Positions 1 to 64,000 of a stretch of DNA of 64,000 nucleotides are shown piece by piece. The notes beneath the pieces were generated by a model, which saw only the letters and a list, made by a program, of their open reading frames with translations, was not told where the DNA came from and did no database searches. The stretch comes from Tethya wilhelma (taxonomy: Eukaryota; Porifera; Demospongiae; Tethyida; Tethyidae). The position numbers and the translations under genes are program-made. Position 1 is the stretch's first letter, and each line of letters begins with the position of its first letter. Location: assembly GCA_964030475.1 (NCBI GenBank), contig CAXIPT010000001.1, forward strand, positions 13,250,800 to 13,314,799. The letters are read 5' to 3'.

Positions 1-1941
1 AGTGCCGTCAGTGACTCCTCTTCCTGGGGGGGATTAGGGGAGGGAGGGGGAGGCTGGGGGGCCTTCCGAGCCACAGGGGGAGGCGGAGCTCTACGCTGTG
101 GACCACGTACACTACTAGCCGTTCTCCTCTCTAGCGATGAGGCTTTAGGAGATGGAGTAGAAGGAGTTGAAGCTTGATTAGTATGAGTCCTCTTTGTACG
201 AATAGGAGGAGTGGGCCTATGGGAGAACAACAATGAAAACACAATTGAAAGCATTATTAATGATAATTGATATGGGTGTGTAGTGTAACACAACGCTGAT
301 AGGTGGACATACTTAGAGATTTCTATCAAACTGATCAATGCTCTTATGTGTCTCCTTATGTAACCCGAATAATAACAGGATGCCATTTCACTAGACAACA
401 ACAACAAGCACCACCTACAGTACCTTGTATCAGGGCCCTCTTCAACCCCTCCATTCTGGGTGGGCCCCAGGTGCAGTCGTGCTGGCTTGTCAGGAGTCTC
501 TCCACTCGATGTTCTACTGATGTGGGGGCTACTCCTTGGCTTGGGTACGGGAGAAGGGCTAGGTATTATTGGTCTAGGATGCAATGCAGGTTTTGGTGAG
601 GACTGTCCAGGTTTGGGTGAGGACTGTCCAGGTTTTTCTGGCGGTTTCTCAGCTTCTTTTGTCACAGTGTTCTCTTTGACATCATCCACTAAATGAACCG
701 TAACTCCCTCATCGAAAGCATTGTCAGCAAGAGGATGAGGCAGGTGTGATTCCTTCTCCACCTCAGGTTCTCTGTTCGCCCTACCCCCTGACGGTGGGGG
801 GGACACGACATCATCAGAGCTGTACGATGACCGATCGGGTGTCTTTGTTGGTGGGCCACTGTAACTGGAGGAGTAGGAGGAGTAAGAGGAGGTGGGGGAG
901 ACAGGGGAGTGATAGTTGTGTTTGCTGCTTGAAAAGACGGGGGGTGGTGTTTCAGGGAGGTCGGGGAAGAACCAGTGACAGTGTTCTACTAGCATCTCTG
1001 CGATGCGTCTCTGTAAGGCAGTGTCTGTCACGAGACCGCTGGAAATTACAATGTAATATTACAATTATAGTTGTAGGGAAAACAGCAAATTTTATCACTC
1101 ACACTAGTACCAAGAGCATACAATATGAGTATTGAAATTACATCATAAGCTCTTGCTATTGTAAAGCTGGGCTTAGGTAAGTAATCTCATTGCAAAGGCT
1201 CAAAGAGGGTGAATCTTAACTTACGCAGCATCTGCGGTCTCGACTTCAGGCCACAGGAGGTTGGGTCCTATGACAATAGCAATGTTACTATAGTTCATCT
1301 TAGTGACTTCATGATACTGTGCAAACTCATGGAGAAAACCAACCAGGTACCTTGGTGTGTGCGTGGTGCGAACAGGCAAACAACACAAATGACAATTTAC
1401 AGAATCAGGTAGCCTCAATCCCAGGACCCTCCTGTGGCTTTAAAGCACACACCTCTATTATTTCTTATGTCTTAGAGGGAAGCTTGGGAACGAGGCTAAG
1501 AAACATGATTAACACACTCACAAAAGAAAGCTGTGGAGATAATACTTCCTATTTAGCTATAGTACTGTACATAAGCAAATGGAATACGGGAGCAACAAAC
1601 AAATCGACAATGATCAAGGTACACAGCTGAAGCAATTGGCACTGAGACTTGAGATGAGTATGCTCTGCACCTAGCCCAGTGATGCTGACATGGTATAATC
1701 AAACACTCAAGACCACCTCTAACACAGCCAGCAACTGGCTTGACACCACACCCTAACAGTCATGGAAGAATAACAATGTATAAATAGCTACTGTATGACA
1801 ACATGCCATGGGCTGACTTGCATGATGTACACACACACACACACACACACAACATGTGGTGACTTACTGCAGATTCTTGAAGTTGGCTTCTGGTAACTTT
1901 CTTGAAACAGTCCATAGACTTTGAAGCCTGTCATCAACATN

Positions 1942-2003
<62 letters not shown>

Positions 2004-3699
2004 CACATGGTAGCATTCAAAGGGGCATACACACAGTACATGTACATGACATGTGTCAAGGTAGTGTGAAGTGCAACAATATCATGCTTAACAACACAAC
2101 AGCCTCTCCGCTAGCCCATTAGCCCCCAGTGTCCTGGAATCAATTCAGCGATATCATATCATATTTCTGAACATATCAAGAACTTGAATCATCAGCAAAC
2201 ATGTAAATTGCTTTGCTCAAATAGTTCTCCCATGAATGGTATTGCTTGTGCGTAGTACCAACACACATGCAACTATGTACAACTACATGTACACACACAA
2301 ACATCCACACATACCCAGCTGCCTTCAGCCATTCACTGTGCAATTCAAAGGTCAACAGAGGTCTGGGTAGCTCTCTCATGTACATCTTCAAGCAGCCAGC
2401 TATTGTGTGAGGGTCATGTGCTGAGAGATCTCTCTGACCAGCATCCAAGGCACTCTGGGCAGTGAAAGAAATGACACACTCACAAATGAACAACACCAGA
2501 GAGATGTATATACTGTACATGTACACCAGCTTCAGGTATAAGTTGAATATTAACAAATACAGCTTTACCGGTTGATTTCACACATACAAACACACACACA
2601 CATACACACAAACACACACACACACGCACAAAAACGCACACACACGCGCGCACGCGCACACACACACACACACACACATACTGACCTTAAGCAACTTGAC
2701 CTTTGCTGAGCTGGCAGCTATTCTAAAGAGCCCCTCTGTGTCCATGCCACTCTCCCTCAGTGAGGTACAGCACGCCTCAAAGACCACGGCTATTTCACAT
2801 TTCAATATCTTCAGATGCTCCTCCAAATCCAGTCCAAATACTGGTCTATCAGGAGCTTCATCTGTAGTGATGTAAATCATGATACCAGGGGGGGTTTAAC
2901 TCTGACAGAAGAATAATTATACTAGAAATTTGTCTCTATTTTCAATATGCAAAATATACACAATGTCATGTAAATGGCAGTGTGGTACAGGTGTTTAGTC
3001 ATTGTACGTAGTTGTCTAGAAAACAGATATTTGATGATGGGTATGACAAACAGGAGGTGAAGACAGTAGAGTGGGCTAATGGGTCACATGGCAAATGTAG
3101 TACTTACATGTACAAGTTTGTTGCAACACACTTGATTGGGGTGCATTGACCATGCAACATGCATACACACACACACTGCATACTTGAATATTTGCACACA
3201 CAGCTCATGTTTGAATGTACCAGTAACACACACAGCTTGGCATCAACTGAGGCACAGACGTGGGAACACAATGACACAACACATGCTAAGACATGAGCAG
3301 GTACATCATCACCCCCTCAATCCTCACACTTGCACCCACATCATTCATACCACCCTTGCCATGGCCACCCCTGCCGTGACAATCTCCCACCATCAAGAAA
3401 AAGACACCAACCACCAGACAACTTACTCATCTTCTTCTCAAAGATGGGCAACATCCCCTCCAGCTGGGCTGCTGCATTCTTGTAGTGTGTGATCTGGAGC
3501 ATGACCAGCTGCTGGATCTTCTCAGCATACACCTGCTCCTTGGAGAGGAACTCATACATCTCTGTTGCGTACGCATCTTGGGCCTCTTCAAACCGACGTG
3601 TGGCTTCATCCACCTCTCCACGTGAGGTCTGGAGCTTTTCCATGTTGTACTCTCGAGTGGACTTCTCTGACTGGGCCTCGTATGACCTTAGTCTATGAC

Positions 3700-3748
<49 letters not shown>

Positions 3749-5980
3749 GTACCACAGTGACTGTGCATATGTTACGATCATTTTCTACCCCTCTTGGTTA
3801 TAAAGGGGGAGTGTAGGAGGCCATAATGATTGGGATCAGGAGAAATGGATTACAAGTTTGTCATGGTGCTATGTGTAACCATGCCTATGTTCATGGTTGT
3901 ACACCACTATAATGACAAAGAGGGTACACAACCAGTGGTCTCTCACCTCGCCTTGGCTGAGTCCATGTCTAATCTAGCGTGACTCAATTTCTTCTTACAT
4001 TTGTCCACCTTCTTGAGGTCTTCCTGCAACGTCACAATTGACACTTGTATGAGAGCCACAACACTCACTCACATGTACACAATCACTAGTAAACCGTCTC
4101 TATGGAAATAACCTCTTAATTCCAGGGACACCAGATGGTAGCTGAGGCCATTGTACTGTCATATTAAATGGACACACATGGTTTACTAGCAACATGTAAC
4201 TAAGACATGCACCAGTACTCTTGGGCATCATAAACATTATGACAGGCTGTGTACATGTACAGACTAGCAGTTTACAAAACTACTGTTTGTCAACACAAAA
4301 CAGATATCCATCACTTTCACAATTAAATCAAACAAAAAAACAAAACATTCCCTACAGCTAAACTCACATGCACATGGACAGACAGTTTATATACACCCTT
4401 GGCACAGGAATACCACCTTTGCAAATACACAGCAGGGCAATTCAAACACCACTTTCTGTACCTCAATCATACTGTTTATAACTGTGATGACATCGTGATT
4501 AACGGCTAGCTCGTAGTTGGCCATCTGAGAGGCTATGTCCTGCTGAGCCTGACCGACCATCATCATGAGAGTGCTGGAGAAGAGAGGAGAAAATAGCAGT
4601 CAACAAAAATGGCAGCCACTGAGCTCTATTGGTGAGTGGTACAGCTAGTAACCCACCCAAACAGAGACCGATCTCCCAGAGCAGCTCCTTGCTCCATCAT
4701 GGCCTGTCCTAGTGTGTACTGAGGTAGCTTACGCTATGTACACACAGTACAGTGAGGAATACATCCAAACACAGTAAGGTAAAGTACAGCTACAATTGGT
4801 GTGTACAAAGGCCATTGTAGAGACACATGGACCCACCTGGTGCTTCTCAAGTGTGGATCCCGATCCCTGAATGGTGGCTGCAAGCCTCTTTGTTGTGACG
4901 TGACATCCAGTGCGAATACCATCTACCTTCTTTTCAATCTAACAACCGTGACAACATAAACCATTATAGAGCACGAAACAGAGAATAGCTGCATCACAAC
5001 ATTGCAGATTCCTCATTGTATTGTGATCACACTGACTGCCATACAATGTACTTTATGCCCAACGATGCTCTATCTTGTCCACATGCACACATCAACTTCA
5101 ACTCAATGTCACTAAACATGCCAGTGACTATAGTGACCGATGAGTGTGTGTACGATGTGTGTTCAGCTGATTACTACCAAGTATGGTGGTAATAGGACAT
5201 GCAGCTATGTGCGTACGCTGGGGTATGTGTACATAGTACTATGTAGGAGATACTTTAGAATCAACAATAATAATTATAGTGTTGTTTATAAATGGATATG
5301 ATCTCGTAAAGAATATCACATGTTCAACTAAATGGAGAGGCTCAATCTCAGGCATCATCGACTGTGATCGATAATCAAAGATACTAAAAATGGCAAGTGC
5401 AACGTTTTGCATCAATAGAACTTACTTCGGCAAGTTTAGAGGTAAGTTTGTCACTCTTTTCACCTCTGTATGTGTGTATGTGTGTGCATTTGGGTACAAG
5501 TGTCAATGCTAACCATATAGATGTGTTGTGACTACAAATGGTGCATTCATACAACGTCATGTGTTTAAGTGTGTGCACTTCACGCTAATGTATGTGAAGG
5601 TGAAGGTGATGCCACTCTGAGCATGGAGTTGACTGTTTTCCCACTGCTATCCAGCATATAGTAAAGTATATTATAATTATAGTTATATCATCATTACACG
5701 GTGTTGATAATCTAACAATTTCTGGAAATTCTTGGCCTGTGAGACCACATATATGCATAAATCGTACACGTACACAAAGCATGAATGTTAGAGTGATGCA
5801 GTTGTTGAATAACAAACTATCTTTGGTGATAGGCATACTGAGAATTGTGTACCAGGGACACACAGTGTGTGTGGTAGCTTCACTTCAGAGCCACTCAATT
5901 TACAGCAGTTAGTAAATAAACACAGCTCACCTTCCAAAGGCTTCAGTTGCCTGTTGTTTTATTCTTTGAAACTTCTTCAT
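1..5980 (-). CDS. ARHGAP17/ARHGAP44: BAR-RhoGAP protein, ARHGAP17/ARHGAP44 (RICH/nadrin) type, 3' end off the window
   Basis: Thirteen phase-consistent exons on the minus strand: 5931-5980, 5426-5465, 4837-4938, 4657-4727, 4462-4573, 3947-4023, 3427-3686, 2686-2861, 2315-2454, 1868-1927, 1225-1350, 424-1038, 1-216. Together they encode about 680 residues. The start MKKFQRIKQQATEAFGR closely resembles the N-terminus of vertebrate ARHGAP17/44. Exons 1-7 form the coiled-coil BAR domain that binds curved membrane. Exons 8-11 form the RhoGAP domain, with EGLFRIAASSAK (arginine finger), the block MYMRELPRPLLTF and the block SNIAIVIGPNLLW. The family accelerates GTP hydrolysis on Cdc42/Rac at junctions and endocytic sites. 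Exons 12-13 are a Ser/Pro-rich tail with a short tandem PGQSSPKP repeat and PPPPVARK-type SH3 ligands. No stop is reached, so the C-terminus lies beyond base 1. Several introns hold CA/GA microsatellites. Confidence in the family is high; the choice between paralogues 17 and 44 is open. Confidence 0.93.
1829..3745. repeat. Dinucleotide microsatellites in ARHGAP introns
   Basis: Four separate tracts: (AC)n at 1829-1851, (GA)n at 1942-2000 preceded by a single unresolved base at 1941, (CA)n with CG interruptions at about 2579-2680, and (GT)n at 3712-3745. All lie in introns of the ARHGAP-like gene. The lone N marks an assembly patch. Confidence 0.9.
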
Positions 5981-6474
5981 TGTTCTGACGTTCATTTTGA
6001 TCCAGCTGTAAGCATCAGTGGTCTAAGAGGACAGAAAGATACTTTAGAGATCCCAGTTAGCTCTTCCACGTCCTCGTAGAGCCTGTGATTAAGCGATTTA
6101 TGAGCCCACCCACTGCTCACTTCGTGCCTTTCTGCAAAACGATCCGCCTACTATGGAATGGGGATGTCCCTGTAAATTACTGGAGAGTGACTAAATTTCT
6201 CTAATAATGCGTCTAAAGAGAAATATTGTACACAATCACATTCATGTGTGTCAAGACTAAACAACGAAATTCTCTCTCATCTTGGACAAGACTGTAGTAG
6301 CCCACAAGGACTCAGGACTCTACAAGTGCTTGACTTCAAGATGTGATAATTTAGTTTGTAGTACTTTTACATGATTCTGTCTGTCCAATCTACATCACAA
6401 AACCCATTTCTACTGATCACCCTCTCAGAGTCTCATCAAGCCATCTCACAGTGAGATACAGTACATGTGTGTGA
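5981..6474. promoter_or_regulatory. Divergent intergenic region between the RhoGAP and kelch genes
   Basis: The 494 bp separate the start codon of the minus-strand ARHGAP-like gene from the plus-strand kelch gene, so both promoters must lie here. I see no TATA box at a convincing position and no ORF with coding character. Only the position is supported. Confidence 0.45.
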
Positions 6475-8606
6475 ATGTACAATCTCCCAAGCTCTGTGAT
6501 GGATGAGGAAAACTACTATGATGATCTAGAAGGACCTGAAGAGGAACACATCTTCCGTAGACAGCACCACCTTGGTTCCCCTCCTTCCTCATTTCGTGAA
6601 AAGACAGACAAGCATCACCTGGTCTACCACCCTGAGGAGCACACTAAAGAGGCATTCGGTCGACTCATCGATTTACGAGAATCTAGTAAGCTTTGTGACG
6701 TGGTGATCAAAGTTGGCAACCTGACCATCAATGCTCACAAGGTGATACTGGCGGTGTGTAGCCCCTACTTCAATGCCATGTTCTCAGGAGACATGATGGA
6801 GAGCCAACAGGGGGTGGTCAATATAAAGGATTTTGATCCTCACTCTGTCAAGAGCTTGATCGAGTTTTGTTACAATTCATCTATTAGCATCGATATGTCC
6901 AATGTTCAGCACCTTTTGCCAGCTGCTAGCCTCTTCCAAATGCAAGGAGTCATTGGAGCTTGCTGCACGTTTCTAGCCGGACAACTCCATCCTTCAAATT
7001 GTCTGGGAATTCGACGTTTTGCAGAACTTCACTCTTGTAGAAGCCTCCTAAGGAAATCCAACATGTTCATGCAGCAGCGATTCCCTGAGATTGTTCTTCA
7101 CGAGGAGTTTCTTGAGCTCCCCCTGGAAGAAGTGCAGGCCATAATCTCCGACAGCAACCTCAATGTACGCGGTGAGGAGCAGGTGTATGAGGCAACACTG
7201 TCCTGGGTGAGATATCAGGAGGACAGGAAGGAGCACATTGCCGAGCTGCTCAAGTGTGTCCGCATGCCTCTGATGTCAGCCACCTACCTCAGTCGCGAGG
7301 TGAAGCAGCAACCGTTGGTGATGGATAACTTTGAAGGGCGAGGTCTTCTCATCGAAGCCATGGACTACCACCTCAAGAAGCACTACATGAGAGACGCCAA
7401 CGCCGCCACAAAGACCATCAACACCACCCCTAGAAGGTGCCCTGGCCTCGACTACCTCTTTGCCGTGGGGGGCTCGGGTCCCCCCGTCTTTGAAGATGAC
7501 CCCTATCTCGATCTCTGTGAGTGCTACGACGTTGAGAAGAATGAGTGGAGGCAGGTGGCTCCAATGTCCATCCGACGGTCTGGCCTACGAGTGGCCTCAC
7601 TAGGAGGCTACCTTTTTGCTATTGGAGGATTTTCAGCATCGGATACAAAAGCACTGGCCTTGGTTGATCGGTACGATCCTATGACTGACTCCTGGAGGCT
7701 TGTGGCTCCCATGAAGTGTGCCAGACGGAGCTTTGCCATCGCTGTGTTGAATGGCTACATCTACGCCATGGGTGGGATCAATGGGGGGACGTACTACGAC
7801 ACTGTGGAGAGGTACTGTCCTCGTTCCAACAAGTGGAGCTATGTCCAACCCATGAGTGTTGAGAGGAGAGCGGTGTGTGCTGCTGCTCTGGATAACTATG
7901 TATATGCTGCAGGTATGGCTCTTTGCATGGTTGTTGTGCTCTGTGAGTGTGTGAATCAGTTTCCAAAGGTTGTCATCTGTTGTCATTGTGTTCATGTCTT
8001 CAGGTGGGCATGATGGAGAGGGTCTGCTGGACACTGTAGAGAGATATGACCCTCAGAGAGACACTTGGACTGTCATCACAACCCTCAGCTCTCCTCGATG
8101 TCTCGGCTCCTTTGTGGCCCTCAAGGGGTGTCTCTATGCTATAGGAGGATACGATGGTGCCAGTGTCCTACAGTCACTACAGGTGAGAGATGTCAATCAC
8201 ACATCAAAAAATCTTGAGAGATATAACTGAGATTTGAACTCAGGTCTTTGGAATTCCTGTCGAATGCTCTTACCACTGAGCTACTAGATATAAATATATC
8301 ATGCATTATTGAGGGATACTAAAATCTACAGTATGTATGATAATACTTATCCTCATACACATGCAGCGCTTTGACCCTCGTGCTGATGAGTGGACCACAA
8401 TGGCCCCTCTCCCAATTCAAAGGAGTGGGTTCAGCTCAGCTGTTGTGGACAACTCCCTCTATCTGGTCGGCGGTTGCAACAACCTCTCCAAGGTGAACAC
8501 TGTGGATAAGTACGATCCTGAAAAAGACAAGTGGACGTCAGTTGCCAGAATGAGTGTCAGACGGAGTGGTCTTGGAGTTGGAGTGGCACCTGCCTTCCTC
8601 TTCTGA
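6475..8606 (+). CDS. Kelch-like BTB-BACK-kelch protein (KLHL family), predicted Cullin-3 substrate adaptor
   Basis: Three exons, 6475-7912, 8004-8182 and 8367-8606, join in phase to give 618 residues, a normal KLHL length. Residues about 56-165 are the BTB domain (KLCDVVIKVGN, NAHKVILAVCSPYFNAMFSG). A BACK domain follows to about 280, and then six kelch repeats with the GG...YD/W pattern (LFAVGG, LFAIGG, YAMGG, YAAGG, YAIGG, YLVGG). Proteins of this build dimerise through BTB, bind CUL3 through BTB/BACK and recruit substrates to the kelch propeller for ubiquitylation. Both introns fall inside kelch repeats. The start chosen is the ATG at 6475; a second ATG at 6499 (MDEENYY) is equally possible. 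The orthologue within the KLHL family is not clear, so no symbol is given. Confidence 0.93.
8226..8292 (-). repeat. tRNA-derived SINE fragment in kelch-gene intron 2
   Basis: On the minus strand the sequence contains TAGCTCAGTGGTAAGAGC, an A-box/D-arm, followed about 40 bases later by GAGTTCAAATCTC, a B-box/T-arm. A mature tRNA acceptor stem is not evident. A second copy with the same arrangement lies at 13880-13948, which argues for a dispersed tRNA-like SINE rather than a single tRNA gene. Confidence 0.6.
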
Positions 8607-8902
8607 CATTTATAGCCCCCACAGTGTATACTTCAATCTCTAGAGCTTTCCAGTTCACTTTGATCACCAATAGCTATGTATATAATTTATGGCCGGCAAA
8701 ATTGCATTATTGTAATTTGTTGGCATTTTTATTACCCAGTACCTATATTGTTAAACATTTACTCATTCACACACATGCAGGCCATGTCAATGATTTATTG
8801 TATAAATTTCCAATTTCAGATTTCTCTAGTTTTATGATCAAATTACATGTAGATGTCTCATGTCTACTCATAAAAGGTGCGCGTTAATTGGAAGCTGACT
8901 CA

Positions 8903-11347
8903 ATGTTGAGCACTCACATGCTGCAGAGGTGGACATCAGTGGGAGTAGCAGTGTCTCTTCGTTCAAGTACGTTAGCAAGACTACCTTTCTCTGGATCTGC
9001 ATCTCATGGAAGAAAGGTATCAACTACTTCTGTAGTGTATAAACATGCACATCGATATCCAAGAAATACAAATCGAGATATGTCTGGGGTTTCAGAGTGT
9101 CATCTACTAGTTCTTGGGACTGGTGGAAATGAGTTAGCGCCTTCTCTTTACCTCTTCACTGATTCAAAACGTTACATCTTCAACTGTGGGGAAAACTTTC
9201 AACGTTTGAGCACAGAGCGACGTCTTCGTACACTTCGACAGCCTAAGATTTTTGCAACTAGAGTTTCATGGCGAAATCTCGGGGGCCTGATTGGCTATAG
9301 CATGTTTACACGAGACAGTAAGAAGTTTACAAAGCTTGATCTCTACGGACCTCGAGACGTTGCAAAGTTTGCTGAAATAAGCCGCTACTTGATTGGAAGC
9401 GGACGTTTTGAGCTTAATGCTGCTTGGAAAGATGCAGACCCTCTAACGAACTGTGTCTATCAAGATGAAAACCTCACCATCTCTATGGTTGAACTGCAAT
9501 CAACTCAAAGTAGCAATGAGTATGTATATTCAAGTGATGAAGATTCAAGTACTGATGATGATGTACAGCCTGCTCCAAAGCGTAGGAAGCATGCATCGAA
9601 TCCCACTGCTGCTTTTGTTTGCAAGCTTGCAGATGTTAGGGGAAAGTTTGACCCTCAGAAAGCGAAAAGTTTAGGTCTACCTCCAGGAGTCCTCTACAGG
9701 AACCTGACTCAAGGAGAGAGTGTTGTGGCTCCCAATGGACAAACCATTCATCCCTCAGATGTCATGGGACCTGTCAGGAAAGGCCCAGTGTTGGTGGTCC
9801 TTGAATGTCCTAGTGAGGGGTACATCCCTTCAATTACCGGCAATATAGCACTAGCAAACGAGACATTCAGAGAGTACGAACAAGAAGTAGCTCTTATCGT
9901 CCACATGTGTCCTGTTGAAGTCTTGCAAAATGACGAGTATTCCAAGTGGATGGCTAGTTTTGGTGAATCTACAAAACACCTCATTATAAATGATCATCTG
10001 TGTCCTAAAGAGATCGGCATATCAGCAAAGACCATAGAGGTTCTTCTCAACATGTTGGATCAGTCAATGTTTCACTTGCCAGCAATACCAGAGGTCCAGG
10101 AGGACAGAACCAAGCTCACTAAGCTCTACAAAATGCTGCCTCAAGACTCTATTATCGTAGGTCAGACATACCTCAAGTACCACCTCAAACCTTCACATAG
10201 GATTGGAGTGGACAAGTTGGACGTTCTTAATCCACTCACAGAGGAACTTGATGAAACATTTAAAAAGATCAAATCCAATCCTGCTCTATTGAAGGCCATC
10301 CTACCTGGAGGTGGTAACAGCCAGTTAGCAGAGAAACCTAGTGGTTCAAAGCCTGTAAAGCTTCCACAAATATCTAAGGTGTATAGCCTTCCTAAGCTGG
10401 ATTGTGACGATGCTCTAGTGACCTTTCTTGGTACTTCGTCTGCTGTGCCTGGCAAGCTTCGAAATGTGAGTGGCATATTGGTGCAGACTTCCACCAATGG
10501 GAACATACTTCTTGACTGCGGTGAGGGATCTCTATCCCAGATCTACCGATGTTTTGGCCAACGACTCGGTGATGAGATCATCCTCAACTTGAATGGAGTG
10601 TTCCTCTCACACATTCATGCTGATCATCATCTCGGCCTTGCAAGCGTGCTCCAGAGAAAAGAAGAGTTGCTCAAACAAAATGGTGCTGATTCCACCGCTC
10701 TTAAACAGGCCAGAGTAACTGTCATAATGCCGTGGTTAAACAAGAGATGGTTGAGTGCCTATAGCAGGAATTGTGAGAGGGTTACTTTCAATAGTATTGA
10801 TTGCCGAACTCTAGTCGATCAAGCTTCAGGAAGGAATCTCAGTCCTTATCTCTGTGATCTGAGCTTTCAAACGGTGAAGGTCATCCATTGCAATGAAGCA
10901 TACGGTGTGGTTGTGCGTCACTCTTCAGGCTGGAGTATCGTCTACTCTGGAGACACTAGACCTTGTGCTGATCTAGTGAGTGCAGGAAAGGAGGCTACAC
11001 TGCTGATCCACGAAGCAACATTCGAGGATGATCAAGTTGAGCTTGCACTGGAATCGAATCATTGTACTGCAAGAGATGCTCTGAAGATTGCCGCTGATAT
11101 GAATCCCAAGTTCACCATTTTGACTCACTTCAGTCAGCGATACATTTACAATAAAGTTCCACCCTTTGTGAAAGATCAGTTGCACTCGAAGGTTGGGGTT
11201 GCATTTGATCTCATGACTGTACGTTTGAAAGAACTCTACAAGCTAGACTTATATTCACAGCCACTGAAGGATATTTTTGTAGAATTCTCTGGCTCAAATG
11301 ATACAGATTCTGTAACTCCATCAAGTGGTGATTTTGGAGACATGTAA
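8903..11347 (+). CDS. ELAC2: Ribonuclease Z, long form (ELAC2), tRNA 3' endonuclease
   Basis: A single uninterrupted reading frame of 814 residues, normal for tRNase Z-L. The enzyme removes the 3' trailer of nuclear and mitochondrial pre-tRNAs. The C-terminal half carries the catalytic metallo-beta-lactamase fold: VTFLGTSSAVPGKLRN, then the Zn-binding SHIHADHH near residue 568, YSGDTRP, an HEATFED block and LTHFSQRY. The N-terminal half is the degenerate pseudo-nuclease (HLLVLGTGGNE, FNCGENFQR) with the flexible arm region. A basic PAPKRRKHA near residue 222 could be a nuclear signal. The ATG at 8903 opens an Arg/Ser-rich, acid-poor leader typical of mitochondrial import. A second in-frame Met (MSGVSECHLLV, about residue 60) precedes the fold and could give a nuclear/cytosolic form. 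The in-frame TTG at 8888 was not used. The lack of introns is unusual beside its neighbours. Confidence 0.96.
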   Translation: MLSTHMLQRWTSVGVAVSLRSSTLARLPFSGSASHGRKVSTTSVVYKHAHRYPRNTNRDMSGVSECHLLVLGTGGNELAPSLYLFTDSKRYIFNCGENFQRLSTERRLRTLRQPKIFATRVSWRNLGGLIGYSMFTRDSKKFTKLDLYGPRDVAKFAEISRYLIGSGRFELNAAWKDADPLTNCVYQDENLTISMVELQSTQSSNEYVYSSDEDSSTDDDVQPAPKRRKHASNPTAAFVCKLADVRGKFDPQKAKSLGLPPGVLYRNLTQGESVVAPNGQTIHPSDVMGPVRKGPVLVVLECPSEGYIPSITGNIALANETFREYEQEVALIVHMCPVEVLQNDEYSKWMASFGESTKHLIINDHLCPKEIGISAKTIEVLLNMLDQSMFHLPAIPEVQEDRTKLTKLYKMLPQDSIIVGQTYLKYHLKPSHRIGVDKLDVLNPLTEELDETFKKIKSNPALLKAILPGGGNSQLAEKPSGSKPVKLPQISKVYSLPKLDCDDALVTFLGTSSAVPGKLRNVSGILVQTSTNGNILLDCGEGSLSQIYRCFGQRLGDEIILNLNGVFLSHIHADHHLGLASVLQRKEELLKQNGADSTALKQARVTVIMPWLNKRWLSAYSRNCERVTFNSIDCRTLVDQASGRNLSPYLCDLSFQTVKVIHCNEAYGVVVRHSSGWSIVYSGDTRPCADLVSAGKEATLLIHEATFEDDQVELALESNHCTARDALKIAADMNPKFTILTHFSQRYIYNKVPPFVKDQLHSKVGVAFDLMTVRLKELYKLDLYSQPLKDIFVEFSGSNDTDSVTPSSGDFGDM

Positions 11348-11458
11348 AAAAAAATAGTGGTTTTTGTGATTGACATTATTGACCTTGTGGAGTTGTCTTT
11401 TCTTGGCGTTGTGCGCATGCTCAGATTCTTTACACGTGATCTGTTGTTAAATCGCAAA

Positions 11459-12683
11459 ATGGCGGAGAGTTTAATCCCTGGTCTAGACGGAGACATCCCT
11501 TCAGAGCGTGGCCTGTTGCCGGACTCACTATCTTTCAACAAGAAACCCAATGGAGATGCCACAGTGTACGGTGGACAGCAGTCAGCCTCTCAGGCTAGCC
11601 TGAGCAAGGCCATAAACCAAGCTCCTAAGGTACAAGACAAAATTTGTGTTGTATTTTGTCTCTAGTGTTTGAGTTTGTTGAAGCTTTAAAGCTCTGATCA
11701 CGTTAGCAAAGAGTGTGGGTAAGCTTAGTGTGTGAACAATGATCTCTAGAGTTGATTTGTATGCTTCTGTAGGTGTTCAAAATTTGAGAGATAGTGGGTC
11801 ACATGGCCTAGGGAATATTAACATACATAAACATTATTATTATAAGCTAGGTGTTGTGTTTGTGGTACTAGTACTTTTTGCTGGAGTGGTAAGCTTCAAA
11901 TGGCTATAGTGTGTTTATTTAGACCTTGACTCTCAAGTCATGGTGACAGTATGTAACAGTCGGTTGTACAAACAGTTAGAAGTAAATAAATTGTTTCTAC
12001 ATGATCTTCATGTGTTTAAGGGTCCAACACACACGACTGACAGTGTCTACACTCAAACACACACACACACAGCCTGGAAGCTATGGAGCTCCTGGAGACC
12101 CTTACCCCATTTCCAATGACTCCAATGTTGCTAATAGAATCTCACCACCATCACAGAATTCAGGTCAGCCGTCTGTAGCAGGCTACAGCAGCACCAACGC
12201 AGATCAGAGCATTGAAGCAGCAGCACCTGCACAAATTCAACAAAATTCAAGTTCAACAATAGACTATTCTAGCCAGCAACCAGGCCATGCACCGACCAAG
12301 AGTGGCGAAGGGTTGTTATCATCCACGCAAGGCTACAGCCAGCCATTTGAGAGTACCTCCTCTTCAAGTGGAACAGACTTCAGCAGCTTACAGCAGCAGC
12401 AATCAAACGCCAATCCTTCGTCCACCTCGCTCCCCCCGTCCCAGGCCCAACAGTCACCCTATCAGCCTCCACCTAGCACAGCCCTCACACCCTCACAAGC
12501 AGCTTCATCCACCCTCCCGCCTGCACCGGGCACCTACAATGAGAGCACTAGTAGTTTATCAGCAGCATCGTCGTCATCAGAGTACAAGGCACCAGTGGCT
12601 CAAGGTCAACCCAAGAGACTTCACGTCAGTAATATTCCGTTTAGATTTCGTGAGCCAGATCTACGGCACTTATTTTATGTGAG

Positions 12684-12744
<61 letters not shown>

Positions 12745-12866
12745 NNNNNNNNNNNNNNNNNNNNNNNNNNNNNNNNNNNNNNNNNNNNNNNNNNNNNNNN
12801 NNNNNNNNNNNNNNNNNNNNNNNNNNNNNNNNNNNNNNNNNNNNNNNNNNNNNNNNNNNNNNNNNN

Positions 12867-12901
<35 letters not shown>

Positions 12902-15582
12902 GAAGTACACTCAATCTGAGAGGGTACTATGTCTATGTGAGCCTAGGTAAGAGTGTATGTGCTCATTTCAGCATTACATTGGGCACTAAGGATGTATTCT
13001 AAAAGTGTTGTGGGTTATTGGAATGCTTGCAATGTTGTATCCACACAAGTGTCTTCGGTATACTGTCCAAGTACATTGCAGTATGCAGTGTTGATTGTTA
13101 CTGAACGCTGCGTGCATGTATTGCCATTGTTTTACTCTACCTAATGTAATTATGTGTCAGTTCATGAGAGGATGAAGTGTTACTTGTTCTGGTGCTCCTC
13201 TACAGGGTTATGGTGATATTCTTGATGCAGAGATCATCTTCAATGAGCGAGGCTCAAAGGGCTTTGGTTTTGTCACTTTCATGAATGCCGAGGATGCTAA
13301 TAGAGCCAGGGAGGCCCTCACTGGTAAAGTCATCGATGGAAGAAAAATTGAAGTAAGTCCCTATAGTTACCGTATAATAGTGTACACTCAAATGTCAAAA
13401 CCCACCTCAAGATTGGAGGAATTGCATCACCTTCTTCATAAGAATTATGCTATCAGTATTCATGATTATTTCAGGCTTAGTAGAAATGAGAGGAAGAGAT
13501 GAAAGCCCAGGATGTTGATCACCCCCCACTAATGCTCTCTGTCTTGTACGTGTCTGTGTGTGTGTGTTGTCATTGTAGATCAATGATGCTACCCCTAAGA
13601 GTGGTGGTGCTGGTCGTGGTGCCAGGGGCGGTGGCAGTAGGTCGTGGAGAGGCTCCTACAACTACTACGGTGCTGGCGGTGGTGCTCAGAACTATGGCTA
13701 TGGTAGCTCCTACACCAGTGGCAGTAGAGGCTATGCAGGGACAGGTCGGGGAGGGGGAGCAGGGGCTGGAACCAGCGGCTACAGTACCACACAACAGGGA
13801 TATGGGTGAGATAATTGATGTTGGGTAGTGTCAAAAGTACCATGGTACTACTATAGATTCTCTCCTCCAATGCCTGAGAGTTCTAGTAGCTCAGTAGTAA
13901 GCATTTGACTGGAATTTAGAAGTCCTGACCTCACATCCCAGCTAGATCATAAAATTTTTGCCCATGATACTTCATGGATTTTGTCGGAATCTAAACTAAT
14001 GCCATTCTACTGTCTGGCCTATAGGTAATTAAGTATGGGTGGTATTGGAAGCCACTACAATTGAGTGTCCCTATTGTTACCACTACTCCCCCCCCCAGTT
14101 GTTGTGGCTTGAAGTGGTTCCACTGTCATGTGTGCACTGACCAACCTCTGTCTGTGATTGTATTCACTCCTAGTGTTAGTATACCGTATAGCGGGAAATT
14201 TTTGTATGGTGCAAATTTTTGTATTTTTCATATGCCGTTCGAATATATGAAGTTAAAACTGTAAAAATTTACTTCCGCAATATGAGTGTATGCCACGTAT
14301 ACAAAATTTAAAACTACAATTCTGGCACTCTTTTACAGACTTATTTGAGATTTTGAACTGTGAAAATTTCCCGCTATGCAGTAGATCATGCCCCTACTCT
14401 AGTTGTGGTAGTACTGTTGATAACTTATGTCTTGTTTCTCTTTCATTCAGGTACAGTCAAGGTTATCAGGTGAGTGTGTCTGTCAAGCCTTTACATAGTC
14501 TATCGAGCTACACCCAATTTTCGCTCCACATAGGGTTGTTAAGCAAAGAATGAGTCTAGTTCGATAGACTAGTCTTTGTAATATGACATTTTTGTGTTTG
14601 ATTGGACAACACTGGATTAATTTTATGTGTGTGTATTTGCACTCACTCCAACAGGGCTATGGTTACAACAATTATCAGCAGCCACCTCCACCCCAACAGG
14701 AGTAAGTATGATCCACCACCTGAGTACATGTCTCAATGTGATCATATGTCAATGATCAAATGCCACTGTGCTGTTAATTGGAATAAGTGTGATGAGTAGT
14801 ATTAACGTAGTAGCCCACTTTATTAGAAAGTAACAAGCCAACATTGTGTTATAGCTGTGATATTGTGACACATAAATAATTATTGTTTCATGTGTTCTGT
14901 TTTACTCCAGTCAGCACCAGTGGAACCACACGGCTGGTGGTTATGGAAGTGGTGACTACCAAGGAGGTTATGGGGTAAGTCATACATCCTTCCTAGGTAC
15001 ACACTTTTGGCAGGATAGGGGTTTATGGTAGTCCTCTCCATTGTGGCCATTTCCTTAAACATGCCAGCTTATTGTTACTTCTGCATGAATACTGTGCCTT
15101 ATTGTAGCTGAGTGTGTTGGTAGAGATACAGTCCTGGTACAAGACAGTGAAGACAGCTTCATTGAGTGTACACACATCAAACTAGCTCTCACTGTCAGGA
15201 GGAACACACTTAACTAAATCAAGATATGATAGAATAATCTGGCTTTATAAATGCTAGCAACCACACATTTTTTTTTTTAAAAAAAGCCTCCATACAGCTA
15301 ATACTGCCTGCTTCTGTAGCTAGTAAGCTAGAACTCAAGCGAAAGAAAACTAGTACTGAGCTATCAGAAATTTTGGGGGTGAACACTGCATTTACTAGCT
15401 CCCATTCCTCCAACTAGCCCTCACTAGTTCAGTTTGTAAGTGAATGTTTGTTACTGCTACTGATAGCAGTTGTATCCAGTGTACACTCATTAAAGTATGA
15501 CCCTCTCCCTCTGTTCTCTCTACAGGGTGCCCAGCCTCAACATTACCGTCAATCTCACGACTACCGCTACGCCCCGTATTAG
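11459..15582 (+). CDS. RBFOX: RBFOX-type RNA-binding splicing regulator
   Basis: Eight phase-consistent exons (11459-11629, 12073-12678, 13206-13352, 13579-13805, 14451-14469, 14655-14701, 14911-14974, 15526-15582) encode 445 residues. The single RRM is split by intron 2. RNP2 lies in [20 protein letters not shown], and exon 3 supplies [20 protein letters not shown] with RNP1 KGFGFVTF. These blocks are diagnostic of Fox-1/RBFOX, which binds GCAUG and controls alternative splicing in the nucleus. The N-terminal 235 residues are Ser/Gln/Pro-rich and disordered. The C-terminus is a Gly/Tyr/Arg-rich low-complexity tail ([19 protein letters not shown]-like runs) spread over small exons, including one of 19 nt. 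The start ATGGCGGAG follows a short leader. The intron that splits the RRM contains an assembly gap, so an exon hidden there cannot be excluded, although the flanking phases join cleanly. Confidence 0.93.
12683..12898. other. Assembly gap (122 N) inside a (GT)n microsatellite
   Basis: Bases 12745-12866 are N, and both flanks are (GT)n. The gap lies in the RBFOX intron that splits the RRM. The true repeat length is unknown. Confidence 0.98.
13880..13948 (+). repeat. tRNA-derived SINE fragment in RBFOX intron 4
   Basis: TTCTAGTAGCTCAGTAGTAAG resembles a tRNA D-arm/A-box and is nearly the same as the copy in the kelch-gene intron (8226-8292, opposite strand). The B-box-like GACCTCACATCCC follows about 40 bases later. 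It is decayed. Confidence 0.55.
14182..14383. mobile_element. MITE copy 1 (about 202 bp, CGTATAGC-type inverted ends)
   Basis: The left end TACCGTATAGCGGGAAATTT is matched by the reverse complement of the right end, TACTGCATAGCGGGAAATTT. The element is AT-rich, has no ORF and is bounded by TA on both sides, as expected of a Tc1/mariner-mobilised MITE. Related copies are at 29255-29446 and 56385-56592. Confidence 0.75.
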
Positions 15583-16179
15583 TCAGCAATGTCTAACAAT
15601 AATAATGACTAACCTTGCAACTTAACGTTTTCTTTGTTGGATCAAAATCTGTCTGTTGTATTATATTTATGATCGCATTCGTACACTCTTGTATCTGTTA
15701 CTTACCAATAATTGTTATTACCACAAACACACGTTTTGTTTGCAGTATAAATTTAATGGCACTTTGTTTTGCCCCTCTTTCTCTACAATTCCTGTCTCTT
15801 CTTTGTTGTATGTTAATTTGTTTTTTACAGTAGTGTTATCTGTAACTGGCAACAATGATTAATAGAGAAATTTATTTTGGTACTTTTTCCATTATGCATG
15901 CGCTGATATCCATTCGAAAGTCAGAACTAAGCACACGTTTTGCCATAGACATTGCACCATCAATAATTTTGCTAACGTCAGCAATTTTCCACGTGGGCAG
16001 CCCTGAATGTTTTACAACACGCATGTGCAGAAATGGGAAGGGCTGTTCCGCTTCCGGTGTGTAAACACAACCTCACCCATTTTGAGTGAAAGAAGGAAGG
16101 TCCTCAGAGAACTTGTGTGTGTAAAAGTGTGGCATACTGTACTACTGGAGCGAAGAGTCATCCCCACAGAGCGTTCAAA
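15583..16179. other. RBFOX 3' flank and promoter of the small membrane-protein gene
   Basis: There is no coding region between the RBFOX stop and the next start. Near the right side CGCTTCCGG (about 16049-16057) is an ETS-type site, a plausible core-promoter element for the downstream small gene. Confidence 0.4.
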
Positions 16180-16389
16180 ATGAAGACCCTTGGATTTGCT
16201 GCCGCCTTGTTGCTTGCGTTCGCCCTGTTCCACCCCGCCGCTGCAATCACTGGCTCCCTAGCCGTTGAAGGAGGTGCCATTGCCATTGTGCTCGTTCTCC
16301 TCGCTACACTAATCAGTATTGGGATTGGACTCTCAGTGTGTCTATACAGGAATGACCTCATCCCAGGCTGTTCGGGCAGCAACTCCTAA
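16180..16389 (+). CDS. Small single-pass membrane protein, 69 residues, SMIM30-like in layout
   Basis: The frame opens with a clear signal peptide (MKTLGFAAALLLAFALFHPA, likely cleaved after AAA). A short luminal segment ITGSLAVEGG follows, then one membrane span of about 22 residues (AIAIVLVLLATLISIGIGL) and a short tail SVCLYRNDLIPGCSGSNS. Size and order (signal, very short ectodomain with an acidic residue and Gly before the span, Cys-containing short tail) resemble the vertebrate micropeptide SMIM30, recalled from memory and not aligned. An upstream in-frame ATG at 16117 would add 21 residues in front of the signal peptide, so the inner ATG is preferred. There is no intron. Function is unknown; a role in the ER or plasma membrane is inference. 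Confidence 0.7.
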   Translation: MKTLGFAAALLLAFALFHPAAAITGSLAVEGGAIAIVLVLLATLISIGIGLSVCLYRNDLIPGCSGSNS

Positions 16390-16830
16390 AATCTAATATC
16401 AAGCAAAACAAGAAAGATATCCTATGCAAAACTTGATTTGTACAGTACATGTAAACCCTTGTTTGTTGGAACTCAATGTATTAACTATTAGGAGCTATTC
16501 TTCTGTAAAACTCGTGAGTATCAATGTAGATAAAGATGGATAAAGATTAACTTTAATTCAAGTGTTTGTACAAAGACTAGACTGTACGTGTGTCTCTCGC
16601 GTGTTGTGTGCATATATTGTCACCATATGTCCAGTTCTTTGACCATGCACTATTTTTACTTTATTTAAGTATAGATTTTATGTCGTCTTTGTGTAAATCT
16701 TTACTGTACAGCATAAATTTCAGATTTTAAACATAAATGCACATGTATGTACAATTTTGAAGCTGTGATTGAACTTATTTAGGGAAAATGTGTAGATAAG
16801 CAAAGATGGGTGCACTAAGGGTTTGAAGTT
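16390..16830. other. Convergent 3' flanks of the small membrane-protein gene and POLR2I
   Basis: The two genes end tail to tail across 441 bp of AT-rich sequence. I see no further gene. Confidence 0.4.
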
Positions 16831-18735
16831 CTATTCTGTCCATCGATGGCCACAGCCTTCAGCAGTACACACGTAGTACAGTTTCATTTCTTCCTATAAT
16901 GGATTTAAAAGAGAAACAAACAAATTTAGACCATGGCCCTTGTAGTGGAATTCAATATGCATGCAGGAAATGACTATGGACACACATACTCCATACCCAG
17001 TATGATCATTATGGTGATCATTGTAATCTGGTACTAGACCCTAACCAATCTGACCTCCACAACAGGAAGTGAAACCCATCTAAGTTATGTAAGCAAAGGC
17101 CCTTGTTTGTTGTGGTATGTGTTTATACTCAGCATACCTCTGCCTTTCTTGACTGTGATTGAAAAAATACTGCCTCTCTGTGGTGACACCTGCAAACAAC
17201 AGAGAAAAAAATCGATATCCTTACAGGTATTAGTTTGGTATATAGTGAGCACAAGTAGCTAAGCTTGTTCCAAGGCCGAAATCAAAGTAGAAATAACGAG
17301 CCTGGAAACAAGATTCAGTAAACTAACTTTGGACACTCGTGATCTTCAGTTCTTGGTAGAGTGGGGTCTTGAGAAACATCTGCTACGATCTGTGTCACCT
17401 CACTGCAGGTGTATGTAGTCTATGATCTCACTCTTACAGTATGAAGAGGTATACCATGCCTGCTAATGGAACTCACTCTACTTCGTGCATGATCTTGTTC
17501 ACATAGATACAGTTGTTCTCAGCAGGCTGAGAGTAGTCACAATTCCTACACTGAGAATACATGTATGTGGGTTGCTCAGTTGTCATGTAGCCCGGCCTTC
17601 CCCATGAAATATGTGCAAGGAGAAAGTTAAGTACCCGGCAAGAAAGTCTCCTTGCACATATTTCATCGGGAAGACTGAGGTACAAGGTTAACATCATACA
17701 CGATTTGTATAGTCTATAAATGAAAAGTAGTAGGGTTTTGAAGAGGCATGTACAAAGTACACTTTTTTTAACACAAGTCCTAGCCATTACTGTAATCTTC
17801 AGGACATTATTATACAGTCAATAACTAGAAGATTAAGGTTACTTTCTCAAGTGGAAAAGCCAGTTTGTCCATTATAGAGAAGTGTCCTTAGTAGAGAGGC
17901 TCGGTAATAATATGACTATTCAGTGTGTGCATGATGCATATATTACTGATGTACAATAACTCATCTAGCTTAGATCCTGAGGCAATTTAAGACTTCAAAT
18001 CATGGCATAAGTAGACAAACTGTCATGCTGATAATCTATTGTGGGTGTGTTTTTAAGGGGTGTGGCTAACTGTCCGTTATAGTGAGTTTGTTTGTCATTG
18101 TTGTGACCGTTTGGGACACAGAATTGTGTCCATTATACGGAATAGTGGGGTGTCCACTGTTCAGCTTTAGAACTAAAATGTATGGAGCTACGATTGGGAC
18201 TTGGGTAAGTGTCCGTTATAACACAGATGTCCGCACATGAGGGGTGTCTGTTAAGTGGGGGTCCACTGTACTAAGTGTTAGAGCAATTAAAAGTAGAGGT
18301 TGCATGTCCTCTTCTTCTCTGTAGTCTCTAGGCCAGTCCTTTCCCTTGGGAATAAGAGTCTGCATGGCCTGTAGTGCAACACCACTGAGGTGATGTAGAA
18401 CCTCTGATACTGTGGACCCTCTTAGTGTATGCATGCAAGTGTACCACTATATAAGTTCAACATAACTCACAGCATAAAGCAATCTTTTGTTCTCTTTATC
18501 TTCTTTAGGATACAACATGTTATTACTACATACATGTAGAGATTAGACTCCAATTAATGCACATCAAACTGAAATCTAACTATCATTATAAATTTGTCTA
18601 TGATTCATACGTGTACGGTATGTAAAAACAGAACCATGCATGCTAAAACAGAGCATATTACCATTCTTGACAGAACTGTATTCCAACGAAACCAGGCCCA
18701 CTATCGGGAGCTCCAAGAATATCATCAACGTCCAT
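16831..18735 (-). CDS. POLR2I: DNA-directed RNA polymerase II subunit RPB9
   Basis: Six short exons on the minus strand (18662-18735, 18471-18525, 17477-17550, 17328-17402, 17138-17189, 16831-16893) join in phase to 130 residues; the human protein has 125. RPB9 is a small zinc-ribbon subunit of Pol II that supports start-site choice and transcript proofreading with TFIIS. Visible blocks are [45 protein letters not shown] (first ribbon), [20 protein letters not shown] and [15 protein letters not shown] (second ribbon, C-terminal end). All eight zinc cysteines are present. Its ATG lies only 126 bp downstream of the stop codon of GTPase copy A on the same strand, so its promoter must be very compact. 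Introns contain a hairpin and a transposon-like repeat. Confidence 0.95.
17593..17677. repeat. Imperfect hairpin / mini-inverted repeat in POLR2I intron
   Basis: The left arm CCATGAAATATGTGCAAGGA (within 17593-17623) and the right arm TCCTTGCACATATTTCATCG (within 17647-17677) are almost perfect inverted copies around a loop of about 23 bases. Confidence 0.75.
18025..18272. repeat. Decayed Tigger/pogo-like repeat in POLR2I intron
   Basis: Repeated GTCCGTTATA/GTGTCCATTATA words end in GGGGTCCACTGTA. This is typical of MITE derivatives whose ends begin TACAGTGGACCCC. The left boundary is not defined. Confidence 0.45.
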
Positions 18736-18861
18736 GGCTGACCCAAAACCCAAACTCCACCTCTTCCGTTTTGATTGCGCGAATTATAAATTCGCAAATT
18801 GCTACATGGTTCTGGGTGCAAAGCTTGTAACAGTCCTAGTACAAAAAAAAACCCTAGGCTA

Positions 18862-21800
18862 TCAAACAACTTTCTGAATGTTTCCAAGAACAAAAGGTTC
18901 AAGTTGATCAGCCAGTTCATCTTGTCCAAAGTCCTTCCTAAACACTCTCACTAGCCACTCCACCACATCCGATGGACTCCCAATACCCACGTCCTTCAAC
19001 TTCTCTTTCCCTTCCTCACTGTTGAGAACTGAGTCATTGTCCTGACTGAAGGAGAAGAATTGAGTCTTATGAGAGTGAGAGGGCCTACCCAGTTTACTTT
19101 CAATCACCTAGAGGTACAAAAAAGACCGGGCCAAATTGTGAGACAATCAGTCGTAACAATCAAAGACAATGGGAGTTAGTTCTTGCAAGAAGTGACTCGT
19201 AACAATGATGGTAATGATTTATGTAATAACTCACTGAGAGCTGTTCTTTGACGACCCTCTTCATGTGGTCTTTGTCAGGATGCTCCCTTTTCTTGGTCAT
19301 GTGTTCAGCATAGAGCTTGTCTCCAAATGTGAGACACACTAACACTGGCACCTCCTCTTTTTGGAGCCTCTCAAGCCACTTCTTAGCTGACTGAGTGTGG
19401 ACTTTCCTATATAGGATAGAGCGGGTATAGTATTATTATTATTATTATTGTAACTAATACGCAACCAAAAGGCGCACAGTGTACGGAAGTCAGGTAAAAT
19501 GAGATAAAAAAAAAGAAAAAGAATGGCAATTAATCACAACATAAAGAAACCACATATTCCTCATCAACAGGAGTAGAGGAAAGACGAAGGCATCTCAGAG
19601 TGCTCCCAACAGTAAAATCGTTCTGTGAGTAAGACTTGCAATATCGAGAAGCATAGTAAGAGTTAAAGCCAGAAAATGAACAGACATTTAAACTACTTGT
19701 ACAAAAAACGAGTTTAACGTACAAATTGATTATGTGAATTACATGATCTAGACAAAAAAGCACAAGAACGATGAACGATTTGATTTAGCAGACTGGGTAG
19801 ACAGGCAGTACAATGCAAGATTCGAGTATGACACCGATGGGGAAGAGACCAGATTTTTCTCAGAGCGTTATTAAAACAGACCTTAAGGGAAGACAGTTGA
19901 GAGCAGTCAAGGCGCTAGAGACAAGACCCATAAAGGGACAGGCAGATTATTATGGTACACTACCATACAAATAAATCCATATGAAGTCTGATCCATAAGT
20001 TATACCCTTAGTCACAGACAAGTGAACACACATGTAGGTATACCTGTAGTCCACTACAAAGAGTACAATCTGGGCAATGGTTAGCAGGAGATCTGCCAGC
20101 TCTCCAATGGTATCATCCTCATCATCCACTCCTGGGAAGTCCACCACATCAAGACCCTCTACACTGGAGTCAAGGTTGTACAGGAATGGCACTGTTGTGC
20201 GTTTCACTTCTGTAGTACCAGTGGGGACCTGGAGGGGAGCCCCGAGGGGGAGAGAGATGAACAATGAAACATCTACTAATTTCTCTTAATTTGTACCTTT
20301 ATTCCAAATAAGGTGTTGACAATCTTTGACTTGCCAGAGTTGACAAGACCTGCCACACCAATTGCAGTGTATTTGGCTAGTTCCTCACGAAGATTATGGA
20401 TCATCAGTGCCCACTTTAGCCAGCGAGCAATTAATGGGCGATCTTCTTTAGCAACAAGTGAGAGTGTAGTTTGTTTGAAGAGTTTGGACCAGTCTCTAGT
20501 AAGAGAGGCTAATGGTGTGGCAGCACTGATATTTCTCTCTTTACAAAGCTCCGCTAGTTGGCACTCAAGGGAGTAGCTGATAAGCTGAGTATTACAGGTC
20601 ACAGTTTTTGCCATTCCTTGGACTATGAATTGTAGTTTGGCAGCATAAGGACCACTGTCACTACCATCTGTTGAAGGGACCACACCAGAGATACTTTGAA
20701 CATAGTCAAAGATTTTCACTAGTAGCTGATCACCACGACACTTGGCAAGCAGTGATTGAACATGAGAGTAGTCAAGACTGAACAGTGCCCACACTCCAAC
20801 TGATGCCATTGCATGTAAACTAACTACATCAGAAGATTCTGCCTGTGGTTTTTGAAGTGATAGAATGATATCTTGTTGATCCATGAACCCTCCAAGAAGA
20901 GATGTACACAGGTTGACATCTTTACTTCGTATTCTATTGATGGCCTCCAACATTTTTTGATTATACTTTAGTGTCAACTTAACTTTGGGCTTTTCTGTAA
21001 CTAGTTCATCCTGCATTTTTCTGGCCAACTTTGATAATTCCATGCGTCCATTGGTTAAAATATGAAAAGGAGAAGCAAGTACTGACACATTTTTTTGAGG
21101 TGTTTCATTCTGGACTGGATAGAGAAGCTCAATGTTCAACCCACTGACTGTTGCAGTGGGAAATGATGAATCAAGTAATAGTTTACTACGTAGTGCATTT
21201 AAATGTTTTTGAATCTTCTTACTTGTCTGGTCTCGCGTAAATTCTCCGACATTAATAGTAGTAAATCCTGTGGGGGGTCCTAATGGAACCATTATTCCAA
21301 ATTGCTCTGAAGCACCAGTAGCCTTAAACTTTATCAAACCTTGTGTTTCGTCAACCTCTATATTATTGTATTGCAAATATGGACTATTCCCAATTTTTTG
21401 TCGAGCCTCAAGTTTCATTGAGTACAAACATCGGCCTGGATAACCCAGTTCCATTCGCTGGTGAGCATTTTCCAAGCCCTTCTCCATCAGTGCCGATTTT
21501 GGTATGCCAATACCACAATTCACCATAACTTCATAACACAGGACTGCATTCTCAAAGGAGCAATTACCAATGGCATATGCAATGCTCTCAAATGGTACGA
21601 CCTTCACAACTTCCTCAAGGAACTTGGTGATGACCTGTAGCTTGTGAGAGAATGGCTCATATGAGCTGTCAGGGTGCTGTTCTAGTAGAGCACTGAGATA
21701 GGCCAGCTCAATCACTTCAGATGGTGAGCACCTGGCTAGTTGTCGCTGTCTTGTCTTGATGCTATAACCCTGTGTAATTATTAATCATGATTATAAATCT

Positions 21801-24800
21801 GGAGGCATATGATATTAGTGACAAATCTAGGATTTAAAGGGGGTTTCTAACTGATTCAGAAGCTAGTGTACAAGAAAAAATTTGGCATCTCCCCCACTAA
21901 GTCTTGTTAAATATGCCCATTTTACAAAAAAACACGCAACATTTTCCCACTTGTATAATACTACAAACTCTGCACTTTATTATGAGCAATGTTGATCACG
22001 CTATACTATATAGCCAATAAGGATTTAAAAAAAAAAATTAATCGATGCTCAAAGTCAAATGTCTAATTTAAGTCTGCCAATATTTTGGTCACCATATATG
22101 AATGTACTTTGCTCACACAAATCATCAAATTTTAAAATATGTTTATTTTAGATTCTGCAAAGCAAACTGTCAAATTTTTTTGGCTATCAATAATTTCAGG
22201 CTCTACAGTAGCTACTGAGGGGGCTGACTAGCTGACTATCTAGCTGTTCTGTGCAAGAATTGCTGCTTTCTAGGCTATTTCTTGTCATTTAACTAGGGAA
22301 ACCCATGGATTCACCAGTGGATATACCTACTAAAATTAGACGTACTCCCTTTACTGTAGCTGTGTTGTTGAAATTTACTAGTAATTTTTGGCAAAGGTCA
22401 TTACATGTATATAATATGTGCAATTGCATGAGCACACATGTGCATGCACAGCATATGCATGCGAAATAATCTCTGGAAAAGTTCAAGCTTGAGCATACAC
22501 GTTTATTTTGCTCTGAAATTTTTAGATGATATAATATACAGTAATACTTAAGGAACAATAATAACATTGCAAAGCATTATATTATATAATTATACCCACA
22601 AAATTAATAGCAATACCCATCAATGTGTGCCATGTGCAATATGAATGCAGCAACATGTGTTACACTTTCTTTTAATATACATACTTTTTCAAAAAAAGGC
22701 ACCTGAAACTTGATTGCTTTTGAAGAGAAGTAAGTGTGGAGTGAAACCATTTCTTTTCTCTCATTTTTTGTGGTCTTCTCTTGACGGCTTTCTCTGGGAA
22801 TATTAAACTGGATAGAGGAACCACTGATCTCCTCAACTGGTGTTGTATGTCCACAAAATGAGACTTGATAGCAAAACCAAAGATTGCTACCCTCAATGAT
22901 AGTAGCTGTTTCGTTGCCATGGTGATGAATGTGAACCTCATCAACAGAAGGTCTCAGTCCCTCAACATTACCAGGAGCATGTTTAGGAGCTGGAGGGAAC
23001 TCATACTTTGGAGGCTTATCCAAGTGACCCACAAAGAGACCACTGCTATACTCTTTGAAGGAATGCTAGATATTAGGTAAGAGACAACAAACTAAATGCT
23101 ATAAAATCTTGATATTACTAATTACTAACCGTTTCATACATCTTTTCATTAAGTAGTCTGGTTTTTACAAGGGTCAGAGCTAGAATGGTGTTCTGATCTC
23201 CCAATAGTTTACTCCACACCAAACCAGACTGTGTCTCACAAGATATCAGGTAGGAAGAAGTGCTTTGTACTCTCTGATCTTTTAGCTTAGGAATCAGTTC
23301 TTCTATCTTAGTTTTCACCTCACAAAAATCTAAACTTGTACCTGAATCCTGTGTAGAAAACAAGAGACAATATATATGTCATTATTGTGAAGATAATTCA
23401 TACAAAAAAGTGTATACTTGCGACAATTGGATTTTTCCCAACTTATCCAAGAGTACTGATGTAGTAGGATCTAGAAAGGGCTGTAGGAGAAAACGGGTAA
23501 ATAACTTTAGTCTTTTAGCCTCAGAAAAGTCCTCAACGAACATAAACTGTAGGAAATAAGCTCATACAAAACTCACAGCTTTTAGCTGAGGAGGTAGTGA
23601 GGCATGTACTCCTGATGTGTTCTTGCTCTGTGCTTCAGCAGCACTCCAGCTCTCATCCAGTAGACTCATTAGACTGGGGACAAGGTCTTCCTCCAAGTAG
23701 ACAGCATGGAGTGTGGACACTAGTTCAGGTCGTCTTCTCACTGCTCTCTGGATGACCTCAACTGACACCAGTGGCTGACCAAATGTGATACAGACCATGT
23801 TGTCTTTGAGGAGGTCAGAACTGATGTAAGGGGAATCCCACACTCGAGCTGCCACAGCACATGCCAGCAGACCACCAAATGAATAACCTGCATGTACAGT
23901 ATGATAATTAAGTGTAAAGAAATTAAGTTTAATAAAAATTATATATAATGTATAAATACCTGTAAGCACAATTCGGTACTGCTTGTTGAGTAACTCAACA
24001 ATGAAGTGAATGGGAAATTGTTCACTTTGAGCCATGATACCTAAACAGGGAAATCATGTGACATTGCATGTGGTCTACACAATAAAAATTGTTTTGACAA
24101 TGCCTCCACCTACCTTCGCTAAAGGACTTAAACTGTTTGGCCCACTGTTGAAGGCTGCTCTCTCCCTTAAAGGCAAAGTAGTAAGTGGACTCTCCCATCT
24201 GAGCAATGAGGAAGGGGCTTTGTTTTGAACGGGACAGGGAGACAGCTCTGAAGGAGTGTCCTGGTACCAGCTCCTTGTTCTTGAAGAACTTTTGGTAGTC
24301 ACCAGCTTCACAAGTGCTCACCACACGACAGCATATACTGGCATGGTAGAGGGTGTCCTTACAGAAGAGAGGGGGGCAAGGTTTAGCTGAGTCACTCTCT
24401 GTAACAGTAAGTGTTGTTGGTGTACGCTTGGCAAACTCTTCAGCAGACAGCTTCTCGGCCTTCCTGAGAGCATCTTCAGAAATTAATAAGTCTTGTCGGT
24501 GAAGCCTCTGTAGCTGAGCTTGAAGTACTTCTTGAGTGATCCCTGACTGAATGGAGGTCACCACAAAGTCACTGACAACATCTTCAATAACTCCTGCTTT
24601 GCGATCACTCTTTGCATACATGAGCTGCTTCAAAGTGTCTATTGTTCTGGAGAGATAACCCATTGGTTGACTTGTACTAGTAGGATAGTCGTCAGGATCT
24701 AAAAATTAATAATTATTAGAAAGATTCACAACTTGATATAATATGAAATTTACCTCTGCTGGAAGTCTCATCACGTGGTCCATTTGTTGTTTGTTTTGCA

Positions 24801-25108
24801 AGACAATATTTCTTCTCCATCTCCTCAGCAAGTTGATTCTCTTCCACAGTCTCATCTCTGAGGCCCTCAACAGCTGCCCTCCATGATGGCTTTGGGTTGG
24901 CTGTCTTCAACCACTCCTTTAGCATCTCACGAAGACAATCTTTAGTGCTGTCATATTGAGAGCCAATGCTGTCTAGAGTAGAGGATGACAGTCCAATAGC
25001 TAGACCAAAGTTGTACCACTGGTTTTGAACTGATAAGAGCTCTTTGAATAACTTGTGAAGATCACTGGAAGATAACATATCTTCAGGAGTTGGTTTCTTT
25101 GTGTCCAT
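18862..25108 (-). CDS. Death domain - lipase-like - GTPase multidomain protein, copy A
   Basis: Eleven exons: 24754-25108, 24114-24698, 23960-24040, 23577-23887, 23418-23480, 23130-23348, 22685-23065, 20297-21769, 20044-20228, 19235-19406, 18862-19107. They join in phase to 1356 residues. Exon 1 is a Death domain (WYNFGLAIGLS, CLREMLKEWL, NQLAEEMEKKY), a protein-protein module of innate immune and apoptotic signalling. Exons 2-4 match a class-3 lipase fold: STYYFAFKGESSLQQW (FRGT strand, altered), RIVLTGYSFGGLLA (GxSxG elbow, Ser near 343), ITFGQPLV and EEDLVPSL (candidate catalytic Asp). Exon 8 (491 residues, unrecognised, helical) ends with GVAGLVNSGKSKIVNTLFG, a GTPase P-loop. Exon 9 adds VDFPGVDD (G3) and exon 10 LTFGDKLY (G4-like). 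There is no signal peptide or membrane span, so it is probably cytosolic. Domain assignment is by motif, and the joint function is inferred. Two paralogues follow in tandem. Confidence 0.85.
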
Positions 25109-25993
25109 TTACCTACATACCATGTGTGCATATGAAAGGTAGCATATTATTATTGCTGGCACCGGTCACTATTCAGTTACATGATTTTGTTTAGTATCGC
25201 TGGCTAGACATGGTTCCCCACTACTCTCACAGGACAGATGTTCTTTATAGGTGGAAAAGAAGAGGGAGGAGGAGAGAAAAGAGAGGAATAATGTCTGGTC
25301 AGGCGCCGGGTTTTGGTATGTATGTGACGTCACATACTTTGCATGTGACAATTAATAATCATGAATAAAATTGAGCACTCAAACTGAGCAAGTTTTGTTT
25401 GTGACCAGATTTAAACTAAGGTTCAAAGGTTGCAAGTTTAATAGCATAAAGTTTAATTTTGTAGAGCAGCCAGTTTGGCACTAGCGGGTTCAAAATTAAA
25501 CTTTAATTTGATACGCACTAGCGGGTTTCAACTTTGGGAATAGTCAGAGACTTTTCTAGGTTACTTATTACAAAATACAGTGATCTGATTGCAAGCACAC
25601 AAAAACCTGGTGATTCGATCTGACCAGACATTCTTTTTCCCTTTTCTCCCCTCCCCTCCCTCTACTGATTTATGGCTGAACAAGTTCAAAGCAGAGAGGG
25701 CGGGACAAGCATTGAAGTCAATGAAGACATAGAAATTTGAAATTAATTTTCATTTGTCTAACCCGCCATATTATTGTAAACTTACCAAACCTAGGCCAAC
25801 AGGCGAGCTATATCTTGAGGGGAGTTAATTGACTCTTTCCCTATTTCAGATAACCACTCTTTTAAATTGAGGTTGAAATCAGAGGTCACAAATTATTGCA
25901 AAATAAAGAATAATGTGGGTGGAGCACTACCACATACAACAATGAATAATTAATTTATGATAAGAGGTATTAAAGCACACATAATTTAATTTC
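25109..25993. other. Spacer between GTPase copies A and B
   Basis: About 885 bp hold the promoter of copy A and the 3' flank of copy B. A direct repeat of GCACTAGCGGGTT(T)CAA occurs at about 25480 and 25515. A near-copy of TCTGGTCAG occurs on both strands, at about 25295 and 25620. There is no gene. Confidence 0.4.
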
Positions 25994-28900
25994 TCAAACA
26001 ACTTTCTGAATGTTCTCATGGACAAAAGGTTCAAGTTGATCAGCCAGTTCATCTTGTCCAAAGTCCTTCCTAAACACTCTCACTAGCCACTCCCCCACAT
26101 TCGATGGACTCCCAATACCCACGTCCTTCAACTTCTCTCTCCCCTCCTCACTGTTGAGAACTGAGTCATTGTCCTGACTGAAGGAGAAGAACTGAGTCTT
26201 ATGAGAGTGAGAGGGCCTACTCAGTTTACCCTCAATCACCTAGAGGAACAAAAAGACCAAATTTTGAGAGTACATTTGTAACAATCAGAGACAATGAGGG
26301 ATAGTTCTTTCAAGAAGTGACTCGTAACAATGATGGTAATGATTTCTGTAATGACTCACTGAGAGTTGTTCTTTGACGACCCTCTTCATGTGGTCTTTGT
26401 CAGGATGCTCCCTTTTCTTAGTCATGTGTTCAGCATAGAGCTTGTCTCCAAATGTGAGACACACTAACACTGGCACCTCCTCTTTTTGGAGCCTCTCAAG
26501 CCACTTCTTAGCTGACTGAGTGTGGACTTTCCTATAGGATGGAGAGAACACTGATAAACACCACCACATGTATGCACAATGTACATTATATCAGTAAACA
26601 CACCCACCTGTAGTCCACTACAAAGAGTACAATCTGGGCGATGGTTAGCAGGAGATCTGCCAGCTCTCCAATGGTATCATCCTCATCATCCACTCCTGGG
26701 AAGTCCACCACATCAAGACCCTCTACACTGGAGTCAAGGTTGTACAGGAATGGCACTGTTGTGCGTTTCACTTCTGTAGTACCAGTGGGGACCTGGAAAG
26801 GATTAAAGCAATTAAGCAACCATTCAATGTATACTTGAACATCACCTTTATTCCAAATAAGGTATTGACAATCTTTGACTTGCCAGAGTTGACAAGGCCT
26901 GCCACACCAATTGCAGTGTATTTGGCTAGCTCCTCACGGAGATTATGGATCATCAGTGCCCACTTTAGCCAGCGAGCAATTAGTGGACGATCTTTTTGAG
27001 CAACAAGTGATAGTGTAGTTTGTTTGAAGAGTTTGGACCAGTCTCTAGTAAGAGAGGCTAAAGGCATGGCAGCATTGATGCTTTTCTCTCTACAAAGTTC
27101 TACCAGTTGGCGCTCAAGGGAGTAGCTGATAAGTTGAGTATTACAGGTCACAGTTTTTGCCATTCCTTGGACTATGAATTGTAGTTTGGCAGCATAAGGA
27201 CCAGTGTCACTATCATCAGCTGAAGGGAGCACTCCAGAGATACTTTGAACATAGTCAAAGATTTTTACTAGAAGTTGATCACCACGACATTTGGCAAGCA
27301 GTGATTGAACATGAGAGTAATCAAGACTGAACAGTGCCCACACTCCAACTGATGTCATTGCTTGTAGATAAACTACATCAGAAGTTTCCCTTTGTGCTCT
27401 TTGAAGGGATAGAATGATATCCTGTTGATCCATGAACCCTCCCAGAAGAGATGTACACAGGTTGACATCTTTACTTCGCATTCTATTGATGGCCTCCAAC
27501 ATTTGTTGATTATACTTTAGTGTCTCCTTAACTTTGAGCTTTTCTGTAACTAGTTCATGTTGCATTTTTCTGGCCAACTTTGATAATTCCATGCGTCCAT
27601 TTGTTAGAATATGAAAAGGAGAAGTAAGAACTGAAACGTTATCTGAAGATGTTTCATTCTGGACTGGATAGGGAAGCTCAATGTTCAACCCACTGACTGT
27701 TACAGTGGCAAATGATGAATCAAGCACTATTTCAGTACGTAGTGCATTTAAATGTTTTTGAATTTTCTCACTTGTCTGGTCTCTTGTAAATTCTCTAACA
27801 TTAACAGTAAGTCCTACTGGAGGTCCTAAAGGAACTATTCTTCCAAATTGCTGGGTAGCAGCAGTAGCTTTAAACTTGATCAAACCTTGAGTTTCGTCAA
27901 CTTCTATATCATTATATTGCAAATATGGACTTTTCCCAATTTTTTGTCTAGCCTCAAGTTTCATTGAGTACAGACATCGACCTGGATAACCCAGTTGCAT
28001 TCGCTGGTGAGCATTTTCCAAGCCTTTCTCCATAAGCGCTGATTTTGGCAACTCAATGCCACAATTCACCATGACTTCATAACACAGGACTGCATTCTCA
28101 AAGGAGCAATTACCAATGGCATAGGCAATGCTCTCAAATGGTACGACCTTTACAACGTCTTCAAGGAACTTGGTGATGACCTGTAGCTTGTGAGAGAATG
28201 GCTCAGCTGAGCTGTCAGGGTGCTGTTCCAGTAGAGCACTGAGATAGGCGAGCTCAATCACTTCAGATGGTGAGCACTTGGCTAGTTGTTGCTGTCTGGT
28301 TTTGATACTGTAAGCCTGTAAATTTCAAGTTATTATATAGTTACAGCTACAAATCTATAGAAGGATAGATACTATACAATAATCAATGATAATGCAAATA
28401 ATATTAACTTAATTGTGCATCATGTGTCACACTTCAACAACCCTCATGCAGAGTTTCCTCACAAGAAGAAGGTCATGCATCTTTACAGAGAGCAGTAGAG
28501 CCCTCCATACACATACCTTTTCAAAAAGAGGAATCTCATATTTGATTACTTTTGAAGAGAAGTGTGTACGGAGTGAAACCTTTTCTTTTCTCTCATTTCT
28601 TGTGCTCTTCTCTTGTCTTTTTCTTGGAACATTGAACTGGATAGAGGAGCCACTGATCTCCTCAAGTGGTGTTGTATGTCCACAAAATGAGACTTGATAG
28701 CAAAACCAAAGATTGCTACCCTCAATGACAGTAGCTGTTTCGTCACCATGGTGATGAATGTGCACCTCATCAACAGAAGGTCTCAGTCCCTCAACATCAC
28801 CAGGAGCATGTTTAGGAGCTGGAGGGAACTCATACTTTGGAGGCTTATCCAAGTGACCCACAAAGAGACCATCACTGTACTCCTTCAGGGAATGCTGCAT

Positions 28901-30689
28901 GTGTAAGGTAAAGTAACAAGGGACAAAGGTTAGAAACTGAACTAAAACCTGGTGATAAACAGCATTGCTAACCTTCTTGTAGATGTTGACATGAAGCAGT
29001 TGGGCTTTTTTAAGTGTCAGAGCTAGGCTGGTGTTCTGATCTCCCATTAATTTACTCCACACTAAACCAGACTGTGTCTCACAAGATATCAGGTAGGAAG
29101 AAGTGTTTTGAACCATCTGATCTGGATCATTCAGCTTGGGAATCAGTTCTACTATCTCAGCTTTCAGCTTACAAAGATCTAAATGTGCATCTAAATCCTA
29201 TGTAAATAACAAAAGACTAAAGAATTAAAATAAAATGATCCATGCAAATCAAATTACTGTATAGTTAGAAATTTTTGAGGAATAAAATTTTCATGGAAAG
29301 GCGATCACTAAACTTTTCGCAATTTTATTTTCAAGGATCATTGCAATACGATCCCAAAAATTTCACAGGTAAAATTTTCATGGATCACCGATGATCCACA
29401 AAAACAGCGAAATTTATATTCCTCGAAAATTTCTAGCTATACAGTATTAGCATACTTGTGGCATTTGTATTTTCCCTAACTTATCCAAAAACATAGATGT
29501 GGTAGGATCCAGAAATGGCTGTAAGAGAAATTTGATTTACTTGAAGCTAACTTTCAGACAAGCTTATAATAAACTCACATTTTTTAGTTCACCTGTAGGA
29601 GGTAATGAGACACATACTCCTAATGCATTCTTGCTCTGTGCTTCAGCAGCACTCCAGCTTTCATCCAGTAGACTCATTAGACTGGGGACAAGGTCTTCCT
29701 CCAAGTAGACAGCATGGAGTGTGGACACTATTTCAGGTCGTCTTCTCACTACTCTCTGGATGACCTCAACTGACACCAGTGGCTGACCAAATGTGATACA
29801 GACCATGTTGTCTTTGAGGAGGTCAGAACTGATGTAAGGGGAATCCCATACTCGAGCTGCCACAGCACATGCCAGCAGACCACCAAATGAAAAACCTGCA
29901 TTGTATATGTTGTTGTGGGACAATATTTACAGCCAGTATACAAGTCTAAACAATAAACTACACCTGTAAGCACAATACGACACTGCTTGTTGAGTAACTC
30001 AACAATGAAGCGAATTGGGAATTGCTCACTTTGAGTCATGATACCTAAATGAGGAAATCATGTGACATGTGATAACAATTGACTCCAACATACTATATAC
30101 CTTCACTGAAAGATTTGAATTGTTTGGCCCACTGTTGAAGGTTGGTCTCTCCCTTAAAAGCAAAGTAGTAAGTGGACTCTCCCATCTGAGCAATGAGGAA
30201 GGGGCTTTGTTTTGAACGAGACAGGGAGACAGCTCTGAAGGAGTGTCCTGGTACCAGCTCCTTGTTCTTGAAGAACTTTTGGTAGTCACCAGCTTCACAA
30301 GTGCTCACCACACGACAGCATATACTGGCATGGTAGAGGGTGTCCTTACAGAAGAGAGGCTGGACAGATGGTTTGGGCACTTGTAAAAGTGAAGCATCTG
30401 GTTTAGACTGTACAAGTTTGGCATGTTCCTCTTGAGCTAGTTGTTGTGATGATGACAACATGTCCTCAGAAATGAGCCGATCTGTATGCAGCCTCTGGAG
30501 GTACTCCAGAAGGAGCTCTAGAGACACTCCTGATTGAAGAGAGGTTACAATGAACTTCCTAATGATATCAGATACCATTGTTGCCTTGACAACACTGTCT
30601 ACATCTTGAAGGTGCTTTAGTGTCTCAATAGTACGCAATAGAAATTGTCTGAGCTGACAAGAAGAGGTAGAAATTGAGTCTTCAATCAT
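25994..30689 (-). CDS. Lipase-like - GTPase protein, copy B, lacking the Death-domain exon
   Basis: Ten exons homologous to exons 2-11 of copy A: 30101-30689, 29964-30044, 29579-29895, 29456-29518, 28973-29197, 28517-28894, 26846-28315, 26608-26792, 26360-26531, 25994-26239. Every phase is the same and the frames are open, giving 1241 residues from the ATG at 30689 (MIEDSIST). The lipase elbow reads TGFSFGGLLA; the P-loop is GLVNSGKS, G3 is VDFPGVDD and G4-like is LTFGDKLY. No Death-domain exon occurs between this point and the stop of copy C at 33786. That stretch is filled by a plus-strand TMC fragment. The exon-2 acceptor of the other copies has become a poor one (TTGAAG), so the true start is uncertain. 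It is either a truncated but expressed paralogue or a recent pseudogene without internal breaks. Confidence 0.8.
29255..29446. mobile_element. MITE copy 2 (about 192 bp) in an intron of GTPase copy B
   Basis: The left end TACTGTATAGTTAGAAATTT and the reverse complement of the right end, TACTGTATAGCTAGAAATTT, form terminal inverted repeats of about 30 bp with two mismatches. Internal sequence holds further palindromic AAAATTTTCATGGA words. TA bounds both ends. No ORF. Confidence 0.8.
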
Positions 30690-30699
30690 ACAATCATGT

Positions 30700-30700
30700 T

Positions 30701-30747
<47 letters not shown>
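30700..30747. repeat. Compound (GT)n(GA)n microsatellite between copy B and the TMC fragment
   Basis: An alternating GT tract passes directly into a GA tract. It lies where the homology of copy B to its paralogues stops and just before the first visible TMC exon. Confidence 0.9.
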
Positions 30748-30784
30748 CACACACCACAGCAATCATCTGATGGTCTTTCTCTAG

Positions 30785-32842
30785 AAGGTATTGTCTCTCC
30801 AGTGGTGATCACAACCTTCAACCTTGTGCTTCCATTTCTCTTCTCCTTCCTGGCTCGCTTTGAGAAGTTCAAAACACAAAGTGGAGAAATCAAAATGACA
30901 CTAGTTCGGTGAGAAAATACATGGATGCTCTGCATGGAGAACATAATTATAATGCTCAAGTCTTTAACTTAAAGTAAAGTAGTTTCCTTGGAGCTGGATC
31001 ATGTTTGCTTTTAAGAAATGTGTGATGGAAATAATGTGTATGCAGCAAATGCAGCAAAACTAAATTTTAATTGTATTCATCATTCATCCTAGAGCTTCTC
31101 TCCCCCCTCCCTCTGTAGGACCATCTTTGTCCGTCTCTCCTCACTGATAGTGCTCATCATCACTCTGTTCATCCTGATCCAGTGCTCTCAGGACACATCA
31201 ATGGACACCATGATGGGAGAGGATGAGAACTGTGCATTTGCAAGTGACTTTTTAGATGACTTCATCACTTCTAACTCCACTGAAACGTGCACTGTGACTG
31301 TGAGTTTGTGTTCACACAGTACAGTTGATATTATGGTGTTTGTTTGTGTTCGTTAGACGAAATAGTATGTGCAGCAGAATTTCAATCCTGTTTTTATTCG
31401 CATGCACCACACACACTCAATTCAAGTTGATATGATGTGAAAAACTTAACTGGAATGTCTTGTCAAGAATCTCAATTTGTGATATTCCCTTACAATAACA
31501 TGCACACACCATCAGTGCTGGGAGACCTCAATTGGTCAAGAGTTCTACAAGCTCGGCCTCACTAACTTTGCCCTATCAGCTGCCAGTACCATAGCAGTAG
31601 AAACATTCAGAAAGTGAGACATTAATAGCATAATAATTGATAATTCATAATAGCTACACTGTAAGTATTCGGAAACCTCTTTTTTGCTCAGCATTGTTTC
31701 ACGATTGAAATTCAAAGGACTTGGGGAAAAAATTGGCAAAGGAAATTTCAATATTCCTAAGAGTATTCTTGATCTAATTTACACCCAATCCCTTCTATGG
31801 TGAGTGCTTCTTCACATCATGTGATACTGTATACACTGAGTGTACCCCCCCCCCCCCCCTTCCATGTCAACACACAGGCTTGGGTTTATTTTCAGTCCTA
31901 TGCTCCCAGCTGTCGTTCTCTTCACTTCATTCATGCTGTTCTATGTGAAGAAGGTAATTAGGAAGCCATTGTTGTTGTTGTTGTTGTTTACCACGAATAC
32001 TATAAATACTTTGCCATGTTAGTAAGGCGGTGCCATATAATGTGCATTGGTATGCTTGTCCCACTACAGTACAGTCTCATCTATAACCTCACTCCTGACA
32101 AGAGAGGGACCTATCGTGCTGCTAGGACAAACTTTCTTTTCTTATTGTTGCTACTAGTGACTCTGTTCATCTTCCTCATCCCAGTTGGATATGCCATCAG
32201 TGGGTAAGAGATGAACAGCTAGGGGTGCTTTAGAAATTCACATCCATAACCATATTATGCTGACCTCCACCCAATACACATGCATGGACAATATTGTTTC
32301 ACACAGCCTGTTTCTTGATAAATAAACAGTATTGATTCTCACTAACTGTTTCTTGGTAAACAAACACTTCACTTTTATAGTCTCAATCCAAGTCGGACTT
32401 GTGGGCCATTTCAAGGTCTTCAGTTTATGTTCAATATTGTGACTAACCTGGTCGATGGGGCATCTTGCACATCACAGCAAGTGCTTGACTTCTTAGCATC
32501 AGCAGGATTTGTGATACCCATCATCATACTGCTACTGTGAGTTGGTATCACTCTAAATGCATGAGTATTCTTTGGTGCATAGTTTAATTCTTGTTAACTC
32601 AAAATGTGTACATCATACAGGTTAGTGATTTATGCTCAGTATGTTCTCCTGAGAACAAGAAAAGCAAGCTTCAGACTTGTCAAGAAACAACTCATTCTTG
32701 TGAGTTCTATTTCTAAGTTAGGACACAGTTCTGCCCACATCTTCAAAATCTTGATTCATAAACACAACATCATTCATTCCTTGAATCCTCTCACACAATG
32801 ACACACATTGCACTGCCATCCACACACACACACACACACACA

Positions 32843-32888
<46 letters not shown>

Positions 32889-32889
32889 N

Positions 32890-32924
<35 letters not shown>

Positions 32925-33223
32925 TCATACAGGAAGGTGCCAATGTGACTCACATTGTGGGCAAGTTGGATGGGGTACTTCAAAAGTTTACAGAGCACCA
33001 GACCTTACAAAACAGTCAGTCCGACCAGAATACAACTGATGGTGGTGGTCACAAGGCTAGGATGAGTGTGGACCACACTGGTAGTCTGGTGACTGTTCCT
33101 CTGAAGGAGAGAATAGAGAAGGTTCGGAAGGAGAGCAGCAACTCCTACGATGAGGAGACCTTGGTGAGGAGGAGGTCAGCCCCCCAGCACCCTGCCCTCA
33201 TGGAAGAGTCAACAGAGAGGTGA
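30785..33223 (+). CDS. TMC: TMC (transmembrane channel-like) protein, C-terminal half only
   Basis: Nine phase-consistent exons: 30785-30908, 31119-31299, 31516-31613, 31692-31799, 31878-31953, 32070-32203, 32381-32536, 32621-32699, 32933-33223. They encode about 415 residues ending in a stop. The family signature CWETSIGQEFYKL is intact. Before it are two spans (VVITTFNLVLPFLFSFLA, SLIVLIITLFILIQC) and after it LGFIFSPMLPAVVLFTSF, FLFLLLLLVTLFIFLIPVGY and a final span around FVIPIIILLL. TMC proteins are pore-forming subunits of mechanosensitive and leak channels with about ten spans and a cytosolic N-terminus. The N-terminal exons are absent: immediately upstream, copy B runs in the opposite direction. 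The tail is Ser/Arg-rich with an acidic-to-basic DEETLVRRRS motif. Reading frames are clean, so truncation is recent or an upstream exon lies elsewhere. Confidence 0.85.
32821..32922. repeat. (CA)n(CT)n-N-(CA)n microsatellite in the last TMC intron
   Basis: CA, CT and CA tracts are joined, with one unresolved base at 32889. The repeat ends about 10 bp before the last TMC exon. Confidence 0.9.
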
Positions 33224-33785
33224 TGACCATGATGAGGAGGAACAACATTGAATGTGTGTGTCATGACTATGTAAAATCAAACTTCTAGTAAATTATTTTC
33301 TCGTAGTCTATCACTAATAATAATAATTATTATATATAATATGTCTTTTGATTGTGAAAGCTCAATGACTATTTATGACATAATAATGTATCTATAGAGT
33401 CTTGATCATACTTTGTGCTTTTAATCCATTCTTTATTGTCAAATCTGAAGGGTACATATGTGAATTCATGGGAGCTATATAGACATTCTAGTTAGTTTAT
33501 AGCCTATGCTATAATACACTAGGTAGTTAGAATTTGAAAAAGACATAATTATGATAACGCAGAATTATCCTTAAAGCTTAAGTCTCCATCCTTTGAATAT
33601 AACTTTACCCCTACATAGTGATGAATTTTGTATTAAATTATAGCTTAGTATAAGTTAATATCAAAAATGCAACCAATACAAAACTTACAATACAAAACTT
33701 ACAACACAGAAGAGTAAGAAACTTAATGTTAGAAAGCAATTTTTTTTGCAAATATGTGCTTTAAAATAGTATTTCATTAAGCTTA
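33224..33785. other. Convergent 3' flanks of the TMC fragment and GTPase copy C
   Basis: AT-rich, with an imperfect repeat of CAATACAAAACTTACAA around 33675-33700. I see no gene and no Death-domain exon that could belong to copy B. Confidence 0.45.
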
Positions 33786-36700
33786 TCAAACAATTTTCTG
33801 AACGTTTCCATGAACAAAAGGTTCAAGTTGATCAGCCAGTTCATCTTGTCCAAAGTCCTTCCTAAACACTCTCACTAGCCACTCCCCCACATCCGATGGA
33901 CTCCCAATACCCACGTCCTTCAACTTCTCTCTCCCCTCCTCACTGTTGAGAACTGAGTCATTGTCCTGACTGAAGGAGAAGAACTGAGTCTTATGAGAGT
34001 GAGAGGGCCTACCCAGTTTACCCTCAATCACCTGGAGGAACAAAATAATTGCATTACTAAAGAAGTGACTTACAAATAATTATGTGTATTGACTCACTGA
34101 GAGGTGTTCTTTGACGACCCTCTTTATGTGGTCTTTGTCAGGATGCTCCCTTTTCTTGGTCATGTGTTCAGCATAGAGCTTGTCTCCAAATGTGAGACAC
34201 ACTAACACTGGCACCTCCTCTTTTTGGAGCCTCTCAAGCCACTTCTTAGCTGACTGAGTGTGAGCTTTCCTACAGGATGGAGAGAGTTTGTGGTTCACTA
34301 CTATATACATAAATATGTATGTATGTATAGCCAGAGTGGCGCCACGGCACTCACACATAACCTAAAGTCACAGATGAATAAACACACCCACCTGTAGTCC
34401 ACTACAAAGAGTACAATCTGGGTGATGGTCAGCAGGAGATCTGCCAGCTCTCCAATGGTATCATCCTGATCATCCACTCCTGGGAAGTCCACCACATCAA
34501 GACCCTCTACACTGGAGTCAAGGTTGTACAGAAATGGCACTGTTGTGCGTTTCACTTCTGTAGTACCAGTGGGGACCTGGAGGGGAGGGGGAGAGATGAA
34601 CAATGAAACATCAAATTGATGTATGTTCATCTTTGTACCTTTATTCCAAATAAAGTGTTGACAATCTTTGACTTGCCAGAGTTGACAAGGCCTGCCACAC
34701 CAATTGCAGTGTATTTGGCTAGCTCCTCACGAAGATCATGGATCATCAGTGCCCACTTTAGCCAGCGAGCAATTAGTGGACGATGGATTTTTGCAACTAG
34801 TGAGAGTGTAGTTTGTTTGAAGAGTTTGGACCAGTCTCTAGTAAGAGAGGCTAGTGGTATGGAAGCATTGATACCTTTCTCTCTACAAAGCTCTACTAAT
34901 TGGCATTCAAGAGAGTAGCTGATAAGTTGAGTATTACAGGTCACAGTTTTTGATATTCCTTGGACTATGAACTCTAATTTAGCAGCATAAGGACCACTGT
35001 CACTGTTATTAGCTGAAGGGAGTACTCCAGAGATACTTTGAACATAGTCGAAGATTTTCACTAGAAGTTGATCACCACGAGATTTAGCAAGTAGAAGTTG
35101 AACATGAGAGTAGTCAAGACTGAACAGTGCCCAGACTCCAACTGATGCCATTGCATGCAGAAAAACCACATTAGAAGTTTCTGTTTGTTGTCTTTGAAGA
35201 GCTATTTCTACATTCTGTTGATCCATGAACCCTCCTAGAAGAGATGTACATAGGTCAATATCGTTACTTTTAATCCTATTTACAGTTTTCAACATCTGTT
35301 GATTGTATTCCTGTGTCATCTTCACTTTAGGTTTTTCTGCAACGAGTTCATGCTGTGCTTTGCTAGCTAACTTTGCTAGGTCTTTGCGTCCTTTTGTTAG
35401 AATATGAAGAGGAGAACCTAGATTCTGAACTGGCATATTATTCTGTGGTGTTGTAAGTTTGACAGGGTAGAGAAGCTCAATATTTGACCCACAGACAGTG
35501 GTGTTTAGCAATTTATCTGAAGATACCTCACAATACAGAGCATATAAATGTTCTGCAATCTTCTCATTTGTCTGATCTCGTGTAACTTGTCCAACATAGT
35601 AGTTAAAAGTAAGTTCTGTGGGAATTCCTAAAGCCTTAGGAATCAATTCATCCCAGTGTGCTAGTTCAGAAATATTAGCACTAGCTTTGTACTTTATTTC
35701 ACTATGTGATTCATTAACTTCAAAATCACTGTATTCTACTCTAGCACTCGGACCACAAAGATTTGCAATTCTTAGTTGTGTCTCACCTGTCATTGAGTAT
35801 AGACATCGACCTGGATAACCTAGCTGCATTCGTCGATGAGCATTTTGTAAACCTTTCCACATAAGGTCTGATTTGGGTAATTTAATACCACAATTCACCA
35901 TGACCTCATAACACCGGACTGCATTCTCAAAGGAGCAATTAGCAATGGCATAGGCAATGCTCTCAAATGGTACAACCTTCACAACTTCTTCAAGGAACTT
36001 GGTGATGACCTGTAGCTTGTGAGAGAATGGCTCAGATGAGCTGTCAGGGTGCTGTTCTAGTAGAGCACTGAGATAAGCCAGCTCAATTACTTCAGATGGT
36101 GAGCACCTGGCTAGTTGACGTTGTCGTATTTTGATGCTATAACCCTGCAAAATTTATCAATCATGCATGCATGCTTGCAAATGTAGAAGGATGATTATCA
36201 TCAAATTTTAAACAGTCCAATAAGTAAACAAATCAATAATAAGAAATAAATTGGATGACAGTGTCATCTGTATTGTATACTTTTACCTTTTCAGACAAGG
36301 GAACATGAAACTTGACTGGCTTTGAAGAGAAGTGTGTATGGAGTGAAACCTTTTCTTTTCTCTCATTCCTTATGTTCTTCTCTTGACTGTCTCTTGGAAC
36401 GTTGAACTGGATAGAGGAGCCACTGATCTCCTGGACTGGTGTTGTATGTCCACAAAATGAGATTTTATAGCAAAACCAAAGATTGCTACCCTCAATGACA
36501 GTAGCTGTTTCGTTGCCATGGTGATGAATGTGAACCTCATCAACAGAAGGTCTCAGTCCATCAACATCACCAGGAGCATGTTTAGGAGCTGGAGGGAACT
36601 CATACTTTGGAGGCTTATCCAAGTGACCCACAAAGAGACCATCGCTGTACTCATTGATGGAATGCTATAAGTTATTATAACAACATATATAACCTACATA

Positions 36701-38763
36701 AAAGTTCATTTATAATTGCCTGATGACCAACCTTTTCAAACATGTTCACGTTAAGTTTGTTTTTTTCAAGTGTTTGAGCTAGTGTGCTGTTCTGATCTCC
36801 CATTAGTTTACACCATACCAAACCAGACTGTGTCTCACAAGATATCAGGTAGGAAGAAGTACTTGGTGGGTATTGATCCATCAGGGCGGTCAGTTTGGGA
36901 ATTAGTTCTCCTATCTTAGTCTTCATTTCAATAAGATTCAAATCTAAAACTATATTCTATAAATTTGAAGTTCAGTATTATTATGCATGGTTACGCATAC
37001 CACAGGCTGAAATAAACATACTTGTTTCAATTGGATTTTTACTAATTTATGCAAAAGCACTGATGTGGTAGGATCTTTAAAGGGCTGTGAGAGAGACAAT
37101 TAAAGATTATTATGCAAAGTTAATTAACTTCCCATTGTAGGCACACTCACAGCTTTGGATTCAAGTAGCAGTGTGTTCTTGCTCTGTGCTTCAGCAGCAC
37201 TCCAGCTCTCATCCAGTAGACTCATTAGACTGGGGACAAGGTCTTCCTCCAAGTAGACAGCATGGAGTGTGGACACTATTTCGGGTCGTCTTCTCACTAC
37301 TCTCTGGATGACCTCAACTGACACCAGTGGCTGACCAAATGTGATACAGACCAGGTTGTCTTTGAGGAGGTCAGAACTGATGTAAGGGGAACCCCACACT
37401 CGAGCTGCCACAGCACATGCCAGCAGACCACCAAATGAAAAACCTGTTTATATTCAGAAACACATGAATAAAAAATAACAACTCAAAAGATATCCATTTA
37501 CCTGTAAGCACAATACAGCACTGCTTGTTGAGTAACTCAATAATAAAGTGAATAGGGAACTGGTCACTTTGAGCCATGATACCTAAAGGAGAAAACAAGT
37601 AACATTATGGTATAGCTTCAGTGAAAATATCTCTACCTACCTTCACTGAAGGACTTGAACTGTTTGGCCCACTGTTGAAGGCTGGTCTCTCCCTTAAAGG
37701 CAAAGTAGTAAGTGGACTCTCCCATCTGAGCAATGAGGAAGGGGCTTTGTTTTGAACGGGACAGGGAGACAGCTCTGAAGGAGTGTCCTGGTACCAGCTC
37801 CTTGTTCTTGAAGAACTTTTGGTAGTCACCAGCTTCACAAGTGCTCACCACACGACAGCATATACTGGCATGGTAGAGGGTGTCCTTACAGAAGAGAGGC
37901 TGGACAGATGGTTTGGGCACTTGTGAAGATAAAGTATCTTGTTTAGACTGTAGGAGTTTGGCATGCTCCTCTTGAGCTAGTTGTTGTGATGATGACAACA
38001 CATCCTCAGAAATGAGCCGGTCAGCATGCAGCCTCTGGAGGTGCTCCTGGAGGAGCTCTAGAGACATTCCTGATTGAAGAGATGTCATGATGAACCTTTT
38101 GATGACATCATGAACTACTATTGTCTTCCCAGCACTCTCTAAATCTTGAAGGTGCTTTAGTGTCTCAATAGTATATAATAGAAGTTGTTTTGGGTGATGA
38201 GAAGTCGTAGAAATTGAATCTGTATGTGTTTTGTGTATGTGTGTATGCTAATATGCCAATACAGTATACGTACTGTACTACACAATATCCAATTCCGTGA
38301 GTCCGTCAAGTTATACATCATGCCTTATATTTGGAATACACACATAACAATTTATATCTCAGAGGCAAATGTAAAATCCACACTGAAATTGTACTAGTCT
38401 CGCGGGCCAGACTCTTCCTAAGGGAAGGGGCTAGTCCACGAGACTACACTGAATTGTACCAGATGAAGTGCTGACAGTTTCTGAACAATATTTCCTCTCC
38501 ACCTCCTCAGCAAGTTGATTCTCTTCCACAGTCTCATCTCTGAGAGCCTCAACAACTGCCCTCCATGATGGCTTTGGGTTGGCTGTCTTCAACCACTCCT
38601 TCAGCATCTCACGAAGACACACCTTGGTACTGTCATTCTCCTTCTTGATGCTGTCTAGTGTTGTGGACGACAGCCCAAGAACTAGACCAAGGTCATACCA
38701 CTGGTTTTGAGCTGATAGGAGCTCTTTCAATACTTGAAGTAAATCTTTTGATGATAATGTCAT
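33786..38763 (-). CDS. Death domain - lipase-like - GTPase multidomain protein, copy C
   Basis: Eleven exons with the same phases as copy A: 38460-38763, 37641-38219, 37502-37582, 37151-37443, 37022-37084, 36732-36956, 36287-36664, 34639-36144, 34392-34576, 34098-34269, 33786-34031. They encode 1343 residues. Exon 1 is the Death domain (QWYDLGLVLGLSSTTLDS, CLREMLKEWL, NQLAEEVERKY). The lipase region keeps TGFSFGGLLA, ITFGQPLV and EEDLVPSL; the GTPase keeps GLVNSGKS, VDFPGVDD (followed here by QDD) and LTFGDKLY. The middle of exon 8 differs strongly from copies A and B (for example EEVVKV then MTGETQLRIANL, DELIPKALGIPTE). The C-terminal GTPase exons and the lipase exons are almost the same in all three. 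This patchwork suggests gene conversion or selection acting on one segment. It is the most upstream member of the array and lies beside TMEM186. Confidence 0.85.
38396..38447. repeat. Short inverted repeat in intron 1 of GTPase copy C
   Basis: TAGTCTCGCGGGCCAGAC and the reverse complement of GGCTAGTCCACGAGACTA pair with few mismatches around a short purine-rich loop. It resembles a small dispersed hairpin repeat. Confidence 0.55.
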
Positions 38764-39154
38764 AATCTAGAGACAATTTGATAAACACTGTAGATGTGTG
38801 CTGTACAGTGTGTAAAATAATGTGTAGAATACTCACCAATGAAGTAGTGGGAAAACCGACGACACACACGAGATGACAGTGGCACTACAAATACTAATGG
38901 CTCCAGGAGTTCTGCTCAATCTAGATCATGCATTGGGGGCAATTTGCCAGAGCAAAGCAAATTCAAACAAGAAGGGGGCGTATACCGTATTGACAATAAT
39001 AACAATGATCAGATTTACAGCTTGATCGGATTAGCTTGAGAGGGTGGGGCTGGTCTCAATAGCGGTTATTCATAGATTAGTCCTCCATACGCTGTACATG
39101 GCTTTAAAAATAAAGGTGTAGATAGATAGATATAGAATAGAATCATTAAATTCG
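38764..39154. other. Promoter side of GTPase copy C and 3' flank of TMEM186
   Basis: This 391-bp spacer contains a TAGATAGATAGATA run near 39120. Any 5' untranslated exon of copy C would be here. No coding frame is supported. Confidence 0.35.
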
Positions 39155-39820
39155 CTACTGGTCAGGTATTCCTAAAATTTGCAACATTAGGTGATGGTCC
39201 ATCACATGTCCATATCTTAAGCTGTAGAAGAACACTTCTGGATGACCAGTGATCTCCAGTCTCTGAACTGCACTACCCATTGTCTTTTGACTGTCTAAAA
39301 ATGGCACAACTTTCTCTACTGAAAAGTTCAGGTCTCTGCGTCCACCCATAAAGGTGAGGGTTGATACTTGAATGCTTGTATTGTTCGGACAATACATCAG
39401 TGCACCAATAGTTCTTCTGAAATAATGGCTCAGTACAACTAGCACTGTTGTAGTACCTAAGGCAGCAATACCAGCACCACTTAGTGTCCTTGATGTGATT
39501 TCACCTAGGTGGTGCCAATACGCCATTGGGGGCAAGAGAAGAAGCATCGTAGAGACTTGATAGAGTTTTAATCTTGAGATGAATCTGAAAAGACGAATTG
39601 TGGGCAGCTTATACAGCAACACATTTTCTTCAGGAGTGCACTGAGGCATGTGAGGAGTTTTAGAGTGGGAAGAGAGGCAGAACTGCTGTGCTTTAGAGGT
39701 TCTCTTGGATAGTTCATAGTCACATACTCTTTCTTTGTTGATACAACTCTTCAGCAAGGTTGAACGTCTTAGATTACGATGAAAAAGTACACACCATCTT
39801 TTACACCATGGTTGAAACAT
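39155..39820 (-). CDS. TMEM186: TMEM186, mitochondrial inner-membrane protein of complex I assembly
   Basis: A single exon of 221 residues from the ATG at 39820; the frame also opens from a TTG at 39826, which was not used. An Arg/Cys-rich leader without acidic residues suits mitochondrial import. The core VLLYKLPTIRLFRFISRLKL is followed by span 1 (STMLLLLPPMAYW) and span 2 (GIAALGTTTVLVVLSHYF), then RRTIGALMYC, STLTFMGGRRDLNF and YFFS-like FFYSLRYGHVMDHHLML. This order and wording match vertebrate TMEM186, which works with the MCIA complex (ECSIT, NDUFAF1, ACAD9) as recalled from the literature. It is divergent from the KDEL receptor gene and shares a short promoter with it. Confidence 0.85.
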   Translation of the reverse strand: MFQPWCKRWCVLFHRNLRRSTLLKSCINKERVCDYELSKRTSKAQQFCLSSHSKTPHMPQCTPEENVLLYKLPTIRLFRFISRLKLYQVSTMLLLLPPMAYWHHLGEITSRTLSGAGIAALGTTTVLVVLSHYFRRTIGALMYCPNNTSIQVSTLTFMGGRRDLNFSVEKVVPFLDSQKTMGSAVQRLEITGHPEVFFYSLRYGHVMDHHLMLQILGIPDQ

Positions 39821-40004
39821 GTTCAAAGGTTAAAGTTCAACACGTGGCCGGAAGTAGGCAAACCAATGTTAGTTATCAAAAGTTATTTCTCTTCGGGGAT
39901 AGTGCCACGTGTCGCTTTTTGTGCTCACCTTCAAACAAAGCGTGCATTGTGATCAACTTGTCAGTAGTCAGTAAAGCTGGTCTGTTCGGAGCTCAGGTGA
40001 TACA
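39821..40004. promoter_or_regulatory. Bidirectional promoter of TMEM186 and the KDEL receptor
   Basis: Only 184 bp separate the two start codons. The interval contains ACACGTGGCCGGAAGTAGG near 39841-39859, an E-box overlapping an ETS/GABPA-type CCGGAAGT. A second CCACGTGT lies near 39904-39911. A CCAAT box (39862-39866) lies between them. No TATA box is seen. Confidence 0.6.
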
Positions 40005-41225
40005 ATGAACGTGTTTAGGCTTGCTGGTGATCTTTCACATTTACTTGCTATCATTATCTTGTTGGTGAAGATCTGGAGATCAAGATCATGTGCTGGTGAG
40101 AAAATCTAACAAGATAGTGCTTGAGCATGAAAATGTATTTGGTCACCTAATGTGTGAATATTTGAGCATATGTATCACATGCATTCGTCTTTGTGTAAGT
40201 TTGTAAGTTGGAGGAACACAGAGACCAAAATTCTTCTTTTGTACTTATGTTGCTATGTAAATATGCCCATGGAGGAAATTGGCCATCTTCTGGTAAAGAC
40301 CATGTAAGCCAAGAAGCTTACCTCTCCCAAAACCTTTATTGTGTGTATGCAAATTTCAGTTTTTATAGCTTATAGTGTGCCTGTGCTCAGTCTTTAGCTT
40401 CCTATCATCTGTACAACATGTACATACAGTAAACAAACACACTGTGATTCACACACCATTCATACAGGTATTTCTGGGAAGAGCCAAGTGTTGTTTGCCT
40501 TGGTGTTTACCACCCGGTACCTTGACTTAGCACTGAACTTCATCTCGATCTACAACACTGTGATGAAGGTCATCTTCCTGGTCACAGCCTATGGCACGCT
40601 CTACCTCATCTTCCTGAAATTCAAGGCCACTTACGACTCAAATCATGATACCTTCAGAGCAGAGTTCTTGGTCATCCCAGCTGTTGGACTGGCCTTACTA
40701 GTCAACCATGAGTTCACACCACTTGAGGTACATCTTTAGTGCAATCTTTAAGTTAGCTAATAACTTGGCATCTTAAGAATCCACAAATGGTTTCACACTC
40801 ATTTCTCTAATCAATAGCTTCTGTTTATGCTATCCCATAATTTCCATTGTGTGTAGATCTTATGGACCTTCTCAATCTATCTCGAGAGTGTTGCTATTAT
40901 GCCTCAACTGTACATGATCTCTAAAACTGGAGAGGCAGAGTCTATCACTTCTCACTACCTCTTTGCCTTGGGGCTCTACCGAGGGCTGTACATCTTGAAT
41001 TGGGTCTACAGGTTCTACATGGAGAATTTCTACGACTGGATCGCCATTGTGGCTGGTTGTGTGCAGACTGCTCTCTACTGTGACTTCTTCTACCTCTATA
41101 TCACAAAGGGTGAGTATAAATATTATGTGTGCACGAAAACTGTTTCTATTGGCATAATTATTATCATCCATGTTTTGTTTCTTTCTACAGTCATGAAGGG
41201 TAAAGAACTGAAGCTCCCAGCTTGA
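40005..41225 (+). CDS. KDELR: ER lumen protein-retaining receptor (KDEL receptor, ERD2)
   Basis: Four exons (40005-40095, 40468-40727, 40857-41109, 41191-41225) encode 212 residues, exactly the family length. The start [13 protein letters not shown] is the conserved N-terminus. Diagnostic blocks are [68 protein letters not shown] and [18 protein letters not shown]. The protein has seven membrane spans and binds K/HDEL tails in the Golgi at low pH to return escaped ER proteins in COPI vesicles. The Lys-rich tail serves as the COPI signal. Key ligand-pocket Arg and Glu positions (RYLD, Y..E region) are present. Confidence 0.96.
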
Positions 41226-41631
41226 GGAGTTGGCTAGCATTGTGGTAGCCTTAGGTGATTGTTTTGAAGAGTTTTTGGTTCATACATACATACATACCTT
41301 ATAATAGGATTAGTGACTGTTACTGTTATTAAGGGAAAAAAATCATTATTGTTGTTTGTGATATTGTATATCACTTGTGTTGGTACACAATTCATGCTGT
41401 TTTTCTTCTGTACCATTATTTGTTTCCTAACTGAAGAATTATTGTAAACATGTAGGAGTCTTTGTCAATGGGGAAACAATAGCTTTGCAATAGTAGGTAA
41501 AGAGCGCTTCAATCAAAAGACATGCATGACGCAACCAAACATTTCTTGTCACATGACTTGCATTGCATCAACTCTGGCAGACAACAAAACCGACCCATCG
41601 AGAGATTCTGAGCTGTTAAGAAGTTGCTACA
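41226..41631. other. KDEL receptor 3' flank and promoter of the ankyrin/SOCS-box gene
   Basis: AT-rich, with a short CATA repeat near 41281. No ORF of coding character. Confidence 0.35.
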
Positions 41632-43193
41632 ATGGGACAGAGCCATCCTAAGTTAGTAAAGTGGGCTGCACACGACGGCAGAGTCAATGATTTGGTGTTT
41701 CACCTGAGTTATGCTGGACAAGAAGCACTGAAAGCCAATGGAGACCCTAAAAGACAAACTCCAATGCACTTGGCAGCCATTGGAGGGCATGTAGAGTGCA
41801 TTAGAGTACTGTGGGAAGTTGGTATGTTCAGACTATACTAACTAACCAAGTGTTATAAATTGGTAATTGTAAAATCCTCCATTGATATCAGGTGCAAGTC
41901 TGAATGCAGTGGACAAGGAAGGTCACACTCCTCTTCACTTGGCTGCAGCTAACAGACACTATAAATGTGTTCTAGTTCTGCTTCAGCTGGGTGCTGATCT
42001 GAGCATTACTACCAGGTGAATTGTGTGAGGCATGAAATATTAATTTGTGTTCTCAATGTAAACATTTACTTTCTAATTACTGGTGTTTTGGATTACCTTG
42101 CTTGCACTTGCTATTCATTTTTTTTTGTTAGGCAAATCATTCATCCTCCTGATATTGTTCATGTACATGGTGTAGAATGTTATCCTTGTGTTGCAAATCT
42201 TACATAACACTTAATCACATGTCATTGTTGTAGGTTTGATGTCTCTCCACTGCATATCTCTGCCTCCGTTGGCCACACCCCTTGCATTGAGGTCCTGGTT
42301 CAGTGGGGAGCCTACATTGACTTCCAGGAGTCGTGGGGACAGTCTGCCCTCATCATTGCTACCATACAGAGCCATATCCACTGTATGAAGACCCTCATCC
42401 AGCTGAGAGCAGACACCGAAGTAAGCTAACTACCCTGCATAGTACTAACAGCATTCTCAAAACATTACTGTACATGGGGAAACTCTTAGTTGCATCGCTT
42501 GTCTTTGAGTGTCCTTTTCATAGCAGAAAGGTTTGCTAGGTACTTGGTGTGTGATGACACAATAGCACCTGTCCATTGATGTGCACATATTCAGCCACAT
42601 TGTTGTGCTCCATCTCATTCAGGTGAAGGACTATCTCAATGGTCAGACTGCTCTTCACGTGGCGTGTGCTAGCAAGGATGAAGAGGTGGTGCTGGTGTTG
42701 CTGGACGCAGGAGCTGATCTGACTGCTACTGACGGCAAAGGACTGAGTCCCCTTGGTGTGGCACTGGTCAACAAGTACTACAACATTGTCCCTCTCTTGC
42801 TGGAGTACGGAGCCAGACTCAACTATATAGATAGACAGTATCTACCAAACATTCTACAAGAATATGTTGACAAACAAGCAGGTATGGAAAACTTCCCAGT
42901 ATTCTGACTAGAAAAGATTTAAACTGCACATGAATACCCTCTCTCTTTCTCTTCTTGCTGCAGGTACAGTGAACTCTCTACTCCGACTGTCACGTGTGGC
43001 TCTTCGTAAAACTTTGGGACCCTCTGACATTGACACAGTGCTTCCCAATCTAGGCATGCCCTCTCACTTGGTGCCCTACGTACAGCAGGTGCGGGAGGTG
43101 TGCGATGGGACAGCGGTGAAACAGGCCTCAGTGTGTGGCAGTGCCGCGGAGCAGAAGAAAATCCACCAGTTTGAAATTGAATGTAAAGTTTAG
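41632..43193 (+). CDS. Ankyrin-repeat SOCS-box (ASB-type) protein, predicted Cullin-5 substrate receptor
   Basis: Five exons (41632-41821, 41892-42015, 42234-42420, 42623-42881, 42964-43193) join in phase to 329 residues. The start MGQSHPKL follows the first ATG. At least five ankyrin repeats are plain (TPMHLAAIGGHVECIRVL, TPLHLAAANRHYKCVLVL, SPLHISASVGHTPCIEVL, SALIIATIQSHIHCMKTL, TALHVACASKDEEVVLVL), and a sixth follows. The last exon begins NSLLRLSRVALRKTLG and continues VLPNLGMPSHLVPYV, the layout of a SOCS box (BC box plus Cul5 box). Proteins of this class recruit Elongin B/C and Cullin-5 to ubiquitylate bound targets. The match to the BC-box consensus (LCRLAIR-like) is moderate because Cys is replaced by Ser. 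The particular ASB orthologue is not clear. Confidence 0.85.
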
Positions 43194-43704
43194 TGTTAGA
43201 TATTTAAATGTGTACGTGATTATTGTGTTATAAGCTATTTGTTTTAATTCATTCACTGGTTCATTTTCTGCACATGTTGCAATTCTCCTTTGTGTTGCAT
43301 GTGTTGTACTTGTATCATTCTCAGTTGAAGTTCAGTTCTTGTCATGTGATCACTATTATTATGTGTAATTAATGATGATTTTTATTGCCTCAATGAATAA
43401 TGTTAGCCATGCTCAATATTTACAGCAGCTGCACACTCTTTTATAATATTATACTTGTTACTACTATATAGCCATTCTTGACTTCTATGTATCATGTTAC
43501 ATTAGTCAGAAACTGAAATATCTTCTTATTAAATGGTGGTGGTTACAATATTAATTCTTTAATAAAAATTTTATGTGATTAACACTGATAATGGCAATTG
43601 AATTTGGGACAGAACTACATGAGGATACATTGTAGTACAAAGAAGAACACAACATGTGCAGCAATAAGATGTACACATGCTGAGCACGTGCGCACAGAGG
43701 CACA
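43194..43704. other. Convergent 3' flanks of the ankyrin gene and KATNIP
   Basis: AT-rich, including AATAAA at about 43393 and 43559-43564 that may serve as polyadenylation signals. No gene. Confidence 0.4.
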
Positions 43705-46700
43705 TCACCACTTGGAGTGTCTGTTCAATGAATCATGACTTGTTACACTTGTCACTGGTCTCAAATCTGAAATCAATCATGTGTGTATGAAAGGGCCACA
43801 AGATTATATTTTAGGCATGATTGTGTTGGCAATGTAAAGAAGTGAGCGAGTGAGTGAGTGAGTGAGTGAGTGAGTGAGTGAGTGTAGTGAGGGAGCTGGT
43901 GGGAGGAAATAGGGAATCAGTATTTAGACTAGGAGTTGGACTCAACAGACAGCCTTACCTTGGTTGGGGACTGATCTGTGTGGTTTGATGGTGGCATTGT
44001 ACACCACCTGTCTGTTGTTGGTCAGTTGGATGTCACTGCAAACAGAAACCACATTGAAGATGTAACTTTGAAGGACTAATAATCACAATAAAATGAATGT
44101 CTATAGAGTATGGAAAGCTGTAAATTAAACAAAGATTGGCTAATGCATTTAGCACCATTGCATACAGAGTAAAATAGCCAACTCAATAACATTACCACAG
44201 AACACAACTGTCCTAGTAGAGTATTGACAAGATATAATACCTCTGTGTTGATTCTCTCCCGGTGGTCTGGCATTGGAGGAGATCCCTCTCTCTCAGGGAG
44301 ATGAGGAATGGCTCAACAGGTGGAGAGAGGGTGGGGAGGATCCCGCGAGCATAGGAGGGTACAGAGGGCACCGTACCAGTGTACACCAGGAGATCATCCA
44401 CCAACAACTATACATTAGGAACACAAAATTTTGATTATTGGATGTACAACACAAACAATAGCAAGCTATATAGTAACCACAGGTTGCTATGGACTTATCT
44501 TTAGATACCACAGCTTTCATAAAATTTTCATAGTTGCCATGGAGTCATTTGGTAGCTAATGAGCCCAGAGAGTCTTATAGAACTACATCTTTTTGAGAGT
44601 CTAGCTATGAAAAATAAGTCCATAGCAACAACATTGAGAGCTAGTAACCACCCTATAATATACTTTAAAATGTGTTTATGGCAACAGAGATTACAGACTG
44701 CTAAAGATTAGCAACATTGGAGTCTACAGCTACTAAAAAAATGAATCTTCAGCAACAACTGTATAATGAATCTGCAGTTACTAAAATAAGTAAAACTCTC
44801 AATGCTACTATTGACTCCCTTTTGGTAGCTACTCACTGTTGCTGCTATGGACTCATTTTAGTAACTACAGACTCTTTTGTGGACAGTATATATACAGCTA
44901 CAGACTCTCTTGTTGCTATCATTGTAGAATCATTTTCTACTATTATTAGTAGCTACAGACTCCCTTGTTGCTGTGGAGTCATTTTAGTAACTATGGACTC
45001 TCTTGTGGACTCATTTTTAGTAGCTACAGACTCCCTTGTTGCTGTGGAGTCATTTTAGTAACTATGGACTCTCTTGTGGACTCATTTTTAGTAGCTACAG
45101 ACTCCTTGTTGCTCATTTTAGTAGCTACAGACTCTCTTGTTGCTATGGACTCATTTTAGTAGCTACAGACTCTCTTGTTGCTATGGACTCATTTTAGTAA
45201 CTATAGACTCTCTTATGGACTCATTTTTAGTAGCTGCAGACTCTCTTGTTGCTCATTTTAGTAGCTACAGACTCTTGTTGCTATGGACTCATTTTAGTAG
45301 CTACAGACTCTCTTATGGACTCATTTTTAGTAGCTACAGACTCTCTTGTTGCTACGGACTCATTTTAGTAGCTACAGACTCTCTTGTTGCTATGGACTCA
45401 TTTCAGTAACTACAGACTCTCTTGTTGCTCATTTCAGTAGCTGCAGACTCTCTTGTGGAGTCCTTAGTGAGTCCAAAGCAACAAGAGAGTCTGTAGCTAC
45501 TAAAAATGAGTCCATAGCAACAGTGAGAGTCCACAGTTACTAAAATTATGAGCACTATTGATCATTTGTAGCTATCACAAATGAGTACATTGGCCATAGC
45601 TACACTGAGAATCTGACTAGCTGCTGAACATCAATGCTGCCATGTACTCATACACAGAGAGCCTTTATATTCAAACCGAGAACATAGCTTAGCACTTGTA
45701 CTACAAAAGACTATTCAGGTACACATACTCACAGCAATTTCTTTGGCACCTCTGCTAGGTGTCTTGGAATAGTTCCACATCTTCATCATGGACACCCTCC
45801 TAGGCTCATCAAAGATAACATAGACACTGGTGGTGATGGTGGGCAGCAATGGAGCCAGCCACATGTGGCGACCATCACTGGTATCATAGACACCATCTAT
45901 CAACTTGTCTGCTGTCCGGACGTCCCCACTGACCCCTGGCAGCACATTGACACTGTCAGGGAAGGCTGCTAGATCTGAGGGAGGTGGAACAGGTTAGGGA
46001 GAACTGAATACAGAATGTAGAATATTAGAACTTAGAATATCAGCAGTCAGTCAAGTTAGTGGTAAAAAAAAAAAGATTCTCTGTGTGGTATTGAACACAT
46101 ATCATGATCAAAATCATAACTGAACCGTCTTTCTATGATCTCATTCTTATCCCTCCACTGGCACGAGTGAATGCACAATGTTATAATGATTGAAATGAAT
46201 GCTGTCCTTCTATCCTCTGTGTATCATGCAACTATACACGATGCATGAGGAGTATAGTATGTATTAGGAGGATACTGTCTTCAGTGAGTGCTATCCTGAC
46301 TCCAGCTTCATCATACACCTCCAGGCCATTAAGACCAATGTAATAGGGGTCGCCCCATGAGCTGAGTAGCTGTAACTGGTAAACAACTGATCAGTGGGAG
46401 TTAAGAAAGTGGAACTGCTTTCTTTATGGTAGATATTATCAGCTGGCTACACATAGCTCTGTATGTATGATTATGGACTAGGATACATCCTATTGGTAGA
46501 ACGGATTCACTGATTCCTTCTTTGTGCTGGCTGCTTTGGGTGGTCTCAAAAGAGATGAACTGACCAAAGTCATACTGCACATGACCTGGAGCTCTCCTCA
46601 GCAGCCACCCAGAGTCAGGGGAGACCAGCTCACCATCGACAAACACATGGAGCACCTTGGCCTGGGATGGTTGAAAGGACAGGTATAACAACATTGTACA

Positions 46701-49700
46701 TACACATATAGTGTATGAATGGTAATGGTAAACATACCCCCTTGTAGCTATCCTCGAGAGAGGCGTTGTAGTTCCACACCCTCAGTCCTAGAATAGGTGT
46801 GGGTGTGTCCAGTGTGAGTGTGAGTGTGAGGCTGTTATGGTGTGAGGGGTGGAGGAGGTGGGTGGACCACATGTGATCCAACTCTGTCGTGACGTTCACC
46901 TCATCCAACAGCCTCACCAGCATCGGGTCCTCCACACAATGCTCACCAACGAACAGAGCAATCTGGTCGTCTCTGAGAGCAACAGGCTGTCTACTAGCAC
47001 CATGGAGCAGCTCGATCCCAGTGAGTCCCATGGCAGTGTCATCACTCCAGGTTGAAGAGAGGGACAGCTGTACCACCCTCCCCCCAGTAGTGTGGTGACT
47101 GAGAGGGCCAGTCACTGCTGGCTCAGAGGTGGTGGTGGGGGCGTGGCTCAGGGAGGTAGAGGTGAAAGGTCGATGGTCTAATTCTGACTGTGGGTCGTCT
47201 GCAATGTCAGCAGTCTTTGGCCTCTGCACCTTGTGGCTTGGATCCAGGCCCTCATCCTCTGAACAGACAGCCATTGTTCTCTGAAAGTGGTCATCGTGTT
47301 GAGCTACACTATAGAGAATGTCTTCATCTGTTGTGAAGAGAATAGTCTAGAGTGCATGGGAGGATTGATTGTATAGGGAACATGAATTCATAGTTTGTGG
47401 ACAACACATCATGAATGAATCGTTTCACACGCCACATTTCCCAGTAAAATAAAATGCACCAGTCTATTGAGGGAGACTAGTTTGATTGGTGTGATCAGCA
47501 TGACTGTCAACTTGTTGTCAAAATAAAAGGGCTGGCAGCATTACAAAACAAAGGGCAGGGTTCTCACCAGAAAAAAAATTAAGGAGGGTGGGAAGTTTGA
47601 AAAATGCACACATATGGTGACACTTGCAGTAGTCTTGGCCCGCTCTTATTTTACAGTGTTATAATGTTTATAAAGTTTCAATATCAATAAATGTGACATT
47701 TATTTTACATGAATGTACAGTAACAATCTCTTTCACATAATTATTATTAAACTTTAAGACGTCTATTTCTAACTAAAGACCACTGTGTTGCTGCATTGTT
47801 AAAATCAAAATCATCAATGTCTGGACCTTCAACAGATATTCTCATAAGAAAATCCAATGTCTGCACTTTCAGCCTGTTTCTCAAAACTGTTTTAATTCTT
47901 TTTACTGCTGAAAAACCCCTTTCACATTCCGCTGTCGACACAGGAATAGTAAGAGCAATAGTTGCTAGTTGCTTGGCTTGTGGTAGCATCATTGCAAGAG
48001 AAGTATCTTTAATGACCATTTCCAAAACTTCTCTTGTACAGAGGCTCTTGAATGCACATGTGAGCAGTTGCTTTAAGTAAATCCACTCTTGTTGGAGTCT
48101 AGAAGCATCCAGTTTAAGAAAATTTCCAAAATGTTCCACAAGAACCTGTAGCTGCTCTTCTCCATAGCTAAGATAGTTGTCACTACTTGATTCTGGTATT
48201 CGTTTAGGGTTAAAGAGACTAAAGGCTGAGATAATTGTCATATCTGGAAAACGATTGTTAATGTTTTCCACTAATTTGTCAATGTATGCTACTTTGACAT
48301 TTCTTCTGAATTGCTCTGGATCACTGTCTTTAACAGAAATTCGAAAGTCAGCTAGGTCTTCTTTTAACACTGTATCAAGCTTCCGCATGTACACCCCATC
48401 ATTAGATTTCAGAGCTTGTAGCACTTCAATAGTGTTAGTGACATGCACTTGAATAGCACTGAAGTCAACATCGCGTTCTTGAAAAACAAGGCTTAATCGA
48501 CTGAGGTGAGGTAGAATATCACTCATAAGATATACTGATGCTACAAAATAAAAGCTTCTAACAACATGAACAAGTCCAAGGGCAATTGCATCCCCTTTTT
48601 CTTCAGCTTCCCTCTCCAAATCTGTTATCAGTGATGGTAAAATTCTACGGATAGTTGTAACTGCTTGATCATGCGAGAGCCAACGAGTATCACCTGCTAC
48701 TTTCATCTTCAGAATTGGATCATCAAGTAGCTCCTGTACTGCTTGAAGGGAGGCAGAACGAACGGCACTGTTGTGATAGTAGTAGAATAGCTGTGACAAG
48801 TAATTCTTAAATTTTTTGAGATATGGAATAGCATCAGAAGCTTGCCCAGCGGCTAGAGCCAACCTATGTGCTATACAGTGGACAGAGATCAACACACTGT
48901 TGTGAGACTTCAGTCTGGTGGCTACTCCATTCCTACATCCTACCATGACTGCAGCACCATCGCTTCCGAAACCAATTACTTTTGACAGATTAATGTTAGC
49001 CGTTTGACATATAGACAACAATGTACTTTCAATTGTATCTGCAGTACCATCTTGTAGATTCTGAATTTTTAAGTAGCGCACTTTCAATTCTCCATCTACC
49101 ACATATCGAACATATACAATCAGTTGTTTAGTAATGCTTACATCAGTAGTTTCATCACACATAAGACTAACATAGTCACTTCGCTGTATTTCATCGCCAG
49201 TAGCTTGCTCTATGCACTGAGACAAAACCTTTACAAATTCAAACATTGATTCTTGAGAAGTGTACTTAGCGTTGTCCCCCTGATTAAGTTCTTTCATGTA
49301 AGTACTACCAAGAGAAATACCTAATTGTATCAGTGATTCAAAACTTGTAGTATGAGCAATTTCACGCTTGGCAAGCCAGTACATACATTTCAACGCACCA
49401 ATCAAAGCTTTTCTCTGAACAGTTCGGATTGTTTCAAATGATTGGGCAATCCCTCCACGAAGTCTTGCTTGAACAGCTTCTTGTTCAGCTTTAACAGCTT
49501 GATCATGAGCCTTGCTTCGTGAATGATCCAATATAGAGTCTCTTCGAAGTGAGACACAAGGGACAGTTATCCAGGTTCCATTTCTATTACAAATTTCTCT
49601 TGCCCATTTTTGGCAGAGCGAACAGAACATCCCACGATCAGCAACATAAACAACAAAAGGAAAGTCCTTGGACCATTTTGCATCAAACCCAGACAGCCTA

Positions 49701-52700
49701 TGCTTTTTGTTACTAGAATTAGCAGTTAAACTATCACAATGAACTCTTTTAGCCATATTTACAAAAACTTCTATTGGCCCAACTTGGCCAGCTGGCAAAA
49801 ACACTACCACGTGGTTGATAATTAGATTACTCTACTGAGCATGTGCCAAATTTTTCCATTTAAAGCACGAGCTTGCATAAAAATCATACTAGCTAACTGC
49901 TAAGTTTATAAGCAGGGCGGTCCACCCTGCTTAAACCTTCTGGCGAGTTCCCTGAAAGGGTCTAGCTAAAGATACACTCATGGTGTTACCCTCACCTCAT
50001 TTCGGTCCTCTCCCTCCACTCCCCCACTGGCACAAGTCACCTCTCCACTGAAGATCAGCTCCTCATCAAGATACAACTCCACAAGCCTAGCTCCCCGGTA
50101 GGAATGAATACGAGACTTATTGTAATTCTAGAAAACAAAAACAAGATTCAATCGGTACAACAGGTGTACGTAGAGCAGAAACACCATCGCATTTCCACAC
50201 AGGCCTGATTGTACTACATAATAATTCTAGAATAGCACACCGTTACATGTGGTGATGGATAGGTTAGTCTGCTATGCTTTCCTCACCCATATTCTTATCA
50301 TGGCCAGTGTAGAGGGAGAGGTGAACATCATCCTGATGAGGTGATTCTTGTTGGGAGTGAAAGGAGCCAGCCACATGTGGAGGTCATCTTTGGTCTGGTT
50401 CACTCCATCCACTAGATTGGACACCACCCTAGGGTCACTCTCGTATTCAGGGAGGACGTTGATATCAGCAGGATCAGCAGATATCTACAGCATATAATAT
50501 TATGAGTACAACACATATTGGTACAATACTAGAATCGCTGACATACTGAGCTCTTGCATTGTGTTACAATACATATGGAGTAATACAGAGAAATGTAGGT
50601 AGCTCCGTATGGCAAAGAACAAACAAAAAAACAACCAAAATTCACAAGTCTCACAGCTCTATTAAAGTCTCTCTACATGGCTATACTGCAAGTGACAGCA
50701 AGACACTGAGACCACCTCACAACCATTACACACAGAGCACACATACAATAGTATACCCACCTCCTTGATTTGAGCCAGCTCTCCACTAGCAGTGTACACC
50801 TCGATGCCAGTGAGACCGACATAGAACCTGTCACCCCACGTTGAGAGGATGTTCATAACTAGCTCTTGTCCATGGGGTAGCTCAGGAGTGGTGAACCCTC
50901 CCTCCCCATCATGACCCCCTCTGTCCTCCTCCCGGATATGAGGCTGGTGGGACTCCTCAGTGAGGGTGTGGTCAGCCTCCAGGGACACAGAGGCAGTGGT
51001 GGTTGAACAGGTGGACCTCGACTGTCTTCTCTGACGATAATCAGAGAGGAAGCTCTCAAGAATATCATCTGCACAAATAGAAAAATAGAACATTGGCATT
51101 ATTTCAACCATAAATAGAGAATTTTCGCTTGTTAATTTTCCACATGTTCAGTTTTTGGCATATGTAATTTTTGTGGGGGTTAATTTTTGACACTTGCACT
51201 TGTAGATGAAATTTTTAATGGCAATGTTTTCTATCTATGGTACATTTGACAAATGGATGTGATGTGCACTCACCTTGCATGTCATTGGCCCTGGGTCTGA
51301 TGGCAGAAAGAGAACCAGCAAAACAGCAGGTAAAAATTACTTAGTGCATTATCATTAACTTCTCTGTTTGGGTGCAGCGTGCACACGATTACATTCTATA
51401 CACTAGCATACTAAAGCACAAGTATCCTTCTTGATGTTATAGATTCCAAGTATGTGGCTCCTGATGGTATGTCCAGACAGACCAGTGAGGATGATAGCAG
51501 AGCTAAGACTGCACCTTCCAAGAGGAAGTACTGGAAGCATGACTCCATTGAGCTCAAGGCACAAGAAGGTGACCCTGTGCACATCAAAGCACCAGGTAAG
51601 CATAAAGATAGATGTATGTTTATGGAGCATACAAAGTTTAAAGCACCTTGCATGGTTAGGAGATATACCAATTGATTATCACTTTAGCTATGCATTTTGA
51701 TACATTGTATTCTTCAGGGATTCTAAGTGGTAACTATGATGAGGACTTTGAGAGTGCAACTGAAGTTGAGGATCCCTCTAGAGTTGAGGCTCTGAAGATG
51801 GAGAGAGTGAAAGAGAAGATTCATTGGATGAGTTGGCTGTCAGTTTTGATGACATCAGCAAACTGAGACAGAGCTTTGAGAGAGATGAGATTATAAGAGA
51901 GAGTTTGGCCAAGGCTAATCTAGAGGTGAATGCATGTAATGTATCACTATTGTATTCCTCCCATACAAACCAATGTATGTTGAACCTCATTCATTGTTAG
52001 AGATAATGAAAGGGACTCATTGAGTGACAACAGTTGCTCTGAAGAGCTGGACACTGGTGAACAAGAGGACACAATGAAGAGCCCAATGACTCTATAGACT
52101 GCTATACCACACCTTCAGTTGGAGCTCAAGAAGATGGCATCATACTAGAGTTTGCTTCTCACCAGTCTAACAGACACAGTACTGCTCCTGGAGGAGGAAA
52201 CCAGAGAAGCACCCATTCATTGCCCCTGGATAATGACTCCCTTAATGAACTTGTTTCTCAACCATCTTTGTCTCAAGCCACATCTCTTATCCACTCGTTC
52301 TGATACTTTGTTGAGCTCTCCTCAGAGCCCACTCACTCACAGTCAGCAACCCGATCACTTTCAGCCATCAAGAGAAAAACAGCTTCTCAGCTTGTTGCAG
52401 CTTCTGTCACAATGTGGTGAGAGTTGTGAGCCTCTTGGAGCCTCTAATGATGGAGTTCTAGAGTTGACTTCAGATCCAAGTAAATCTCCAACTAAACCAG
52501 TGGTCCGAAGTTTGTCCACTACCAAGAGGAAGTCGATTGCTAGTGATAGTGTTGATGAAGCCACTCTAGTGAGGAGACCGAGAGAGTCATAGAGGCTGTC
52601 CAGGTAGAGAATGATAGCCTGAAATCAAACCAAAGGTGATAGATACTCAAGCAGTACTGGGACTAAATCTTCAATGAGTGAGCAGAGTGTAGTAAACAAA

Positions 52701-53703
52701 GAGACTTCCAGTGAGGGAAATGCAACACCTACTGACACTGGGAGTAGCTCAAAACCATCCTTTCTTGATCATCTCACAAGAACCAGTAAACCTACTGCTC
52801 ACCAACTGCCTCAACACAAGAGCACTTGTTGCCCAGTCTGCCATTCAAGCCAGTGATGGTGAACAGATACAAGATCACCTGGTAGTCAGGGGAAGAGAGA
52901 GCACATCCTCTCTCAGGAGAGTGCTGGTGGTGGGAAACAGACGGGGGGACCAGATCGTGATGACTCTCGGGTGGAAGGAGGGCCTCTTGCTAGTGAGTCA
53001 CTGACAGAACGTACACTGAAGGTTATCACTGAGAAAGTACGAATGATGGATGCCAGGTGTGTAGAAGTCATGATTGTATCACTATGTGTCCATGTTGTCA
53101 TGGATCATGTTGTGTGCTGTATGACCACTTCTGTTGCTTCATAGCTTTGCACTTGTACCCATCTAGGAGGCAGCACAGGCTGTTGAAGATGCTGGACAGA
53201 CTGGACCACTCAGCTCACAGGAAGTCTTTACTCCCCTCTCAAGTGGATCCATCCAAGACTGCCACTACCAAGAGTAATGATGAGAGCAAAACCACCTCGA
53301 TGAGAGCTGGTCATTACTGGTGCTACGGCTCTCTTTCTTTGCAGCTGGAGTGCGGTGACTGGTGGTGGCTCTCTTGGAGTGTGAGAGGTTGGCTCCATTC
53401 AGGTAGAGAGCAAAGCCTTGCTCTTTCTTCTCGAGTTCAATCTCATGACTGCTCTTTTGACGAAGCTTCTTCATTAGTCTGTCAATTCAACATAATTTCA
53501 GGGTGAAACACTATCTATACACGTAAATATGCATTATTTTACTTGTTTCTCTCCTGCAGCATGAAGAGATAATGCTCATAGTCTTCAGCTGCTTTAGAGT
53601 TTGGGGTCTTGGTTGGTCTTACAGCCTTGGAAGGAGGTCGAGGGACATGTACTGTAGCTTGACTGTCCCACTTCTTCCTATGAGAGTTGCTATAGCCCGA
53701 CAT
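43705..53703 (-). CDS. KATNIP: Katanin-interacting protein KATNIP (KIAA0556), broken by an internal inversion
   Basis: Minus-strand exons: 53543-53703 (start MSGYSNSHRK), 53296-53478, then after the inverted block 50761-51068, 50287-50484, 49996-50127, 46738-47280, about 46503-46661, 46276-46375, 45733-45974, 44241-44407, 43959-44035, 43705-43766. Phases agree among the downstream exons. N-terminal AEDYEHYLFMLQERNK and KKEQGFALYLNGAN match the KATNIP N-terminus. The C-terminal part shows the repeated beta-sandwich domains (LSTWGDRFYVGLTGIEVY, DINVLPEYESDPRVVSNLVD, HMWLAP, LRVWNYN, WGDPYYIGLNGLEVY, VNVLPGVSGDVRTADKLI). KATNIP binds katanin and microtubules at the ciliary base and is mutated in Joubert syndrome. 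Exons between residue about 115 and the first sandwich lie on the opposite strand at 51443-53273. A hAT element and a minisatellite sit in introns. As assembled, the gene cannot make the full protein. Confidence 0.88.
43845..43884. repeat. (GTGA)n microsatellite in KATNIP intron
   Basis: About nine tetranucleotide units in the intron before the last KATNIP exon. Confidence 0.9.
44685..45545. repeat. Minisatellite with inverted flanking units in KATNIP intron
   Basis: From about 44815 to 45460 a unit of roughly 38 bp is repeated with variation: GTAGCTACAGACTCTCTTGT followed by TGCTATGGACTCATTTTA. Several copies are shortened. Both flanks (44685-44770 and 45470-45545) carry copies in reverse orientation (GAGTCCATAGCAAC, GTCTGTAGCTACTAAAA), so the array is partly palindromic. 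Reading frames across it are by-products of the repeat. Confidence 0.85.
47556..49954 (-). mobile_element. Full-length hAT-superfamily DNA transposon in KATNIP intron
   Basis: The left end CAGGGTTCTCACCAG (47556-47570) and the reverse complement of the right end, CAGGGAACTCGCCAG (49940-49954), match at 12 of 15 positions. AAAGGG lies directly outside both ends (47550-47555 and 49955-49960), consistent with a target-site duplication, although hAT duplications are usually 8 bp. The element is about 2.4 kb, carries one uninterrupted transposase gene and ends 41 bp from the KATNIP exon at 49996-50127. Confidence 0.85.
47747..49756 (-). CDS. hAT transposase, 669 residues, intact frame
   Basis: One uninterrupted frame from the ATG at 49756 (MAKRVHCDSL) to a stop at 47747. 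Another 18 codons open upstream from a GTG and were not used. The N-terminal CSLCQK ... H...H region is a TTF/BED-type zinc finger for end recognition. LMCDETTDVSITKQLIVYVR contains the first catalytic Asp block of the RNase-H-like fold. GFGSDGAAVMVGCRNGVA and SVHCIAHRLALAA give the second Asp and the C/H motif. The C-terminal VSTAECERGFSAVKRIKT block is the hAT dimerisation signature carrying the last acidic residue. The enzyme cuts and pastes the element by a hairpin mechanism. No stop codon or frameshift was seen, so the copy looks young or domesticated. Confidence 0.92.
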   Translation of the reverse strand: MAKRVHCDSLTANSSNKKHRLSGFDAKWSKDFPFVVYVADRGMFCSLCQKWAREICNRNGTWITVPCVSLRRDSILDHSRSKAHDQAVKAEQEAVQARLRGGIAQSFETIRTVQRKALIGALKCMYWLAKREIAHTTSFESLIQLGISLGSTYMKELNQGDNAKYTSQESMFEFVKVLSQCIEQATGDEIQRSDYVSLMCDETTDVSITKQLIVYVRYVVDGELKVRYLKIQNLQDGTADTIESTLLSICQTANINLSKVIGFGSDGAAVMVGCRNGVATRLKSHNSVLISVHCIAHRLALAAGQASDAIPYLKKFKNYLSQLFYYYHNSAVRSASLQAVQELLDDPILKMKVAGDTRWLSHDQAVTTIRRILPSLITDLEREAEEKGDAIALGLVHVVRSFYFVASVYLMSDILPHLSRLSLVFQERDVDFSAIQVHVTNTIEVLQALKSNDGVYMRKLDTVLKEDLADFRISVKDSDPEQFRRNVKVAYIDKLVENINNRFPDMTIISAFSLFNPKRIPESSSDNYLSYGEEQLQVLVEHFGNFLKLDASRLQQEWIYLKQLLTCAFKSLCTREVLEMVIKDTSLAMMLPQAKQLATIALTIPVSTAECERGFSAVKRIKTVLRNRLKVQTLDFLMRISVEGPDIDDFDFNNAATQWSLVRNRRLKV
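51443..53273 (+). pseudogene. KATNIP: Inverted, frameshifted block of KATNIP exons
   Basis: On the plus strand, recognisable KATNIP exons occur in N-to-C order. Exon 51443-51595 contains AKTAPSKRKYWKHDSIELKA and HIKAPG. Exon 51718-51925 has GNYDEDFE and then, in another frame, DDISKLRQSFERDE. An exon from 52001 to about 52635 has DGIILEFASHQSNRHS, RSLSAIKRK and, in another frame, VIEAVQVENDSLKSNQR. A region at about 52650-53056 ends LTERTLKVITEKVRMMDA. Exon 53167-53273 has RQHRLLKMLDRLDHS. Splice sites look usable, and the last exon ends in phase 1, which fits the phase-1 KATNIP exon starting at 51068 on the other strand. The best frame changes about five times inside exons, for example near 51790, 52080, 52590 and 52850. 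The block is therefore both flipped and decayed, or badly assembled. Confidence 0.75.
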
Positions 53704-53852
53704 ACTGCCTGTCCGTATGCAGTGAGGGTGATCAATGTTTGTTCTTTATTTACTGCCCACCTAACGACCGGAGAGGTCAAAGGTGACTCGCTACCGATTT
53801 TGTTTTTCCAATTAGAGTGCACCGGCGAGTTTTCACAGCCACGAGTTCGAAA
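53704..53852. promoter_or_regulatory. Divergent promoter of KATNIP and DNAJC11
   Basis: Only 149 bp separate the two start codons. Positional inference only; no strong motif was seen. Confidence 0.45.
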
Positions 53853-55517
53853 ATGGAAGCATTATTAGAAGAATCAGAAGAGAATAACACAGAATACTAC
53901 ACCCTGCTCAATGTGGATAGAAATGCTACACCAGAAGAAATCAGGAGTGCTTATCGGCGGCTGTGTCGCATCTATCATCCCGACAGATATCAAGATCCAC
54001 AAAAGCAGCAGACGGCTAGCAATTTCTTTAGGAAGATTCAAGAAGCATACAAAATTCTGAGCGACTCTAGGACTAGACTCATCTACGATCGGAGTGGAAA
54101 GAAGGGTTTAGAGCATGACATGGCTGTGATTGAACGCACCACGTTGCCATCGGAGCTCCTGGAAGAGTATCAGAAGCTGAAAGAGCTTTGGGAGGAGCGT
54201 ACATACATCCAAGATGTAAACCCTCATGGTAGCTTCAGTATGGATGTGGATGCAACACCACTAGTTGATGGTGCCCAGTATGACGATGAGGCAACCATTT
54301 CTGTCAAAGGAATCACCATGATGCAATCTGTCGATGCACAATTCACCAAATCAGCAATCGGCAACATTATAGGAACTGTCCGAGCTAGCAAGCAATCAAT
54401 TCTAGGAGGAATTCAGTTCTCATTGCGTTACTTACTATCGAATCAAAATTGGGTTAAAGTGTCAGCTCTTGTTGGTAGCCAACCGACACTTGGTTTAGAC
54501 ACTTACCATACACTAAGTGATCGAATGTACGTCACTTCCCAAACAGCATGCAGTGTCTCTCCATATGGAATGATGATATCAGCCAATGGAGGTATCACAC
54601 GACGTTTGTCTGACAAGACCTCGGGCTCCCTATCCATTCGACACATGGGCAGACTTGTGTCGACCCAAGTGGCTCACAAGGTGTCCAACACCACCGATGT
54701 TGTAGGAGAGGTCTCTGTGGGAGTCGACGATTCTTTCATGAAAGGAACTGTGATTTATCGTCCTGAGACTAAGTACGGTTTTAAAGCTGGTGTCAAGGCT
54801 GGGACACAAGGGGTGTCTGCTTTCTATGGTGCCGAACAAGAAATTGCTACACTGAGTCGGATATTTGGAACGGTGTCTATCGGGTCGAAGGATGGAGTGG
54901 TGTTGAAGCTCAAGTTGATTCGTGCATTGATGAGCTTTCAGATGAAAGTGAACGTATCCAGTGAACCCAGCATCCCAGCAATGTTCTATGCCACTGTCAT
55001 ACCTCTGGTGTTGTATGGAGTGATCAAGGTGTTTGCCATCGTGCCCCTGATGCAAAGAGAGAGGAAGAGAGAACTTGAAGAGAAGAGAGCCAAGACGCTC
55101 AGAGAGGCTGCAGAAAGGAGGAGGGATGCTGAGGCAGCTGTGGAGTTGATGCAAGAGACAGTAGAGCGAGTCATCCGCACAGAACAAGGCAAACAGGGAC
55201 TTATAATTCTTGAAGCATGGTACGGAAAACTGTTCGACATGGACACAGTGGATGGAGTGACAGAATCAAAGATTGTGGATGTTCGTATTCCCTTACAATG
55301 CCTAGTGGGTGACTCAAAGCTGATCATCCGTGAAAACACCAAGGCAAATGTGCCTGGGTTCTACGACCCCTGTATCGGTGAGACCAAACATTTGAGAGTT
55401 GGTTATGAATTTCGTGGTGAGCCTCACGAGGTTACGATAGCAGATTCTGATCCCCTTATCATTCCACGACTATCTCATCGGATTGACCCAGCTACACTGG
55501 AACAGTCATTTTATTAA
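53853..55517 (+). CDS. DNAJC11: DNAJC11, mitochondrial outer-membrane J-domain protein of the MICOS-associated bridge
   Basis: One exon of 554 residues; the human protein has 559. The start is the ATG at 53853 (MEALLEESEE); an upstream in-frame GTG was not used. The J domain spans residues about 14-82 (YYTLLNVDRNATPEEIRSAY) with the HPD tripeptide at 42-44. A beta-barrel-like middle region follows, and a predicted membrane segment lies around PAMFYATVIPLVLYGVIKVF. A charged coiled-coil (RERKRELEEKRAKTLREAAE) leads into the C-terminal DUF3395-type domain (LIILEAWYGKLFD, VPLQCLV-like VRIPLQCLVGDSKL, LPGFYDPC-like NVPGFYDPCIGE). The vertebrate protein links MICOS cristae junctions to SAM in the outer membrane and recruits Hsp70. 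The absence of introns is notable in this gene-split neighbourhood. Confidence 0.95.
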   Translation: MEALLEESEENNTEYYTLLNVDRNATPEEIRSAYRRLCRIYHPDRYQDPQKQQTASNFFRKIQEAYKILSDSRTRLIYDRSGKKGLEHDMAVIERTTLPSELLEEYQKLKELWEERTYIQDVNPHGSFSMDVDATPLVDGAQYDDEATISVKGITMMQSVDAQFTKSAIGNIIGTVRASKQSILGGIQFSLRYLLSNQNWVKVSALVGSQPTLGLDTYHTLSDRMYVTSQTACSVSPYGMMISANGGITRRLSDKTSGSLSIRHMGRLVSTQVAHKVSNTTDVVGEVSVGVDDSFMKGTVIYRPETKYGFKAGVKAGTQGVSAFYGAEQEIATLSRIFGTVSIGSKDGVVLKLKLIRALMSFQMKVNVSSEPSIPAMFYATVIPLVLYGVIKVFAIVPLMQRERKRELEEKRAKTLREAAERRRDAEAAVELMQETVERVIRTEQGKQGLIILEAWYGKLFDMDTVDGVTESKIVDVRIPLQCLVGDSKLIIRENTKANVPGFYDPCIGETKHLRVGYEFRGEPHEVTIADSDPLIIPRLSHRIDPATLEQSFY

Positions 55518-56042
55518 CGACATATCACCCCACGTTGAAAAACACAGGCCTCCACCCACTCCTGTAGATATTTATTACTTATACTTTTTGTGTGTGTTGA
55601 ACTATTACAAATTACAGCTTTTGTATCACAACCCTGTGCTGTATACTGCTCTAAGTACATAAAGTATACAGTTACTAGCTGAGCAATGCATGATACATGC
55701 GTAACAATTATTAATGTGAGGGGCTCTTTTAGAAGCCCCAAGCTTGGATCATGCACCTCAACACTACATAATAGATCTGACACTGAGACTCAATGAGTGT
55801 CATAATACCAGTGTGGTGTGTATACTTCAGTAAAGTGGCTGAAGTGGTTGAATAATTAAAGTGGCTATAAAATTTTGATTTCTAAATCTAAATTGATAAA
55901 ATTTAATGATTTCAACTTTGGGCAAACTGAAACAATTGCATTGAGATTCTGTGAAATAGTCCACGTGAATTGATATGTGGACTTGAATATGCTGCTATAC
56001 ATGAGTGTTACTGTTTCATCATCAACAACAGAGTCTCTGAAG
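55518..56042. other. Convergent 3' flanks of DNAJC11 and the unrecognised minus-strand gene
   Basis: AT-rich sequence without a supported gene. Confidence 0.4.
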
Positions 56043-57673
56043 TCACTTCTTCTTACCACAAGTGGGTTTAGAGGAACTTGAATTTGGAGGTGCCTGCAAG
56101 AAGAGCCCAATGTAGTATATCATCAATTCATACACTGATGGCCTAGAAACACAAAACATGTAGACTTACAATAATTAATTCCTTCTCTATGTGTTCACCA
56201 GCACTGCAAATTATTGACAGAACTAGTGTAAGACTGAGATTATGTAGTGCAGGTTGAGTCTTACATGCTGTAATTCTCTGGACACTTCTCTATAAATGCC
56301 TGCAAGATTCTTCTCATTTCATCAGCTGTATACTTGGACAAGCGTCTTCCTAGTTCTACAGAGTACAGAGTTAGTTTGTGTACATACTGTAAAACAGGAA
56401 AATTTCGGGGGGTTAACTTTCATGGTTTTCGTGGATCATGATCCATCTGCAAAAGTTTTTATCCGTGAAATTTTCCATAACACACATAAGTATAGAGATT
56501 GGCAGCTTATCCACGAAAGTTAAAACGTAAAAATGTTTGACAAAAGACATCCGCAAAAGTTATACCCCGCGAAACTTTCAAGCTATACGGTAATGTGCAG
56601 TGACTCATCAGTGAGTATACTGTATGTGCTTGTGCTTGCATATAGGATAGCGTAAATTGCATATAATTTATATCATTCTTGGGGTTACAGGGACTTTTAA
56701 ACACTATTTCTTCTGGGAACCACCATGGCTTGTTAGAACAATCTTTGTAAAAGGCACGTATACCTATAAAACATTTAAAATCAAAGTCATACTACTACCT
56801 AGTTGTACCAATATAATTATATAAAAATTTGGTGAATTGTGATCCGTTAATTTACCCACCAAAATTAACATTAACTCTGAATGTAAATGCTAAGTCAAAT
56901 CTTACCTGTTGGATTTAATATTCTAGGTAGGATTTTGTAGAGACAATCACTAGTATAATCTTCTGGGCGTACTGATGGCAACTCTATTAGCAGGATCTTT
57001 TCCTTCTCACTGTCAGCTTCATTCTGTTCAGATGTGGGTTCCAAACGGCCTGAACATGTGACTTTAATCAAAATACTGCACTGTTGTCTAAGACTCGTCT
57101 TCATTTTCTAACCTTCATTACTAGCAGCCTCAATGAACTTTTGCTGAATGACTGGATTTTCTGCAAATTCTCTCATGTGGTCTGGACCTTTAACCATAGA
57201 ATGAGAATAACTAGGAATCCAAGTGGAATAATATTAAGTCACAACAACACCTACCTGCCCACAAAACCTGGCCTGTAGAAGGTTTTAGCATAAGAATAAC
57301 AAAACTTGGTGGTGTAGGGTTAGTAGCTTCATAAGATAACTATGATCGAATCGATGTGTGTGTGTGGACATACTATGAAAATGCACAATCTTAGGACAAA
57401 AACGCAGTAATTAATTAATTAATTATCAAGTTACCTTTGCAACAATTTGTCTCAGTTTGGACTGTTGATGCATACAAGTCTGGACAGTTATAAATTTGAT
57501 TATGAACATCTTACCTTGGGTCTAGACCTCGATTTCTGCTGTGCAGAGAGCTTGGTAACCTACATACAAAGTTTAAACCGTGCCATTTTGTGGTCAAACT
57601 ATATTTCCCTTATATCTGCAAATTATCATACCTTTGCAGAAGTACCTACAGGTCGTTTGTTCGCCAAATGCAT
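56043..57673 (-). CDS. Unrecognised small basic/acidic protein, nine exons including a 13-nt microexon
   Basis: I do not recognise this gene. A chain of nine exons is phase-consistent: 57632-57673, 57515-57559, 57255-57267, 57113-57187, 56906-57049, 56695-56763, 56265-56355, 56170-56203, 56043-56093. It gives 187 residues. The N-terminus is basic (MHLANKRPVGTSAKVTK, QQKSRSRPK). VLWAGPDHMREFAENPVIQQ and an acidic Glu-rich stretch follow, then LLIELPSVRPEDYTSD, a Trp-rich KPWWFPEEIVFK, LSKYTADEMRRILQAFIE and a Lys-rich end. No membrane span or signal peptide is seen, so a nuclear or cytosolic protein is likely. The donor after exon 6 (GTCCCT) is weak; a MITE occupies the following intron. The gene is divergent from IFT27 across 159 bp, which makes a cilium-linked role possible but unproven. 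Confidence 0.6.
56385..56592. mobile_element. MITE copy 3 (about 208 bp) in an intron of the unrecognised gene
   Basis: The left end starts TACTGTAAAACAGGAAAATT, and the reverse complement of the right end is TACCGTATAGCTTGAAAGTT. It has the same palindromic CATGG/GATCATGATCC interior style as the copy at 29255-29446. No ORF, TA at both borders. Confidence 0.7.
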
Positions 57674-57799
57674 GCTGAAAACGCACTAGAATCTGAGCAT
57701 CCGTCACGTCACTTCGAAGTTTCTTTACTGGATGACTGGGATCCATGGAACTCGACCACGTGTGCGTCACTCTATTAGGTGCCCACCACCAGACGGTCG

Positions 57800-57813
57800 G
57801 TTGCCATAGCAGC
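57800..57813. promoter_or_regulatory. RFX X-box in the IFT27 promoter
   Basis: GTTGCCATAGCAGC is close to the RFX consensus of two GTTNCC half-sites in inverted order. It lies 20 bp upstream of the IFT27 start codon and in the 159-bp interval shared with the divergent gene. RFX factors drive ciliary genes across animals. Confidence 0.6.
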
Positions 57814-57832
57814 AGTGCTTCAAAGGAACAAC

Positions 57833-58526
57833 ATGCCTCTGGTGCTCAGAGCAAAATGCGTCATTGTAGGTGCGTTGACTGTAGTTTGTCTATGAACTTG
57901 AAGGCATATAATTACAATGCAATTGCAGGTGACAGCACTGTGGGCAAGAGTGCTCTAACTCAGAATCTTTTCAGTGATGGGACACAGTTTGTCAAGAACT
58001 ACACAATGGTGGGTGGGTATGACTTGTAGGTTTGTCATGGCATGGTCTTACTGGTACAAATACATCTGTCTTCTTCTAACAGACCACTGGTGTGGATATT
58101 TGTGTGAAGGCTATTCAAGTTCCAGGAACTAATGCAACTGTGGTGAGACAATAGCCAATGGTCTAAATAGTTTTATGCGTTTATTTTTGTGTTTGTATGT
58201 TTGGCTACAAACAGGAACTGTATATTCATGATTCGGCTGGCAAAGAAGTGTTTTCTGATTATGTGCAACAATATGTGAGTAAATTTAGTATGTTAAGTCA
58301 GAGGAGGTATGATACGACGTACTGCCTTTGCTGAGCTGGCACTTGCACATGCACCTCTGTGCTGAGTCAGCAAAGATGGACACATCATACCTCCTCTAAT
58401 GTTAAGGGGTGGTAACATTTTAGTCACACTGTACCTACCTACCCCTGTGACTGGTGGTAAAGACACTTGTACAGTTATTGATTAACCCTTGGTGCGCATG
58501 CGCAGCAGGGGTTATGGTAGTCGTTT

Positions 58527-58562
<36 letters not shown>

Positions 58563-59810
58563 CCAACTATATCTCAAGAACGGCAGCTCCAGTCTTCAAA
58601 AGTGGCATACCAAGGTAAAATAATCGAGATTATCTAAAAAAATTACACAAAGAATTTAACAAAAGCCTGTAGTTCCTGAGATATGAAGCTTTTCAGCCTC
58701 TTTGAGCGCTAAGCTTCGAGGCCACACCCATAATTTTGGGGGACGAGCCTGAGCGAGCTTCATAGCATAGACAGTAGAAGCTTAGCTACTGATATGAAAT
58801 GGCCTGAGGTCCTTTTACAAAGCAACAAAAGCCTATAGAGTCTGAAATCTGAGGCTTTTCAGCCTATCTGAGCTAAGCTTCGAGGCCACACCCATTCATC
58901 CTGTTAAAATTTTGGGGCAAGCATGAGGGGCGAGCCTGAGCGAGTCCCATAGCATAGCTGCAGACCTGCTTATTGATACACACTCATCCAACTACATTAT
59001 ACAGACATAATTATACTGAATCTTATAAGTGTTTTATAGGTAATATAGGTAATAGGTAATATATTATAGCAGTTTATTGTGTAGTCTAATATTATATTGC
59101 CTATGTACGCACCAAGGGTTATGCACCTTGGTGCCTTCATATTTATGAGAACTTTTTCTGGTGATTGGCTATTGCCACCCCTTGTACATATACACAGTGT
59201 GTTGTCTAGCTGGGATGAGTTGGAGGGTTTAGGACTTTGACTATCATGCTCCATTTACCATTTCCCTTGAGCTACTGTGAATGCATACATGCACACACAT
59301 GTTGACCCATGTTGTTTATAGTGGGAGCAGCCTGGTGTTGTGGTGGTAGTGTATGATGTTACAAATGAACAATCATTTGGTAGCTGTGCTAAATGGTTAG
59401 AGAGAGTCAAGGCACAAAAGGTGGCACCAGACATACCATTGCCAGGTAAAGTTCACAAGATTTACTATTAACTATGATCAGCTCAAATCTCCTTCTAAGT
59501 ACTGTAACATTGTATTAACAATGTGTTTGATTTTTATTTTATAGGGGTATTAGTAGCTAACAAAGTTGATTTGAAGGAGAGGCGGGTCATCAGTGAGGAA
59601 GAGGGAAGACAGTTTGCTGCCAGCAAAGGATTGGAGTATTTTGAATGCTCCGCTGTAAGTTATGATGCCAAATATTTGAATAGTCTACGTAGGAAGGGTT
59701 TTGTTCATCTCTCACTGTAGAAAGAGCCTGATTTTGTGGATAAGCCATTCATTTTCCTTGCCGAACAATTTTATCAAATGTATGAAGATAAGCACAATAC
59801 ACTCTCATGA
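57833..59810 (+). CDS. IFT27: Intraflagellar transport protein 27 (Rab-like GTPase, IFT-B)
   Basis: Seven exons (57833-57869, 57929-58008, 58083-58142, 58215-58274, 59322-59445, 59545-59654, 59721-59810) encode 186 residues, exactly the vertebrate length. The P-loop is [12 protein letters not shown] (residues 13-24). Switch I contains the T of KNYTMTTGVD. G3 is DSAGKE, the IFT27 variant of DTAGQE. G4 is ANKVDLKER and G5 [24 protein letters not shown] is typical. There is no C-terminal prenylation cysteine, as in IFT27/RABL4. The protein pairs with IFT25 in the IFT-B complex and controls BBSome exit from cilia. Two transposon-like elements sit in the intron between exons 4 and 5. Confidence 0.95.
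58299..58402. repeat. Short inverted-repeat element in IFT27 intron 4
   Basis: AGAGGAGGTATGAT near the left and its reverse complement ATCATACCTCCTCT near the right, with TGCTGAG...CTCAGCA-like inner pairing, make a foldback of about 100 bp. Confidence 0.65.
58484..59120. mobile_element. Non-autonomous element with AACCCTTGGTGCG ends in IFT27 intron 4
   Basis: The left terminus AACCCTTGGTGCGCATG and the right terminus, reading GTACGCACCAAGGGTT, are inverted copies. The interior has a (GT)n tract at about 58526-58560 and two partial internal copies of GAGGCCACACCCAT-containing text (about 58718 and 58880). No transposase frame was found. Confidence 0.7.
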
Positions 59811-60015
59811 GATTTACTCTATAGATTATAGCTCACATCAAATTCTGATCACAATGTTATTACAACTGAATCTGTTGTGCCACTTGTACCTAACTTTTTA
59901 TATGCTGCATTCAGTTTCAATTGAAACTCTGTTGTGTCTTAAGAAAGATTGTGTTGTATCATTATTACAATGTTTAAAATTTAATTGAGGACTCGTGAGT
60001 GATGTGTGTGTGTGN

Positions 60016-60053
<38 letters not shown>

Positions 60054-60339
60054 ATGGTGGGTACCTATTGGGTTTATCTGTGAATTTTTTTTTCTGTGTG
60101 ACCAATGACCAAACTAAGTGACTGTCATTCATGCATATCAGATTATTTGCTGTGATACTATACTTGGTTGCTACCAACCCACCTGGGAGTATCTCATTGT
60201 GTGCACATGACTTAATGTACAACAGCTAAGAAAACTAGCTAATGGACTAAAACATACATTGACAATTGAGTATTGTATGTGATAACTGAACACAGCATTG
60301 TACTAATGTCAGTTGAGCATACTCTAATAAGTTACTATA
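59811..60339. other. Convergent 3' flanks of IFT27 and the receptor gene, with (GT)n
   Basis: A (GT)n tract at 60003-60051 contains one unresolved base at 60015. No gene. Confidence 0.5.
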
Positions 60340-62944
60340 CTACACACTACTCAATTCATATACCCTCTCACTGTTTTCCCCTGTACCTTGTGCCTCTGTA
60401 CCTGTGTCAGTGGTTGTGTTGTTGTTTCCAAACTTCTTTGCATTGTAAGCAGCATTTACTTTCATGTTGAAGCCCTGTGAGCCAGTGTCGTTTGGATTAG
60501 TAGCACTTGCTTGATTAGCAGCCCTAGATGTCTGATAGAGAATGGTTTGTTGTGGCCCAGTACTGTCATCTGGGTTTGCATTTGTAGCTTGTAGGTAGTT
60601 TCCTATTATATACTCAGCTTCTTCGGAGGCTGTATTTGTTTCATTTGTAACAAACTTTTTAGCATTATATGCTGCATTGGGTTTCGTCTGAATCTCCCCA
60701 ACAACTGGAGGACGTGCTTCAATTGGTGTTTCATTTTTTGATGATATGTAGGCATCATTGCTACATAGTGAGCTAAGCGAAGAAGTCTCAGATCTTGTTT
60801 GACCAACATTTGAGCCCCTGTTTACAAAAATTTCATCCTCATTTCTTACGTATTCATACGAACCAGTAAAGTCTGCTGTAGTGCAGTCATTTTGTAGTGA
60901 GTTAGCTTGTACAACATTAGGCCTACCTGGATCAATCTCATCATTGTCTCTTTGCCTTGGTACCACCTCACTGTAGTGCCTGGGTATTACCTCACTGTAG
61001 TGCCTGGGTGTAACCCCAAGAACAACTTCAACCTCTGTGTACTCCCTTGTCCAAATTGGAAGTGCTTCACTCCCATTTTCAGTAGGTTGATTTACCCCTG
61101 GTGTAGCACTCAAATCACCCTCCCCATTCAGTGCACTGGGTGCCTGAATACCAGTGATCTCTGTGTACTCGTAAGACCTGTTTCCAAGTCCTCCATTTCC
61201 GATGTCTTCATAAGAGTTAGTAAATTCTGTTGTTGTACTATAGTCATTTTCCTCCCGTGTGTTGGCTCCCACTACACTGAGGATAGGATCAGTGTCCTGT
61301 TGCTCCCTTTGCTCTAGGCCTAAATCAACCTCACTATAGTCCGTTGCATCCACACCATCACTGTTCTCTATGGTCTCTTCAAAACCCAGAAACTCTGCAG
61401 ATAAGTAAGATATACGATTGGTTTCTCGATGAGTCAATGTGATTGGTAGACTTGTACGTTTATATGCATATGCAAGTACATCACCCTGTACAGTTTCATA
61501 TGCATCCGAATTTCGTTCAAGGAGATCATTGTTGCTTGATGTCATGGCTGATCGCCTACAAACATAATATTTCCTTTGTTTCCTTTTCCATTTCACTACT
61601 ACAATCACTACTAGTGTTACTATAAGTCCAATGATGATAAATACGACCACAATGACAAATAGTGCCCAAAGACTCTGAACTGAGCCTGTCACTGCATTAT
61701 TTAGTGTTGTTGGATTGATGACTGGTGTAATACTTTGTGAATGTGTGAGCAACTCTTCAAATACCTGAGTAGCAGACTTCACAGTGTTAGACTGTACCTG
61801 TGAAGGTGATCCTCCAATAGTACTAGTGGATTTTAGTACTGTCATAGTGGTAGTGAATGTGGTCATAGGTTCTAGTTGTGTGATTGTTGAAGATGAACTC
61901 CTTGCCTTCTTTTCAGTGCCGCTAGTTGATGGCACTACTCCTGGTTTCATGAAGGTGGATGTGGTCATTATTTGTTGGGTTGAGCTAGATGTTTGTTCTC
62001 GTTGCATAATTGTACTAGTTCTTTCTTGTTTGCTGAGGGTGGATGTGGTCATCACTTGATGAGCTAGAGAGGTAGATGTTACTTCTTGCTGTGTAGTTGT
62101 AGTTGTTTCTGGTGGCATTGTGGGAACAGGACATGCCGATGATACTGTAACGAAAACATTGTTACAATTAAGTTTTGCATACTCATTTAAAATCATGATG
62201 ACAATTTTGCATGCATATAATTACCTATGGATACAGATATAAAGGGTGCAATATTTGTACTGTCAGCCAACACTCTGTTCGTTCCAATTGGATATTGACA
62301 TGTAGCACTTGGATCGACAACTTCATTCTCACCCACCATAGTGAACCACATTTCTTCATGAGTGTGCTGTTCGTCCAGTGATACACCTCTGTCATCAGGT
62401 CTTTCGTTATTACTCTCCACATAGACTCCAATAACGTCATCTGGCCTTACAGAGATCCTGCTGTTTCTTGCTATCATTGTGGAGTCAATTTCAATCACAC
62501 TATCTACAGGAGTTAGTCCAGCAAAGCGATTCTCTCCAACCAAACTGTAGCATCCAGTGATTTCAGAATTAGAGGCTGGTCTCCATACTTGAAAGGCAAC
62601 GGTATATCCCATCACCTCCATTCCCCCTCCTGGTTGGACATCAAAGCCCCAGCCTCTAACTTCACCACAGCAGGTGAATTGATAGGTAGGTATGATAGCT
62701 TGATGTCTGTGGTGCAATCTTGGTACATCTCTGCCATTGTCGGTCAGTGTGGTTACTGACTGTCCATCAGCAGCTTGCAAGCAACCATCTATAATCGTAA
62801 TATACGTAGTATACATAAATATCTGCTGGTTATATCCTGATTGTGTATTCCAATAATAATACCAATGGCAAACTTACCAATTATTTCTGCAAAAAGAACT
62901 AATGTACACCATGCTATAAGCTGAAATTGATGTTTTGCCTTCAT
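60340..62944 (-). CDS. Type I receptor: novel ectodomain, mucin-like stalk, tyrosine-motif cytoplasmic tail
   Basis: Three exons (62878-62944, 62225-62788, 60340-62144) join in phase to 811 residues. A signal peptide (MKAKHQFQLIAWCTLVLFAE) is followed by a compact Cys-containing ectodomain of about 190 residues (YQFTCCGEVRGWGFDVQPGG, VMGYTVAFQVWRP). I cannot place it in a family. Residues about 215-345 are a Thr/Ser-rich stalk suited to O-glycosylation. The span at about 369-394 (LWALFVIVVVFIIIGLIVTL) is followed by a basic stop-transfer KWKRKQRK. The tail of about 410 residues carries at least a dozen tyrosines in SH2-type contexts: YETV, YSEV three times, YEDI, YEYTEI, YTEV, YEYVRN (GRB2-like YxN) and YELSSV, plus two NAAYNAKKF repeats. 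It probably acts as a cell-surface receptor or adhesion molecule signalling through tyrosine kinases. Confidence 0.8.
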
Positions 62945-63828
62945 GACTTTCAAGTAATCAATATTGAAGCCAAGTTTTCAGATTCATGTGATTGATCTGT
63001 TGCAATATCAGCGTTTGAACAAAATATATTCTCACTCATTCACCTACTTTGGGATAAACTACATACGTATACCTGATTTACTGCACGCGATTATTATGAT
63101 GCGCAATATAGGATCACGTGACTTTGGTTTATGCGCGCTATATAATTATACGCGAAACGTTATCGAGAGAGACCTGGGCAGTATCACGGTGTGCCATGGT
63201 AGTAGTACTCGGCCTAAGGTACTCAATAAATTGGGTGCTCAAAATCTACATCATGGGCCAGCTAGCTATAGCCTGATACTCTCTGATTCAGTCCTAGGCC
63301 TAGGGAAACATACGCGCACGCGGTTTTATTTCCATGGTTACAGTCCAATGCGCATGCGTAGATAAAGACGCTAGTACCAAAGCGATGGTTCATTTTCCAA
63401 GACATTCTCCTACAGAGAAGTTGGTGAAAAGTTGTCAGTTGCTACTGTATCTTATTGACAGTGTCTAAAGACAATTTCAGGTGAATATTTCTACCGAGCC
63501 GATATTGATCTACTGCCGTGATCGAGCTTTGGAACGAACTTCTACAATCAAACTAAAACAAAGTTTGCTGTAACTGTAAGTGTATTGTTTCAGTATTATA
63601 ATAATTTATTATTATCTGAATTTTGTACAATGCATTTTATTAGATTCGGTTTTGTTATATTCAGGTAGACTCTGCTTGATATTAAAACGTGTCTCAAAAT
63701 TGAGCTACGCCCACAACACATTTTCGCTAACGTGTTTACATTTCACTACAAAGGTAGGTAGTTAAATACCGTGCATTAGTCATATATTTTATCATTCTAA
63801 TTTGAATTTACAGCTAATATTTATCAGT
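62945..63828. promoter_or_regulatory. Divergent promoter region and 5' leader intron of the right-edge gene
   Basis: The two flanking genes point away from each other. TGCGCATGCG at 63349-63358 is an NRF1-type site. TTTACAG at about 63807-63813 is a good splice acceptor just upstream of the ATG at 63829, suggesting a non-coding first exon. No ORF of coding character. Confidence 0.45.
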
Positions 63829-64000
63829 ATGGAGTCAAGCCAACAAAAATCAGTTAACTATGCTGAGAGGCTAAGAAGATGCCTTCAGTCTGTAAAGACT
63901 GAGCTCGATAAAATCTCTCCTGAAGATGTCCAATCCAATCTTGATCACCTGAAGAGCACACTGGAAAATGCTCTAAAGCTTGCTACAAGCTTGGTCCAGA
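63829..64000 (+). CDS. N-terminus of an unrecognised helical protein, runs off the right edge
   Basis: An open frame from ATG (MESSQQKSVNYAERL) to the window end, 57 residues. It is charged, Leu-rich and predicted to be alpha-helical with heptad-like spacing (RRCLQSVKTELDKI, HLKSTLENALKLATSL). A splice acceptor precedes the ATG by about 15 bp. There is too little to name a family. Confidence 0.6.
   Translation, partial: MESSQQKSVNYAERLRRCLQSVKTELDKISPEDVQSNLDHLKSTLENALKLATSLVQ

Follow-up and report, generated by a model that had tools for sequence, protein, structure and literature searches.

A tandem array of genes joining a Death domain, an EDS1-like lipase domain and a GTPase in the sponge Tethya wilhelma

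A 64,000-nucleotide stretch of contig CAXIPT010000001.1 from the sponge Tethya wilhelma (hereafter the window) contains adjoining genes in which a Death domain, a lipase-like region and a GTPase appear to be encoded in one chain. This locus raises the question of whether these parts truly belong to single proteins, where the lipase-like part stands among known hydrolase folds, and for which function such proteins may have been amplified in a sponge.

Gene models and domain order of the array

Three complete genes were identified on the minus strand at positions 38763-18862 of the window, using exon models assembled by hand from GT/AG splice sites; no model has an internal stop, and each ends in a stop codon. 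Gene 1 (33786..38763) has 11 coding exons and encodes 1343 residues comprising a Death domain, an EDS1-like lipase domain, a TIG-like domain, a helical region and a GTPase. Gene 2 (25994..30689; 10 coding exons, 1241 residues) follows the plan of genes 1 and 3 without the Death exon, and gene 3 (18862..25108; 11 coding exons, 1356 residues), called copy A in an earlier note on this DNA, matches Pfam Death, Lipase_3 and MMR_HSR1. Genes 1 and 3 show the exon phases 1-1-1-0-0-0-0-0-2-0; gene 2 differs in lacking the first junction and starts within the equivalent of exon 2, and no Death remnant was found upstream of it (best E 2.5 within 30601-33800). The rebuilt models agree with the array span, exon phases and copy A residue count of the earlier note, and they bear out its description of minus-strand genes with a common exon plan, one of them (gene 2) lacking the Death exon alone. 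Protein identities between pairs of array genes are 76, 80 and 84% (76% for genes 1 and 3), and three adjoining genes of such similarity support tandem amplification, as had been proposed.

The whole-protein Pfam scan covered gene 3, together with the Death exon of gene 1. Exon 1 of gene 3 (24754..25108, minus strand, as are all exons below) and exon 1 of gene 1 (38460..38763) each encode a Death domain and end in phase 1, with Pfam Death scores of 29.8 and 32.2 bits on the exons alone and of 24.4 bits for residues 17-73 in the whole gene 3 protein (cut-off 22.6). In gene 3, exon 2 (24114..24698) encodes a fast-evolving linker (residues 119-225) followed by the N-terminal half of the lipase fold. 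Exon 4 (23577..23887) carries the nucleophile elbow GYSFGG and the motif EEDLVP with the proposed catalytic Asp, based on the Lipase_3 match, the family alignment and the profile match to EDS1/PAD4/SAG101. Exons 5-7 complete the lipase fold with its C-terminal half and add a beta domain weakly resembling IPT/TIG, which in exon 7 (22685..23065) follows the proposed catalytic His (HSFKEY) at the exon start. Exon 8 (20297..21769) encodes a mostly helical stretch of about 460 residues, which has no named relative, followed by the P-loop GLVNSGKS. Helices are present in this region in the predicted model of the relative P0008, the family alignment has most of its invariant columns there, and exon 8 of a dispersed copy gave no match to PDB sequences at E<=1. 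Exon 9 (20044..20228) contains the GTPase switch region with a DFPG motif, identified from the alignment and the MMR_HSR1 match, exon 10 (19235..19406) the G4-like LTFGD placed by alignment, and exon 11 (18862..19107) the C-terminal 81 residues and the stop of the exon model.

These exon models and the Pfam matches of gene 3 support the order Death, lipase-like region, GTPase given in the earlier note, which had also counted about 700 residues of unknown sequence; that count is too high, since it includes the second half of the lipase and the weakly IPT/TIG-like domain, and it shrinks to the 460 or so residues of exon 8. In the HMM search of copy A that the note had proposed, Death, Lipase_3 (residues 332-415; 36.2 bits, cut-off 22) and the GTPase family MMR_HSR1 (residues 1135-1243; 39.6 bits, cut-off 21.9) all exceeded the Pfam cut-offs. 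The last two scores rule out a search empty of lipase or GTPase signal, an outcome that the note had considered.

Dispersed copies and relatives in other sponges

The source genome (124.6 Mb in 204 contigs) contains at least 53 exon matches (34 of 291 candidates scored), which fall on the array, on the dispersed copies L039, L040 and L041, and on other genes sharing only the Death region. Exons of the three dispersed copies are 32-69% identical to those of gene 3. A first database search, in which scoring covered the 7986 candidates with the most words in common, returned 10 relatives, from Halichondria, Amphimedon, Geodia, two 'Em' entries that we take to be Ephydatia muelleri, and jgi records; all named relatives among the scored candidates are sponges. 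P0006 and P0009 are 99% identical in sequence and may represent one gene. A lipase-plus-TIG profile search yielded 60 further clusters, mostly exon-sized pieces. Six clusters (P0017, P0019, P0020, P0025, P0063 and P0066) are on contig(s) of equal size, 297,890 bp, which suggests that gene clusters also occur in other genomes.

A tree built on 16 rows, starting at exon 8, has long branches for L041 and P0010 and weak deep forks. In it the array forms a separate clade (100/100), L039 groups with Halichondria (100/100), and L040 and L041 fall with P0003/P0008/P0011 (93/97, drawn open). Judging from these placements, the family probably divided before these sponges diverged from one another.

Relatives also bear on whether separate genes might have been joined by the models, which we consider very improbable. 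The splice models are hand-made, and outside the window Death, Lipase_3 and GTPase never pass their cut-offs together in one relative: P0004 from Amphimedon combines Death (22.7 against 22.6 bits) and GTPase with a lipase part that is degenerate, and P0001 from Halichondria combines lipase and GTPase with a Death match below threshold. The sponge search suggested in the earlier note recovered lipase/GTPase relatives, but the full triple over cut-off was seen only in the window. Against a joining artefact, the three array copies have common junctions, with which those checked in L039 and L040 agree. In addition, P0011 encodes lipase and GTPase in a 1436-aa frame, and its contig of 4553 bp is too short to accommodate ten introns, so these two parts share one frame. 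Single NCBI-named proteins are known from Halichondria panicea (P0001, P0002) and Amphimedon (P0004, P0006). The possibility of separate transcripts, raised in the earlier note, is thus countered for lipase and GTPase, while the linkage of Death is more weakly supported.

Searches of the open-licence literature turned up no description of a Death-lipase-GTPase architecture or of an EDS1-like protein in animals, in line with the earlier statement that no family with this domain order was known, and no word starting with 'lipase' occurs in the main texts of PMC8195603, PMC12909245, PMC8242945 and PMC6208332. The family is apparently undescribed and built on known immune themes. One such theme is the Death-fold/TRADD-N multidomain expansions of marine animals, which resemble the array in combining a Death-superfamily unit with variable modules; according to excerpts from PMC8195603, they occur in Amphimedon and others, and the variable part in an oyster can include AIG-type GTPases. 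In contrast to the array, the Amphimedon modules in these excerpts are ankyrins, SH3-LRR, kinases, caspase and similar, with no mention of lipase.

The lipase-like and GTPase domains

A lipase-domain profile was built from seven of 14 family rows, with incomplete-triad rows mostly left out. Against PDB sequences it ranked 14 distinct EDS1, PAD4 and SAG101 sequences on top (E 1.9e-11 to 4.4e-6), and the first lipase appeared only after this family (E 7.7e-4). P0010, which is 21% identical to gene 3 in the alignment, alone also retrieved 13 EDS1-family sequences on top, with weak values (E 1e-4 to 0.011). Class 3 lipases (including diacylglycerol lipase) share with the array the GxSxG elbow, Asp and His in order, and the Lipase_3 cut-off is passed; they differ in that the control L043 from the same genome, diacylglycerol-lipase-like by reading, matched fungal lipases first (2e-8) with no EDS1-family sequence among its 34 PDB matches. 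A fold search with the P0009 model gave EDS1 13.1 (8b28), PAD4 12.8 (7xey_B), SAG101 11.6 (7xjp_B) and Rhizomucor lipase 11.5, which for this predicted model is a near-tie. Judged from the profiles, the lipase domain is nearest among solved structures to EDS1/PAD4/SAG101, not to lipases, and this is nearness rather than descent.

EDS1 proteins are described from seed plants only, as non-enzymatic scaffolds despite their S-D-H residues (excerpts of PMC8813719), and the sponge family lies outside these plants. Different from EDS1/PAD4/SAG101, the sponge proteins add Death or CARD in front and the TIG-like, helical and GTPase regions behind, and no EP bundle was seen: the P0009 model (mean pLDDT 47) shows beta strands at 712-811, behind the lipase domain, and the Pfam matches of gene 3 include no EP family, although a diverged EP could escape such a scan. 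It seems doubtful that the sponge domain is an animal EDS1 counterpart sharing descent or logic with the EDS1 of plant TIR-NLR immunity and wired to Death/CARD and GTPase in one chain as a ligand-gated, GTP-timed cell-death switch. If true, an EDS1-type lipase-like domain joined to death-fold adaptors of animals and to a GTPase would connect two immune systems whose parts are considered separate.

The Ser-Asp-His triad is complete, by alignment or reading, in all six copies found in the source genome (genes 1-3 and L039-L041), and ester or lipid hydrolysis would be expected of the window copies. The catalytic His is assigned by alignment rather than from a confident model of any window copy. 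In the first family alignment of 14 rows, two of which (P0007 and P0008) fail to cover all three sites, the triad is complete in seven of the other 12: genes 1-3, P0001, P0003, P0005 and P0010. Ser is replaced by Thr in P0002 and His by Tyr in P0011, and P0004, P0006 and P0009 lack more residues. The usual oxyanion motif of lipases is Gly-Thr, which is not kept in the window copies, where the alignment shows FKGE. The family would serve as a testable model of a hydrolase fold recruited to immunity, in which some copies look catalytic and others have lost the site.

A catalytic hydrolase in the window copies is part of the immune-switch reading that we tentatively favour below. Its main rival, rather unlikely in our estimate, is the same switch with a non-enzymatic hydrolase fold, that is, an EDS1-like scaffold and small-molecule or partner-binding domain in which triad residues would be retained for structure or ligand binding. 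The non-enzymatic nature of the nearest solved relatives by profile argues for such a scaffold, as does the incomplete triad in five of the 12 fully covering rows, including P0002, which is 86% identical to triad-complete P0001. By contrast, the intact triad even in L039-L041, given the divergence of their exons, and the lack of a visible EP bundle for partner binding (in the low-confidence P0009 model and the gene 3 Pfam matches) point away from it.

The GTPase resembles Era/EngB/HydF-like proteins (MMR_HSR1) in its G1 and G3 motifs (P-loop and DFPG; alignment) and in passing the cut-off. It differs at G4, where the array has LTFGD and the nine relatives covering this motif and the three dispersed copies have LT[HY]AD instead of NKxD. 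A non-immune role in membrane-lipid remodelling or trafficking, with a dynamin-like GTPase controlling the lipase and the death fold acting only as an oligomerisation tag, is improbable. The Lipase_3 fold, the GTPase adjoining it and a Dynamin_N match that barely reaches the cut-off in gene 3 (27.1 against 27) would suit this role, but Dynamin_N stays below the cut-off (16.4-23.4 bits) in all seven relatives with a match row (P0001, P0002, P0003, P0004, P0008, P0009 and P0011) among nine scanned, P0005 and P0010 having no row. Moreover, the remaining GTPase matches favour HydF/Der/EngB/Era and eIF5B types, and the Death-CARD exchange and tandem copies described here would, in our judgement, be unusual for housekeeping trafficking genes.

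Death folds, divergence and a candidate switch

Death is present in genes 1 and 3, P0004 and P0009, and P0010 has two CARDs at the same position (44.4 bits). The dispersed copy L040 has a separate first exon with a weak resemblance to CARD (E 0.012, below cut-off). As in the Death exon, the end of this exon is in phase 1, and it is 30% identical to the N-terminus of P0011, a region in which P0011 has no Pfam match. A first exon swappable between Death and CARD suggests an adaptor role. The source genome contains at least 150 Death matches (150 of 591 candidates scored). Sponge Death and CARD genes have been treated as immune genes (PMC12909245, in excerpt), and some sponge Death genes respond to microbial signals (PMC6208332, in excerpt).

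The array proteins are under selection, with whole-CDS dN/dS of 0.37, 0.39 and 0.32 for the gene pairs and of 0.00-0.15 in the GTPase, where dN is 0.000-0.009. Low dS (0.05-0.17) in the GTPase and in lipase residues up to 445 is consistent with gene conversion, a pattern not shared by residues 446-539 (dS 0.42-0.57). In linker 119-225, genes 1 and 3 differ by a dN of 0.53 with dS saturated, next to a dN of 0.02 in the adjoining lipase part of exon 2; gene 3 differs from the others by a dN of about 0.5 with saturated dS, and genes 1 and 2 by a dN of 0.17 and a dS of 0.27. DNA identity also falls to 58-60% in a stretch of exon 8 between gene 1 and the others. Both the linker and this stretch are candidates for recognition. 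Multigene receptor families show a diverged part beside conversion-like blocks, an arrangement resembled by the diverged linker of the array beside its low-dS lipase and GTPase blocks.

Our tentatively preferred reading, drawn from sequence, is that the array encodes sponge signalling proteins that are cytosolic, carry a death fold and are gated by GTP, most likely for microbe-triggered immune or cell-death responses. At rest, the C-terminal GTPase and its helical neighbour would hold the protein in a closed state; sensing of a ligand, perhaps through the fast-evolving linker or an EDS1-like pocket, would induce nucleotide exchange, and the protein would then assemble and offer its N-terminal Death (or CARD) to partners by like-with-like contacts, with the hydrolase-fold domain serving mid-chain as effector or sensor. 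We infer this switch, and with it the immune role, from the three domains above curated cut-offs in one gene, the exchange of the N-terminal death fold, the very low GTPase dN and the diverged linker beside conversion-like blocks, the complete triad in the source genome and its abundant Death matches, and the sponge Death/CARD literature (excerpts of PMC12909245 and PMC6208332). Counted against it are gene 2 without Death, the full triple over cut-off being seen only in the window, the triad losses in relatives, FKGE for the oxyanion Gly-Thr, and LTFGD for NKxD. The array proteins are good candidates for a hitherto unknown switch of immunity or cell death in early animals.

Animal NLRs (Death- or CARD-NACHT-LRR), whose NACHT genes are expanded in sponges (PMC12909245, in excerpt), likewise have an N-terminal death fold and an NTPase expected to act as switch. 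They differ in that gene 3 has no NACHT, NB-ARC or LRR among its Pfam matches at E<=1, and in that the nucleotide domain of the array is a TRAFAC-type GTPase at the C-terminus, with a hydrolase domain mid-chain. Three features of the family had been overlooked in the earlier note, namely the EDS1-like character of the lipase part, the replacement of Death by CARDs, and the frequent loss of catalytic residues in relatives.

Divergence of the array and its neighbouring genes

The three array copies (window 18862-38763) form a mosaic in which blocks of 95-100% DNA identity, corresponding to the lipase and GTPase, adjoin blocks of only 53-60% identity, a pattern that fits gene conversion. The genes around the array look ordinary: neighbours located at window 6475-8010, 8888-11344 and 53787-55514 on the plus strand and at 39158-39829 and 46633-47346 on the minus strand resemble Kelch-like BTB, tRNase Z, DNAJC11, TMEM70/186/223 family and DUF4457 proteins. 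Domain matches also identified a minus-strand hAT transposase-domain open frame of 694 aa (window 47750-49831) with C17orf113 zinc finger and hAT dimerisation domains and a DUF4371 match slightly under the cut-off, which is possibly a DNA transposon, perhaps recent, or a domesticated gene.

Domain order of a distant relative

The distant relative P0010, a jgi record, carries, in order, a CARD, a long intervening stretch, a second CARD, the lipase and a GTPase that stops shortly past the P-loop. Approximately 170 residues between the CARDs look like a domain, suspected to be TRADD-N; a Pfam scan of these residues returned no match.

Dispersed copies and Death domains across the genome

At L039, one locus with a dispersed copy, an N run (~3182-3272, reverse complement) immediately precedes exon 2 and may hide exon 1. 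Approximately 34 kb from the dispersed copy at L040, a Lipase_3 match with four in-frame stops (G000:C1:17879346-17879657) may represent a lipase exon that has been disrupted, or the alignment may extend across an intron. Whole-genome searching revealed at least 150 Death-domain matches, a lower bound with 150 of 591 candidates scored, and many of these lie in clusters (e.g., C7 1.43-1.50 Mb and C10 2.386-2.399 Mb).
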